Source of the DNA: Protula sp. h YS-2021
Lineage: Eukaryota > Annelida > Polychaeta > Sabellida > Serpulidae
Direction: 5' to 3'
Assembly (NCBI GenBank): GCA_949752745.1
Contig: OX457034.1
Span: 3,919,646-3,983,645 of the forward strand
DNA length: 64,000 nucleotides
Positions 1 through 64,000 of the stretch are shown piece by piece (position 1 is the first letter of the stretch; each line of letters begins with the position of its first letter). The notes beneath the pieces were generated by a model. The model had not been told where the DNA came from, did no database searches, and was given only the letters and a program-made list of their open reading frames with translations. The position numbers were made by a program, and so were the translations under genes.

Positions 1-1420
1 AGACGCAGCAGGAAAATGAGAACCGACGCATAAACTTATTAGAGCGACTGGTGAATTCCTTTGAGAAATAAAAGTTTTACTTTAATGAGTATCATTTACG
101 GACTAAATGAATATTTAATTCAACAATATTTGTAAAAAGTAATTGACAGTCAATTAATTGCGTGCTAGTCGGTTCATAATCTGTTGTCTTTTTATGATCC
201 CTCGTTCTCTTCCGTCGTTGTTAAATATTCCTGGTGGCAGAATTGCCACGGGAACTCCAACATCGTCGTCAAAATAGTCTTCTATATCTTCTTGCAAAAT
301 ACAAATGTTATGAAGGCAACATGCAGCCGCAATTGTCTGACATATAGTTTCAAGCTATTCTTGATCCAAGTACTTAATGGCGGCGAAAACGCCCTTAAAG
401 GAGTCCGAATGCTTTCTGAATCTCCCAGCAGCAGGTAGTTTCCACACATGGGTACGGCATGTTGAAAAAGTGGACATTCCGCGAAAACACGTGCGTCATG
501 TACTCTGTCGGGGAACCCAATGAAAGCATCAGTAAACCTCATGTATTCTCGGCACACACCTGAAAATATATAAATTTACCGAACATTACAACTATTCCAC
601 GGTTTCGAAGGCTAAATGGTATAAGCATTCGCACTTTCGGGTTTTTTCCGGTGGAGGTGTTGTTTCGACTGCAAAATGTTTGGGATAAATTATAACGAAA
701 TGGTAAGGGAAAGCATAAAAATTCTAAGTTTCTTTCGACATGCACACTTTCAAATTTATAAAGCCATCATATGATCTTTAAAAAATGTTCTACAGATTAT
801 TCAGTCCCTTTCATAGCCAACTTGTTAATATGTTTCCTGCAAAATGGCTTAATTCCTTTATATCTTTATCCCAACTCAGCGTTCGCGTTGGCCTTCCAGA
901 AAACCGCGTCACACATTATTGTGGCATCTAAAAAACCGCGTTACAGGCTCTCCACCAAGCATTTTTCAATATAAAGTACTGGTGCCTTTTGAAACACCTA
1001 CCCCCCTCCTCCACCTCCTTCATGCACAAATAAGCTGTAGTGGCATTTATTTTGATTTTATTAACGGCTTCTCTAAATAACAACTAGAGCAGTGTGCATA
1101 GCCCACATATTCCCCACAGGTCCGCATCAGTTAAACACGGCAATCAATAGTCAATCAAGAGCTGAAATTTTCCAAGTCCAGCTGGTCCATTTTCCTTGGA
1201 CGAACCTGGCCAATTTACAATACCGATCTGTGCTCGTTCCCATAGAAGCCATATACCAAGTTTCATTAAAATCCTTGCAGCAGTTTTTAAGTTATCGTGT
1301 TAACTAGATTGGCCAGTGTTTTTTGTTAAAACAAAAACGGATATGTCTCCCCCGCCCCCCAATCAGTCACGTGGAAAAAATTCTTTGCTTAAAATACAAC
1401 ATTGGCGAGCCCACAAAATT

Positions 1421-1800
1421 GAAAAAAATCGCCAAAAATACATTTTTACAGAAAATGAATTAAGAAAACCTTCGCAGTAAACATTTCCACTACATAAGGG
1501 TTCTTCTTGCCATGTTTCAGGCTAATGGAACAAACTGTTTCGGACATATCGCAACAATATGGCCAAAAAGTAAAAATTCAAAAGTTCAAAAAATCGCCAA
1601 AACATACATTTTCAGCTGAAATGAAGTAAAACTTCGCAGTAAACATTTGCACTATATGTGTGTTGTTCTTGCCACATTTCAGCGTAATCCAACAAACCGA
1701 TTCGGAGATATCGCAATAATATTGCCAAAAAAAAGTTCAAATTCAAAAATTTAAAAATTCGCCAAAATTACATTTTCAGCGGAAATGAAGAAAAACTTGA
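1421..1800. repeat. ~171-bp tandem repeat, about 2.2 copies
   Basis: The block from CGCCAAAA-TACATTTT through CTTCGCAGTAAACATTT and TTCTTGCCA to ATATCGCAA recurs at about 1427, 1597 and 1768. It lies in the intron-like gap of the Harbinger gene. No coding potential is seen. Confidence -1.
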
Positions 1801-1807
1801 CTTCACG

Positions 1808-1900
1808 TGTCGCCGACCTGAACAAAAATCTGTCGCCGAGTTAACCAAAGTGTCGCCGGGTTGACCTGTCGCCGCGGAGGTTTGTCGCCAAGTTGACCAT
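1808..1900. repeat. TGTCGCC-headed short repeats
   Basis: TGTCGCC occurs five times (1808, 1831, 1851, 1867, 1883), each followed by a variant of GAGTTGACC, at 16-23 bp spacing. It directly follows the 171-bp repeat. Confidence -1.
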
Positions 1901-3303
1901 TAACCTTTTAATAACATTTTGCGCGCTAACACTTCGCTCGCAAGTAGCAGAATTCATTGCATCGAGCAGAAAATATTCCATAAGGATAGCAAAGTTCAGG
2001 TGGTCCGTACGATATGTGGTCAGAAGCTGCTGTGCAAAATCTGTCAGGTTTTACTGTGGTGCTGTGCGCGCAAAAACTTTAAATTCCTAAAAGTCATTGA
2101 TACACTCCAAAAAAAAAGACGAAGGACTAAGTTTTGCTGAACACTTTTCACATATAAGTTTTTTCTATAGTGTGACGTGGTGATCTCATAAACTCCGCGT
2201 CACTGTGACGCAATGGGTTTTGAAAAGCCGCGTCACAAGACTCCACAAGTGCTAAAATCCGCGTAAAAACGCCGTCATCCCGAACGCTGCCAACTGAATT
2301 CAGCCGAAACGCAAAAACTTTTCAGCAAATGTCAAAATTTGATTTCGCTGATTGCTTTAACAGTGTATGTTTGGACGTGTTTATACCCCAGGTTTAAGTG
2401 ACATATGTAACAGGGGAAGACCGAAAATTTCTTTTGAAACAATTCATATTTTTTATACAGAAATGCCCGTTTACCTTGGAGAATAGCTGAAAAGAAGTCT
2501 TTTCGGTTGAAATATGTATTTCCATTATCTTTTGGCTTCTTTATGGAAATATGGCAACCATCTATCATGACAATTACATTTGGAAATCCCTTTCTGTTCA
2601 GTATCGTTGTGGAAATGTGATGTTTCTCATTCTCGGATGGCCACACAATAACCTTTGGTAGCAAGAACTTTGAGAGAAAAAAAATTGTGCATAACGAAAC
2701 GACAAATAACAGACATGCACACTCTGCAACGCCGAATGAGTTTGCAGTTTCTCTGTATGTTTCCTTGTTTGCCATAAACCATACAAACATGAGCAGTCTC
2801 GTCTGTAGGTGCACCCGTAACAATGTAAGTTATCATGAAATAATTTTTTGCACCTTTATGAACTCAAGTAGTTGTGTTGCCCTTCGTTGAATAACAATAG
2901 TTCAGTTCCACTTTCTTTGTTACATGAAATTCTCCGATTTCTGTGGGAGAAATGTTGATTTTATGGTTGAAATAACGGTTCCAGAATCTGCTGTAGCGCT
3001 TTTATTAATGATTACAGAAATAAACAAACCTGCTCCTTGCCACCACCGTGTTGTCTCTGTATCATTTCTGCCGTTTACACTGACCACTTCAGACAACGCC
3101 TCATACGTTGCCTCCATTGTTCCCCGGCTCATACGAAAGTGGAGGCGAAATTCGTCCAGAGTGTACCTTGGAATTACATCTGTGACAAAAGTTGTGACGC
3201 TGTTTCTTCGCCCATGTTCATCAAGATTCCTGCAATTTGTTGTGTCATTATTAATAAAATCGGGCAAGAAACGTTGACTGATTGAAACTAGACCACGCCC
3301 CAC

Positions 3304-4824
3304 CCCTCTTTAAAAGTGACAAAGCCGTTGAAATCATTCCTTTACGAATTTTGCTGAAGAAAAGCCTATTTTGTCTTATGTTACTTGGCAACAATGTTTG
3401 GGGGGGTGGATGATATTAAAGTCCATTAATAATGATCACATGACACCTGTCAATGTTTATAAATATGCACCATGTGCCACAGTTTCTTGAAGCCAAAATA
3501 TATGGCCTTTTTTCCCTCTCTCCCCCTCCAAATAAAAATAGCAGCATTCTGTAATTACCACATATATGTGGAAGACCCACTCCCTCACAAGGGTAACACA
3601 GTACATATGTCAATACTTTGCACTACAGTCACCCCTAATCGTTCAGGGGGGACCGTGCAACCCACCCTGGCTTAAGCCATTTTTTTGGCAAGCAATCACA
3701 TGGCATGACCTCTATTTTGACAGCTGTGAAAACAAACTGCTTTATTTGAGGCGGAACAGGTAAATTATTCATTTTCATAAAGATGCGCTGGCTAAATGGC
3801 TCTGGTATCAAAAGTGATATGTCGAGTAGCCAAAAGTGGTATCACTAACTTTTTTTCACATAAAGTATTCCGACAACATCACTTCTCAATGCTCTTAACG
3901 AAGTGCTGACAGTGCTACATAAAGAATGCCATTATCGCTCAAAAGTGACACAGTTTGCTTTTCTTACATCGATTCAAAACTGACATACGGTAACTCACAT
4001 TAAAGCCAGGAGAAATACAACTACTGACAACAGCAATTCGCAATTTGGATTGCTATCTACTAGAGAAAACAGCATCAAAGCAAGTTCACGAGATCGACGT
4101 CGCTCCTGGCAGCCATTTTTATTCTCGAAACATTATCTGAATGTTTTATTGGAACATTTTCGAAACATTATCTGGATTTATTTCATTTTTTCTAGATACG
4201 TCCAATAAAACGCGGGCAAACAGTAGTTCCTCTCTTGAAGATTATTATTCTCGAGGAATCACCAGAGGGTCATCAAACCAAACTGCGGTAGAGGTTGAAA
4301 GTTGACTAACAGCGTCCCTATGATTTTATATAGGACAGTATTCTTGTGGGGCATGACTTTTTGGAAAGACGCGCGTGGACAAGAATCTAATTCGGTTCTT
4401 ACTCCGTTTGAACGCACCCCCAGCGAAATTCAGTTCACCCTCCACGACAAAGACTTAACCCCCCCCCCCCCCCCTTCGCCTCCCTCCTGAAAAAATCATA
4501 ACAGAATCTTAATTTTATGAAAAAATGTTCACTACTAGAAAGTAAATGCAAAGTGCAATCCCACGTGTGTAGTTTTTGTCATAATAAATCGGCAAATAAC
4601 AATTTAACAGTTATACTGATACTCGTATTGTATCATCTTATTATCAATAATATTCTCCGTCCATATTAAGTCTTGTGTCTTTGCAGTATTTTTATTTCTA
4701 TTTACAGTATTTACCTATTTGTGAAATTTATTTTTATTGAAAACAGTTGTATTTAGACACGGCTATTCAGTTATGTTATTTCTGTATTACAGAAAACGGT
4801 CGACCATTTATATAATGAAAATAT
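3304..4824. other. No gene seen
   Basis: AT-rich sequence with only short spurious reading frames. It contains an imperfect duplication of TTTCGAAACATTATCTG near 4120-4185 and a pure C run of about 15 at 4459-4473. No RNA gene or element end was recognised. Confidence -1.
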
Positions 4825-4972
4825 TGATAGTGTTACAACTATCCACCCTTGGGTATTGTTTACTGAATGTGTTCTATCTGGTCATGTGACCATGTGACGT
4901 AATAACCAGAATGGCTCAGATGTACATAAAGGTTTCAACATAAATCTAGTCGCATCATTCAATAACACAACA
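4825..4972 (+). repeat. 5' LTR of the Gypsy element
   Basis: It matches 9369-9512 from TGATAGTGTTACAACTATCC to the terminal ACAACA. Likely true ends are TGTT (4831) and AACA (4972). It contains CATGTGACCATGTGACGTAA. Confidence -1.
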
Positions 4973-4990
4973 TGGTGGCAGCGATGACCA
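4973..4990 (+). other. Putative primer-binding site
   Basis: TGGTGGCAGCGATGACC abuts the end of the 5' LTR, where a tRNA primer-binding site is expected. TGG at this place fits the CCA end of a tRNA. The tRNA was not identified. Confidence -1.
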
Positions 4991-5066
4991 CCCTGAAAGA
5001 GATATGTAGGACCAGTGATTCAACTCACTTGCAAATTTAGTGCACTCAACGCCACAAACAGAAGAA

Positions 5067-5842
5067 ATGGCAACAAACGCAATTCCCGCCCCTCAAACGT
5101 TCGACTTCAAGAAGCCAGAGGAGTGGGACCGTTGGCATACTCGTTTTGAACGTTATCTAACTACTGCCAAAAAAACTGATGGTGAAGAAAAAGTGAACAC
5201 CCTAGTGTACTGCATGGGTATCGAAGCGGAAGACATTTTAACCAGTTTTCAGTTAGCCATTGATGAGATGAATTCGTACCGGACAGTGAAAAACAGATTT
5301 GAATCTCACTTCAGTGGGAAGAAAAACATGGTGTTTGAACGTGTCAAATTTAGTAATCGTTGTCAAGGCATTGATGAAACGGTAGACAACTTCATAAAAG
5401 ACTTGTGGATCCAGGTTGAAAAGTGTAATTATGGCGCCATGAAAGAGGAACTGTTACGTGATCGCAGTTGCAGTTGCTTGAATCAGAGACAAAAAGTTAT
5501 CAGAACAGTTGCAGAGTGAGAAAGATCTGAAACTTCAACACGCCATAGACAAGGCACGAACGCGGGAAGCCGTCCAAAGACAGTCTGCGCATTTAAACAC
5601 ATTCAGTCCCGCTCAAGCCAATATGGTGCGCAAACAACCATTCCACAGACTCAAAGACACAAAAACCAGTAAAAACCAATCACCAATCGCGTGCAGCGCC
5701 AAGACGTCATCCTCAGCAACAACAACAACAACCGCCATGCCACTGGTGTGGTAAAAACAAACATTCCAAACAAGATTGCCCCGAGAAATATTCTACGTGC
5801 AGCTTCTGCAAGAAAAAGGGGCACTGGGCGGTTGTCTGCTGA
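5067..5842 (+). pseudogene. gag: Gypsy gag with two zinc knuckles, frameshifted
   Basis: Nucleocapsid/capsid precursor. The first frame starts best at ATG 5067 and reads a capsid-like region with EEWDRWHTRFERYL, running to 5516. The frame then shifts near 5470 to the one containing IRDKKLSEQL (about 5495-5751). It shifts again to read two CCHC knuckles, CHWCGKNKHSKQDC and CSFCKKKGHWAVVC (about 5736-5839), followed by TGA 5840-5842. The knuckles are typical RNA-binding motifs of Gypsy Gag. At least two indels disrupt the gene. Confidence -1.
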
Positions 5843-5869
5843 AACAAGCAACAGAAACGCATTCACGAA

Positions 5870-7794
5870 GTGAGGGATGAAGACCACTTTCAGGACATCG
5901 ACCCAGTTCCATTCCCTGTACAGGGCAGTGGAGAGCAGTTCTTAGGGGCTGTTCATATCAAGGACAATGACGATAAGTTAATGCTAGATGTAACGATAAA
6001 TCAACATCCGGTTTTGTTCAAAATAGACACCGGAGAAGATGTATCGGTAATCAGTTTTAATATATACAATCGAGTAGCGAAACAGGTTCCCCTGGAATCT
6101 CCAGAAAAGGTTCTGATAGGTGCAAATTCTGAGCCCTTACAAGTACTTGGTCGGTTCAATGCGCGATGTGTCACTAAATCAAACAAGGCTTATTCAGAAA
6201 ATTTTCATGTCGTCAAAATTTTGGCCACACCCTTACTGGGCAAACCTGCAATCAGTAAATTGCAACTTGTCAGCATTGCTAGTACAATAACTTCATCCGA
6301 TTTTAAACAAAATGTCCTGGAAAAGTTATCAAAATTATTTTCAGGGTTAGGGATGATAAAAGATTTCGAGTACAAAATACAAATCGAAGCAGATGCGCAG
6401 CCATTTGAAATAAATACACCAAGAAGGGTTGCTCATCCAGTGTTGCCCAGGGTTAAAACAGCGTTAGATGACATGGTACAGCAAGGGGTAATTCGACGTC
6501 TCGAACCAAACGAGACTTCACCTTGGTGCGCTTGGATGGTGGTGGTTCCAAAACCAAAAACGGGAGAATACGCATTTGCGTCGATTTAACTCAACTAAAC
6601 AAGTACGTAATACTTCCCAGATATCAACTTCCCACAGTTGAATCAACACTCGCTCAGTTACAGGACGCAAAAATATTCACAAAACTTGACACAAATAGCT
6701 CCTTTTTCAGATCAAACTTGCCGAGAAACCGCAGGGGATAGCTCAATTCATCACACCATTTGGTAGATATTGCTTTTTGCGCCTTCCATTTTGGTATTTC
6801 GAGTGGGTCAGAGGTATTCCAGGAGGTTATACACGATATTGTGGGACAACAACCACATGTCAATATTCAAATTGAACATATATTATTGCGTCAAACCAAC
6901 AACCCCTATTACCGGTTTAGGAGAAGTTACAAAATGCCGGAATCACTCTAAACCCAAGCAAGTGTGAATTCCTCAACACAGAGGTAAGTTTTGTAGGGCA
7001 TAAAATTGGTCGCAGTGGTATTTTGCCAGATGACAGCAAAATAAAGGCTATCACACACATGCCTGCACCCACAAATATAACAGAGCTACGTCGTTTTTTA
7101 GGAATGGCAAACCAATTGGGTAAGTTTATACCAGATCTCGCCAACATGACACAGCCATTGCGTGAACTCCCCAAAAAGGAAAATGATTGGTCATGGGGTA
7201 AGCAAAAGCAAATAGCTCTGGAGAAAATCAAAGAAGAACTCAGTTCTCAAAACACTCTTAAGACATACAGTGTCAAACACGAAACAAGAATCATGGCTGA
7301 CAGCTCATCATTTGGGCTAGATGCAGTTCTTTTACGCAAAAAGAGCCAACTACAGGTGAATTTAGACCTGTCTCATACGCGAGTAGAAGTCTGACAGATT
7401 GTGAGCGACGGTATGCACAAATTGAAAAAGAGGCTTTGACCTTGACCTGGGGTTGTGAAAAATTTGCTGAGTATGTCTTAGGCTTAGATTTCACGTTAGT
7501 CACTGACCATAAGCCTTTGGTGCCTATACTTGCCAAAAAGAGGCTCGACGAAATACCCCCTAGGATAAGTCGATTCAAAATCAGGCTCATGCGGTTCAGA
7601 TTCAACATACAACATTTACCAGGTAAGGAAATGTACACTCCGGATACCCTGAGCTGTGCTCCATTGTCCACAACAGAAGAAGACAAAACGAATTTAGCTG
7701 AGGAAACGGAAGCATTTGTCAAGCAGGTAACTGAAATTCTTCCCATCACTGAAAGAAAATTAGAGCAAATTCGCGAACTTCAACATGAAGATTA
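5870..7794 (+). pseudogene. pol: Gypsy pol: protease, reverse transcriptase, RNase H
   Basis: The aspartic protease active site is visible as FKIDTGEDVSVIS near 6019. RT begins with the family's QGVIRRLEPNETSPW (about 6480), then shifts frame near 6565 to CVDLTQLNKYVILPRYQLP. It continues with an FGISSGSEVFQ block (the usual 'FGLxxAPxxFQ' motif) near 6790. Where YxDD is expected, about 6870, the sequence reads IEHILL, so both catalytic aspartates are gone. RNase H follows (IMADSSSFGLDAVLL near 7290; LVTDHKPLVPIL near 7497). Frameshifts lie near 6565, 6720, 6900 and 7340. Clearly a fossil. Confidence -1.
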
Positions 7795-7967
7795 AGTGTG
7801 CACAAGAATAATGTTGTACACCTAGAAAGGTTGGCCTGATAAAAGTCAAGTTCCAACTATTTTATTCCCTATTTTACTATGCAGTTTGCTGCGGAGTACT
7901 CCATTTAAGATGGCCTCCTACTGAAGGACAGCAGAATTCCGTCCTCAATGCGTCTTTAAATTTTAGA

Positions 7968-8803
7968 TCGTATACACGACGGCCATCTTGGCATCACTAA
8001 ATGCCGAAAAAGAGCAAGAGCTTCAGTTTTGTGGGTTGGCCTATCAAAACAGATTGAAGACATGGTCAAAAATTGCCTGACCTGTATTAGGCAGCAGCCT
8101 AAAACTGTGGAGCCATTGGAACCAACCCCACTTCCGGAAGACCTTGGCAGACGGTAGCTTGCGATTTATGTGAGCTTCGAGGTACGACCTACCTAGCAGT
8201 GGTAGATTACTATTCCAGGTATTTGGAAATTCCTCAACTTAAAGATGGTCAAAATGCAGGCGCTATAGTAAATCACCTCAATTCAATTTTTGCCAGACAT
8301 GGAATCGCGGAAATTTTAGTTTCCGACAATGGCGGACAACTACAAAACAGTACAATGGGGAAATTCAGTATGGAGTACAATTTTATCCATTTAACATCTT
8401 CGCCAACTGACGCGAGCGGAAATGGGTGTGCAGAAATAGCGGTAAAAACATTAAAAAACCTCATGAACCTCAGAACAGAACAGAGAATCAAAGATCTTAT
8501 AAGGTAAAAGTCAGTTGCCCATCTCCACTTAGGGACACTTTTCGTAGAAATCGAAACGCATTAATTGTCCTTCCTGTTCCCGACCAAAACAGTGAAAAAA
8601 CTTTGGGTGAGAAAGCGCAAAATCAGACCAGCCCGCGTAAGAGCTCAGATAGTTCTCAGATTAATCAAAACCAAAACATTAAAAAACTGTTGGACAAGAA
8701 AAACATTGCACCTAATACTGGTACCAAAGATAACGGAGAGAAAACATCGTTCACTACGAGGTCAGGAAGGACAACGAAAAGACCCGATAAGTTGAACTGG
8801 TAA
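7968..8803 (+). pseudogene. Gypsy integrase region
   Basis: The HHCC zinc domain is present (HDGHLG ... CLTC, about 7974-8080). The core has VVDYYSRYLEIP (about 8200), VSDNGGQLQ with the second Asp (about 8320) and NGCAEIAVKTL with the Glu (about 8425). The C-terminal tail shifts frame near 8500 and ends TTKRPDKLNW at TAA 8801-8803, a usual end for this family. The first 130 codons are broken by at least one indel between 8100 and 8200. Confidence -1.
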
Positions 8804-9368
8804 ACAAATTTTGAACTATCGAATTGACTCTGGAAAATACAGTTGGATATTAACCGCTGGCGTAAATAATTCTCTTAGTCAGTAATTGATATCCAGTTCG
8901 CATATAGGTATTTCGTTTATTTATTTCTTTACTAATCTGGTGCCTTAAAACAAGTTAGTTCATATTGTATATCTTTATAGCTATTGTCACCCACTTTATA
9001 GACTCATCATACAACGACACAGTAAGTAAAAAAAGGAGATGAGTCAGAATTGAGTAAAGTATTTTCCCATGCTTATGCTTCTTAATGTTCTTTCTACTAT
9101 TAGGTTTCTTTTTTATCTTTTAACAGAAATGTACTTTAATGTTAAGGTTGCTTTGCAAGAAGTAAACATTCAGCAACAGTTAGTCATTTTTGTACTCATT
9201 TATCGCTCTTAGCGGAAAATATTTATTGTGTAAAATTCAAACCAGTAAAATGCTTAAAAAGTATTCAAAGTTTTGTAAGTATTCTTCGCATGAAATAAAG
9301 TCGTGTATTGTTTCAGTAAAGCAGTATCTAATCCTTTTTTTGCTTAAGAAAAGGATATGTTATATTAT
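8804..9368 (+). other. Gypsy 3' untranslated spacer
   Basis: AT-rich sequence between the end of pol and the 3' LTR. No further ORF with family features. No clear polypurine tract is visible immediately before the LTR. Confidence -1.
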
Positions 9369-9512
9369 TGATAGTGTTACAACTATCCGCCCTTGGGTAT
9401 TGTTTATTGAATGTATTCTATCTGGTCATGTGACCATGTGACGTAATAACCAGAATGGTTCAGATGTAAATAAAGGTTTCAACATAATCTAGTCGCATCA
9501 TTCAATACAACA
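9369..9512 (+). repeat. 3' LTR of the Gypsy element
   Basis: Direct repeat of 4825-4972, including GGTCATGTGACCATGTGACG. It shows scattered substitutions and ends ATACAACA at 9512. Confidence -1.
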
Positions 9513-9618
9513 TTCAAACAACAGTTTACCCCTTCCACGTTACCAACTTCTTAATTTGCATATTCATTATATACCTCATGATGTCAATGAACAACTTACA
9601 ATGCACATTTAATGTTTA

Positions 9619-10200
9619 TTTGGAAAAAAAACCTCTGAATCAATTAAACAGTTGTTATACAACAGCTGACCTCTGAAGATCTATTTAAATTGCCGTAAAA
9701 ACGGCTCCATAAATTGATTCCTACAGCCACTCCAGAGTTTATTAACGACGCTTGCCGGTCTAGCTGCTCCACTGCGGTGTTGTCCAACACACAACCTCTA
9801 AGCTGGTTAGATCGGTTGTAACACCTTTTTTATCGTCAAACCCACTGGGGTTCCGCAGAAATAGTACTAATAAAAGATGGGGAGTAGTTTTTAAAACACC
9901 AGTCTGCTCTGTGCTTATACATAACAGATAAATCATATCAGAGGTTATCTGGTTTATAACAACGACTCCGTTATCGCCTCAATGTCACGTGATCTGAGGT
10001 TCTTGAAAAAAAACTACATTGTTGTTTAACAGCTAACCTCTTCAACTGTTCAGTCTGTTGTGTATCACACCTGTTTACGTGAAAATAGTAGTAAGAAAGA
10101 GAGGAACTATTTTTAAGATATCCATCCGCTCTGTGTTTATACATAACAGGCAGATCTCTTCAGAGGTCAGCTGTTTTATAACCACGAAAAAACCTGAAGT
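9619..10200. repeat. Dispersed inverted-repeat family around AGCTGACCTCTGA
   Basis: AACAGCTGACCTCTGAAGATCT (9661-9682) reappears reverse-complemented with a 2-bp insertion at 10152-10175. The context CTCTG(T)GCTTATACATAACAG followed by a CAGAGGT segment occurs directly at about 9908-9965 and 10130-10180. A reverse-strand relative lies at 61262-61320. This looks like a small nonautonomous element in several partial copies. Its ends are not defined. Confidence -1.
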
Positions 10201-10255
10201 GAAATTGGGTACAAAAAAGTATGTCGGGAACCTGTTACTTCTGTTGGCGGATTAA

Positions 10256-11783
10256 TTTTGTCCAAACGAATACAAGATATGAAACTAATAAATAATCATA
10301 ACTCTAGGGCAACAGTGTTTCGCTGACGGTCTGTGTTCAATGGGGTAAACAAGCCTCCAGCGAATGTTTTGTATGGCCATTTTTTTTTAAATTAGGGACA
10401 TCCATTGTGTTTCGAGATCGCTCGATCCTATTAATTGGACGTCATATTCAGCATGTGTGGAATTCAACACTTCTGGAATACAAGCATTTCACAGGTTGAT
10501 TAGTAACTGCATGAAAGATTCAAAGTTTTAAGTAGCTGGAATAGCAAAATATTTCATGCACACCTCATTCGAAAACCTCAAGAAACTATTCCAAAAATAT
10601 TGTAAGGAATTGTGGTGACGAAAATTTAAACATCCATTACGCGCTACAGTTTATTCCATAAACAGCATAAATCAGCGTGGAACAATGTCAGAGTTGCGAA
10701 TATAGCATTTACTACAGCGGTTATAGAAAATATAGCGAGTATAGCGGTAATCTACAACACAAGACAAATTAGGGTAATGAGAATAAAATTCGACAACTGA
10801 ATCGACAAACCCACAGAGAAATTTATCAATGAAATTCAACATAAACGATGACTGAAATTAAAATCCAACTTCATCAAACAGTAGCTCACTAAAATAATCA
10901 ATCGACTCTAATTAACCTTAATTGACTATTAAACTGATAACACTTAAATCGATTTAACAAATAAATATCAACTAAAAATGTTCAAACAATAAAGCTAACC
11001 GAATGTTGGTGTTTTCTCCACCCCAATCCTTAATTCATGCAAGTTTCTTTTTTCTAAATTCTATTTGAACGTCATGAAACAAAGGCGGAAAGTGAGACAG
11101 GAATGCCAAAAACTCATCTTTTAACCAAACGCAACATTTTTCCTATACTTCCTCGGAATGATGAGGATAAAACTGCTTCCGTAAGAAAAAAGTATGCATA
11201 TTTTTTACTTATTAGGGAAAGCGCAATAATTTGGCTGGACATAAAAATGTGAAGCGCTATTCCCCTGGACGGCGGACCTCTGGATAGCAACATTCCAGCG
11301 GAATCGCCGGCACATACACAAATAAGGAAATGTTGACATACACAAGTACAAGTTTTTATACCTAGATGGCACCAAATTTACTCTACATGCCAGTATTCTA
11401 TGTAACCAGTTTATATGTAGCCATGGCAACCAATAAAATACTTCAACAGACATAAAAAATCCATGGGAACTATTTTCACATTGCTCACACTGTTACCATA
11501 ACAACCGAATATCTGGACACGCATTCAGGCGAGCAAAACTCATCGATCACCTGAACGCATTTTTTCTCCTGTCTAAATAAACAGAGTTGAGAGAGGACAA
11601 GCAGCCCCTTACACTCCACCCGATGATCGGACCAATCATCAACTTAGATCTGCTTGCCGATCTCCGACTTACAAATTATCAACGACACACAAGTGACAAT
11701 AACCGAAATACACGCGAGTGACACTAAGAGGTATGCAGAGGATATTATATGTACAAGGGGGGCTAGTCAAGTTACAAAGCTCT
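10256..11783. other. No gene seen; may hold a BEL LTR remnant
   Basis: AT-rich and without supportable ORFs. Because the BEL/Pao element to the right reads leftward, its 3' LTR should lie here (roughly 11,200-11,770). No matching second LTR was found beyond 17 kb, so no boundary is drawn. Confidence -1.
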
Positions 11784-13571
11784 TCAGTCAGACCCTTCGA
11801 GCAGACACAGACTTGTAATCGGTCTCACAAGCGTCGATCTTTGCGTCTTAATCGAGCAGCTGCGCACTAGGCCGTCTCGTCCGGTGTTAACCTGGGTAAC
11901 GATACCCAAAGGCCACTTTCCCCTTGTTACAGTTGTCTCAGCGACGAGGACAAGGTCACCTGGTTTCACATTGCGCAGTGGTCTCTGCCATTTCTCCCGT
12001 ACTTGAAGGGCGGGCAGGTACTCCCTAATCCATCGCTTCCAGAACACACTGGATAGATATTGCACCTGACGCCACCACCGCCTGGCGTAAACGTCGTGCC
12101 TGTCGAATATGCCATACGGTATGCATGAATTCGACCTAAGCAGTAGAAGATGATTTGGTGTCAGAGGCTCAAAATCGCGAGAGTCACTACTAGCTTGAGT
12201 GATAGGCCGGTCGTTCAGAATTTTCTCAACTTCGGCGAGAAAGGTAAGCAGCGACTCATCTGTGAGAAGTTGCTCGTTGATAAGCGCTTTTAGAATTGAG
12301 CGTACGGACCTTATCATACGCTCCCAAACTCCCCCCATGTGGCTTGCGTGTGGAGGGTTGAAATGCCACTCAATATTCTTGTGAAGGAGGTTGCGAGAGA
12401 TAGCGCTGTGATTCCAGTCACACATGTCCTCCCGTATCTCACGCTCACCCCCGACTAAGTTGGTCCCGTTGTCGCTAAACACTTTGGCTGGCTGACCTCT
12501 CCTGCTAATAAAGCGTTGAATCGCTCCGAGGAAAGAATCAGTGTCCAGGCTATGCGCAACCTCTAGGTGAATTGCACGTGTAGCCAGACAAGTGAAGAGG
12601 CATCCATATCTCTTAGCCTGACCACGACCTCGCTTTACGTAGAAGGGTCCGAAGCAGTCAATCCCTACTTCAGTAAATGGCGGCCGATCCGGGGTAACTC
12701 GTTCATGTTGGAGAGGTGCCATCTGCTGTTGGCCGGTTGGCCGACGACGGCGCCGGCAGTCAAAACAGCCACCGATTGCTCTTTTAACAGCTGCCGTCCC
12801 GCGAACGATCCAAAATTTTGTCCGCACCTTAGAAAGCACGTGACTGACACCAATGTGTCCGTTGATTTCATGGAAGTGTCTTATAATAATCGAAGTCACG
12901 TGGGTTTTCTGAGGGAGGATCATCGGGTGTTTCGCGGCCCGGTCAATGGGAGAGTACGTCAGACGTCCTCCGACCCTAAGAATCCCATCCGACACTATTG
13001 GATTAAGCTTCATTATTGAGCTGCCGGCAGGGAGACCTTGTGACCGTTTCAATTTTTCCAGTTCACGTGGGTAGTTCTGTTTCTGAACGAGAAGTACTAT
13101 GGCCTCGGTCGCCCTCCTGATCTCACCAACAGTAAAACTCGAGGTCGGCACCTGTCCGCGATTCAAGAATTTCCAACCGCAGTATTTCTTAAAGCGGAAT
13201 AGCCATGCTATTGTCCTTTGTAATTTATCCCAAGAAGAATATCTCAACAGCAGGTTGTCGAGAGCTGAACCAGCTAAGACATGGCTGACGACTGCTTCTT
13301 TTCTCAGCTCAGCGTCGTCATCGGTGACCTTGTAGGTCATAACATTTACAGGCCATTGCACCTTTGGCATCCAAAGAAACTCTGGACCGCGCACCCAAGT
13401 GCTGATTCGGTCCGAATCGCATGGAGAAACTCCTCTCGAGGCCAGATCCGCGGGATTGTATTTTGAGTCATTTTGAGTCAGTCCAGAACACAATAGACTC
13501 GAATTCAATATCAAGCTCTTCCACCACAATGTCTCGCAAGTGACAGGCAACAACTGCTGCTTAAAGCTCAA
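11784..13571 (-). pseudogene. BEL/Pao RNase H end and integrase
   Basis: The authentic frame begins near 13,465 with KYNPADLASRGVSP. The preceding codons of this frame are a shadow, because an internal deletion with duplicated GACTCAAAAT joins RNase H fragments. The integrase zinc domain is HEINGHIGVSHV ... CFDCRRRR (about 12,870-12,740). The catalytic core has VGIDCFGPFYVKRGRG, VFSDNGTNLVGG and HMGGVWERMIRSVRSILK, supplying D, D and E. The C-terminal SH3-like (DUF5641-type) segment is VKPGDLVLVAETTVTRGKWP. About 560 integrase codons remain uninterrupted. Confidence -1.
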
Positions 13572-15186
13572 GGCGCGGTATGGAGAGTTGCTTCAGTGGA
13601 GCGAGTCTCGATTTTCCAATGACAAGTGAGCAGCACACATTGTTGAATTCGTCTTCCTGTCGTATGTATGCGCATGCACCAAAGCCAAGCTCACTGGCGT
13701 CACAGAACACGTGTAGTTCTACACGGGTGGGAATGAAGTCCTTGGGTCTTAAACATCTGTTCAGCCTAATATTGTGGAGGCTAGGCAGCTCGTCCACCCA
13801 TCGTCTCCAACGATCCGCCTCAGCCTGTGGTATTGCGTCGTCCCAGCCCAAATTATTCTGCCAGAGACGTTGAACCAGCAACCGCGCGGGAAGGGTTACT
13901 GGGGCCACAAGGCCGCAAGGATCAAACAGTGAACTGACAACACTGAGAATGCCACGTTTTGTAGTCGGCTTTTCTTGAATCTTTACCTTGAAGCCAAGAG
14001 TATCGGTTTCCACATTCCAGTGGACACCCAAGGCCCTTTCGCTCGGTAGATTGTCTTCCAGGTTCAGGCTTACAATACTCGGAGCCTTCTCTGAATCAGG
14101 GATGGTAGCTAACACAGCCTTACTGTTGCTCACCCACTTCGTCAGACGAAATCCGCGGCTTGCTAACAGGCTTTGGATATCTGACGCTAGACTGATAGCC
14201 TTTGCTTCCGTGGGTAGCGATTTAGGAAGATCATCCACGTAGAAGTTCCGTTCTACAGTGGATATAACGTCATCAGCATATGTTTCGTGCTGGTCGCTGG
14301 TCGCTCGCTTCAGTGCATACGCCGCGCAACTAGGAGAGGATCTGGCTCCAAACAGATGAACTGTCATTTTGAACTCTTCTGGTTCAGAGTTTAAGTCACC
14401 ATCAGTCCACCACAGGAACCGAAGGGCGTCCGTGTCTTTCTCCGTAACCTTAACCTGGTGGAACATGGCCTCAATATCAGCGGATAGCGCGATCGGCTCT
14501 TCACGAAAGCGCATCAGCACACCAATAAGGCTGTTTGTCAGATCTGGCCCTTGGAGCAGCCGATCATTCAAAGAGACACCCTTGTACTTGGCCGCACAAT
14601 CAAACACCACCCGTAACTTGCCCGGTTTGTGCGGGCTCACAACAGGGTGGTGCGGTAGATACCATACGATTTCTGGTTCTGGGTCACCAGGCTCTACTTT
14701 CTTTGCATATCCGTTTGAGAGGTAGCAATCCATGGTGGTCTTATACATCTCAACCAACGCTGGGTCCCGCTGGAACCTTTTCCGTAAGAAATCCAGACGC
14801 ACCTTGGCCAGTCCGCGGTAGTTTTGGAGCTCTGGGAGCTCGTCTCGCCATGGAAGCGCGATCTTATAGTGACCCTTTTCGACCACACACGAGGACTCCA
14901 TAGTGCTAAGCGCTTGTCGATCTTCGCGTGACATAGCAGTCTTTGCCGCGTACGTCCTTTCAGTGAACTCCGTCGTCCACATTCTCTCGAGTTTTTGGTC
15001 TAAATTATCTCCCCTAGACACGAAGTTGACGTTGGCACCTGAGCCGCTGTCCACTCCACCACAGGTCGGACCCATAATTGTCCATCCTAAGATTGATCGA
15101 AGACCACATGGTTCACCAGGTCTACCGCGTCGAACCTCTAGAGGGCATAGAATCTCAGGTACGTTGCTTCCTATGAGCAACCTCAC
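13561..15186 (-). pseudogene. pol: BEL/Pao reverse transcriptase and RNase H start
   Basis: Open for 541 codons. It starts in the protease-RT linker (VRRGRPGEPCGLRSILGWTI), typical of Pao elements. RT palm motifs are VVFDCAAKYKGVSLNDRLLQ, LSADIEAMFHQVKV and the catalytic NFYVDDLPKSL, so both RT aspartates are intact. RNase H begins with VFCDASELGFGACAYIRQE. The frame ends at TAA right after IPRLEL, where relatives read Gln, so this is a likely nonsense mutation. It is part of the polyprotein and has no start of its own. Confidence -1.
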
Positions 15187-15192
15187 CTCAGA

Positions 15193-17055
15193 CGCGTTGA
15201 TTTCGGGTATATCAAGATCTGCCAGATGCTTCTATTGCTTTATGTCGCCACTGTTGGGCGCAGAACGGGCCGCAGTGGGAAGTTTGGTGACTGTCCACAC
15301 TCCTTTTAGGTGGACGGTGTCCTTCCCGTTAACAGATTGGACCTTTTGGACCTTTAAATCCACTTCAGAGCCGTTGTGTGAGCTGCCTCTCTGATCCAAA
15401 GTTGTAAGGGTAAATGATTTTGGCTTGCCCGCCAGTCCAAGCTCTGTGACCAGATTTTCATCGCAGAGGCTGACGTCGGATCCTCTATCCAGCAAGGCGT
15501 ATGTTGTTACTGACTTACCGTATGTCCCTTCGATACACACGGGCAATATCCTCTTAAATACCTTGCGGACGGGGCATGTTTCTGTGGAGAGACAAGTCAC
15601 AGTTGAAGGCTGCGCAGTCGGCACTGAAGGGTTAACATTTGCTGCAGAGGGCTGCACCGGAGCAGCAAGTTGCCGCTCAGGCGCATCCGAGGGGTGCTTA
15701 GGCTCTCGCGACGCGGCAGAGCTTGCAATGTGCAGCAGGGGATGATGCTTACGATCACACCCTGTCACAGTGCAAGATGCGTTTTTTCTACAATCTTTTG
15801 ATACATGTTTCCACTTTAAGCAATTGAAGCACAATCTTTCCCGTTTTACAAACTCTTTCCTTTCATCGATTTTCATGTCTTTGAATTTATGACACGCGGC
15901 CAAGTGCGCGCAGGCACCGCCGCAACACCGACAGTACCTAGGGGTGCTTGTTCCAGAACTCTCATTTTTGCTACTACTCAAATTTTTATCAGATCTTCGG
16001 ATTTCTACACTTTTGTGCTTGCCCGCTGTGGCTAACGTAGTACCACGTGACTTAGAACCTTTTGTTTTCACGACATCGGTTCCCTTTACCTTCATACTAC
16101 CTCGACCCCTGTCACCTTTCGCTTGTTTTGACTCATTTTCCATGTCTAGGCCAAACATGGAATTTGCCACACTGGCTCTCTCATTTACAAATTGAGACAA
16201 ATCTTTGAACACCACTGATCGACCAGATTCGACTATTTTGTGTGCCTTCTCAACCCACCTTGCCTTTATGTAACTTGGAAGGCGACCTGCTATTTTCCTA
16301 AGACTTTCAGAACTGTTAAGCTCACTAGTAAATCCTTATTGTGACAGAGTGATTTCGGCTCGAGTCAGTTCCAGAGAAAATCGCAACAACCCTTTTACGT
16401 CATTTGCTTTTATGGGTGAGCCGTTTACTAGCATGTCTGTATACGCTTGAGCCACCATGTGTGGCTTCCCATAACGTGACCTTAACAGTTCCTTGGCCCT
16501 TGAATACCCATCTTCCCCCAGCATGACACAGTCCTCAATTAATTCCTTGACCTCCCCTTGACAGTACTGGATCAAGTACCCTAACCGAGCTTTATTGTCA
16601 CTAACCTTTTGTTCAATGTTAATCTCAAAATTGTTAATAAATTTACTATAATCCAGAGAATGTCCTGAAAAGGAAAACAGTTCCGGTTTTGGGAGGTAAA
16701 ACCGCTCGCGTTAAACGTTCGCGAGCTGGTTTAACACATGTTCATCAGTTTTCGCGCCACTTTCGGCGCTGCCTGGTCGTTGCAGTTTCAACGCACCATC
16801 GCGTGGTACGCTCACGTGAGGATTCTGTTCGTCCGCCAGACTTCCGGTGCCCTGGGCTATAGCTCATGTCACATCCGCTGGTGCTGCCATATTCGGATTA
16901 CCCTGACCGATGGCAGACGGAGTCAAGGATCGCTCGTCACAGGCCTCCGCCCACTCGTTTTCTTCGATCGCCGCTTCAGCTACGTCATTTTGATGACGAA
17001 GTAACGTCTTTTTCCTCTCTACCTCGCGCTTTTGCCTTTCGATTTCACATTAAAC
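15193..17055 (-). pseudogene. gag: BEL/Pao gag and protease
   Basis: From right to left: a charged coiled-coil-like start (REVERKKTLLRHQN, about 17,000), a gag core of the DUF1759 type (FYLPKPELFSFSG near 16,690, then YLIQYCQGEVKELIED), and a Cys/His cluster (CRCCGGACAHLAAC, near 15,930). Next come a zinc knuckle, CFNCLKWKHVSKDC (about 15,830), and the A17-like protease with LLDRGSDVSLCDENLV (about 15,490). The protease triplet reads DRG instead of the usual DSG/DTG, which would inactivate it. In-frame stops interrupt at about 17,053, 16,868, 16,706 and 16,336, and a TAG separates it from RT at about 15,225. Confidence -1.
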
Positions 17056-18510
17056 GTTTAAGTTTGCTCCTGGTTTAATTTTGTTGCATTTCCATTCCTT
17101 CTATTTTGTGCTTTATAGATGTTTTAATCTTTTTTTTTTTTTTTGAAATTTATGTTTTTGTAATATTGCTTCTTTTGTGAGTCACTACACCTTTTAAAAC
17201 TTAAATGTCTTATTTTACTTGAGTGAAAAATGGGAAAAAGTGCTTCATCTTCTCTCTTTTTTGCATTAGATTTATTTGATTTTGCACCAGACTTCACGGC
17301 AATAGCGAAATGGTGACTATATCTAGCATGTAAATAATTTTTAATTGTAAGTGTAAAGCCAAAGTTCAACCAATTTACCGTTGCTTGTTACCTGTATTAA
17401 AGGTGTTAAAATGTTTAAAAGTGACATTTTGCAGCGAAGTGTTCTACTGTTTTTCATCAATGCCATTGGAAACATCTTTACGTCTTTACAACTTTTCAAA
17501 ACACTTTAAAAACATTCAACATCATGCCTGAAACGTTCTGCAAATGTTGTTATTGCAATGAGGTTATACAAAGAACAATGGGCAAATAGACATTTTCCAG
17601 CCATTAATTTCCAGCGGGACAGATTACATGCGGCTAATTATTTCAAATATTAAAAACCGGAACATTTTTCGATCCTAGTTTTTTATATTTATCATTATCC
17701 AAGAACACAGAAAAGCACTGTCATTTCCTGGACAAGAAGTTTACTTTAAGATAATTTTTCTCTATTGTCATAACTGAATTCATAATAAATACAAACAACA
17801 GCATTTAGTTGTGTATGAACAGCATGCTACTTATAAACAAAAAACTATGATTGTGATAATCTCAGTGAGCAATAATTCAAAGTAAATCTTGACAAAATTT
17901 ACCCAAAATGCAAATCTTGTATGAATCGCTTAAAATTTAAAAAAATCTGACATATACTGGGAGATGTGTTTTGACAGTTTAACAGGTACAATCGCTGTGT
18001 ACATGCTATACCGACAGACAAATATACGGAATTTTTATCAACAAAATATAAGCTCCCTTCTCTGATACTAAACATGCAACAGCGATAATTATAATCTGGT
18101 ACAAGATTTCCTTGCCTGAGTAGCACGTTTTTACTTATCAGTTTTTGTTAATCAAACCCAATATTATTAATTCAGCAGTGAGGCACTTGCAACATTTCTC
18201 CCAGGTATCACAATGGACATTTGAGCAATGAAATTAGCTAGGAGAGAACCAACGCCAATTAAACAAGATTTAGCAGTCTGAAGAATTAGCACTTTATGAA
18301 CAGCTCGATGACAAGAACATATCCCATAAGGGCGCTCAGTGAATAAACTGGCAGGCAACACCTCCCATAAAGGTGCAAGGCGATACCTCTAAAGCATAAA
18401 ACGCCAAACCCCAATGCCGTGTCTTTAAGTCACTGCAGTCAAACAGCAAATGTTGTCTATATCGGTATCGCGTATAAAGTTCACTTCTCTTTGACTTACA
18501 GATGACACCA
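17056..18510. other. No gene seen
   Basis: AT-rich DNA between the BEL element and the satellite. It has a T18 run near 17,130-17,147. No ORF with family features, RNA gene or terminal repeat was recognised. Confidence -1.
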
Positions 18511-18939
18511 AGGCTTGAAAGACAGGTTGTGTAAATCTTCGTTTACCTTTTGTCAAGTTTTTTACTTTTTCTGATTTAAAAGATTTAAACTATAAACCTT
18601 AGATGCCCAGTCGAGCCTATCTGAATCCCCCCTTCGACCAAAGAGTTTAATATGCTACGAATTTAGTCATATGAAAGGAGATCACGATTTGCAATGATCT
18701 GATGGGGAAAACAATGCAGGATGTGCCTTTATGTACTGATTATTTGTTATTATAAACATGGAAAATACTGAGTACTAGTAATGAACATCACTACAGTATA
18801 TAGTTATATATACTGCATGATAGCTAGATATATATTATCTGATAAGTCTAACTTTAGACGAAGTCCCGTGAGAGGGGGCTGACTTTGAGTATTATTTTGT
18901 ACCATGCGTGTTTTTGACATTTTAAAATGACCCTAAACG

Positions 18940-19095
18940 CGGATTTTTTATCAATATGTGCCTTTAATGATAAGTGCCAATGCAATATATTCGAGCATAT
19001 TTCAAATAAACTGAACAATTCATCTTTTGTGGTTTGCTTCAATAAGGATGTACGTTGCTTAACACTGCTACATGCTAATAAATGAAGAAATGGGG
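18940..19095 (-). pseudogene. Polinton small-gene fragment in array unit 1
   Basis: The minus-strand translation SLLKQTTKDELFSLFEIC matches SLLQQATKEELTSLFEIC of the Polinton gene at 52,068-52,395. Flanking nucleotides also match, for example TGCTAATAAATGAA against TGCGAACAAGTGAA. Only the middle of the gene is present. The inward end runs into the C-rich element, which makes the Gly/Pro-rich reading there spurious. Counterparts occur in all nine units at the same offset. Confidence -1.
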
Positions 19096-19099
19096 AACA

Positions 19100-20065
19100 G
19101 GCGGTCTCCCCCTGGCGCTTTCCCCCCGGCGGTTTCCCCCCTGGTGGTCTCCCCCCCCCAGGCGGTCTCTCCGCTGTCCTTCCCCCCCCCCCCCCCACGG
19201 CAGATTTTTGTTAAAACTTACATCAGCAAAACTTGTACATTTCACTCGTTTTTTTCCTTCTCTCCCTCAAACTTGCTTTCCTTATTGATGTGTGAAGACC
19301 AAAGGGTTTGATATGTTGATAAGTGATTGATATATTATGCTCAATGCATGCACAAGAATTGCAATTGTTTCTTAGCCATCACCGCCAGAGTAGGCTACTG
19401 ATGATGATGTTTTCCGGAGTAGTTTGGTTTATTTATGGATATCAGATTTGCGTCTGGAGAACGTAAATGGATGTATAAAAGCTCACCACAAAGTAGCCAA
19501 ATTATCACATCAAGATGGAATTCATTACGACTATACGAGGAAAGCAGAAATTGTCTTACACTGGGTCCTTGTATCTAAAGCAGAAGCATTTGGCAAGTGG
19601 TGCAATTTCATAAGAATGCCAAAAAAGAAGGGGTCAGGGAAAGAGAGATTTGACTGGTCATTGCAAAGCCAAAATTCAAGTGTAAATGGCGAGATTGTTA
19701 AACATACAAATGAGCACACTCATGTCCCAGACAGTGGCATCGCGTATAACGTAAAACTGTAAGGTGGTGCACACAGTAAAGCTGGTGATCTGTAAATTAA
19801 ATTTCGTGATCGCATTTGAAAGATCAGTTTACAGTAAGTGTTTAATTGTAATTTCGCAATTGGATTTTAAAGCAGATTATGTTCTAGTGATATTATGTAA
19901 AAGTAGATGAAAGGTGAGGTTGAAAATTGAAAAAGGAATGAAATGTACAAGTTTTGCTGATTTAAGGTTTACTAACTAAAAAAATCTGCCATGGGGGGGG
20001 GGGACGGGGGGAGTCAGCCTACGGGGGGAGATTGCCATGGTGGAGTTGGTAGGGGGGAGTCCGCC
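19100..20065 (+). mobile_element. 0.97-kb C-rich inverted-repeat element (unit 1)
   Basis: The outer ends are GGCGGTCTCCCCC (19,100) and the inverse GGGGGGAGTCCGCC (ending 20,065). An inner 55-60-bp inverted repeat pairs GGCAGATTTTTG ... TCAGCAAAACTTGTACATTT (19,199-19,245) with its complement at 19,936-19,992. Between outer and inner repeats lie iterated GGCGGTTTCCCCCC-like motifs. It sits exactly between two Polinton gene fragments that are adjacent in the complete Polinton, so it is an insertion, perhaps replacing about 90 bp. No clear target duplication is visible. The same element is at offset about 589 in every unit. Confidence -1.
19424..19762 (+). pseudogene. FLYWCH-like zinc-finger remnant in the nested element
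   Basis: An open stretch of 112 codons without a good ATG (it opens at TTG). It ends with VNGEIVKHTNEHTHVPDSG, the usual end of FLYWCH-type fingers, where HTH supplies the zinc histidines. In an overlapping frame just upstream, HCKAKIQV gives the expected Cys, so a small indel has split the finger. Such fingers are common in transposase-associated and Mod(mdg4)-type proteins. The 112-codon frame persists in units 1 and 3-8 and is truncated in units 2 and 9. Function unknown; FLYWCH assignment is moderate. Confidence -1.
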
Positions 20066-20122
20066 GTATATCACTTGGTAGAACTGCTGTGCGAATACGT
20101 AACTTATTTTCTGTCTTTGGTT

Positions 20123-20475
20123 TCAGATAAATAAATAACCATGAGGTTTGCTGGTAGTATCTTGATATGCCTCAATTAAAAACAGATTTCCCTGGATACA
20201 TTTGCCGAGCCAATGTACTGATCTGTTGACTATCTCTTGAATTTTAAAGAGAATAATGTAATGTATATTTAAACTAATATTACACATTTCCTTTCCATGG
20301 TGAAACAAATTGTTCACGATGAAAATAATGCTTAGACTTTTATGGCTGCTTCCAACACTAAACAGTCTGGTCATTCATCCCTATGACATTTGGTCACGAG
20401 ATCATCAATAATGAGTGAGTTATTCTGTTTTGGATTGAAACGCTTTTTCATATCCTCTGCAATGCCTTGAGAGGG
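20123..20475 (-). pseudogene. Polinton packaging-ATPase fragment (unit 1)
   Basis: The minus strand reads KRFNPKQNNSLIIDDLV, the Walker B region, near 20,440-20,390, then a stop in CHRDE*. After one frameshift it reads LFSVGSSHKSLSIIFIV and on to AYQDTTSKPHGYLFI. This matches the complete Polinton's ATPase (52,388-53,047; LFSVGSSHQNLSIIFIV). The Walker A half is absent, so no ATPase could be made. An 83-codon frame (20,123-20,374) is preserved in all nine units. Confidence -1.
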
Positions 20476-20690
20476 GGTCCTGACATGAAAAAATGATCAG
20501 AATTGTCTGAAACGTAAAACTATGCCAATATCTGATTTCTACCCCTAGGGGGTGGGGTTATAGATCCTGAAATGAAAAATGATCAGAATGGTTTGAAACG
20601 TAAAACTACGCTACATTCTGATTTTTGCCCTTAGGCGGGAGGATGGTCCTGAAATGAAAAATGATAAGAATGGTCCGGGGGGTGGTTAGG
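20476..20690. repeat. ~97-bp internal tandem repeat (unit 1)
   Basis: TCCTGAAATGAAAAATGATCAGAAT-like segments begin at about 20,478, 20,565 and 20,650, each followed by TGAAACGTAAAACTA and TCTGATTT. About 2.3 copies, present in every array unit. It begins where the ATPase homology stops. Confidence -1.
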
Positions 20691-20783
20691 TTGGTCAGTG
20701 AGACACTGGGGAGGAGGGGGCAGGTTGGTCGATCAATCAGACATTTCTCATTTCAGAAGTCTTCTCAGACGTAACATTTGAAC

Positions 20784-23057
20784 AGGCTTGAAAGATAGGT
20801 TGTGTAAATCTTCGTTTACCTTTTGTCAAGTTTTTTACTTTTTCTGATTTAAAAGATTTAAACTATAAACTTTAGATGCCCAGTCGAGCCTATCTGAATC
20901 CCCCCTTCGACCAAAGAGTTTAATATGCTACGAATTTAGTCATATGAAAGGAGATCACGATTTGCAATGATCTGATGGGGAAAACAATGCAGGATGTGCC
21001 TTTATTTACTGATTATTTGTTATTATAAACATGGAAAATACTGAGTACTAGTAATGAACATCACTACAGTATATAGTTATATATACTGCATGATAGCTAG
21101 ATATATATTATCTGATAAGTCTAACTTTAGACGAAGTCCCGTGAGAGGGGGCTGACTTTGAGTATTATTTTGTACCATGCGTGTTTTTGACATTTTAAAA
21201 TGACCCTAAACGCGGATTTTTTATCAATATGTGCCTTTAATGATAAGTGCCAATGCAATATATTCGAGCATATTTCAAATAAACTGAACAATTCATCTTT
21301 TGTGGTTTGCTTCAATAAGGATGTACGTTGCTTAACACTGCTACATGCTAATAAATGAAGAAATGGGGAACAGGCGGTCTCCCCCTGGCGCTTTCCCCCC
21401 GGCGGTTTCCCCCCTGGTGGTCTCCCCCCCCCCCCCAGGCGGTCTCCCCGCTGTCCTCCCCCCCCCCCCACGGCAGATTTTTGTTAAAACTTACATCAGC
21501 AAAACTTGTACATTTCACTCGTTTTTTTCCTTCTCTCCCTCAAACTTGCTTTCCTTATTGATGTGTGAAGACCAAAGGGTTTGATATATTGATAAGTGAT
21601 TGATATATTATGCTCAATGCATGCACAAGAATTGCAATTGTTTCTTAGCCATCACCGCCAGAGTAGGCTACTGATGATGATGTTTTCCGGAGTAGTTTGG
21701 TTTATTTATGGATATCAGATTTGCGTCTGGAGAACGTAAATGGATGTATAAAAGCTCACCACAAAGTAGCCAAATTATCACATCAAGATGGAATTCATTA
21801 CGACTATACGAGGAAAGCAGAAATTGTCTTACACTGGGTCCTTGTATCTAAAGCAGAAGCATTTGGCAAGTGGTGCAATTTCATAAGAATGCCAAAAAAA
21901 GAAGGGGTCAGGGAAAGAGAGATTTGACTGGTCATTGCAAAGCCAAAATTCAAGTGTAAATGGCGAGATTGTTAAACATACAAATGAGCACACTCATGTC
22001 CCAGACAGTGGCATCGCGTATAACGTAAAACTGTAAGGTGGTGCACACAGTAAAGCTGGTGATCTGTAAATTAAATTTCGTGATCGCATTTGAAAGATCA
22101 GTTTACAGTAAGTGTTTAATTGTAATTTCGCAATTGGATTTTAAAGCAGATTATGTTCTAGTGATATTATGTAAAAGTAGATGAAAGGTGAGGTTGAAAA
22201 TTGAAAAAGGAATGAAATGTACAAGTTTTGCTGATTTAAGTTTTACTAACTAAAAAAATCTGCCATGGGGGGGGGGGACGGGGGGAGTCAGCCTACGGGG
22301 GGAGATTGCCATGGTGGAGTTGGTAGAGGGGAGTCCGCCGTATATCACTTGGTAGAACTGCTGTGCGAATACGTAACTTATTTTCTGTCTTTGGTTTCAG
22401 ATAAATAAATAACCATGAGATTTGCTGGTAGTATCTTGATATGCCTCAATTAAAAACAGATTTCCCTGGATACATTTGCCGAGCCAATGTACTGATCTGT
22501 TGACTATCTCTTGAATTTTAAAGAGAATAATGTAATGTATATTTAAACTAATATTACACATTTCCTTTCCATGGTGAAACAAATTGGTCACGATGAAAAT
22601 AATGCTTAGACTTTTATGGCTGCTTCCAACACTAAACAGTCTGGTCATTCATCCCTATGACATTTGGTCACGAGATCATCAATAATGAGTGAGTTATTCT
22701 GTTTTGGATTGAAACGCTTTTCCATATCCTCTGCAATGCCTTGAGAGGGGGTCCTGACATGAAAAAATGATCAGAATTGTCTGAAACGTAAAACTATGCC
22801 AATATCTGATTTCTACCCCTAGGGGGTGGGGTTATAGATCCTGAAATGAAAAATGATCAGAATGGTTTGAAACGTAAAACTACGCTACAATCTGATTTTT
22901 GCCCTTAGGCGGGAGGATGGTCCTGAAATGAAAAATGATAAGAATGGTCCGGGGGGTGGTTAGGTTGGTCAGTGAGACACTGGGGAGGAGGGGGCAGGTT
23001 GGTCGATCAATCAGACATTTCTCATTTCAGAAGTCTTCTCAGACGTAACATTTGAAC
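20784..23057. repeat. Array unit 2
   Basis: 2274 bp. An extra A in the CCAAAAAAAG tract (about 21,893) shortens the plus-strand frame of the nested element. It has the GGTCACG variant in the ATPase fragment, shared with unit 3. Confidence -1.
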
Positions 23058-25333
23058 AGGCTTGAAAGATAGGTTGTGTAAATCTTCGTTTACCTTTTGT
23101 CAAGTTTTTTACTTTTTCTGATTTAAAAGATTTAAACTATAAACTTTAGATGCCCAGTCGAGCCTATCTGAATCCCCCCTTCGACCAAAGAGTTTAATAT
23201 GCTACGAATTTAGTCATATGAAAGGAGATCACGATTTGCAATGATCTGATGGGGAAAACAATGCAGGATGTGCCTTTATTTACTGATTATTTGTTATTAT
23301 AAACATGGAAAATACTGAGTACTAGTAATGAACATCACTACAGTATATAGTTATATATACTGCATGATAGCTAGATATATATTATCTGATAAGTCTAACT
23401 TTAGACGAAGTCCCGTGAGAGGGGGCTGACTTTGAGTATTATTTTGTACCATGCGTGTTTTTGACATTTTAAAATGACCCTAAACGCGGATTTTTTATCA
23501 ATATGTGCCTTTAATGATAAGTGCCAATGCAATATATTCGAGCATATTTCAAATAAACTGAACAATTCATCTTTTGTGGTTTGCTTCAATAAGGATGTAC
23601 GTTGCTTAACACTGCTACATGCTAATAAATGAAGAAATGGGGAACAGGCGGTCTCCCCCTGGCGCTTTCCCCCCGGCGGTTTCCCCCCTGGTGGTCTCCC
23701 CCCCCCCCAGGCGGTCTCCCCGCTGTCCTCCCCCCCCCCCCCCCCACGGCAGATTTTTGTTAAAACTTACATCAGCAAAACTTGTACATTTCACTCGTTT
23801 TTTTCCTTCTCTCCCTCAAACTTGCTTTCCTTATTGATGTGTGAAGACCAAAGGGTTTGATATATTGATAAGTGATTGATATATTATGCTCAATGCATGC
23901 ACAAGAATTGCAATTGTTTCTTAGCCATCACCGCCAGAGTAGGCTACTGATGATGATGTTTTCCGGAGTAGTTTGGTTTATTTATGGATATCAGATTTGC
24001 GTCTGGAGAACGTAAATGGATGTATAAAAGCTCACCACAAAGTAGCCAAATTATCACATCAAGATGGAATTCATTACGACTATACGAGGAAAGCAGAAAT
24101 TGTCTTACACTGGGTCCTTGTATCTAAAGCAGAAGCATTTGGCAAGTGGTGCAATTTCATAAGAATGCCAAAAAAGAAGGGGTCAGGGAAAGAGAGATTT
24201 GACTGGTCATTGCAAAGCCAAAATTCAAGTGTAAATGGCGAGATTGTTAAACATACAAATGAGCACACTCATGTCCCAGACAGTGGCATCGCGTATAACG
24301 TAAAACTGTAAGGTGGTGCACACAGTAAAGCTGGTGATCTGTAAATTAAATTTCGTGATCGCATTTGAAAGATCAGTTTACAGTAAGTGTTTAATTGTAA
24401 TTTCGCAATTGGATTTTAAAGCAGATTATGTTCTAGTGATATTATGTAAAAGTAGATGAAAGGTGAGGTTGAAAATTGAAAAAGGAATGAAATGTACAAG
24501 TTTTGCTGATTTAAGTTTTACTAACTAAAAAAATCTGCCATGGGGGGGGGGGGACGGGGGGAGTCAGCCTACGGGGGGAGATTGCCATGGTGGAGTTGGT
24601 AGGGGGGAGTCCGCCGTATATCACTTGGTAGAACTGCTGTGCGAATACGTAACTTATTTTCTGTCTTTGGTTTCAGATAAATAAATAACCATGAGGTTTG
24701 CTGGTAGTATCTTGATATGCCTCAATTAAAAACAGATTTCCCTGGATACATTTGCCGAGCCAATGTACTGATCTGTTGACTATCTCTTGAATTTTAAAGA
24801 GAATAATGTAATGTATATTTAAACTAATATTACACATTTCCTTTCCATGGTGAAACAAATTGGTCACGATGAAAATAATGCTTAGACTTTTATGGCTGCT
24901 TCCAACACTAAACAGTCTGGTCATTCATCCCTATGGCATTTGGTCACGAGATCATCAATAATGAGTGAGTTATTCTGTTTTGGATTGAAACGCTTTTTCA
25001 TATCCTCTGCAATGCCTTGAGAGGGGGTCCTGACATGAAAAAATGATCAGAATTGTCTGAAACGTAAAACTATGCCAATATCTGATTTCTACCCCTAGGG
25101 GGTGGGGTTATAGATCCTGAAATGAAAAATGATCAGAATGGTTTGAAACGTAAAACTACGCTACAATCTGATTTTTGCCCTTAGGCGGGAGGATGGTCCT
25201 GAAATGAAAAATGATAAGAATGGTCCGGGGGGTGGTTAGGTTGGTCAGTGAGACACTGGGGAGGAGGGGGCAGGTTGGTCGATCAATCAGACATTTCTCA
25301 TTTCAGAAGTCTTCTCAGACGTAACATTTGAAC
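23058..25333. repeat. Array unit 3
   Basis: 2276 bp. It shares GGTCACG with unit 2 and lacks the GGAGGACGG insertion. Confidence -1.
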
Positions 25334-27607
25334 AGGCTTGAAAGATAGGTTGTGTAAATCTTCGTTTACCTTTTGTCAAGTTTTTTACTTTTTCTGATTT
25401 AAAAGATTTAAACTATAAACTTTAGATGCCCAGTCGAGCCTATCTGAATCCCCCCTTCGACCAAAGAGTTTAATATGCTACGAATTTAGTCATATGAAAG
25501 GAGATCACGATTTGCAATGATCTGATGGGGAAAACAATGCAGGATGTGCCTTTATTTACTGATTATTTGTTATTATAAACATGGAAAATACTGAGTACTA
25601 GTAATGAACATCACTACAGTATATAGTTATATATACTGCATGATAGCTAGATATATATTATCTGATAAGTCTAACTTTAGACGAAGTCCCGTGAGAGGGG
25701 GCTGACTTTGAGTATTATTTTGTACCATGCGTGTTTTTGACATTTTAAAATGACCCTAAACGCGGATTTTTTATCAATATGTGCCTTTAATGATAAGTGC
25801 CAATGCAATATATTCGAGCATATTTCAAATAAACTGAACAATTCATCTTTTGTGGTTTGCTTCAATAAGGATGTACGTTGCTTAACACTGCTACATGCTA
25901 ATAAATGAAGAAATGGGGAACAGGCGGTCTCCCCCTGGCGCTTTCCCCCGGCGGTTTCCCCCCTGGTGGTCTCCCCCCCCCCAGGCGGTCTCCCCGCTGT
26001 CCTCCCCCCCCCCCCACGGCAGATTTTTGTTAAAACTTACATCAGCAAAACTTGTACATTTCACTCGTTTTTTTCCTTCTCTCCCTCAAACTTGCTTTCC
26101 TTATTGATGTGTGAAGACCAAAGGGTTTGATATATTGATAAGTGATTGATATATTATGCTCAATGCATGCACAAGAATTGCAATTGTTTCTTAGCCATCA
26201 CCGCCAGAGTAGGCTACTGATGATGATGTTTTCCGGAGTAGTTTGGTTTATTTATGGATATCAGATTTGCGTCTGGAGAACGTAAATGGATGTATAAAAG
26301 CTCACCACAAAGTAGCCAAATTATCACATCAAGATGGAATTCATTACGACTATACGAGGAAAGCAGAAATTGTCTTACACTGGGTCCTTGTATCTAAAGC
26401 AGAAGCATTTGGCAAGTGGTGCAATTTCATAAGAATGCCAAAAAAGAAGGGGTCAGGGAAAGAGAGATTTGACTGGTCATTGCAAAGCCAAAATTCAAGT
26501 GTAAATGGCGAGATTGTTAAACATACAAATGAGCATACTCATGTCCCAGACAGTGGCATCGCGTATAACGTAAAACTGTAAGGTGGTGCACACAGTAAAG
26601 CTGGTGATCTGTAAATTAAATTTCGTGATCGCATTTGAAAGATCAGTTTACAGTAAGTGTTTAATTGTAATTTCGCAATTGGATTTTAAAGCAGATTATG
26701 TTCTAGTGATATTATGTAAAAGTAGATGAAAGGTGAGGTTGAAAATTGAAAAAGGAATGAAATGTACAAGTTTTGCTGATTTAAGTTTTACTAACTAAAA
26801 AAATCTGCCATGGGGGGGGGGGGGAGGACGGGGGGAGTCAGCCTACGGGGGGAGATCGCCATGGTGGAGTTGGTAGGGGGGAGTCCGCCGTATATCACTT
26901 GGTAGAACTGCTGTGCGAATACGTAACTTATTTTCTGTCTTTGGTTTCAGATAAATAAATAACCATGAGGTTTGCTGGTAGTATCTTGATATGCCTCAAT
27001 TAAAAACAGATTTCCCTGGATACATTTGCCGAGCCAATGTACTGATCTGTTGACTATCTCTTGAATTTTAAAGAGAATAATGTAATGTATATTTAAACTA
27101 ATATTACACATTTCCTTTCCATGGTGAAACAAATTGTTCACGATGAAAATAATGCTTAGACTTTTATGGCTGCTTCCAACACTAAACAGTCTGGTCATTC
27201 ATCCCTATGACATTTGGTCACGAGATCATCAATAATGAGTGAGTTATTCTGTTTTGGATTGAAACGCTTTTTCATATCCTCTGCAATGCCTTGAGAGGGG
27301 GTCCTGACATGAAAAAATGATCAGAATTGTCTGAAACGTAAAACTATGCCAATATCTGATTTCTACCCCTAGGGGGTGGGGTTATAGATCCTGAAATGAA
27401 AAATGATCAGAATGGTTTGAAACGTAAAACTACGCTACAATCTGATTTTTGCCCTTAGGCGGGAGGATGGTCCTGAAATGAAAAATGATAAGAATGGTCC
27501 GGGGGGTGGTTAGGTTGGTCAGTGAGACACTGGGGAGGAGGGGGCAGGTTGGTCGATCAATCAGACATTTCTCATTTCAGAAGTCTTCTCAGACGTAACA
27601 TTTGAAC
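25334..27607. repeat. Array unit 4
   Basis: 2274 bp. First copy with GGAGGACGG and GATCGCC in the G-rich end of the nested element. It keeps TATAAAC in the spacer. Confidence -1.
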
Positions 27608-29881
27608 AGGCTTGAAAGATAGGTTGTGTAAATCTTCGTTTACCTTTTGTCAAGTTTTTTACTTTTTCTGATTTAAAAGATTTAAACTATAAACTTTAGA
27701 TGCCCAGTCGAGCCTATCTGAATCCCCCCTTCGACCAAAGAGTTTAATATGCTACGAATTTAGTCATATGAAAGGAGATCACGATTTGCAATGATCTGAT
27801 GGGGAAAACAATGCAGGATGTGCCTTTATTTACTGATTATTTGTTATTATAGACATGGAAAATACTGAGTACTAGTAATGAACATCACTACAGTATATAG
27901 TTATATATACTGCATGATAGCTAGATATATATTATCTGATAAGTCTAACTTTAGACGAAGTCCCGTGAGAGGGGGCTGACTTTGAGTATTATTTTGTACC
28001 ATGCGTGTTTTTGACATTTTAAAATGACCCTAAACGCGGATTTTTATCAATATGTGCCTTTAATGATAAGTGCCAATGCAATATATTCGAGCATATTTCA
28101 AATAAACTGAACAATTCATCTTTTGTGGTTTGCTTCAATAAGGATGTACGTTGCTTAACACTGCTACATGCTAATAAATGAAGAAATGGGGAACAGGCGG
28201 TCTCCCCCTGGCGCTTTCCCCCCGGCGGTTTCCCCCCTGGTGGTCTCCCCCCCCCCAGGCGGTCTCCCCGCTGTCCTCCCCCCCCCCCCCACGGCAGATT
28301 TTTGTTAAAACTTACATCAGCAAAACTTGTACATTTCACTCGTTTTTTTCCTTCTCTCCCTCAAACTTGCTTTCCTTATTGATGTGTGAAGACCAAAGGG
28401 TTTGATATATTGATAAGTGATTGATATATTATGCTCAATGCATGCACAAGAATTGCAATTGTTTCTTAGCCATCACCGCCAGAGTAGGCTACTGATGATG
28501 ATGTTTTCCGGAGTAGTTTGGTTTATTTATGGATATCAGATTTGCGTCTGGAGAACGTAAATGGATGTATAAAAGCTCACCACAAAGTAGCCAAATTATC
28601 ACATCAAGATGGAATTCATTACGACTATACGAGGAAAGCAGAAATTGTCTTACACTGGGTCCTTGTATCTAAAGCAGAAGCATTTGGCAAGTGGTGCAAT
28701 TTCATAAGAATGCCAAAAAAGAAGGGGTCAGGGAAAGAGAGATTTGACTGGTCATTGCAAAGCCAAAATTCAAGTGTAAATGGCGAGATTGTTAAACATA
28801 CAAATGAGCACACTCATGTCCCAGACAGTGGCATCGCGTATAACGTAAAACTGTAAGGTGGTGCACACAGTAAAGCTGGTGATCTGTAAATTAAATTTCG
28901 TGATCGCATTTGAAAGATCAGTTTACAGTAAGTGTTTAATTGTAATTTCGCAATTGGATTTTAAAGCAGATTATGTTCTAGTGATATTATGTAAAAGTAG
29001 ATGAAAGGTGAGGTTGAAAATTGAAAAAGGAATGAAATGTACAAGTTTTGCTGATTTAAGTTTTACTAACTAAAAAAATCTGCCATGGGGGGGGGGGGAG
29101 GACGGGGGGAGTCAGCCTACGGGGGGAGATTGCCATGGTGGAGTTGGTAGGGGGGAGTCCGCCGTATATCACTTGGTAGAACTGCTGTGCGAATACGTAA
29201 CTTATTTTCTGTCTTTGGTTTCAGATAAATAAATAACCATGAGGTTTGCTGGTAGTATCTTGATATGCCTCAATTAAAAACAGATTTCCCTGGATACATT
29301 TGCCGAGCCAATGTACTGATCTGTTGACTATCTCTTGAATTTTAAAGAGAATAATGTAATGTATATTTAAACTAATATTACACATTTCCTTTCCATGGTG
29401 AAACAAATTGTTCACGATGAAAATAATGCTTAGACTTTTATGGCTGCTTCCAACACTAAACAGTCTGGTCATTCATCCCTATGACATTTGGTCACGAGAT
29501 CATCAATAATGAGTGAGTTATTCTGTTTTGGATTGAAACGCTTTTTCATATCCTCTGCAATGCCTTGAGAGGGGGTCCTGACATGAAAAAATGATCAGAA
29601 TTGTCTGAAACGTAAAACTATGCCAATATCTGATTTCTACCCCTAGGGGGTGGGGTTATAGATCCTGAAATGAAAAATGATCAGAATGGTTTGAAACGTA
29701 AAACTACGCTACAATCTGATTTTTGCCCTTAGGCGGGAGGATGGTCCTGAAATGAAAAATGATAAGAATGGTCCGGGGGGTGGTTAGGTTGGTCAGTGAG
29801 ACACTGGGGAGGAGGGGGCAGGTTGGTCGATCAATCAGACATTTCTCATTTCAGAAGTCTTCTCAGACGTAACATTTGAAC
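27608..29881. repeat. Array unit 5
   Basis: 2274 bp. TATAGAC spacer variant. One T is missing from the T6 tract near 28,040, which breaks the minus-strand gene fragment there. Confidence -1.
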
Positions 29882-32153
29882 AGGCTTGAAAGATAGGTTG
29901 TGTAAATCTTCGTTTACCTTTTGTCAAGTTTTTTACTTTTTCTGATTTAAAAGATTTAAACTATAAACTTTAGATGCCCAGTCGAGCCTATCTGAATCCC
30001 CCCTTCGACCAAAGAGTTTAATATGCTACGAATTTAGTCATATGAAAGGAGATCACGATTTGCAATGATCTGATGGGGAAAACAATGCAGGATGTGCCTT
30101 TATTTACTGATTATTTGTTATTATAGACATGGAAAATACTGAGTACTAGTAATGAACATCACTACAGTATATAGTTATATATACTGCATGATAGCTAGAT
30201 ATATATTATCTGATAAGTCTAACTTTAGACGAAGTCCCGTGAGAGGGGGCTGACTTTGAGTATTATTTTGTACCATGCGTGTTTTTGACATTTTAAAATG
30301 ACCCTAAACGCGGATTTTTTATCAATATGTGCCTTTAATGATAAGTGCCAATGCAATATATTCGAGCATATTTCAAATAAACTGAACAATTCATCTTTTG
30401 TGGTTTGCTTCAATAAGGATGTACGTTGCTTAACACTGCTACATGCTAATAAATGAAGAAATGGGGAACAGGCGGTCTCCCCCTGGCGCTTTCCCCCGGC
30501 GGTTTCCCCCCTGGTGGTCTCCCCCCCCACAGGCGGTCTCCCCGCTGTCCTCCCCCCCCCCCCACGGCAGATTTTTGTTAAAACTTACATCAGCAAAACT
30601 TGTACATTTCACTCGTTTTTTTCCTTCTCTCCCTCAAACTTCCTTTCCTTATTGATGTGTGAAGACCAAAGGGTTTGATATATTGATAAGTGATTGATAT
30701 ATTATGCTCAATGCATGCACAAGAATTGCAATTGTTTCTTAGCCATCACCGCCAGAGTAGGCTACTGATGATGATGTTTTCCGGAGTAGTTTGGTTTATT
30801 TATGGATATCAGATTTGCGTCTGGAGAACGTAAATGGATGTATAAAAGCTCACCACAAAGTAGCCAAATTATCACATCAAGATGGAATTCATTACGACTA
30901 TACGAGAAAAGCAGAAATTGTCTTACACTGGGTCCTTGTATCTAAAGCAGAAGCATTTGGCAAGTGGTGCAATTTCATAAGAATGCCAAAAAAGAAGGGG
31001 TCAGGGAAAGAGAGATTTGACTGGTCATTGCAAAGCCAAAATTCAAGTGTAAATGGCGAGATTGTTAAACATACAAATGAGCACACTCATGTCCCAGACA
31101 GTGGCATCGCGTATAACGTAAAACTGTAAGGTGGTGCACACAGTAAAGCTGGTGATCTGTAAATTAAATTTCGTGATCGCATTTGAAAGATCAGTTTACA
31201 GTAAGTGTTTAATTGTAATTTCGCAATTGGATTTTAAAGCAGATTATGTTCTAGTGATATTATGTAAAAGTAGATGAAAGGTGAGGTTGAAAATTGAAAA
31301 AGGAATGAAATGTACAAGTTTTGCTGATTTAAGTTTTACTAACTAAAAAAATCTGCCATGGGGGGGGGGGGGGACGGGGGGAGTCAGCCTACGGGGGGAG
31401 ATTGCCATGGTGGAGTTGGTAGGGGGGAGTCCGTCGTATATCACTTGGTAGAACTGCTGTGCGAATACGTAACTTATTTTCTGTCTTTGGTTTCAGATAA
31501 ATAAATAACCATGAGGTTTGCTGGTAGTATCTTGATATGCCTCAATTAAAAACAGATTTCCCTGGATACATTTGCCGAGCCAATGTACTGATCTGTTGAC
31601 TATCTCTTGAATTTTAAAGAGAATAATGTAATGTATATTTAAACTAATATTACACATTTCCTTTCCATGGTGAAACAAATTGTTCACGATGAAAATAATG
31701 CTTAGACTTTTATGGCTGCTTCCAACACTAAACAGTCTGGTCATTCATCCCTATGACATTTGGTCACGAGATCATCAATAATGAGTGAGTTATTCTGTTT
31801 TGGATTGAAACGCTTTTTCATATCCTCTGCAATGCCTTGAGAGGGGGTCCTGACATGAAAAAATGATCAGAATTGTCTGAAACGTAAAACTATGCCAATA
31901 TCTGATTTCTACCCCTAGGGGGTGGGGTTATAGATCCTGAAATGAAAAATGATCAGAATGGTTTGAAACGTAAAACTACGCTACAATCTGATTTTTGCCC
32001 TTAGGCGGGAGGATGGTCCTGAAATGAAAAATGATAAGAATGGTCCGGGGGGTGGTTAGGTTGGTCAGTGAGACACTGGGGAGGAGGGGGCAGGTTGGTC
32101 GATCAATCAGACATTTCTCATTTCAGAAGTCTTCTCAGACGTAACATTTGAAC
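29882..32153. repeat. Array unit 6
   Basis: 2272 bp. TATAGAC variant but without GGAGGACGG. Private GTCGTATATC near 31,432 and CTTCCTTTCC near 30,640. Confidence -1.
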
Positions 32154-34421
32154 AGGCTTGAAAGATAGGTTGTGTAAATCTTCGTTTACCTTTTGTCAAG
32201 TTTTTTACTTTTTCTGATTTAAAAGATTTAAACTATAAACTTTAGATGCCCAGTCGAGCCTATCTGAATCCCCCCTTCGACCAAAGAGTTTAATATGCTA
32301 CGAATTTAGTCATATGAAAGGAGATCACGATTTGCAATGATCTGATGGGGAAAACAATGCAGGATGTGCCTTTATTTACTGATTATTTGTTATTATAGAC
32401 ATGGAAAATACTGAGTACTAGTAATGAACATCACTACAGTATATAGTTATATATACTGCATGATAGCTAGATATATATTATCTGATAAGTCTAACTTTAG
32501 ACGAAGTCCCGTGAGAGGGGGCTGACTTTGAGTATTATTTTGTACCATGCGTGTTTTCGACATTTTAAAATGACCCTAAACGCGGATTTTTTATCAATAT
32601 GTGCCTTTAATGATAAGTGCCAATGCAATATATTCGAGCATATTTCAAATAAACTGAACAATTCATCTTTTGTGGTTTGCTTCAATAAGGATGTACGTTG
32701 CTTAACACTGCTACATGCTAATAAATGAAGAAATGGGGAACAGGCGGTCTCCCCCTGGCGCTTTCCCCCCGGCGGTTTCCCCCCTGGTGGTCTCCCCCCC
32801 CCCAGGCGGTCTCCCCGCTGTCCCCCCCCCCCACGGCAGATTTTTGTTAAAACTTACATCAGCAAAACTTGTACATTTCACTCGTTTTTTTCCTTCTCTC
32901 CCTCAAACTTGCTTTCCTTATTGATGTGTGAAGACCAAAGGGTTTGATATATTGATAAGTGATTGATATATTATGCTCAATGCATGCACAAGAATTGCAA
33001 TTGTTTCTTAGCCATCACCGCCAGAGTAGGCTACTGATGATGATGTTTTCCGGAGTAGTTTGGTTTATTTATGGATATCAGATTTGCGTCTGGAGAACGT
33101 AAATGGATGTATAAAAGCTCACCACAAAGTAGCCAAATTATCACATCAAGATGGAATTCATTACGACTATACGAGGAAAGCAGAAATTGTCTTACACTGG
33201 GTCCTTGTATCTAAAGCAGAAGCATTTGGCAAGTGGTGCAATTTCATAAGAATGCCAAAAAAGAAGGGGTCAGGGAAAGAGAGATTTGACTGGTCATTGC
33301 AAAGCCAAAATTCAAGTGTAAATGGCGAGATTGTTAAACATACAAATGAGCACACTCATGTCCCAGACAGTGGCATCGCGTATAACGTAAAACTGTAAGG
33401 TGGTGCACACAGTAAAGCTGGTGATCTGTAAATTAAATTTCGTGATCGCATTTGAAAGATCAGTTTACAGTAAGTGTTTAATTGTAATTTCGCAATTGGA
33501 TTTTAAAGCAGATTATGTTCTAGTGATATTATGTAAAAGTAGATGAAAGGTGAGGTTGAAAATTGAAAAAGGAATGAAATGTACAAGTTTTGCTGATTTA
33601 AGTTTTACTAACTAAAAAAATCTGCCATGGGGGGGGGGAGGACGGGGGGAGTCAGCCTACGGGGGGAGATCGCGATGGTGGAGTTGGTAGGGGGGAGTCC
33701 GCCGTATATCACTTGGTAGAACTGCTGTGCGAATACGTAACTTATTTTCTGTCTTTGGTTTCAGATAAATAAATAACCATGAGGTTTGCTGGTAGTATCT
33801 TGATATGCCTCAATTAAAAACAGATTTCCCTGGATACATTTGCCGAGCCAATGTACTGATCTGTTGACTATCTCTTGAATTTTAAAGAGAATAATGTAAT
33901 GTATATTTAAACTAATATTACACATTTCCTTTCCATGGTGAAACAAATTGTTCACGATGAAAATAATGCTTAGACTTTTATGGCTGCTTCCAACACTAAA
34001 CAGTCTGGTCATTCATCCCTATGACATTTGGTCACGAGATCATCAATAATGAGTGAGTTATTCTGTTTTGGATTGAAACGCTTTTTCATATCCTCTGCAA
34101 TGCCTTGAGAGGGGGTCCTGACATGAAAAAATGATCAGAATTGTCTGAAACGTAAAACTATGCCAATATCTGATTTCTACCCCTAGGGGGTGGGGTTATA
34201 GATCCTGAAATGAAAAATGATCAGAATGGTTTGAAACGTAAAACTACGCTACAATCTGATTTTTGCCCTTAGGCGGGAGGATGGTCCTGAAATGAAAAAT
34301 GATAAGAATGGTCCGGGGGGTGGTTAGGTTGGTCAGTGAGACACTGGGGAGGAGGGGGCAGGTTGGTCGATCAATCAGACATTTCTCATTTCAGAAGTCT
34401 TCTCAGACGTAACATTTGAAC
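32154..34421. repeat. Array unit 7
   Basis: 2268 bp, the shortest. GTTTTCGAC variant (shared with unit 9) and GATCGCG (shared with unit 8). Confidence -1.
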
Positions 34422-36699
34422 AGGCTTGAAAGATAGGTTGTGTAAATCTTCGTTTACCTTTTGTCAAGTTTTTTACTTTTTCTGATTTAAAAGATTTAAA
34501 CTATAAACTTTAGATGCCCAGTCGAGCCTATCTGAATCCCCCCTTCGACCAAAGAGTTTAATATGCTACGAATTTAGTCATATGAAAGGAGATCACGATT
34601 TGCAATGATCTGATGGGGAAAACAATGCAGGATGTGCCTTTATTTACTGATTATTTGTTATTATAAACATGGAAAATACTGAGTACTAGTAATGAACATC
34701 ACTACAGTATATAGTTATATATACTGCATGATAGCTAGATATATATTATCTGATAAGTCTAACTTTAGACGAAGTCCCGTGAGAGGGGGCTGACTTTGAG
34801 TATTATTTTTTACCATGCGTGTTTTTGACATTTTAAAATGACCCTAAACGCGGATTTTTTATCAATATGTGCCTTTAATGATAAGTGCCAATGCAATATA
34901 TTCGAGCATATTTCAAATAAACTGAACAATTCATCTTTTGTGGTTTGCTTCAATAAGGATGTACGTTGCTTAACACTGCTACATGCTAATAAATGAAGAA
35001 ATGGGGAACAGGCGGTCTCCCCCTGGCGCTTTCCCCCCGGCGGTTTCCCCCCTGGTGGTCTCCCCCCCCCCCCCAGCCGGTCTCCCCGCTGTCCTCCCCC
35101 CCCCCCCACGGCAGATTTTTGTTAAAACTTACATCAGCAAAACTTGTACATTTCACTCGTTTTTTTCCTTCTCTCCCTCAAACTTGCTTTCCTTATTGAT
35201 GTGTGAAGACCAAAGGGTTTGATATATTGATAAGTGATTGATATATTATGCTCAATGCATGCACAAGAATTGCAATTGTTTCTTAGCCATCACCGCCAGA
35301 GTAGGCTACTGATGATGATGTTTTCCGGAGTAGTTTGGTTTATTTATGGATATCAGATTTGCGTCTGGAGAACGTAAATGGATGTATAAAAGCTCACCAC
35401 AAAGTAGCCAAATTATCACATCAAGATGGAATTCATTACGACTATACGAGGAAAGCAGAAATTGTCTTACACTGGGTCCTTGTATCTAAAGCAGAAGCAT
35501 TTGGCAAGTGGTGCAATTTCATAAGAATGCCAAAAAAGAAGGGGTCAGGGAAAGAGAGATTTGACTGGTCATTGCAAAGCCAAAATTCAAGTGTAAATGG
35601 CGAGATTGTTAAACATACAAATGAGCACACTCATGTCCCAGACAGTGGCATCGCGTATAACGTAAAACTGTAAGGTGGTGCACACAGTAAAGCTGGTGAT
35701 CTGTAAATTAAATTTCGTGATCGCATTTGAAAGATCAGTTTACAGTAAGTGTTTAATTGTAATTTCGCAATTGGATTTTAAAGCAGATTATGTTCTAGTG
35801 ATATTATGTAAAAGTAGATGAAAGGTGAGGTTGAAAATTGAAAAAGGAATGAAATGTACAAGTTTTGCTGATTTAAGTTTTACTAACTAAAAAAATCTGC
35901 CATGGGGGGGGGGGGGAGGACGGGGGGAGTCAGCCTACGGGGGGAGATCGCGATGGTGGAGTTGGTAGGGGGGAGTCCGCCGTATATCACTTGGTAGAAC
36001 TGCTGTGCGAATACGTAACTTATTTTCTGTCTTTGGTTTCAGATAAATAAATAACCATGAGGTTTGCTGGTAGTATCTTGATATGCCTCAATTAAAAACA
36101 GATTTCCCTGGATACATTTGCCGAGCCAATGTACTGATCTGTTGACTATCTCTTGAATTTTAAAGAGAATAATGTAATGTATATTTAAACTAATATTACA
36201 CATTTCCTTTCCATGGTGAAACAAATTGTTCACGATGAAAATAATGCTTAGACTTTTATGGCTGCTTCCAACACTAAACAGTCTGGTCATTCATCCCTAT
36301 GACATTTGGTCACGAGATCATCAATAATGAGTGAGTTATTCTGTTTTGGATTGAAACGCTTTTTCATATCCTCTGCAATGCCTTGAGAGGGGGTCCTGAC
36401 ATGAAAAAATGATCAGAATTGTCTGAAACGTAAAACTATGCCAATATCTGATTTCTACCCCTAGGGGATGGGGTTATAGATCCTGAAATGAAAAATGATC
36501 AGAATGGTTTGAAACGTAAAACTACGCTACAATCTGATTTTTGCCCTTAGGCGGGAGGATGGTCCTGAAATGAAAAATGATAAGAATGGTCCGGGGGGTG
36601 GTTAGGTTGGTCAGTGAGACACTGGGGAGGAGGGGGCAGGTTGGTCGATCAATCAGACATTTCTCATTTCAGAAGTCTTCTCAGACGTAACATTTGAAC
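34422..36699. repeat. Array unit 8
   Basis: 2278 bp, the longest. It reverts to TATAAAC and GTTTTTGAC while sharing GATCGCG with unit 7. Private CCCCAGCCGG. Confidence -1.
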
Positions 36700-38970
36700 A
36701 GGCTTGAAAGATAGGTTGTGTAAATCTTCGTTTACCTTTTGTCAAGTTTTTTACTTTTTCTGATTTAAAAGATTTAAACTATAAACTTTAGATGCCCAGT
36801 CGAGCCTATCTGAATCCCCCCTTCGACCAAAGAGTTTAATATGCTACGAATTTAGTCATATGAAAGGAGATCACGATTTGCAATGATCTGATGGGGAAAA
36901 CAATGCAGGATGTGCCTTTATTTACTGATTATTTGTTATTATAGACATGGAAAATACTGAGTACTAGTAATGAACATCACTACAGTATATAGTTATATAT
37001 ACTGCATGATAGCTAGATATATATTATCTGATAAGTCTAACTTTAGACGAAGTCCCGTGAGAGGGGGCTGACTTTGAGTATTATTTTGTACCATGCGTGT
37101 TTTCGACATTTTAAAATGACCCTAAACGCGGATTTTTTATCAATATGTGCCTTTAATGATAAGTGCCAATGCAATATATTCGAGCATATTTCAAATAAAC
37201 TGAACAATTCATCTTTTGTGGTTTGCTTCAATAAGGATGTACGTTGCTTAACACTGCTACATGCTAATAAATGAAGAAATGGGGAACAGGCGGTCTCCCC
37301 CTGGCGCTTTCCCCCCGGCGGTTTCCCCCCTGGTGGTCTCCCCCCCCCCCAGGCGGTCTCCCCGCTGTCCTCCCCCCCCCACGGCAGATTTTTGTTAAAA
37401 CTTACATCAGCAAAACTTGTACATTTCACTCGTTTTTTTCCTTCTCTCCCTCAAACTTGCTTTCCTTATTGATGTGTGAAGACCAAAGGGTTTGATATAT
37501 TGATAAGTGATTGATATATTATGCTCAATGCATGCACAAGAATTGCAATTGTTTCTTAGCCATCACCGCCAGAGTAGGCTACTGATGATGATGTTTTCCG
37601 GAGTAGTTTGGTTTATTTATGGATATCAGATTTGCGTCTGGAGAACGTAAATGGATGTATAAAAGCTCACCACAAAGTAGCCAAATTATCACATCAAGAT
37701 GGAATTCATTACGACTATACGAGGAAAGCAGAAATTGTCTTACACTGGGTCCTTGTATCTAAAGCAGAAGCATTTGGCAAGTGGTGCAATTTTATAAGAA
37801 TGCCAAAAAGAAGGGGTCAGGGAAAGAGAGATTTGACTGGTCATTGCAAAGCCAAAATTCAAGTGTAAATGGCGAGATTGTTAAACATACAAATGAGCAC
37901 ACTCATGTCCCAGACAGTGGCATCGCGTATAACGTAAAACTGTAAGGTGGTGCACACAGTAAAGCTGGTGATCTGTAAATTAAATTTCGTGATCGCATTT
38001 GAAAGATCAGTTTACAGTAAGTGTTTAATTGTAATTTCGCAATTGGATTTTAAAGCAGATTATGTTCTAGTGATATTATGTAAAAGTAGATGAAAGGTGA
38101 GGTTGAAAATTGAAAAAGGAATGAAATGTACAAGTTTTGCTGATTTAAGTTTTACTAACTAAAAAAATCTGCCATGGGGGGGGGGGGAGGACGGGGGGAA
38201 TCAGCCTACGGGGGGAGATCGCCATGGTGGAGTTGGTAGGGGGGAGTCCGCCGTATATCACTTGGTAGAACTGCTGTGCGAATACGTAACTTATTTTCTG
38301 TCTTTGGTTTCAGATAAATAAATAACCATGAGGTTTGCTGGTAGTATCTTGATATGCCTCAATTAAAAACAGATTTCCCTGGATACATTTGCCGAGCCAA
38401 TGTACTGATCTGTTGACTATCTCTTGAATTTTAAAGAGAATAATGTAATGTATATTTAAACTAATATTACACATTTCCTTTCCATGGTGAAACAAATTGT
38501 TCACGATGAAAATAATGCTTAGACTTTTATGGCTGCTTCCAACACTAAACAGTCTGGTCATTCATCCCTATGACATTTGGTCACGAGATCATCAATAATG
38601 AGTGAGTTATTCTGTTTTGGATTGAAACGCTTTTTCATATCCTCTGCAATGCCTTGAGAGGGGGTCCTGACATGAAAAAATGATCAGAATTGTCTGAAAC
38701 GTAAAACTATGCCAATATCTGATTTCTACCCCTAGGGGGTGGGGTTATAGATCCTGAAATGAAAAATGATCAGAATGGTTTGAAACGTAAAACTACGCTA
38801 CAATCTGATTTTTGCCCTTAGGCGGGAGGATGGTCCTGAAATGAAAAATGATAAGAATGGTCCGGGGGGTGGTTAGGTTGGTCAGTGAGACACTGGGGAG
38901 GAGGGGGCAGGTTGGTCGATCAATCAGACATTTCTCATTTCAGAAGTCTTCTCAGACGTAACATTTGAAC
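36700..38970. repeat. Array unit 9
   Basis: 2271 bp. GTTTTCGAC and TATAGAC as in unit 7. One A is missing in the CCAAAAAGAAG tract (about 37,806), shifting the nested-element frame. The array ends within it at about 38,970. Confidence -1.
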
Positions 38971-40979
38971 AGTTATCTTCTTACAAAAGGTCTCTTAAAG
39001 GAAAATCTTTTTCAACATAGTTCAAGATTTTGCTCCCGTCAAAAAAGTACGGCCAGTAAGTCCAAAACGGAATTTTTTTACCCTTATGGTGGACCCACCG
39101 CCTAGAAATCTCATGGGACTTCTAAACCGGCCAGAAATCTCATGGGACTTCTAGACAGATGGACATGTCCTCCATACATTTATACCAATGGTGTCCAGAA
39201 ATGCCCTTTATACTCTACTCTCGACGCAGACCGCGTCTCACCAACAAAATTACCCCCTTTCTCCGCGTGTTTTTTTTTGGACACGCATGGTAGCATACCT
39301 GCTGCCCAGTAGCCACCCCGACCCTACCCGCGGGGGAGTCATGTGTACTTGTTCCTACAGTATAAAGTAAAAAAAGTACCAAAACATTCGTCGTAATTCG
39401 ATCATTTATTCTGTCTTTAATATTATGTGTAGTAAAATTCAAGACAAGTGTTATTGTCTGAAAATGTTTGGGATTAGTACAGTTCCCCTAGATCGGTTGG
39501 TAAGTATACATGCCCTAGGGAATACTTGCTCTAGAATTATGCCACCCTGTAACATGTTCACAAATGTCGCTATGGCGTCATTTTGGCTATTTTTGGTACT
39601 GTCGCTTTGGCGATGTTTTCCGGTTCAATTTCCCCAAGTCGAAACATTGCGTTTTATGAACAAGTGACGTCAAGAACGCGTGTGCGAGCAAGAAAATTGT
39701 TCTAACCACGCCATTTAGCGGCCCCAAGACGGGTCACAACCTGTTTGGTTGGGTGTGCCTACTGAGAACAGACACTATCGCTTTAATTCGAGGTAGTGGC
39801 GTGGCTTATTAAGTGATAACGAAGAAACTGATTTTAACAACGCCGTTTCTCGGTAAATTTTTGCGTTGTCGAAACAACGTCTCTTTCAGGTCGCTTTAAC
39901 GACATCAGTTAACGACATTGCGACAAGAAATCCTGAATTCAGGGCGACGGCATTTGCAAGTTGCCCCTGGCGTACAGCGCTGTTATCATCAGATAGTGCT
40001 GCGGGACAAATGCCTCCGGCCCAGAATGCGCCCATTTACTATACATTTCTTCACAAAAGCTCAGTTTCTGCAAAATGAGTAGGGAGGGCAAGTGGGCCTG
40101 GGGCTGTTCTTGTATGTGGAGTACGAAACCCCATGGGGAGCATTTGACCTTTCTAACGATGGCTGCTCAGTGGTGGGTTTTAAAAAAAGTAAGTATGGTC
40201 AGCAGGGAGCATAATTAGTAGCTGCGGACGAGCACAGCATTTTTACTAATTATTTTTTATTTATTTATTTTTTTTTTTGGCACTGAAAATTTTAAATTTT
40301 TCTATAATGAAACGACTTCTTTCCAGTATACTACTCGTTCATTGATACTCGATGCGTTTTTGTTGCAGGTATCTGCTGCAGATAAGCTTTTTTGTGATAT
40401 CTTGTAAATATGGCTAGCAGGATGGGCGTACGTCGTAAGCAGCTGCTGCTGGGGACGCTCTCATGAATAATCCGCAGCAAGAACCTCTCCTCTCCCGCCC
40501 CCTCCTCCGCACACAAGAGAAAAAATAGTCAAAATTGGGTGCAGGTATATGTATCTGCAAGGTACTGCATGCAGTATCTTTCACAAATTGTGTTCAGACA
40601 CTTTTGAGTATATTAAACGTTACTTTTTGCAGCAATTTCGAGTTTCAAGGATAAACACGAACTGGTTCGAACAAATGATTACGCTTATTGTGTTTCTGTA
40701 CGAACAATATTATCGAAAAGTGTGAAATAAAATGATAAATATCACATAGTCATTCTCATGTTATTCCCTTGGTGAGAAGGGTTCATTTGAGCAATTAACA
40801 GGGGACGACGCCTCAAGACTACAAGCATCTTGGCGGAGGTTGTTAACGAGGTCATAATCGACTCATTACAGAAATAAGAGTTTGCTGCCTGGGTGTGATC
40901 AGAGGGTAATGATACACATTTCGGTCCACTATTCAATCCATTCCACACCAGGCAAGAGCGAGATTGCATGCACGAGTCT
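38971..40979. other. No gene seen
   Basis: Unique-looking DNA right of the array. AGAAATCTCATGGGACTTCTA is duplicated at about 39,104 and 39,130. A T-rich run lies at about 40,250-40,280. Short ORFs here lack family features. Confidence -1.
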
Positions 40980-41790
40980 ATGCCCAACCCCCCCTCCCCC
41001 TACCGAAACCCCCCGGCCCTACCCCCCCCCGTCAACCCCCCCATAAAACCCCCGGCTGCGCAACCCCACCCCGACCCAAAACCCCCGGTTCTCAGGTCTA
41101 TTTTATATTTTGTAACTGCGATACATCAACGTTGTTAATTACGCTTCAAATGCCCATTGAAGAGATCACACGGCGTTTAAAATTGCAATTTTTGAACTAT
41201 TGAAGGAACTGATCATCATTATAAAAAAAACTTCATACATCCATTGATGATAGCACTCAGTTTTTGAAATAGCAATTGCTCTTGATGAGTGTGTACACAT
41301 TAAAAATTGCAGTTTCAGTTTTTGAAATTGCAATTGCTCTTACGATTGATGAGCGTGTACAAATTAAAAATTGCAATTCATATGCCGGTTGCGAGATCAG
41401 TCAAGTTTACAAATTACAGTTACTTATATCTTTCCGCCACAGGTCACCATCCAAATCTTTGGCGATTTTTGGATGCCCTGAAGAAGGAACATGGAGTCAT
41501 AAATCTCCACCTGTCACAGGTAGCTGGTGGGCAAGCTGGCCAAGAACCGCGGGGTCAGTATCGCGAAACAACGCAAAGACTATCCACTGTTATCGCCGAC
41601 TCCCAGAACCGAAAGCTGTAGCTGGAGAGTTGAAATGTTAGCTTTGTCACAATGTGTAAGCGAATGAAGAAATTATCAGTACACATTTTCTTTGAAAAAC
41701 GGGGGGTTGGGTTGGGGTAGGGGTAGGCCTCCGGGGGGTTTTAGTCGGGGGGGGGGTTCGACCGGGGGGTTCGGCGTGTTCCCGCGTCAT
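40980..41790. mobile_element. C-rich fold-back element (putative)
   Basis: The left end (40,986-41,095) is built of iterated AACCCCCCGG-like motifs. The right end (41,700-41,780) is built of the inverse motifs (CCGGGGGGTTTT). The interior is AT-rich. The arrangement resembles the C-rich element inside the satellite, though the repeat sequence differs. Exact ends and target duplication were not resolved. Confidence -1.
41256..41390. repeat. ~65-bp direct repeat, two copies
   Basis: CAGTTTTTGAAAT(A/T)GCAATTGCTCTT, then TGATGAG(T/C)GTGTACA and ATTAAAAATTGCA, occurs at about 41,260 and 41,325, inside the fold-back element. Confidence -1.
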
Positions 41791-42009
41791 GCACGCATCC
41801 GGGTCCGATACTCAATTCAGTTCGGGCCTGGTCCGGGCCAAACTGCATGCACACATCCTGACCCGGGAGGCAATCCAGTCCGCTCCTGATGATCAGATTG
41901 CATCCATACATTCTGACCAGGCAATCCAGTCCGCTCCTGGTTGCCATATTGCTTGCAGACATCCTGACCCGGGAGGTAGTCCAGTCCGCTCCTGATGGCC
42001 AGATTGCAT
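41788..42009. repeat. ~55-bp minisatellite, left of the Polinton
   Basis: Units of 51-56 bp (about 41,788, 41,844, 41,899, 41,950) contain CATCCTGACCCGGGAGG and CAATCCAGTCCGCTCCTG, and later units end AGATTGCAT. The run is cut at TTGCAT by the Polinton and resumes in the same orientation at 57,644. Confidence -1.
42004..42009. other. Target-site duplication, left (TTGCAT)
   Basis: TTGCAT lies directly before the first base of the Polinton repeat and again directly after its last base (57,644-57,649). Six-bp duplications are characteristic of Polinton integration. Confidence -1.
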
Positions 42010-42712
42010 AGTAGTAGGAAAAGGGGGGGTTCCAGCACAGACCCCCCAGGACATACTATGTACCGACCCCCCCCCCCCCACCCCACCTAGGCGAGCAACA
42101 TTTTGTCAAGTCAGCTGAAAACAAGAGCTGTTTGGCGAGGTCTGAGTGGTATATAAGGGATGAGCACACCTCACTCCCCAACAACAACAGTGACAGCCAT
42201 ATCGGTAAGTGGTTATTTGCACAAGTGGTTGTAAGCATTATTGGAAACTTTGTAAACAAAAAGTGGAAAAACTGGAACAACTTTCGTTGTGCTTGACCGA
42301 TTTGTATGGAAATTTCACTGTTTGATTCAGTTTTATGTAAACTTTTGTTATAAAGTGATCATGGGCTAGTTGCGCAGCTGGCTGTATGCATATTTGTAGC
42401 ATGCCGCCATTTTAACTTAAAACTAGGATAGCTTTTGTTATACTTGACCGATTTACATAAAAATTTCACCATTTGATTCAGTTTTATGTAAAGTTTTGTT
42501 ATAAAATAGTCATAGGCTAGTTGCGCAGCTGGCTGTATGCATATTTGTAGCATGCCGCCATTTTAACTTAAAACTAGGATAACTTTTGTTATACTTGACC
42601 GATTTACATGAAAATTTCGCCATTTGATTCAGTTTACAGTAATCCTGTGTTATTTCGCGGATAAATACCATTTGGCGGATGAATACTATTTGACTTCATC
42701 GCTAGATGTCTC
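42010..42712 (+). repeat. Polinton left terminal inverted repeat
   Basis: Pairs with 56,985-57,643. Shared landmarks from the outside: the AGTAGTAGG end, the ACATACTATGTACCGACC box, CCTAGGCGAGCAACATTTTG, a TATATAAGGGATGAGC promoter, ATCGGTAAGTGG, CGCAGCTGGCTGTATGCAT and TTTCGCGGAT. It carries one more copy of a 151-bp internal repeat than the right side (CTTGACCG at 42,292, 42,443 and 42,594). Confidence -1.
42150..42210 (+). promoter_or_regulatory. Terminal-repeat TATA box and splice donor (left)
   Basis: TATATAAG at 42,150-42,157, then 48 bp to ATCG|GTAAGT (GT at 42,205-42,206), a consensus 5' splice site. A possible acceptor (TTCACCTCATTTCAG) ends near 43,008, just before the first ATG at 43,037. 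Both signals are conserved in the right repeat. Use as a leader exon is inferred. Confidence -1.
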
Positions 42713-42767
42713 TGTTATGCATCAATTTTTAACAAATTTTTGGTAAGTGACACATCATATACCATCT

Positions 42768-42980
42768 AAGTGGTATAAATGAGCAAGACGTTAACAGTGA
42801 TACATTCTGCTGAGTCAGCAATTTTTTTAACAAGTTACACACCATATTTTGATTACATGGAAGTAGCATAAAAGCATGAGCAAGATATGCATATGAATCA
42901 GTGATAAATTCTGCTGAGGCAACGAGTTTAACAATTTTTAAAACAAGCTACATATAATCGAAGTGGTATAAAAGGAAGAG
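42768..42980 (+). promoter_or_regulatory. Iterated TATA-bearing promoter repeats, left arm
   Basis: Three units of 93-100 bp start at 42,768, 42,861 and 42,961 with AAGTGGTATAAA or a variant. They continue with GAGCAAGA, CTGCTGAG and AACAAG-TACA segments. The last box, TATAAAA at 42,967-42,973, is 64-70 bp before ATG 43,037. Confidence -1.
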
Positions 42981-43036
42981 TGAAACGTGTATTTCACCTC
43001 ATTTCAGTTCTAGCAACAGCAACAACAACACCAACG

Positions 43037-43393
43037 ATGGCAACAGTCTACTGTCATGATTGCGATGTGACATTTCCATCTCTGGAAGTGTTCGTGGCAC
43101 ATACATGCAAACCAGCTAGGATGAAACGTGCTCGTGAAGAGCTTGTTGAGCAGATTGAAGCCAAGAGACGAAAGACGTTGCAAGATGGTGTTGACAGACC
43201 TGATCCAGTCCTCTGCTGTAAATGCACCAAAATATTTCCATCTTTGGATGCGTTTGAGACACATGCATGTGTTGAGATGGAAAATATGTCTCATGAAGAA
43301 CAAAGAAAGAAAGAGACAGGACAAGTAGGCAGAGGCAGAAGAGTGAGTCTTGGTGAAAACGCACAGGAAAGACGGTTTGAGCCTGAGGATTGA
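43037..43393 (+). CDS. Small two-zinc-finger Polinton protein
   Basis: 118 residues from ATG 43,037. The frame is open further upstream only from a GTG at 42,980, which the TATA box at 42,967 would leave outside the transcript, so the ATG is preferred. Two near-repeats, CHDCDVTFPSLEVFVAHTC (residues about 6-24) and CCKCTKIFPSLDAFETHAC (about 60-78), each give CxxC ... HxC, a C2H2/C2HC-like zinc site. Between them lies a basic stretch with EAKRRK. A nucleic-acid-binding or regulatory role is plausible from the fingers and the promoter-proximal position but unproven. The gene is intact, and PolB starts 18 bp after it. I do not know a named homologue. Confidence -1.
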   Translation: MATVYCHDCDVTFPSLEVFVAHTCKPARMKRAREELVEQIEAKRRKTLQDGVDRPDPVLCCKCTKIFPSLDAFETHACVEMENMSHEEQRKKETGQVGRGRRVSLGENAQERRFEPED

Positions 43394-43411
43394 TCGGATT
43401 TACTACTTTAA

Positions 43412-46400
43412 ATGCGACAACAAGAGAACCGGATTAAGAGACATTTGCTAGAAATGAAATGGTATATTGTGGTGCATGCACGCTTCAAGAAAATGACGGC
43501 GAATGCTGAAGGCGTGATGGTAGAACAAGTGGATAATGCTTTCATCAGCAGTCCAACATATACAGCATACAATCCAGCGGATATTGAACACGACTTGCCA
43601 GAAGCCTATAAAGAATTGTTTACAAAGTTTGATGAACATGAGCGACAAGGTTCTGGCTGGGTGTTGGATAACATTCTATGCATTGAAGTACATATAGCTA
43701 CGTCAGCGCCACTGGAAGCGAGTAGTTTTATCCCACTACCGAAGAAAGTGAAGAATACAGGAGGTGTGTTAAACATTCAGTATGATGACAACAAATGCTT
43801 GTTATGGTCCGTATTGGCTCATCTTCATCCTCATGACAGAAACCCACAACGCGTGAATCATTACAAAGCATTTGAGAAGGAATTCAAGGTAGAAGGCATG
43901 ACATTTCCCACACCCATTACGGACATTCCAAAGTTTGAAAAGGAGAATGATGTGTCTATCAATGTGTTTGGATATGAACATGATGTAGTTGTTCCGATAC
44001 AACTGAGTCGAAACACCAGCCCCAGAGAAATTAACTTGCTTTTGATTAGCAATGACAAGAAAAGGCATTACTGTCTCATCAAGAATTTCAGCAGACTTAT
44101 GGCTTATCGATCAAAGCATAAGGCTGCAGCATTTTATTGTTTCAACTGTCTTCACGGGTTTAGGCGACAAGATCTTTTAGACAAGCATCGTGAAGTGTGT
44201 GGCAAGCATGGAGAACAACGTTTATCATTCCCCAAGGAACTCTTCATCAAGTTCAAGAATGTAGCCAAACAACAGCGAGCAATTTTTTTTGATTTGTGCA
44301 GACTTTGAATGTTTCACGAAAAAGCAGGAAGGAGACAAGTATCAGCGTCATCGTCCAAACAGCTTCGCCTATGTCGTTGTCAGCCAATATGATATACGTG
44401 CACCAGTCCTGTATCGAGCAGATAATGCTGTGAAAGTCTTTTTAGACCATATGGTGAATGAGCGTGATCGTATTGTGTATGGCTTGCAATAACCAAAGAA
44501 GATGGTCATGACTCGTGAAGACAAAGAGGATTTCAAGAACGCCACAGATTGCTACATTTGTCATGAGCCTCTATGAGCAGATCGTGTGAGATATCATGAT
44601 CATGTCAATGGCAAATACCGTGGAGCTGCACATAGTGAATGCAATTTACAATTTCGACTTCGAAAGGATAAGCAGGATGTTAAAGATTCTTTTATCATTC
44701 CTGTATTTTTCCTCAATTTGCGAGGCTATGACAGTCATTTGATCATGGAAGAAATTGGAAAGTTCAAAATGAAACCATTACAGTCATTCCCAACACCGTT
44801 GAGAAATATATTCCATTCACCATGAGCAATCTGAAATTTACGGACATCTTTCAGTTCATGAGTACTTCTCTACAGAAGTTGGTATCCAACCTTGCGGCAG
44901 AAGGGAAAGACAACTTCTACAACATGACGTCACACATTCACGATAGTGATCAACAAGATTTACTGTTGAGAAAGGGAGTGTACCCCTACGATTACGTGGA
45001 TGAACCATCGAAGTTTGCTAAAACACAACTGCCGTCCAAGGATAAGTTTTACAGTCTGCTTAGTGAAGAAGACATTAGCGATGAGGATTATGCGCATGCG
45101 CAGAAAGTGTGGGAGACATTCAACTGTACTACATTTGGCTAATACCATGACCTGTACCTGAAATCAGATGTGTTGATGCTGGCTGACGTGTTTGAAAATT
45201 TTCGTCAAGTATGTCTCAACACGTATGAATTGGATCCTGCTCAATACTATACAGCGCCAGGACTGTCGTGGGATGCGATGTTAAAAGCGACAAAGGTGAA
45301 ATTGGAACTGATCAACGACACTGACATGTACCAAATGGTTGAACAAGGTCTACGTGGAGGAATATCTGTCATCACACACAAGTATGCGAAAGCAAATAAC
45401 CCTTACGTAGCAGATTACAATTCTGAGTTACCAAACAACTACCTCATGTACCTCGACGCAAACAACTTGTATGGTTGGGCCATGTCACAAAGCATGCCAC
45501 AAAGAGGATTTATGTGGGTGAGCGAGCCAGAGTCTATTGACTTCATGGATGTGGATGAAGATGATGACATTGGATACATTTTAGAGGTGGATTTGGAATA
45601 CCCACAAACCATTCATGATCGTCATAATCACTATCCAGTGGCTGCAGAACGGAAATGTGTCAAAGTTGGAGAATTGTCAGAACATAGTCAGAAGCTACGG
45701 AAAGATCTAAACATGAAAGACAAACCTAGTGAAAAACTCATTCCCAACTTGTGTGACAAGAAGAAATATGTACTTCATTATAGAAATTTACAAAAGTATG
45801 TCTCATTGGGATTGAATGTCACTAAGGTGCACCGTGCCATCATGTTTGAACAGAGCAAATGGTTGGAGAAATACATCTCCTTGAACACCGAAAAGAGAAA
45901 GTTGGCCGAGAACCCGTTTGAGAAAGACTTCTTCAAATTGATGAACAACTCTGTGTTTGGCAAAACCGTGGAAAATGTGAGAAAGCGTATGAATGTTGAA
46001 CTCGTTCACAAAGAAAAGCGGTTTAAAAAACTTGTAGCCAAACCTTCATTCCACAAATTTAGAATTTTCAACGAAGATTTGACCGCGGTACATTTACGCA
46101 AAGTGGATCTGCTTCTGGATAAACCCATTCAAGTTGGCTTCACCATTCTCGACCTCAGCAAAGCGCTCATGTTCCACTTTCATTACAACTATATCATGAC
46201 CAAGTATCCCGACGCCAAGCTGTTGTTCAGCGACACCGACAGTCTATGTTACGACATAGAAACGGACGATATCTACAAGGATATGCAGGAAGATGCCAAC
46301 CTGTTTGATACAAGTGACTATCCGCCAGATCATTTCCTGCATTCCAACGTGAACAAGAAAGTGCTTGGGAAAATGAAAGATGAGACGGCGGGTATTCCCA

Positions 46401-46696
46401 TTGAAGAGTTTGTTGGACTTCTACCGAAAATGTACAGTATGATGTATGGTGGGAAAGAAAAACGTACGGCCAAAGGCATCACTCGAGCTTGCCAAAGACG
46501 TTTGAAACATAAGCAGTATAAAGACAGTTTGTTCAACCAAACGCAAACGATGACTACAGGACACATCATTCGCAGTCATGACCATCAGATTTTCTCGGAG
46601 AAGATGAGGAAAGTGGCTCTCTCCCCCTATGACGACAAGCGATATGTGTTGAATGATGGCTATTCCACTTTGGCACATGGACATTACAGTATATAA
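43412..46696 (+). pseudogene. polB: Protein-primed DNA polymerase B (pPolB), broken
   Basis: The replicative polymerase of Polintons. The N-terminal part (43,412-44,308, 298 codons) has GSGWVLDNILCIEVHIA, DNKCLLWSVLAHLHP and a C2H2-like CFNCLHGFRRQDLLDKH. The exonuclease motif is ICADFECF at 44,290. RYHDHVNGKYRGAAHSECN and FFLNLRGYDSHLI follow. The last 508 codons are open: palm motif A YLDANNLYG (about 45,452), motif B KLMNNSVFGKT (about 45,937) and motif C FSDTDSLCYDI (about 46,228). Lesions: a one-base shift at the T run 44,281-44,290; stops at 44,490, 44,574 and 45,140; a frameshift near 44,765. The three palm motifs are intact. The stop codon lies inside the next gene's TATA box. Confidence -1.
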
Positions 46697-46697
46697 G
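46690..46697 (+). promoter_or_regulatory. TATA box overlapping the PolB stop
   Basis: TATATAAG at 46,690-46,697. The PolB stop TAA is 46,694-46,696. The next ATG is 46,752, leaving room for a start site near 46,720. Confidence -1.
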
Positions 46698-46751
46698 GGG
46701 GAGACACTTCAACTTGAGAGTTAGTTGAGGTGTGAACACTGAAGCGTGAAC

Positions 46752-47099
46752 ATGAATCGGAAAAGATCAGCAACGGATATGGATACTCTTGCTGATACAG
46801 TGAAAGACTTGAAAGTGAACAATCCTACCACTACCATCAAGAAATTGAAAGTGGAGACGGCACCAACACCACAGTCGTGGGATGGAATGCTTTCTCTAGG
46901 CAATGGAAAGTATATCAAGATTATGAAACAAAGCAATGAAGGAGTGGTAAACATTCGTAAGTACCTCAGAGATGAGGGGACTGGAAGAAACCGTCCTACG
47001 AAAAAGGGAATTTTGCTGACAATACCTGAATGGAAAATGTTGAAGAAGCAAGTGAAAAAAGTGGATAAAAGGCTTCGCAGACAAGAAGACGGCGCATAA
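46752..47099 (+). CDS. PC4-like single-stranded-DNA-binding protein
   Basis: 115 residues from ATG 46,752; an in-frame GTG two codons earlier is less likely. The N-terminal half is charged and probably disordered, with KKLKVE and RKRS stretches. The C-terminal half matches the PC4/p15 (Sub1) domain pattern: SLGNGKYIKIMKQSNEG, VVNIRKYLRD and GILLTIPEWKMLKKQ, that is, G-K-xx-I-x ... V-x-I-R-x-Y ... K-G-I-x-L-x-x-x-x-W. PC4 domains bind single-stranded or melted DNA, which would suit protein-primed replication or late transcription. Intact, with its own TATA box. Family call from pattern only. Confidence -1.
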   Translation: MNRKRSATDMDTLADTVKDLKVNNPTTTIKKLKVETAPTPQSWDGMLSLGNGKYIKIMKQSNEGVVNIRKYLRDEGTGRNRPTKKGILLTIPEWKMLKKQVKKVDKRLRRQEDGA

Positions 47100-47111
47100 C
47101 CAGGTAAAATC

Positions 47112-47474
47112 ATGAATGCATTCATCTTGAACGATGGTGCTTACCTTACTGTAAATGATAGGAATGAAGTGATACTAGGTTCTCGGATAAGTTCTGATTA
47201 TCGGTTTAAACCTGAAGTGTGGAAAGACTTTAAAAATATACCGCTTGAACCTGGGTTTGAGCGTAGACTTGCAAGTAAAGTGGAAGTGTTTGTGACTGAA
47301 CATGATTCTAACATACGTATATCCAGAGGATTATAACGGAGTTGTACCAGATACTCCATCTACAGATTTGATCCACTGGCGCGCAGTCTTACAATTCCTA
47401 GAAGCTGCTCACTCTTTACCATCATCCGAGCATAAAAACGTCGTTGCAGATAAGGAGACAGCTCATAGTTGATC
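47112..47474 (+). pseudogene. Small Polinton protein, paralogue A, frameshifted
   Basis: ATG 47,112 follows the PC4-like gene by 12 bp. The first frame has FILNDGAYLTVNDRNEVIL, then VEVFVTEHDSN. At about 47,310 the frame is lost. The adjoining frame is open without stops to TGA 47,472-47,474 and reads DLIHWRAVLQFLEAAHS, which resembles the tail of the next gene. GAYLTV and the W-containing helix recall a weak PC4-like fold, but I would not assign it. One indel seems the only damage. Confidence -1.
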
Positions 47475-47489
47475 TGACTGTTGAACGAG

Positions 47490-47831
47490 ATGGAAGACTA
47501 TGTGTTGGATTATCATCCCATTACACACGGATTCTCATATATGAGAAACTTATGGGAAAACATTGTGCTAAAACATTTTGGAAAGTATATCATTCTATCG
47601 CCTGACGAACAGTCTGTGTTGAAAGAACATCTAGAGAAGTTGAGGATACCTGGCTTTCTCCTAATACTCTCAAATAATATAGAAGTGCGTGTGACTGAGA
47701 ACTGTCTAGACGTGTTTTTACAATTTCGCCAATATGACGAGCTTACAGAATGCTACGACTACATCACCCTCAACACAGTGGAATAATACGCTCTGTTACA
47801 AGCATTGGATTGGAAAGAACCTGACGCTTGA
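47490..47831 (+). pseudogene. Small Polinton protein, paralogue B, one stop
   Basis: 98 codons from ATG 47,490 to TAA 47,784-47,786. The frame then continues to TGA 47,829-47,831 through YALLQALDWKEP. Features shared with the preceding gene are VEVFVTEHD against IEVRVTENC, and HWRAVLQFLE against YALLQALDW. This suggests a tandem duplication and that TAA 47,784 is a nonsense mutation. Function unknown. Family membership rests on this internal comparison only. Confidence -1.
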
Positions 47832-47884
47832 ATTCAAAGAGGAAGGAGTGCAAAAGCACCAAGTCCATTGAGCTGACACATCCC

Positions 47885-48352
47885 ATGTGTGTTATGGTGA
47901 TGGACATTGACATAAATGAGATGGGACGTCATTTACGAACAATTCAATCGCAACAACAAAAGTCTGTTACATCATCCAAAGCAGAAAAATCAGAAAAGTC
48001 TCAACAGTTTCTAACCCATTTTCAACCTATTTATCATGTAAAACTAACACAACTTCTAGCGGAACTTAAGAAATATGGTACGAGATGGACAGATAAAAAT
48101 GAACTTGTTTTAAAAACGGGTACTGTCATTACAAATTCCAACATTATTGATTTGTTGAAAGAAGCATTGGTTTCTACAAGAAGAAAAGAACGACGAGAAC
48201 CACCACATGGTTGGAAGCAGTTTATTGAGGAAATTGCAGACGCTAATATTCCAAAAACTGTTTTTGGCATAAAGACAACTCGTGAAGATATTACAAAAGA
48301 GATACAACAACGTCAACAAAGCTTGTTTCCAGAAGGATGGGAAACGTTTTAA
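47885..48352 (+). CDS. Conserved-looking Polinton protein, function unknown
   Basis: 155 residues from ATG 47,885. The frame is open back to a TTG at 47,828, which overlaps the previous gene. A Ser/Lys/Gln-rich linker (residues about 18-45) is followed by a compact basic C-terminal region with LLAELKKYGTRWTDKNELVL, SNIIDLLKEAL and PPHGWKQFIEEIADANIP. The pattern 'RW-x-E/D-x-x-E-L/I-V ... SNIxDLLxxxL ... PxGW-x-x-F' looks like a small DNA-binding or virion-associated Polinton protein I have seen uncharacterised. I cannot name it. Its last 16 bp overlap the start of the next gene in another frame. Confidence -1.
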   Translation: MCVMVMDIDINEMGRHLRTIQSQQQKSVTSSKAEKSEKSQQFLTHFQPIYHVKLTQLLAELKKYGTRWTDKNELVLKTGTVITNSNIIDLLKEALVSTRRKERREPPHGWKQFIEEIADANIPKTVFGIKTTREDITKEIQQRQQSLFPEGWETF

Positions 48353-48533
48353 CACGGATTAAAGAGTTATGGTGTTGTCGTTGTAAAGAAAATGGAAATA
48401 AAAATACTATTCCTGTAAAAATTAGGTGTGTCAGGGTTGTCAAGGAGAAGTAGTAGATACCAATGTAGATCATGTAGATAGCAATTTAGACGACAATGTA
48501 GACAGCAATGGAGATGACGAGTGCCAAACATGA
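48337..48533 (+). pseudogene. Small probable N-myristoylated protein, frameshifted
   Basis: ATG 48,337 lies inside the end of the previous gene (16-bp overlap). It opens MGNVLTRIKELWCCRCK: Gly2 and Thr6 fit an N-myristoylation site, and CCRC next to basic residues fits palmitoylation and membrane contact. The frame stops at TAG 48,451. An adjoining frame (about 48,425-48,533) is open with VDTNVDHVDSNLDDNVDSN, an acidic Asp/Asn repeat, ending TGA 48,531-48,533. The most economical reading is one gene of about 65 codons with one indel. A small membrane-associated virion or egress protein is a guess. Confidence -1.
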
Positions 48534-48587
48534 AGTAATGTATAGACACATCTAGTTAATCTACATCACACAAACGATTTAGTCATC

Positions 48588-49334
48588 ATGGAGTCAACAA
48601 GTCTTTTTATAACTTTACCTAGCAATGATAGTTTGAACTATTATCCTACTAATAAGGCGTCTACTTATCAAATTCATTCACCTTGTACAATATATTTGAA
48701 AGGAAAATATGAAGTAGCCTTAGCTGAAATTCAATACCCACACACATGGACGACAATGAGACCAGGAATAGACTATACTCTTCATTATCGATCATCATTA
48801 GATGTATTTCACGCAGTTTCCATTCCATATGGTTACTACAGATCCATACCTGAAATATGTACTGCAATAAATGCAGAATTACAAAAATCTATTAATGCAA
48901 ACCCTATTAGGTTAAAGTATGATAAAATTAGTCGAAAAGTTTCTCTTATTTTAAGAGATGGTTATGATATTGTCTTTTCTACTAGATTAGCTGAGATTTT
49001 AGGATTTAAACCAGATAAATGGTATAAAGAATCCGGTCCTGCTGAACATCAGTCCGATGTGAAACATGGATTTTATACACTTTATGTGTACTGTAGTATT
49101 TGTGAGCCACAAGTAGTTGGAGATTATTATGTTCCTTTACTACGTTCTGTACCCATTGAAGGGTTTGACGGTGATATTATTATGAAAACTTGTGAAGAAC
49201 CTCATTACGTCACTGTAAACACATCCAAATTTGACACAATAGAAATGAATATTAAGGATGACACAGGTCATAATGTTTCATTTCAAACTGGGAAAGTGAT
49301 ATGTAAACTTCATTTTCGACCAAAGGCATTATGA
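48588..49334 (+). CDS. Polinton minor capsid protein (penton-type jelly roll)
   Basis: 248 residues, intact, from ATG 48,588. Strong family signs are SLFITLPSNDSLNYYPTN at the start, YEVALAEIQYPHTW (residues about 44-57), the late block LYVYCSICEPQVVGDYYVPLL, then EEPHYVTV and FDTIEMNIKDDTG. These are typical of the single-jelly-roll penton-like minor capsid protein of Polintons, which forms the vertices of the icosahedral shell predicted for the group. Its stop overlaps the next start as ATGA (49,331-49,334), so the two genes are tightly packed. One of the best-preserved genes in the element. Confidence -1.
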   Translation: MESTSLFITLPSNDSLNYYPTNKASTYQIHSPCTIYLKGKYEVALAEIQYPHTWTTMRPGIDYTLHYRSSLDVFHAVSIPYGYYRSIPEICTAINAELQKSINANPIRLKYDKISRKVSLILRDGYDIVFSTRLAEILGFKPDKWYKESGPAEHQSDVKHGFYTLYVYCSICEPQVVGDYYVPLLRSVPIEGFDGDIIMKTCEEPHYVTVNTSKFDTIEMNIKDDTGHNVSFQTGKVICKLHFRPKAL

Positions 49335-49685
49335 AAGCATATAAACACGATCCGTCTGCATATCGCAACCATTTTCTTCGTCAAGTGGGCGGGGAATTAC
49401 CAGGATATAAAGGAGCACGAATACAGTATGGAGATGGTATTGGTTCAATATTGGGATCATTGGCTCGCAAGCTATTCCACTGCTTAAGGCAGGGGCTAAA
49501 ATCGTTGCACCACATCTTAAAAGGCTGCAACAGATGTCGCGAAAGAAGTTACAAGCCGAGTAGCACAACGTGTCATTGGTGATATGTTAGGAGGACAAAA
49601 GAGAGCACAACCTGCAAAACCTGTCAGAAGGCGAAAGGCAGCTAAACGGATAACATCAACAAAACATAAGAAAGATATTTTTTAA
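49331..49685 (+). pseudogene. pVI-like minor virion protein, two frameshifts
   Basis: ATG 49,331 overlaps the mCP stop. The first frame reads FLRQVGGELPGYKGARIQYG and GDGIGSILGSLARK. A second frame then reads AIPLLKAGAKIVAPHLKRL (about 49,475), and a third reads TDVAKEVTSRVAQRVIGDML followed by a very basic tail (RRRKAAKR, KHKK) to TAA 49,683-49,685. The Gly-rich start, 'IPLLKxGAK' helix and basic end are the usual layout of the adenovirus pVI/pX-like Polinton protein thought to bind membrane or DNA inside the capsid. Broken by two small indels. The MCP start lies 2 bp after its stop. Confidence -1.
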
Positions 49686-49687
49686 TC

Positions 49688-51059
49688 ATGTCTTTAATTC
49701 ATAATCATTCTTGTGAATGTAGTCTTTCTCCATTAGAATGGTTTCACATACCACCAACGCAAACTGCTGTAGAAAAAAGTTATAATGTGGACTATCAACC
49801 ACTCACTACCATTAGAGAGGACGCTCCAGTAGAATTCTATATTCCTGCGAGTACAGAAGAATATCTAGATTTAAAGAACAGTAGACTTCATATTGTATGC
49901 GCTATTGTAAAGGCTGATGGAACACCATGTGATGTAGATTATAATGTATCATGTATCAATGATTTGTTTAATGGGTTATGGTCCAACACTGAATTGTTTC
50001 TAAATGATCGTTTGGTATCACATAGTAACAATACCCATGGTTATACCAGCATCATATCTCATCTCATTCATGACTCGGAAGAAAGTCTCCATTCTGAGCG
50101 CTCTATGGGTCTCACCTATAAAGATACTGCTGGGTCAATGAATAGTCATGAGGTGAAAAGAGCTAATCATGAAAGATATGTAGCAGGTTTTCATGTAAAT
50201 GTTGAGGGTGGTGATGTAGCTCTGCAGGGAAATAATGGTTTACATATCGTTATTTGTATACACGTCAAAGCCGTGAGTTTACGCTTACAGGTGGTTTAAG
50301 GGTAGATTTGTTTGAGCAAGAACGCTATCTTCCAAATGGTATTAGTATGAAATTACGTTTACATAGACAAAAAGACGAATATGTATTAATGGCTGCAAGT
50401 AATGGTTATAAAGTAGAAGTGAGAGATGCGTTTTTAACCATTCACAAAGTGAGGGTTAGTCCAGGTATTCAGTTAGGACATGCAGATGCATTGATGAAAA
50501 GTCCTGCTAAGTTTATTATTACTAGAAAAGAGTGTAAAGTATTAGCTATTCCAGCTGGATTTCAATCTTTTGTGAAAGATAACATCTTTTTAGGCCAATT
50601 ACCAAAACGTATTGTCATTGTACTGGTTCATAATGAAGCCTTTGCTGGAACAGTATTGAGAAATCCATACAATTTTGATCATTTTCTTCTAAACTTTATG
50701 CAACTTTACACGGATGGTGAACCAGTCCTACCCAAACCTCTCAAACTTGATATAAATCGAGGCAAATATCTTGATGCTTTTGAAACGCTTTACAAATCTT
50801 TTGATATATTGAATGGTGAGAAAAGTTCATTATAAAACAGGAAGATTGGCCTAGAGGTTATGCTTTATTTTCGTTTGACTTAACACCTGATTATGATGGT
50901 GATGATCATTATGCCCTTATCAAGCATGGGAATTTGCGACTAGAAATGAATTTTGCTGGTGCCTTGCAAAATACAGTCAATGTTATAGTGTATGCTGAAT
51001 TTGATAACATTGTTGAAATAAGTGCAAATCGTAGCATTCAATTCGACTACCAGTCATGA
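49688..51059 (+). pseudogene. Polinton major capsid protein (double jelly roll), two frameshifts
   Basis: The first frame (ATG 49,688 to about 50,250) has SPLEWFHIPPTQTAVEKSY, APVEFYIPASTEEYLDL, DLFNGLWSNTELFLNDRLV and YTSIISHLIHD. The second (about 50,255-50,830) has SREFTLTGGLRVDLFEQER and DAFLTIHKVRVSPGIQLGH. The third (about 50,835 to TGA 51,057-51,059) has RGYALFSFDLTPDYDGDDH, LRLEMNFA and NVIVYAEFDN. These are hallmark segments of the double-jelly-roll MCP, which builds the shell's hexons. Two single indels are the only damage over some 456 codons. The stop overlaps the protease start as ATGA. Confidence -1.
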
Positions 51060-51496
51060 ACACGAAGCAGATAGAAACCATCCTATCCCATGATGCCGCG
51101 ACAAAAGACTTGTTTCAAGGTGTGTTTTCCATGGACCAGTTACCATCTTTACAACGTGGTGCCTATGTCATCAACACAGACGATCATGATGAGCCAGGAG
51201 AGCATTGGGTGGCAGTATATTATGACAAAGACCATGCAAAATATTTTGACTCTTATGGACTTTTACCTATAGACAGTCGTTTGAATAAGTTTTTAAAGTT
51301 TAATTTCGTTTATAATTCAGTTCAAACACCGATATCATCTACATGTGGATTTTATTGTGTGTATTGTGTGTATTATATAATTCAAAGAGCTCGAGGACAT
51401 AGTCCTTTTGAAATCATTGATGTATTAAGAAGAAGTGATGATGATTTTGTTGTAAAGGATTTTGTATATAGGCATTATAAGCCATTATTTTATTGA
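51056..51496 (+). CDS. Adenovirus-type cysteine protease (PRO)
   Basis: 146 residues, intact, ATG 51,056. The Ulp1/adenain-family catalytic set is visible: His50 in GEHWVAVYY, Asp65 in KYFDSYGLLP, Gln90 before TPISSTCGF for the oxyanion hole, and nucleophile Cys97 in STCGFYCVYCVYYI. In adenoviruses this enzyme matures capsid proteins, and Polintons keep it beside the capsid genes as here. Length is at the short end for the family. Its last codons are repeated just downstream (51,557 on), outside the gene. Last rightward gene of the left arm. Confidence -1.
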   Translation: MNTKQIETILSHDAATKDLFQGVFSMDQLPSLQRGAYVINTDDHDEPGEHWVAVYYDKDHAKYFDSYGLLPIDSRLNKFLKFNFVYNSVQTPISSTCGFYCVYCVYYIIQRARGHSPFEIIDVLRRSDDDFVVKDFVYRHYKPLFY

Positions 51497-51660
51497 TGTT
51501 GTATTAGTTGTATTAGTGAAGTAGTTGGTAATTGTGAATTGTATTATGAATATTGTAAAGGATTTTGTATATAGGCATTATAAACCATTATTTTATTGAT
51601 GTTATATTAGTTGTATTAGTGAAGTAGTTGGTAATTGTGAATTGTATTAATAATATTGTA
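51453..51660. repeat. ~103-bp tandem duplication at the protease end
   Basis: GTAAAGGATTTTGTATATAG through GTAATTGTGAATTGTATTA occurs at about 51,454 and again at about 51,557. The second copy lies in the 3' untranslated region. Confidence -1.
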
Positions 51661-51813
51661 AATAAACAAGGCAGTTGTATACGACATTCTTTGTTTATTG
51701 TGTTATACATTATTTACATTTTTACAATTTTTACATTAAAATTTTATTTTACAAATACATTCAATACATCGATAAACACATGCCATTCATACCAATCATA
51801 ATTAATATATGTA
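51655..51813. terminator. Convergent polyadenylation region between the arms
   Basis: AAATAAAC on the plus strand at about 51,659 lies 165 bp after the protease stop. AAAATAAAA on the minus strand at about 51,735-51,745 lies about 70 bp past the last right-arm gene. They could serve as polyadenylation signals for the two facing transcription units. Confidence -1.
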
Positions 51814-52071
51814 TCATAGACATCCACTTTTGTAAATGCTATGAAAGCTCACATAACACTGTCCATTATCAAACTTTATCATTTTCACATCTTCGTGTTC
51901 AGACAGTTTCAGTCCAAGAACTTGAGACATTTCTATTACCTTTTCACGAGTTCGTTTCCCACGTATAAGTTAATTCACTTTCGTTTTGATTTCACCATCT
52001 TTTCCCTTCTTTTCTAACAACATTTTATATTCATATTCAGGAATGAGGACCATTTTCATAGTATGTTTCAT
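51814..52071 (-). pseudogene. Small right-arm Polinton protein, one stop
   Basis: ATG 52,071-52,069 overlaps the preceding stop as ATGA. It opens MKHTMKMVLIPEYEYKMLL, a start seen in small Polinton proteins lying after the ATPase, and continues through a lysine-rich stretch to TAA 51,972-51,970. The frame then stays open to TGA 51,816-51,814 with VIEMSQVLGLKLSEHEDV, so the TAA is probably a nonsense mutation. About 85 codons. Function unknown. Confidence -1.
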
Positions 52072-52395
52072 TTTAACAGCAACTGAGCTAACAAAGGTAC
52101 TGTAAGTTTAGCAATAGCTCCAATGAATCCTCCTTTCTGATTAACCAACTTCTTTATTCTTTGAAGTGATATCTTCTTATCTGCCAGTGTGCGTAGGGTA
52201 TGACGTTCACGCTTGAATTCCTTATACCTTTTTGAGCTTAAGGGTAAATGTCCTCGCAATACATTCAAACAAATTTCAAACAAGCTGGTTAATTCCTCCT
52301 TAGTAGCTTGTTGTAACAAGGATTTACGTCGTTTGGGCCCGCTGCGTGCGAACAAGTGAATAAAAAGGTTGATTCGCTTGAATACGTTTAGACAT
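52068..52395 (-). pseudogene. Small right-arm Polinton protein (satellite homologue), frameshifted
   Basis: The likely start is ATG 52,395-52,393 (MSKRIQANQPFYSLVRT). The frame changes near 52,340 and is then open to TGA 52,070-52,068. The body has PKRRKSLLQQATKEELTSLF, then ICLNVLRGHLPLS, then a Lys/Arg-rich region, then GGFIGAIAKLTVPLLAQLLL, a hydrophobic tail that could be a membrane segment. About 108 codons. Its middle is what each of the nine satellite units carries. The start overlaps the ATPase end by 8 bp. Function unknown; a small virion protein would fit a basic body and hydrophobic end. Confidence -1.
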
Positions 52396-53047
52396 CTTGG
52401 CTGCGAATGGTCAAGTGACTTGGTTCTTGTTCATACGCTACTTTATCAACATATACGTAATGTGTATCTTTTCGTAAAATGCCTGTACGAAGTTGTACGT
52501 AGTTGATCATTCGTCTTCGGCTTCAAGTCAATGAATAAATAGACATGAGGTTTGCTCGTAGCATCTTGATAGGCTTGAGAAATTTAGATTTTCCAGGATA
52601 CATTTAATGTACTAATGTACTTATTTTTTGACTGTCTGTAAGATTTTCAAACAGAATGATGTAATGTGTATTCAAACTAATATTTCGCATTTCTCTACCA
52701 TGATGGAACAAATTACGCACAATAAAAATAATGCTTAGATTTTGATGACTGCTGCCAACACTAAAGAGACTTATCATACGCTCATCACTATGACATTTGG
52801 TCATTAAGTCATCAATGATGAGTAAGTTTGGTTTTTTCGGGTTAAAACGCTCTTCAATGTCATCTGGAATGCCTTTGTAAAATTCCACACCCTTCATTCC
52901 CTTGTATAAAGGTTGATCTGCTGCATAGAGCAATAAAATGGTTTTTGGAGAGGGTTTAATTAATTTTTGTTCTAGAATTTCTCTAACTAGAGACGTTTTA
53001 CCACTGCCTGTAGGTCCAGAGACCAAACATGTGAATGGATGCTTCAT
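52388..53047 (-). pseudogene. A32-like genome-packaging ATPase, C-terminus broken
   Basis: ATG 53,047-53,045. The FtsK/HerA-type ATPase that fills the capsid with DNA. Walker A is SGPTGSGKTSL (residues 10-20), Walker B is NLLIIDDLM (about 74-82), and LFSVGSSHQNLSIIFIVRN is a sensor-like region. The frame stops at TAA 52,606-52,604. Relatives continue, and other frames here do too: YQDATSKPHVYLFIDLKP (about 52,560) and GILRKDTHYVYVDKVAYEQE (about 52,460) to TAA 52,390-52,388. A 10-bp direct duplication near 52,495 (CTACGTACAA/CTTCGTACAG) explains one frameshift. The catalytic core is intact. The start overlaps the integrase stop as ATGA. Confidence -1.
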
Positions 53048-54131
53048 TTTCGAATATCAGTTTCTTTCACCCACCTGTTAAACTTCTTTGGCCAACCTAA
53101 CCACTTCACAAATAATTCTTTAACACCTCGGCTTCTTCGTGTTTTCAACACCTTTTCAATTCTGTTGACAGATTCAATATCTTTTGTTACTTTCTGCAGT
53201 TCTTTTTCATAGAAATATCCATCAATATCCTCGTCTAAAAAGTCTTTCACACGATATAAGTGTATTCCTTACTTCTTACAACGAAGTGTGATAATAAAGA
53301 CTACTTGCGTCCACTTTATATGATAATCCCGTTGAAATACATATTTTATGTGGGAAATGCGAACCTGATCACCAATTTTAAATTTGTAAGGTTTTTCTTC
53401 TTTGGTTTCATTTTCAATTTGTCTACATACATATACTTCCACACTTTTGATTCGATGTCTTTACGAATATCTGCTGGAGCATACTTATTAGGGAGGGAGC
53501 CATGAGGTCTATGGTTGTAATTATACACTAAGTCTGGAAGGATGTCCATATAGCGATAAGTTTGATTATGAAGGAAATATCGATACATCATTCCCTTTAG
53601 AGTACGAATGACTCTCTCAGCAAAGTTGGTTTTGGTTTCATTCTTTGTTGTATAGGCATGTATTCCCTCCTTCTTCAAAAATGCTTTTACCCATCTGTTT
53701 TTAAAATTCAGTTCTTTTATCTGACATTAGAGTTCGTGGTGTTCGTTGTGTTTCATGAAAAATCTTTTGAAAGGCTTCTATGACACTGGTATGTGATTTA
53801 TTAGGTATTGGTTGCACCCATAAATATTTGGAAAACACATCAATGACAACCAATAAAAAGCGGGTGTCATCATTATAGGGAGCTATGTTTCCCATGTCAG
53901 CTAAATCAATATTCCACATGTCATCAATTCCACGTGTAATGACACGTTGCCTTTTAAACCTAGGTTGTAGTAAACTGAAGGCATCTTGATCCTGTAACCA
54001 TTTCTTCACTTGCGAATGAGTGACTGGTTGATCATGTTTTTTTAATATGTGATAAAGTTTGTAAGGGCCAGCAAATGCCCCAGGTTGTCCAGGTTTGAAG
54101 TAAATATATTGCAGTCTTTTCACGTCGACAT
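53044..54131 (-). pseudogene. Retroviral-type integrase with chromodomain, broken
   Basis: DDE integrase of Polintons. The likely start is ATG 54,131-54,129, followed by a lesion. The good frame reads LQYIYFKPGQPGAFAGPYKL, then VKKWLQDQDAFSLLQPRF and IDDMWNIDLADMGNIAPYND (first Asp), VVIDVFSKYLWVQPIPNKS and LMSDKRTEF (second Asp). A one-base shift in TTTTAAAA at about 53,700 moves the frame. NFAERVIRTLKGMMYRYF then carries the Glu and YNYNHRPHGSL follows. A second shift near 53,400 and a TAA near 53,272 precede the C-terminal chromodomain: VNRIEKVLKTRRSRGVKELF, then VKWLGWPKKFNRWV. The chromodomain may guide insertion into chromatin. All three acidic residues survive. Confidence -1.
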
Positions 54132-54170
54132 GATGAATGAAAAAGCACTTCTCAACAGAACACTTTTTAT

Positions 54171-54176
54171 TTTATA
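54171..54176 (-). promoter_or_regulatory. TATA box of the integrase-ATPase unit
   Basis: TTATAAAATAAAA on the minus strand (TATAAA 54,176-54,171), 40-45 bp before the likely integrase ATG at 54,131. It precedes the overlapping INT - ATPase - small gene - small gene series. Confidence -1.
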
Positions 54177-54200
54177 ACTTAATCAACATAGTAACATATT

Positions 54201-54533
54201 TTACCAATCAAGTATTGATACAATGGTGTGAATAACTGGAGACCATTTGTCTTCAATGAACACTAACCAACTACTGAGTTCATCTAATGTAATAGCATCT
54301 AAATCATATTTTTCACAACGTTGATTTGCATTCTCTAACACTTTATCTAAATGAATATAATATTTAGCTTCATTCCAGTATGAATAGACACATGCAGCAT
54401 GACAAGTATGTTCTGAACACTCTTCATGTTGACAAGCAGGACATACTAAACATGCAAACTTTTTTACAGCTAATAACATTTCTTCACAATACGTTTTTTG
54501 TACAATATATTGTCTCAATGTCACGTCTGTCAT
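54201..54533 (-). CDS. Cys/His-rich Polinton protein, function unknown
   Basis: 110 residues from ATG 54,533-54,531, whose first bases overlap the upstream TGA as ATGA. The eight codons before it in frame are upstream extension without an ATG and are left out. The centre is a metal-binding-like cluster, CLVCPACQHEECSEHTCHAAC (about residues 27-47; seven Cys and three His), between helical, leucine-rich ends. A treble-clef or other zinc fold is plausible; no family was recognised. Intact. Confidence -1.
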   Translation of the reverse strand: MTDVTLRQYIVQKTYCEEMLLAVKKFACLVCPACQHEECSEHTCHAACVYSYWNEAKYYIHLDKVLENANQRCEKYDLDAITLDELSSWLVFIEDKWSPVIHTIVSILDW

Positions 54534-54811
54534 TGTGCTGCAGCATAGATTAACCACTCTCTCACTTCATCAAACAGTCTTGGATCAAATCGAGCAAAGT
54601 GATATGCTGCTTCCACATCAAACTCCTCAGCTCCAGCAATGTTTGACTCTTTGATGAAATCCTTACGCAAGTTTGACAAGTTCAGCATGGAATGAGCAAG
54701 TTCCCAATAGATGTTGATATGTTCCAGTTGTTGTTCAACAGTTCCAAAACGTGCCAGTTCACTTATCATATAGTCCACAAACTTGTTCTTGGAACATGTT
54801 TCTACATCCAT
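54530..54811 (-). CDS. Polinton paralogous family member 1
   Basis: 93 residues, ATG 54,811-54,809, intact. Acidic and helical, with FVDYMISELARFGTVEQQL and INIYWELAHSMLNLSNLRKDF, ending DEVREWLIYAAAQ. The pattern (D-x-M-I-x-x-LAR-x-GT-x-x-x-QL-x-H-hydrophobic ... W ... H-x-x-L ... DFD/EFD-x-x-x-A-x-x-x-AR-x-D) recurs in the genes at 55,329-55,631 and, more weakly, 56,313-56,705. Stop and next start overlap (ATGA 54,530-54,533). Function unknown. Confidence -1.
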   Translation of the reverse strand: MDVETCSKNKFVDYMISELARFGTVEQQLEHINIYWELAHSMLNLSNLRKDFIKESNIAGAEEFDVEAAYHFARFDPRLFDEVREWLIYAAAQ

Positions 54812-54875
54812 CCATCCATATATTTGCTAAAAACATGTCTGCACACCATGACGTTTGATAAGATAATGAAAAGTC

Positions 54876-55310
54876 TCACCATAACATTTCTAACAACTTT
54901 CCCATAATATTCTGACCAGGATATGAAGGAGATGACAATTGTTTCACACCAGCTCCCCACCAATGATCATACGTTGCTTCAACTAAAGTTTTGTCTTTAC
55001 ATTCTTTTAACTTGTTGCGAAACAATACACACTGATTCTATTTGACTTGTAAAACATCTTGCATTTTGCTTCTCTTCACTGTATGCCATAACGGACATGG
55101 CTTTATCACTTTAGCAATACGTTTTGCTTCATATCCATTTCTACATGAAGCAATGGCTGAAGCAACATCTTGGCGGTGATGAAAAACTGCTTTCTCATAT
55201 TGATACAAAGCTTCACTTGAGTTGAACACATGTCCATACTTTTCAAGTCGTGTTGGAAACATGTTTGAAAGAACGTCCTTGTGACCGCTAAATAGTACAA
55301 GATTCTCCAT
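54876..55310 (-). pseudogene. NADAR-domain protein (YbiA/DUF1768-like), one stop codon
   Basis: ATG 55,310-55,308; 144 codons to TGA 54,878-54,876, interrupted once by TAG 55,040-55,038. NADAR signs: LVLFSGHKDVLSNMFP (residues 4-19), FNSSEALYQYEKAVFH with the conserved Glu33 and Lys40, YEAKRIAKVI (about 60-69), and after the TAG LVEATYDHWWGAGVKQL, the family's 'LVEA-xx-D-x-x-W-G-x-G' end. Length fits one full domain. Characterised NADAR proteins hydrolyse ADP-ribose linked to guanine in nucleic acids. In a capsid-encoding element it could protect its DNA from host ADP-ribosylation, which is inference. Flanked on both sides by the paralogous family genes. Confidence -1.
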
Positions 55311-55328
55311 GTTGACTTTGTTTCTGTT

Positions 55329-55631
55329 TTATTCTGACATGTCGGTTTCCTCTTCTTTGCAGCAATCTCTCAAATAATCAACCACGGTGAAATATACTTC
55401 CACATCAGTGCGGGCAGAATAAAGCGCAGAATCAAAGTCAAAGTCAGAATCTTCTATTCCACTTTTATGACATTCTCCAAGAAATCTTGAATGTAGTTCA
55501 ATCACATCAAGACTATGATGCAAAACATCCCAAAAAGCGTCTAAATGATAAAGTTGATAGTCTGGAGTGCCACAGCGGGCAAGTTTAGCAATCATCAAGT
55601 CAACATAAGCCTTTTTAAAACATGCGTCCAT
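55329..55631 (-). CDS. Polinton paralogous family member 2
   Basis: 100 residues, ATG 55,631-55,629, intact. YVDLMIAKLARCGTPDYQL, HLDAFWDVLHHSLDVIELH and DFDFDSALYSARTDVEVYF align with family member 1 at 54,530-54,811. It ends in an acidic CCKEEETDMSE tail. Probably all-helical and cytosolic; no known domain recognised. Its stop TAA lies in AATAAAAC, 19 bp before the NADAR ATG. Confidence -1.
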   Translation of the reverse strand: MDACFKKAYVDLMIAKLARCGTPDYQLYHLDAFWDVLHHSLDVIELHSRFLGECHKSGIEDSDFDFDSALYSARTDVEVYFTVVDYLRDCCKEEETDMSE

Positions 55632-55654
55632 CTTGTTTCAGTGTCTTATGACTT

Positions 55655-56273
55655 TTACTTTGCTTCACAGACTTTAGGTACTCCACACTTGCTGCAGAAG
55701 TTGTTTGGTTCGCACATCTTGCAATTGTACTTGTGACAGTGGCAATCATAATCCTCCACATATCCACAAACAGCACAAGAGTCATAGGTAAGTCCAAGTT
55801 GATTTTGCACATTCATGTTCTCCAATTGAACTTCAGCCAGCCTTTTCTTGGATAGTTTTGACACCAGCATTCGACCATCCTTTTGCAGCTTGATAGGAGT
55901 GATGACATGACATTCCGTACATAGGGCTGAGTTAATGTTATGCATCTCCTGAAGCAATGTCTCCCATTCACCATCATTCATGTTGATGTGATATGTGTAT
56001 TCTTTCCCTTGAAACCGTGATGTATGCACAAAACTCACATAACGCATATCCAAGTATGAAATGACTTCAAGCCACTTCGTTTCTGTTAAGTACAGTTTGA
56101 AGCCAATGTCAATGTAGATTTTTCAAGCTTTGACATACAATCTTCCACAAAGATGGTGAATAAGCACACCATCTCTCTCCACGTGTGATGCGAAGAAATG
56201 GTCCAAATTCTCCATGCTCCACAGTAATGGTTAAGTTAGCACTAATTTTAAAGCTGCGTGTATTGTTCTCCAT
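55655..56273 (-). pseudogene. PC4-like repeats plus Cys-rich tail, one frameshift
   Basis: Start ATG 56,273-56,271 (MENNTRSFKISANLTITV). The first block is PC4-like: LTITVEHGEFGPFLRITRG and YSPSLWKIVCQSL (residues about 10-54). The frame shifts near 56,117. A second, weaker block follows, FKLYLTETKWLEVISYLDM, then INMNDGEWETLLQEM. The tail carries CTECHVITP and a dense cluster, CAVCGYVEDYDCHCHKYNC, then CKMC and CSKC, probably zinc-binding. So possibly a duplicated ssDNA-binding fold with a zinc tail. About 200 codons. Separate readings at 56,109-56,273 and 55,655-56,053 are pieces of this one gene. Confidence -1.
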
Positions 56274-56310
56274 GGCTGCACAATGAACTGATGCCTTTGA
56301 GTCCACTCCC

Positions 56311-56317
56311 TTTTATA
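56311..56317 (-). promoter_or_regulatory. TATA box overlapping the upstream stop
   Basis: TATAAAA (minus strand, 56,317-56,311) includes the TAA stop (56,315-56,313) of the first right-arm gene. It lies 38 bp before ATG 56,273. Same arrangement as at 46,690. Confidence -1.
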
Positions 56318-56705
56318 CCCAACTATACCCAGCTAACATCTTGCAAAGTTTTGAATTCACTTCAACTCGTCCATGGTTGAATCGGATAAGTTCGGATGCA
56401 TTCTTCGTCAATGGAATGTCATCATCATAATGTAAAATGATTCTTGCAGCCACAACTAACATGAGCTCAACTGCCCAAATTGTATTCGCGTTGATAAATG
56501 CTGAATCAATGTTGTAAGTTAATGGCAAATGCAGTTCTTCACATTCACGTAGAAATGAGTGGATGAAACGATCTCTTGGAATGGTCTTTCCAACAGCTTC
56601 CCAATGCTGATGCAAATTCTTCACTTGAAACATCCAATCCGATTCAAAAGCAGGAAGCTTTGAAAACCCCCAGTCAGCATAATTCACTTTGAAGACGTCA
56701 TCCAT
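56313..56705 (-). CDS. Polinton paralogous family member 3 (divergent)
   Basis: 130 residues, ATG 56,705-56,703, intact, first gene of the right arm. VKNLHQHWEAVGKTIPRDRF, FLRECEELHLPLTY and DSAFINANTIWAVELMLVVA align with the 'H-x-x-x-W ... F(L/I)xE ... D-x-A-x-x-x-A' frame of the other two members, but the N-terminal LAR-GT motif is replaced. It has an extra 35-residue C-terminal part. The promoter at 56,771-56,776 is 66-73 bp upstream. Homology to members 1 and 2 is likely, not certain. Function unknown. Confidence -1.
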   Translation of the reverse strand: MDDVFKVNYADWGFSKLPAFESDWMFQVKNLHQHWEAVGKTIPRDRFIHSFLRECEELHLPLTYNIDSAFINANTIWAVELMLVVAARIILHYDDDIPLTKNASELIRFNHGRVEVNSKLCKMLAGYSWV

Positions 56706-56755
56706 GGTCTCTACACATCAATGAAGAAGGAATGTTGACATTGTGAATGATTTTT

Positions 56756-56960
56756 CTTGTCACACATGTATTTATACCACTTTGATGTAATCAAAATATG
56801 GTGTGTAACTTTTCAAAACTTGTTAAAATTGCTGATTCAGCAGAATTTACCACTGCTTGACATGCATGTTTCACTCATGCTTTTATGCTACTTACATGTA
56901 ATCAAAATATGGTGTGTAACTTGTTAAAAAAAATTGCTGACTCAGCAGATAGTTGCTTGA
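56756..56960 (-). promoter_or_regulatory. Promoter repeats, right arm
   Basis: Minus-strand AAGTGGTATAAATACATG (TATAAA 56,776-56,771) and a second AAGTAGCATAAAAGCATGAG (about 56,893-56,876), with the same CTGCTGA(A/G)TCAGCAATTT and GTTACACACCATATTTTGAT segments as the left-arm repeats. Two units here against three on the left. Confidence -1.
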
Positions 56961-56984
56961 ATGCCTCACCTGCAGCTGCACTGC

Positions 56985-57643
56985 AGAGACATCTAGCGGT
57001 GAAGTCAAATGGTATTCATCCGCCAAATGGTATTCATCCGCGAAATAACACAGGATTACTGTAAATTGAATGAAATGGTGAAATTTTAATTCAAATCGGT
57101 CAAGTATAACAAAAGTTATCCCAGTTTTAAGTTAAAATGGCGGCATGCTACAAATATGCATACAGCCAGCTGCGCAACTAGCCCATGATCACTTTATAAC
57201 AAAAGTTTACATAAAACTGAATCAAACAGTGAAATTTCCATACAAATCGGTCAAATATAACAAAAGTTATCTAAGTTTCCCACTTTTTGTTTACAAAGTT
57301 TCCAATAATGCTTACAACCACTTATGCAAATAACCACTTACCGATATGGCTGTCACTGTTGTTAATGGGGAGTGATGTGTGCTCATCCCTTATATACCAC
57401 TCAGACCTCGCCAAACAGCTCTTGTTTTCAGTAGACTTGACAAAATGTTGCTCGCCTAGGGGGGGGGGGGGGGGGGGTCGGTACATAGTATGTCCTAGGG
57501 GGGTCGGTACATAGTATGCCCTAGAGGGGTCGGTACATAGTATGCCCTAGGGGGGTTGGTACATAGTATGTCCTGGGGGGGGGGGGTCGGTACATAGTAT
57601 GTCCTAGGGGGGTCTGTGCCGGAACCCCCCTTTTCCTACTACT
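56985..57643 (-). repeat. Polinton right terminal inverted repeat
   Basis: Complement of 42,010-42,712, ending CCTACTACT at 57,643. The GTCGGTACATAGTATGTCCTA box, single on the left, is repeated five times here (about 57,477-57,606, roughly 27-32-bp spacing). The 151-bp internal repeat has one unit fewer. Divergence includes long G runs near 57,459. Confidence -1.
57336..57396 (-). promoter_or_regulatory. Terminal-repeat TATA box and splice donor (right)
   Basis: Minus-strand TATATAAG (57,396-57,389) and ATCG|GTAAGT (GTAAGT 57,341-57,336), the mirror of the left repeat. A candidate acceptor (TTCATTGATGTGTAG) ends about 7 bp before ATG 56,705 but is weaker than the left one. Confidence -1.
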
Positions 57644-57735
57644 TTGCATCCATACATTCTAACCCTTGAGGCAATCCAGTCCGCGCCTTGTTTCCAGGTT
57701 GCATCCATACATCCTGATCTGAGATGCAATCTGTC
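57644..57735. repeat. Target duplication and minisatellite, right of the Polinton
   Basis: TTGCAT at 57,644-57,649 is the right target duplication. TGCATCCATACATTCTAACCC and GGCAATCCAGTCCGC continue the 55-bp minisatellite of 41,788-42,009 for about 1.6 more units (57,645 and 57,700). Confidence -1.
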
Positions 57736-58423
57736 CCCAAACACCGGATCCCATAGATCCATGACAAAATCAAGGCTTTTAGGAAAATACAATTCAGAAT
57801 CAACCATCGTGATTAATACATTCAAGTGTTAACTTATGTAGGTAATTCCGCTTTAAGAGAACAATGAGCACTGTAGACCGGAAGTGCTGATTTCACGGTG
57901 ATTGAATCAAGTGTATTTGTGAGAGATTTCAATTGTCGTAATGGGGTAGGGATAATAGCATGTTCACGTCATCTTCAGCCATTGCTTTCCGAGATATAAA
58001 TAAAACCTACAATCATTAGAAAAAACGAAGAGTCCACCAAGGGCAGAACAACATTGTTTCCCAACCACAGACGCTCGCTAAGACAGGATTATATGGGTTC
58101 AAAAGGTAGATAAAGAAAGCAAAAATTGAAAGCAAGAAGGTCCGAACGAAAGAAAGTGAGGAAAGAAAAGACGGACGAAAAAAGGAAGTTGATCGGCAAT
58201 GGAAATGAACCCTTTACCATCTCGTTTTAATTTATATCCGAATTATTCAAATCACCTTCGGCCATCTCTTAGAATTTAGCAGATAGATATCAGTATATGT
58301 ATATATATATATCAGTTTATTTTATACCAGATATTGGCATTTTTTGGCTTCAACCACGTTTGTGATTGAGATGCCTTGCGAAAATCGGCCTATGAGTTTC
58401 AGATCGAGTAGCTCCTAACGCGG
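57736..58423. other. No gene seen; short AT microsatellite
   Basis: TATATGTATATATATATATAT near 58,295-58,315 and a GAAAG-rich stretch at 58,105-58,190. No ORF or RNA gene is supported. Confidence -1.
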
Positions 58424-58998
58424 CACAACGACCCCCACCCACACAACCACCCCGACCCCCACCCACACAACCACTCCGACCCCCACCCACACAACCACCC
58501 CGACCCCCACCCACACAACCACCCCGACCCCCACCCACACAACCACCACACCCCACCCACACAACTACACCAACCTCCACCCACACAAAAACACCGACCT
58601 CCACCCACACAACCACCCCGACCCCCACCCACACAATCACCCCGACCCCCACCCAGAGAACTACACCGACCTCCACCCACACAACAACATCGACCTCCAC
58701 CCACACAACCATCCCGACCCACACTCACACAACCACTCCGACCCCCACCCACACAACCACCCCAACCCCCACCCACACAACCACCCCGACCCCCATCCAC
58801 ACAACCACCCCAACCCCCACCCACACAACCACCCCGGCCCCCACCGACACAACAACACCGACCCCCACATACACTAACACCGACTCCCACCCACACAATC
58901 ACCCCGACCCCCACCCACACAATCACCACACCCCACCCACACAACAACATCGACCTCCACCCACACAACCATCCCGACCCACACCCACACAACCACCA
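58424..58998. repeat. 24-bp minisatellite, about 24 copies
   Basis: Unit close to ACCCCCACCCACACAACCAC plus CCCG, with variants (ACCTCCACC, AACATCG, AATCACC). Extremely strand-biased, no G-rich units on the plus strand. The long minus-strand reading frames over it are products of the repeat. Confidence -1.
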
Positions 58999-59225
58999 CT
59001 TGGGTATAGTACTCGCAGGGATTTCCGCTCCATCCTGCACAGCTATCACTTGGGTATAGTACTCGCAGTGATTCCCACCCCCACACCTACCACTAGTGTA
59101 TAGTACTCGCAGTGATTCCCACTCTCCCCCCTCCCCCCGCACAGCTACCACTTGGGTATAGTACTCGCAGGGATTCCCGCTCCCCCCCCCCCCCCCCACA
59201 GCTACCACTTGATATAATACTTACA
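58999..59225. repeat. ~50-bp repeat, four copies
   Basis: TGGGTATAGTACTCGCAG(T/G)GATT begins near 59,001, 59,051, 59,095 and 59,154, spaced by C-rich stretches and CACAGCTA(T/C)CACT. Confidence -1.
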
Positions 59226-59502
59226 GAGCTTCCCTGATATAGATTCAGCTTGCTCTTGCCAACAAGCAAATGTCATATTCCGACATGAAAGGCCTTAAAT
59301 CGCATTTATGAGCCAACTGCTGCACCGATAAAGTGTCTGGGGAAAATATCAGCGTCTGATTTAATAATAATGGTGATAAAAATAACATTAACAAGTCTTC
59401 AGTGTTAAGCCCTACATAACCTGATATACTGTACATCATATTACACATATACGCTATTAAATCGGAAAATTCTTTGTTTCGAATTCATAAGGTTTCGGAG
59501 GC

Positions 59503-59670
59503 TTGCGATGCCTGTGAGGAGAAGCTGGAGATGCCTGTGGGGAGGGGATTGGGGCGTCGTGGGGAGAAGCTGGAGATGCCTGCGGGGAGGGTTTGGGGGG
59601 GTGGAGTGGGGAGGAGCTGGCTATGCCTGTGGGGAGGGGTTTGGGGGACGGAGTGGGGAGAAGCTGGCAG
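59503..59670. repeat. ~55-bp G-rich repeat, three copies
   Basis: GAGAAGCTGGAGATGCCTGT with GGGGAGGGG-type runs at about 59,518, 59,564 and 59,610, ending GAGAAGCTGGCAGTTCTGCC. G runs are spaced as expected for G-quadruplex potential. Confidence -1.
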
Positions 59671-59875
59671 TTCTGCCAAAGGTCGCTGTAGCTCGAAAAA
59701 AATCGAAAAAGTTGGGTTTTTTTCTCAGTTCGAAAAGATACCTTTAGTAACTTCGAAAAGGATTCCGCAACGTACTAAATCAACTATTTATTTAAACCAA
59801 TCACCCCCTGCCCCAACCGGCGGGTGGGATCCATCTAGGGGTTGTTTTTGTGTTCCTGTAATTTGATGTCCAACT

Positions 59876-61093
59876 GACAAGGCATTTAAGAGCTGCCTGT
59901 CAGGGCCACAGTGACAAGGCATTTAAGAGCTGCCTGTCAGAACCACAGTGACAAGGCATTTAAGAGCTGACTGTCAGGACCACAGTGACAAAGCATTTAA
60001 GAACTGCCTGTCAGGACCACAGTGACAAGGCATTTCAGAGCTGCCTGTCAGGACCACAGTGAAAAAGCATTTAAGAACTGCCTGTCAGGACCACAGTGAC
60101 AAGGCATTTAAGAGCTGCCTGTCAGGACCACAGTGACAAAGCATTTAAGAGCTGCCTGTCAGGACCACAGTGAAAAAGCATTTAGGAGCTGCCTGTCAGG
60201 ACCACAGTGACAAGGCATTTAAGAGCTGCCTGTCAGGACCACAGTGACAAAGCATTTAAGAGCTGCCTGTCAGGACCACATTGACAAAGCATTTAAGAAC
60301 TGCCTGTCAGGACCACAGTGACAAGGCGTTTCAGAGCTGCATGTCAGGACCACAGTGACAAGGCCTTTAAGAGCTGCCTGTCAGGACCACAGTGAAAAAG
60401 CATTTAAGAACTGCCTGTCAGGACCACAGTGACAAGGCATTTAAGAGCTGCCTGTCGGGACCACAGTGACAAAGCATTTAAGAGCTGCCTGTCAGGACCA
60501 CAGTGACAAGGCATTTAAGAGCTGCCTGTCAGGACCACAATGACAAGGCATTTCAGAGCTGCATGTCAGGACCACAGTGACAAGGCCTTTAAGAGCTGCC
60601 TGTCAGGACCACAGTGAAAAAGCATTTAAGAGCTGCCTGTCAGGACCACAGTGACAAAGCATTTAAGAGCTGCCTGTCAGGACCACAGTGACAAAGCATT
60701 TAGGAGCTGCCTGTCAGGACCACAGTGACAAGGCATTTAAGAGCTGCCTGTCAGGACCACAGTGACAAAGCATTTAAGAGCTGCCTGTCAGGACCACATT
60801 GACAAAGCATTTAAGAACTGCCTGTCAGGACCACAGTGACAAGGCGTTTCAGAGCTGCATGTCAGGACCACAGTGACAAGGCCTTTAAGAGCTGCCTGTC
60901 AGGACCACAGTGAAAAAGCATTTAAGAACTGCCTGTCAGGACCACAGTGACAAGGCATTTAAGAGCTGCCTGTCGGGACCACAGTGACAAAGCATTTAAG
61001 AGCTGCCTGTCAGGACCACAGTGACAAGGCATTTAAGAGCTGCCTGTCAGGACCACAGTGACAAGGCATTTAAGAGCTGCCTGTCAGGACCAT
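59876..61093. repeat. 37-bp satellite, about 33 copies
   Basis: Consensus GACAAGGCATTTAAGAGCTG followed by CCTGTCAGGACCACAGT. Units are contiguous without spacers. Variants recur in a fixed order with a 518-bp (14-unit) higher period. Confidence -1.
60181..61080. repeat. 518-bp higher-order repeat in the 37-bp satellite
   Basis: The variant TTTAGGAG occurs at 60,181 and 60,699, and CCACATTGACAAAGC at about 60,276 and 60,794. The same ordered variants follow (GCGTTTCAG with GCATGTC, then GCCTTTAAG). The shift is 518 = 14 x 37. Confidence -1.
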
Positions 61094-61254
61094 AGCCTAA
61101 GGTAGGGAAGCAGACGTGAGTCCTATGTTAGCATATTACGCCTAACTTGATAAGTGGGAACTAAAACGGCAAAGTTTGTGAGCAGAGAGGAAAAGCAAAT
61201 CATCTTTTTCGATAATAAAATACATTTCTGCTCAGCTCTTTACGACTGGGTAAC

Positions 61255-61330
61255 CGTTGTAATAAAACAGATGACCTCTGAGAAGATTTATCTGTTCTGT
61301 ATAAACACAAAGCGGTTGAAATCCTCCACT
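61255..61330 (-). repeat. Copy of the AGCTGACCTCTGA dispersed repeat
   Basis: AAAACAGATGACCTCTGAGA with the following TCTGTATAAACACAAAGCGG matches, on the opposite strand, 10,127-10,178 over about 55 bp. Confidence -1.
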
Positions 61331-62313
61331 GTAATGAGTACTAATGAACATTCGTCGAGCGATATAAGGCCGCTTTAAATTCGTAGCGAAAAAGTAATTT
61401 AATTAATTTAAAAATGAATAAATAAATAAAATAATAATAACAAACAAATAAATAATTATAACAATACTAATAATAAGCGATCCCACCACAAGTCTTGTTT
61501 AGCCGATCACATTTTAAATGTTCACACAAACAGTAAAAAAAAAAGTTCCCACACAGAGAAATTGTTGCACTGTGTGACTGCAGGATCGAGGCGACCGCGC
61601 TATCAACGTTTACCGAGCTTATTCAGATCTAAGAATGGGTATGCGTGACGCAAGAAAAAGAGGGTGTGCGTGTATTCATTTAAGAGTGTCTGTCTCCCTC
61701 ACACACGTAAAACGAAAAAAAAGACAGAAAAATAAACAAATAACCGGATGAATAAATACATGTCAGCAGTAACTCATTATCTCTGGAAGAGGGCGGGCAG
61801 GAGTACTATAAATTTCAAATTTTATACAACCATCTGGCTTCCGTTTGGAATTTAACGCTTCCTGTTTGGAACAATATGCGCACAGGAATAACATGCGCGT
61901 AGGAACAGCATGCGAGTGGGAAAGCGCCACTTTTTCCTTGTTTTTTATCTTTGGTGTCTCTGTATTTATACTGGAGTTTCTGGGATACGAGCATGCTGCA
62001 ATCACAGTCTCGATAACTCGGTTAACAAGCCACGCAACTGAACGAAAATATCTGTTTAATTCCTTGTGACTGTCCTTGCAGACGTGCCTCCTTTCATGTG
62101 TTTATTTCAGGCATGCAATCAAGACACACAACCAGGCCTGCTCAGAAGGAACTATAATTTACTTTAAGAGAATTGCTGTAAAGAAACTGCACTGATTGCT
62201 ATTCACAATCAAATAAACAAGCGACTTCCCTACGCAGAAATCCTTATGTCAAAACCTTTCATGTCCAGATGTGTCTAAATATATCCCATTCAGGTACTGT
62301 ATACAGATCTCAC
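61331..62313. other. No gene seen
   Basis: AT-rich (AATAAATAAATAAAATAATA near 61,418). ATGCGCACAGGAATAACATG and its imperfect repeat GCGCGTAGGAACAGCATG near 61,875-61,912. No supportable gene. Confidence -1.
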
Positions 62314-64000
62314 ACTGCTGAGGAAATGACCTCCGGGGAACATACACGTCTAAGGAAGGGACACCACTAAAAGAATGGACCTTCGAGGAACATGTACGTC
62401 TGAGGAAGTGACATCACTGAGAAAATGGACCTCTGAGGAACATACACGTCTGAGGAAGGGACATCACTGAGAAAATGGACCTCCGAGGAACATACACGTT
62501 CTAAGGAAGGGACATCACTGAGAAAATGGACCTCCGAGGAACATACACGTTCTAAGGAAGGGACATCACTGAGAAAATGGACCTCCGAGGAACATACACG
62601 TCTGAGGAAGGGACATCACTGAGAAAATGGACCTCCGAGGAACATGTACGTCTGAGGAAGTGACATTACTGAGAAAATGGACCTCTGAGGAACATACACG
62701 TCTGAGGAAGGGACATCACTGAGAAAATGGACCTCCGAGGAGCATACACGTTCTAAGGAAGGGACATCACTGAGAAAATGGACCTCCGAGGAACATACAC
62801 GTCTGAGGAAGGGACATCACTGAGAAAATGGACCTCCGAGGAACATACACGTCTGAGGAAGGGACATCACTGAGAAAATGGACCTCTGAGGAACATACAC
62901 GTCTGAGGAAGGGACATCACTGAGAAAATGGACCTCCGAGGAACATACACGTTCTAAGGAAGGGACATCACTGAGAAAATGGACCTCTGAGGAACATACA
63001 CGTCTGAGGAAGGGACATCACTGAGAAAATGGACCTCCGAGGAACATACACGTCTGAGGAAGGGACATCACTGAGAAAATGGACCTCTGAGGAACATACA
63101 CGTTCTAAGGAAGGGACATCACTGAGAAAAAGGACCTCCGAGGAACATACACGTCTGAGGAAGGGACATCACTGAGAAAATGTACCTCCGAGGAACATGT
63201 ACGTCTGAGGAAGTGAAGTGACATCACTGAGAAAATGGACCTCTGAGGAACATACACGTCTGAGGAAGGGACATCACTGAGAAAATGGACCTCCGAGGAA
63301 CATACACGTTCTAAGGAAGGGACATCACTGAGAAAATGGACCTCCGAGGAACATACACGTCTGAGGAAGGGACATCACTGAGAAAATGGACCTCCGAGGA
63401 ACATACACGTCTGAGGAAGGGACATCACAGAGAAAATGGACCTCTGAGGAACATACACGTCTGAGGAAGGGACATCACTGAGAAAATGGACCTCTGAGGA
63501 ACATACACGTCTGAGGAAGGGACATCACTGAGAAAATGGACCTCCGAGGAACATGCACGTCTGAGGAAGGGACATCACTGAGAAAATGGACTTCAGAGGA
63601 ACATACACGTTCTAAGGAAGGGACATCACTGAGAAAATGGACCTCCGAGGACCATACACGGCTGAGGAAGGGACATCACTGAGAAAATGGACCTCCGAGG
63701 AACATACACGTCTGAGGAAGGGACATCACTGAGAAAATGGACCTCCGAGGACCATACACGGCTGAGGAAGGGACATCACTGAGAAAATGGACCTCCGAGG
63801 AACATACACGTCTGAGGAAGGGACATCACTGAGAAAATGAACTTACGAGGAACATACACGTTTTAAGGAAGGGACATCACAGAGAAAATGGACTTCCGAG
63901 GAACATGCACGTCTGAGGAAGGGACATCACTGAGAAAATGGACCTCCGAGGAACATACACGTCTGAGGAAGGGACATCACTGAGAAAATGGACCTCCGAG
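62314..64000. repeat. 50-bp satellite, about 33 copies, runs off the window
   Basis: Unit: GAGGAACATACACGTCTGAG, GAAGGGACATCACTGAGAAA, ATGGACCTCC. A 51-bp variant has CGTTCTAAGG in place of CGTCTGAGG and is interspersed among the 50-bp type. The first two units are the most divergent. Unit length is not a multiple of three, and no long frame is kept. Confidence -1.

Follow-up and report, generated by a model that had tools for sequence, protein, structure and literature searches.

Satellites containing Polinton sequence have already been described in two animals. In Crassostrea gigas, the tables of PMC8268682 give CgiSat52 as a satellite with a 1656-bp monomer annotated as DNA/Polinton, confined to a single chromosome, where one assembly has 17 monomers and the other 6. 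In the migratory locust, LmiSat34-299 is reported, in the passage devoted to it, as a tandem satellite homologous to Polinton coding sequence (PMC4935994). The preliminary description of the DNA studied here considered the conversion of Polinton DNA into a tandem array to be unusual; satellites of this kind are nevertheless in print, as described in those parts of the two papers.

The nearest in kind to the array reported here is CgiSat52, as a long Polinton-annotated monomer on one chromosome, where the likeness is drawn from its table description (PMC8268682). LmiSat34-299 resembles the array in its homology to Polinton coding sequence, but its monomer is 299 bp long by name, and the passage describing it mentions no chimeric structure (PMC4935994). 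The present array is an addition to these two published Polinton-containing tandem arrays, and its nested element, described below, is its own detail.

More generally, satellites can arise when part of a transposable element (TE) is duplicated and then amplified through unequal exchange, as presented in the relevant sections of two reviews (PMC12628747, PMC9659126), and these are the features that TE-derived satellite DNA would share with the array. The words Polinton and Maverick have no occurrences in the main text of either review. Polinton-like sequences adjoin satellite arrays in part of a paper on kissing bugs, and a Polinton-like cluster is listed among CenH3-linked sequences in a section of a Tribolium study (PMC7598501). 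In passages of two crayfish papers (PMC13130569, PMC7859515) and one on chicken (PMC4992247), no Polinton-derived satellite was found.

A tandem array of nine near-identical units

The window (the whole stretch of 64,000 bp of Protula sp. DNA analysed here) contains a direct head-to-tail tandem array at 18511–38972, made up of nine units of 2268–2278 bp each, in agreement with the nine tandem units of about 2.27 kb claimed earlier. All are on the plus strand: unit 1 at 18511–20783 (2273 bp), unit 2 at 20784–23057 (2274 bp), unit 3 at 23058–25333 (2276 bp), unit 4 at 25334–27607 (2274 bp), unit 5 at 27608–29881 (2274 bp), unit 6 at 29882–32153 (2272 bp), unit 7 at 32154–34421 (2268 bp), unit 8 at 34422–36699 (2278 bp) and unit 9 at 36700–38972 (2273 bp, including a 2-bp AG overlap at its end). 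The array comprises a whole number of units, the copy number being that of the assembly. Its nine direct units are head-to-tail repeats of the kind that characterises satellite DNA, and they are also near-identical, homogenised monomers, with a mean pairwise difference of 6.94 SNPs (0.31%), again as in the assembly.

Alignment of the units gave 2285 columns, 53 of them variable: 26 are gap-free substitutions and 27 contain gaps, which lie mainly in homopolymer runs, apart from two that represent the AG end of unit 9. Gaps of this kind can be produced by long-read error, as would be the case if the array were an artefact in which one or a few copies had been multiplied by the assembler. We regard such an artefact as extremely improbable, in view of the 26 gap-free substitution columns, the private SNPs found in seven of the nine units, and the variants common to some adjacent units; private and neighbour-shared SNPs together are not expected from a simple duplicated-read artefact. 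The private SNPs in units 1–9 number 7, 3, 1, 1, 0, 4, 0, 3 and 2, respectively, so that unit 1, at the edge of the array, is the most diverged copy, with 7 of the 21. Adjacent units resemble each other more closely than random ordering would predict: the SNP differences sum to 46, with p approximately 0.012 by permutation of 20,000 orders, a modest result that depends on five informative columns.

The left edge of the array reads CACCA/AGGCTTG, the inner junctions GAAC/AG/GCTTG, and the right edge GAACAG/TTATC, where slashes mark the boundaries. The edges and inner junctions have AG alone in common, which constitutes a 2-bp microhomology, and a search for a target duplication in the bases flanking the array found none. 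Whole-unit arrays are the expected product of in-place duplication followed by unequal exchange, and the whole-number copies, the 2-bp microhomology junction and the lack of a target duplication here are consistent with that origin. In work from 2018, McGurk and Barbash are said to have described arrays that begin with double insertion of TEs and grow by unequal exchange. In those arrays the unit is reportedly an entire TE bounded by its own termini, whereas the unit ends here match no TE end that we found.

The array could alternatively be one member of a genome-wide satellite family, with the unit present at many loci and spread by circles or by transposition. TE-linked satellites are described as spread by mobile elements in parts of the oyster study (PMC8268682), and the unit might be dispersed by relatives of the inverted-repeat element that it contains. 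We nevertheless consider this unlikely, because insertion of a rolled-out circle would less readily give whole-number copies and edges having no more than two bases in common with the junctions.

Contents of the unit

Two stretches of the unit consensus match a Polinton located elsewhere in the window, at 42010–57643 (the local Polinton). Consensus positions 454–580 (127 bp) match its small gene at 52238–52364, with 69.3% identity, 54.5 bits and E = 8e-9; in unit 1 this fragment is at 18964–19090 on the minus strand, its coordinates there being calculated by offset from the consensus. Positions 1557–1959 (403 bp; 20066–20468 on the minus strand in unit 1) match the packaging ATPase at 52462–52875, with 74.3% identity, 260 bits and E = 1e-70. 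Sixty shuffled units, a simple control in which two-base blocks were moved, reached at most 34.6 bits against the local Polinton, below both real matches. Both matches are plus/plus, which bears out the proposal that fragments of the ATPase (from Walker B onward) and of the small gene are present in their native order and orientation. The remainder of the unit has other contents. Positions 1–453 gave no match, 590–1556 form an inverted-repeat element, 1967–2165 are an 86-bp minisatellite of 2.4 copies lying where the ATPase fragment is cut off (20478–20675 on the plus strand in unit 1), and no match was found beyond 2165.

The inverted-repeat element, which was absent from the preliminary description, separates the two Polinton fragments and makes up 42% of the unit (approximately 966 bp; 19100–20065 in unit 1, with outer ends placed by eye from the tips, GGCGG(T/A)CTCCCCC). 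Its inner arms are 83% alike (consensus 640–740 versus 1417–1522), and in unit 1 the cores of the inverted repeat lie at 19224–19244 (plus) and 19939–19959 (minus). In the local Polinton, the corresponding interval between the two matches is 97 bp long. Inspection of the sequence around the element by eye revealed no target duplication, and the 21-bp core had no relatives among viral contigs. FLYWCH domains are linked to MULE elements, and such an identity for the inner element is suggestive only: PF04500 gave E = 0.0049 and 17.4 bits against a cut-off of 23.6, in a frame written with X at its stops, while the 122-residue open frame of the element itself gave nothing.

Recognisable Polinton DNA amounts to approximately 530 of 2274 bp (23%), and this homology to Polinton coding sequence is what characterises TE-derived satellites of the Polinton type. 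The earlier designation of the array as a satellite built from Polinton DNA is consequently right in part: the repeats are tandem and include Polinton DNA, but about 77% of the unit is not recognisably Polinton, the 966-bp element outweighs the Polinton share, and the array is known here from one locus. The ninefold repetition of pieces of Polinton genes, with every copy in the same orientation, might suggest a source of small RNAs or a replication or packaging decoy directed against Polintons. Such a role is barely credible, as the 530 bp that are Polinton-like are 26–31% diverged from the local Polinton, making them a poor guide for small RNAs against that copy, and nothing in the unit resembles the terminal repeats of the local Polinton beyond chance-level matches of 14–19 bp. 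Of the roles suggested earlier (selfish satellite, piRNA-like source and decoy), none is favoured by anything observed.

The gene traces within the unit are broken or truncated. The ATPase fragment runs from Walker B to near the C-terminus in pieces that sit in different frames. Its homology starts at residue 50 of the homologue or later in all 3213 matches to the array, so that the Walker A end is absent; the stretch LIIDDL, which we take to be Walker B, is present, as stated earlier. What is left of the small gene is truncated and lies within an open frame of 103–135 residues that is found in all nine units and continues into the inverted-repeat element; a methionine is absent from every one of these frames. 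The 122-residue open frame of the inner element (19394–19762 in unit 1) is kept in seven of the nine units, being 86 and 96 residues long in units 2 and 9, and a homologous-protein search found no relatives of it. We think that none of these traces makes a working protein, although the persistence of the methionine-free frame in all nine units speaks against this view; the open frames as such may still code.

A Pfam scan of 42 translated pieces of at least 50 residues, 30 from the flanks and 12 from unit 1, gave a best E of only 0.012; these are 42 of the 51 pieces listed, the nine omitted including 19394–19762, which was scanned separately. An array of RNA genes (5S, snRNA or tRNA) was also considered and rejected, since no Rfam family matched the window at its gathering score and no tRNA was found there.

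The local Polinton and its relation to the array

The local Polinton at 42010–57643 is full-length and gene-broken. It has long inverted terminal repeats, AG...CT ends and a 6-bp target-site duplication, TTGCAT (42004–42009 on the left and 57644–57649 on the right, read by eye), and its insertion interrupts a short 55-bp repeat array, with copies on either side. It carries the polB, integrase, ATPase and protease genes that, together with these ends, distinguish a Polinton/Maverick, several of them broken. The protease (adenovirus-type) and the ATPase score above the Pfam cut-off, and the integrase (rve, E = 1.7e-5) below it. The polB has many relatives, against which it shows stops and frame changes; the first six named are cnidarian or mollusc, with 57–59% identity, and others reach up to 76%. 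The integrase is seemingly split over two frames, 53346–53726 and 53701–54171, as judged by eye. The genes at 52.07–53.05 kb, previously called complete, are not: the packaging ATPase (52427–53047, minus strand) is open over 52604–53047 and has a stop at 52604, beyond which the homology continues in another frame, and the small-gene frame (52068–52430, minus strand, 120 residues) contains no methionine. With these defects, this Polinton looks dead as assembled.

Neither the ATPase nor an alignment of 15 homologues found relatives among viral contigs, and a PHROGs search gave nothing useful. Several minus-strand frames at 54201–56717, between the integrase and the right Polinton end, are alike by eye (for example 54530–54826, 55329–55637 and 56313–56717), and perhaps represent a duplicated accessory gene family.

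We considered the local Polinton as the parent of the array and found that it is likely not the source. On the longest clean piece of the unit, of 44 residues, it has 35 identities and ranks 96th of 121, while the best, P0121, P0134 and P0142, have 40 each. On a 32-residue piece it ranks 10th of 121, with 21 identities against 22 for the best. The set of 121 consists of the local copy and the best 120 of the 597 homologues that the local ATPase retrieved; selecting them in this way favours kin of the local copy. The nucleotide identity of 74% likewise argues against recent descent from it. The local Polinton is therefore probably a bystander, a conclusion drawn from short protein pieces that provide evidence rather than proof.

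Nor does the unit appear to be a mobile Polinton/Maverick in its own right: there is no 6-bp duplication of a target at the array edges, and the only inverted repeats found within the unit belong to the inner element and are not those at the termini of a Polinton. The possibility that the array lies inside a larger Polinton was likewise not supported. Among the matches listed, translated matches in the flanks were weak and either short or of low complexity, except for the 55-bp repeat adjoining the ends of the local Polinton. Comparison of the flanks with the local Polinton genes gave no nucleotide match and no persuasive translated match, and 240 homologues of polB and the ATPase, searched at E = 0.001, matched only within the array and 42010–57643. 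An in-place origin might have left more of the Polinton in the flanks, and the lack of any such trace in these searches counts against it; under that origin, the remnant must have been small beforehand.

Other repeats occur in the window. Several minus-strand frames at 11784–16710 are the remains of a BEL/Pao-type retrotransposon (Peptidase_A17, DUF5641, DUF1759 and Integrase_H2C2). The remains of an LTR retrotransposon, with RNase H and integrase matches, are at 4822–9513, and have direct repeats of about 150 bp at each end that are 94% alike and are probably LTRs. Two more tandem arrays lie at 59875–61092 (37 bp, 32.9 copies) and 62318–64000 (50 bp, 33.4 copies, continuing to the last position of the window), and the region that holds them is repeat-rich.

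Origin and meaning of the array

We propose, with a probability of roughly 80%, that a chimeric scrap of DNA was duplicated in place and then expanded by unequal exchange to nine units, with no useful protein and no function. The starting material would have been a Polinton scrap, already dead, consisting of part of the small gene and the ATPase from Walker B onward. The 966-bp inverted-repeat element would have interrupted this scrap, on either side of which lay other DNA in which no genes are recognised. A single duplication in place, through the 2-bp microhomology junction, would then have produced two identical copies, between which unequal crossing-over generated nine whole units; continuing exchange would have held the units nearly identical. 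We infer the order of these events, the unequal exchange and the lack of function from the structure described above. It appears to be a commonplace case of repeats arising locally, and gives no indication of a role.

A broader idea places a signal in the end of Polintons containing the ATPase and small gene: a replication start, packaging signal or fragile site there would recurrently yield arrays in unrelated animals, with CgiSat52 and LmiSat34 as independent cases. We think this very unlikely; if it were true that the same part of Polintons is amplified in several animals, it would point to a signal in that part. The array itself illustrates one step in how a satellite arises: it is homogeneous and clean-edged, is composed of a Polinton scrap with a nested inverted-repeat element, and has a clean junction from which the initial event can be inferred.
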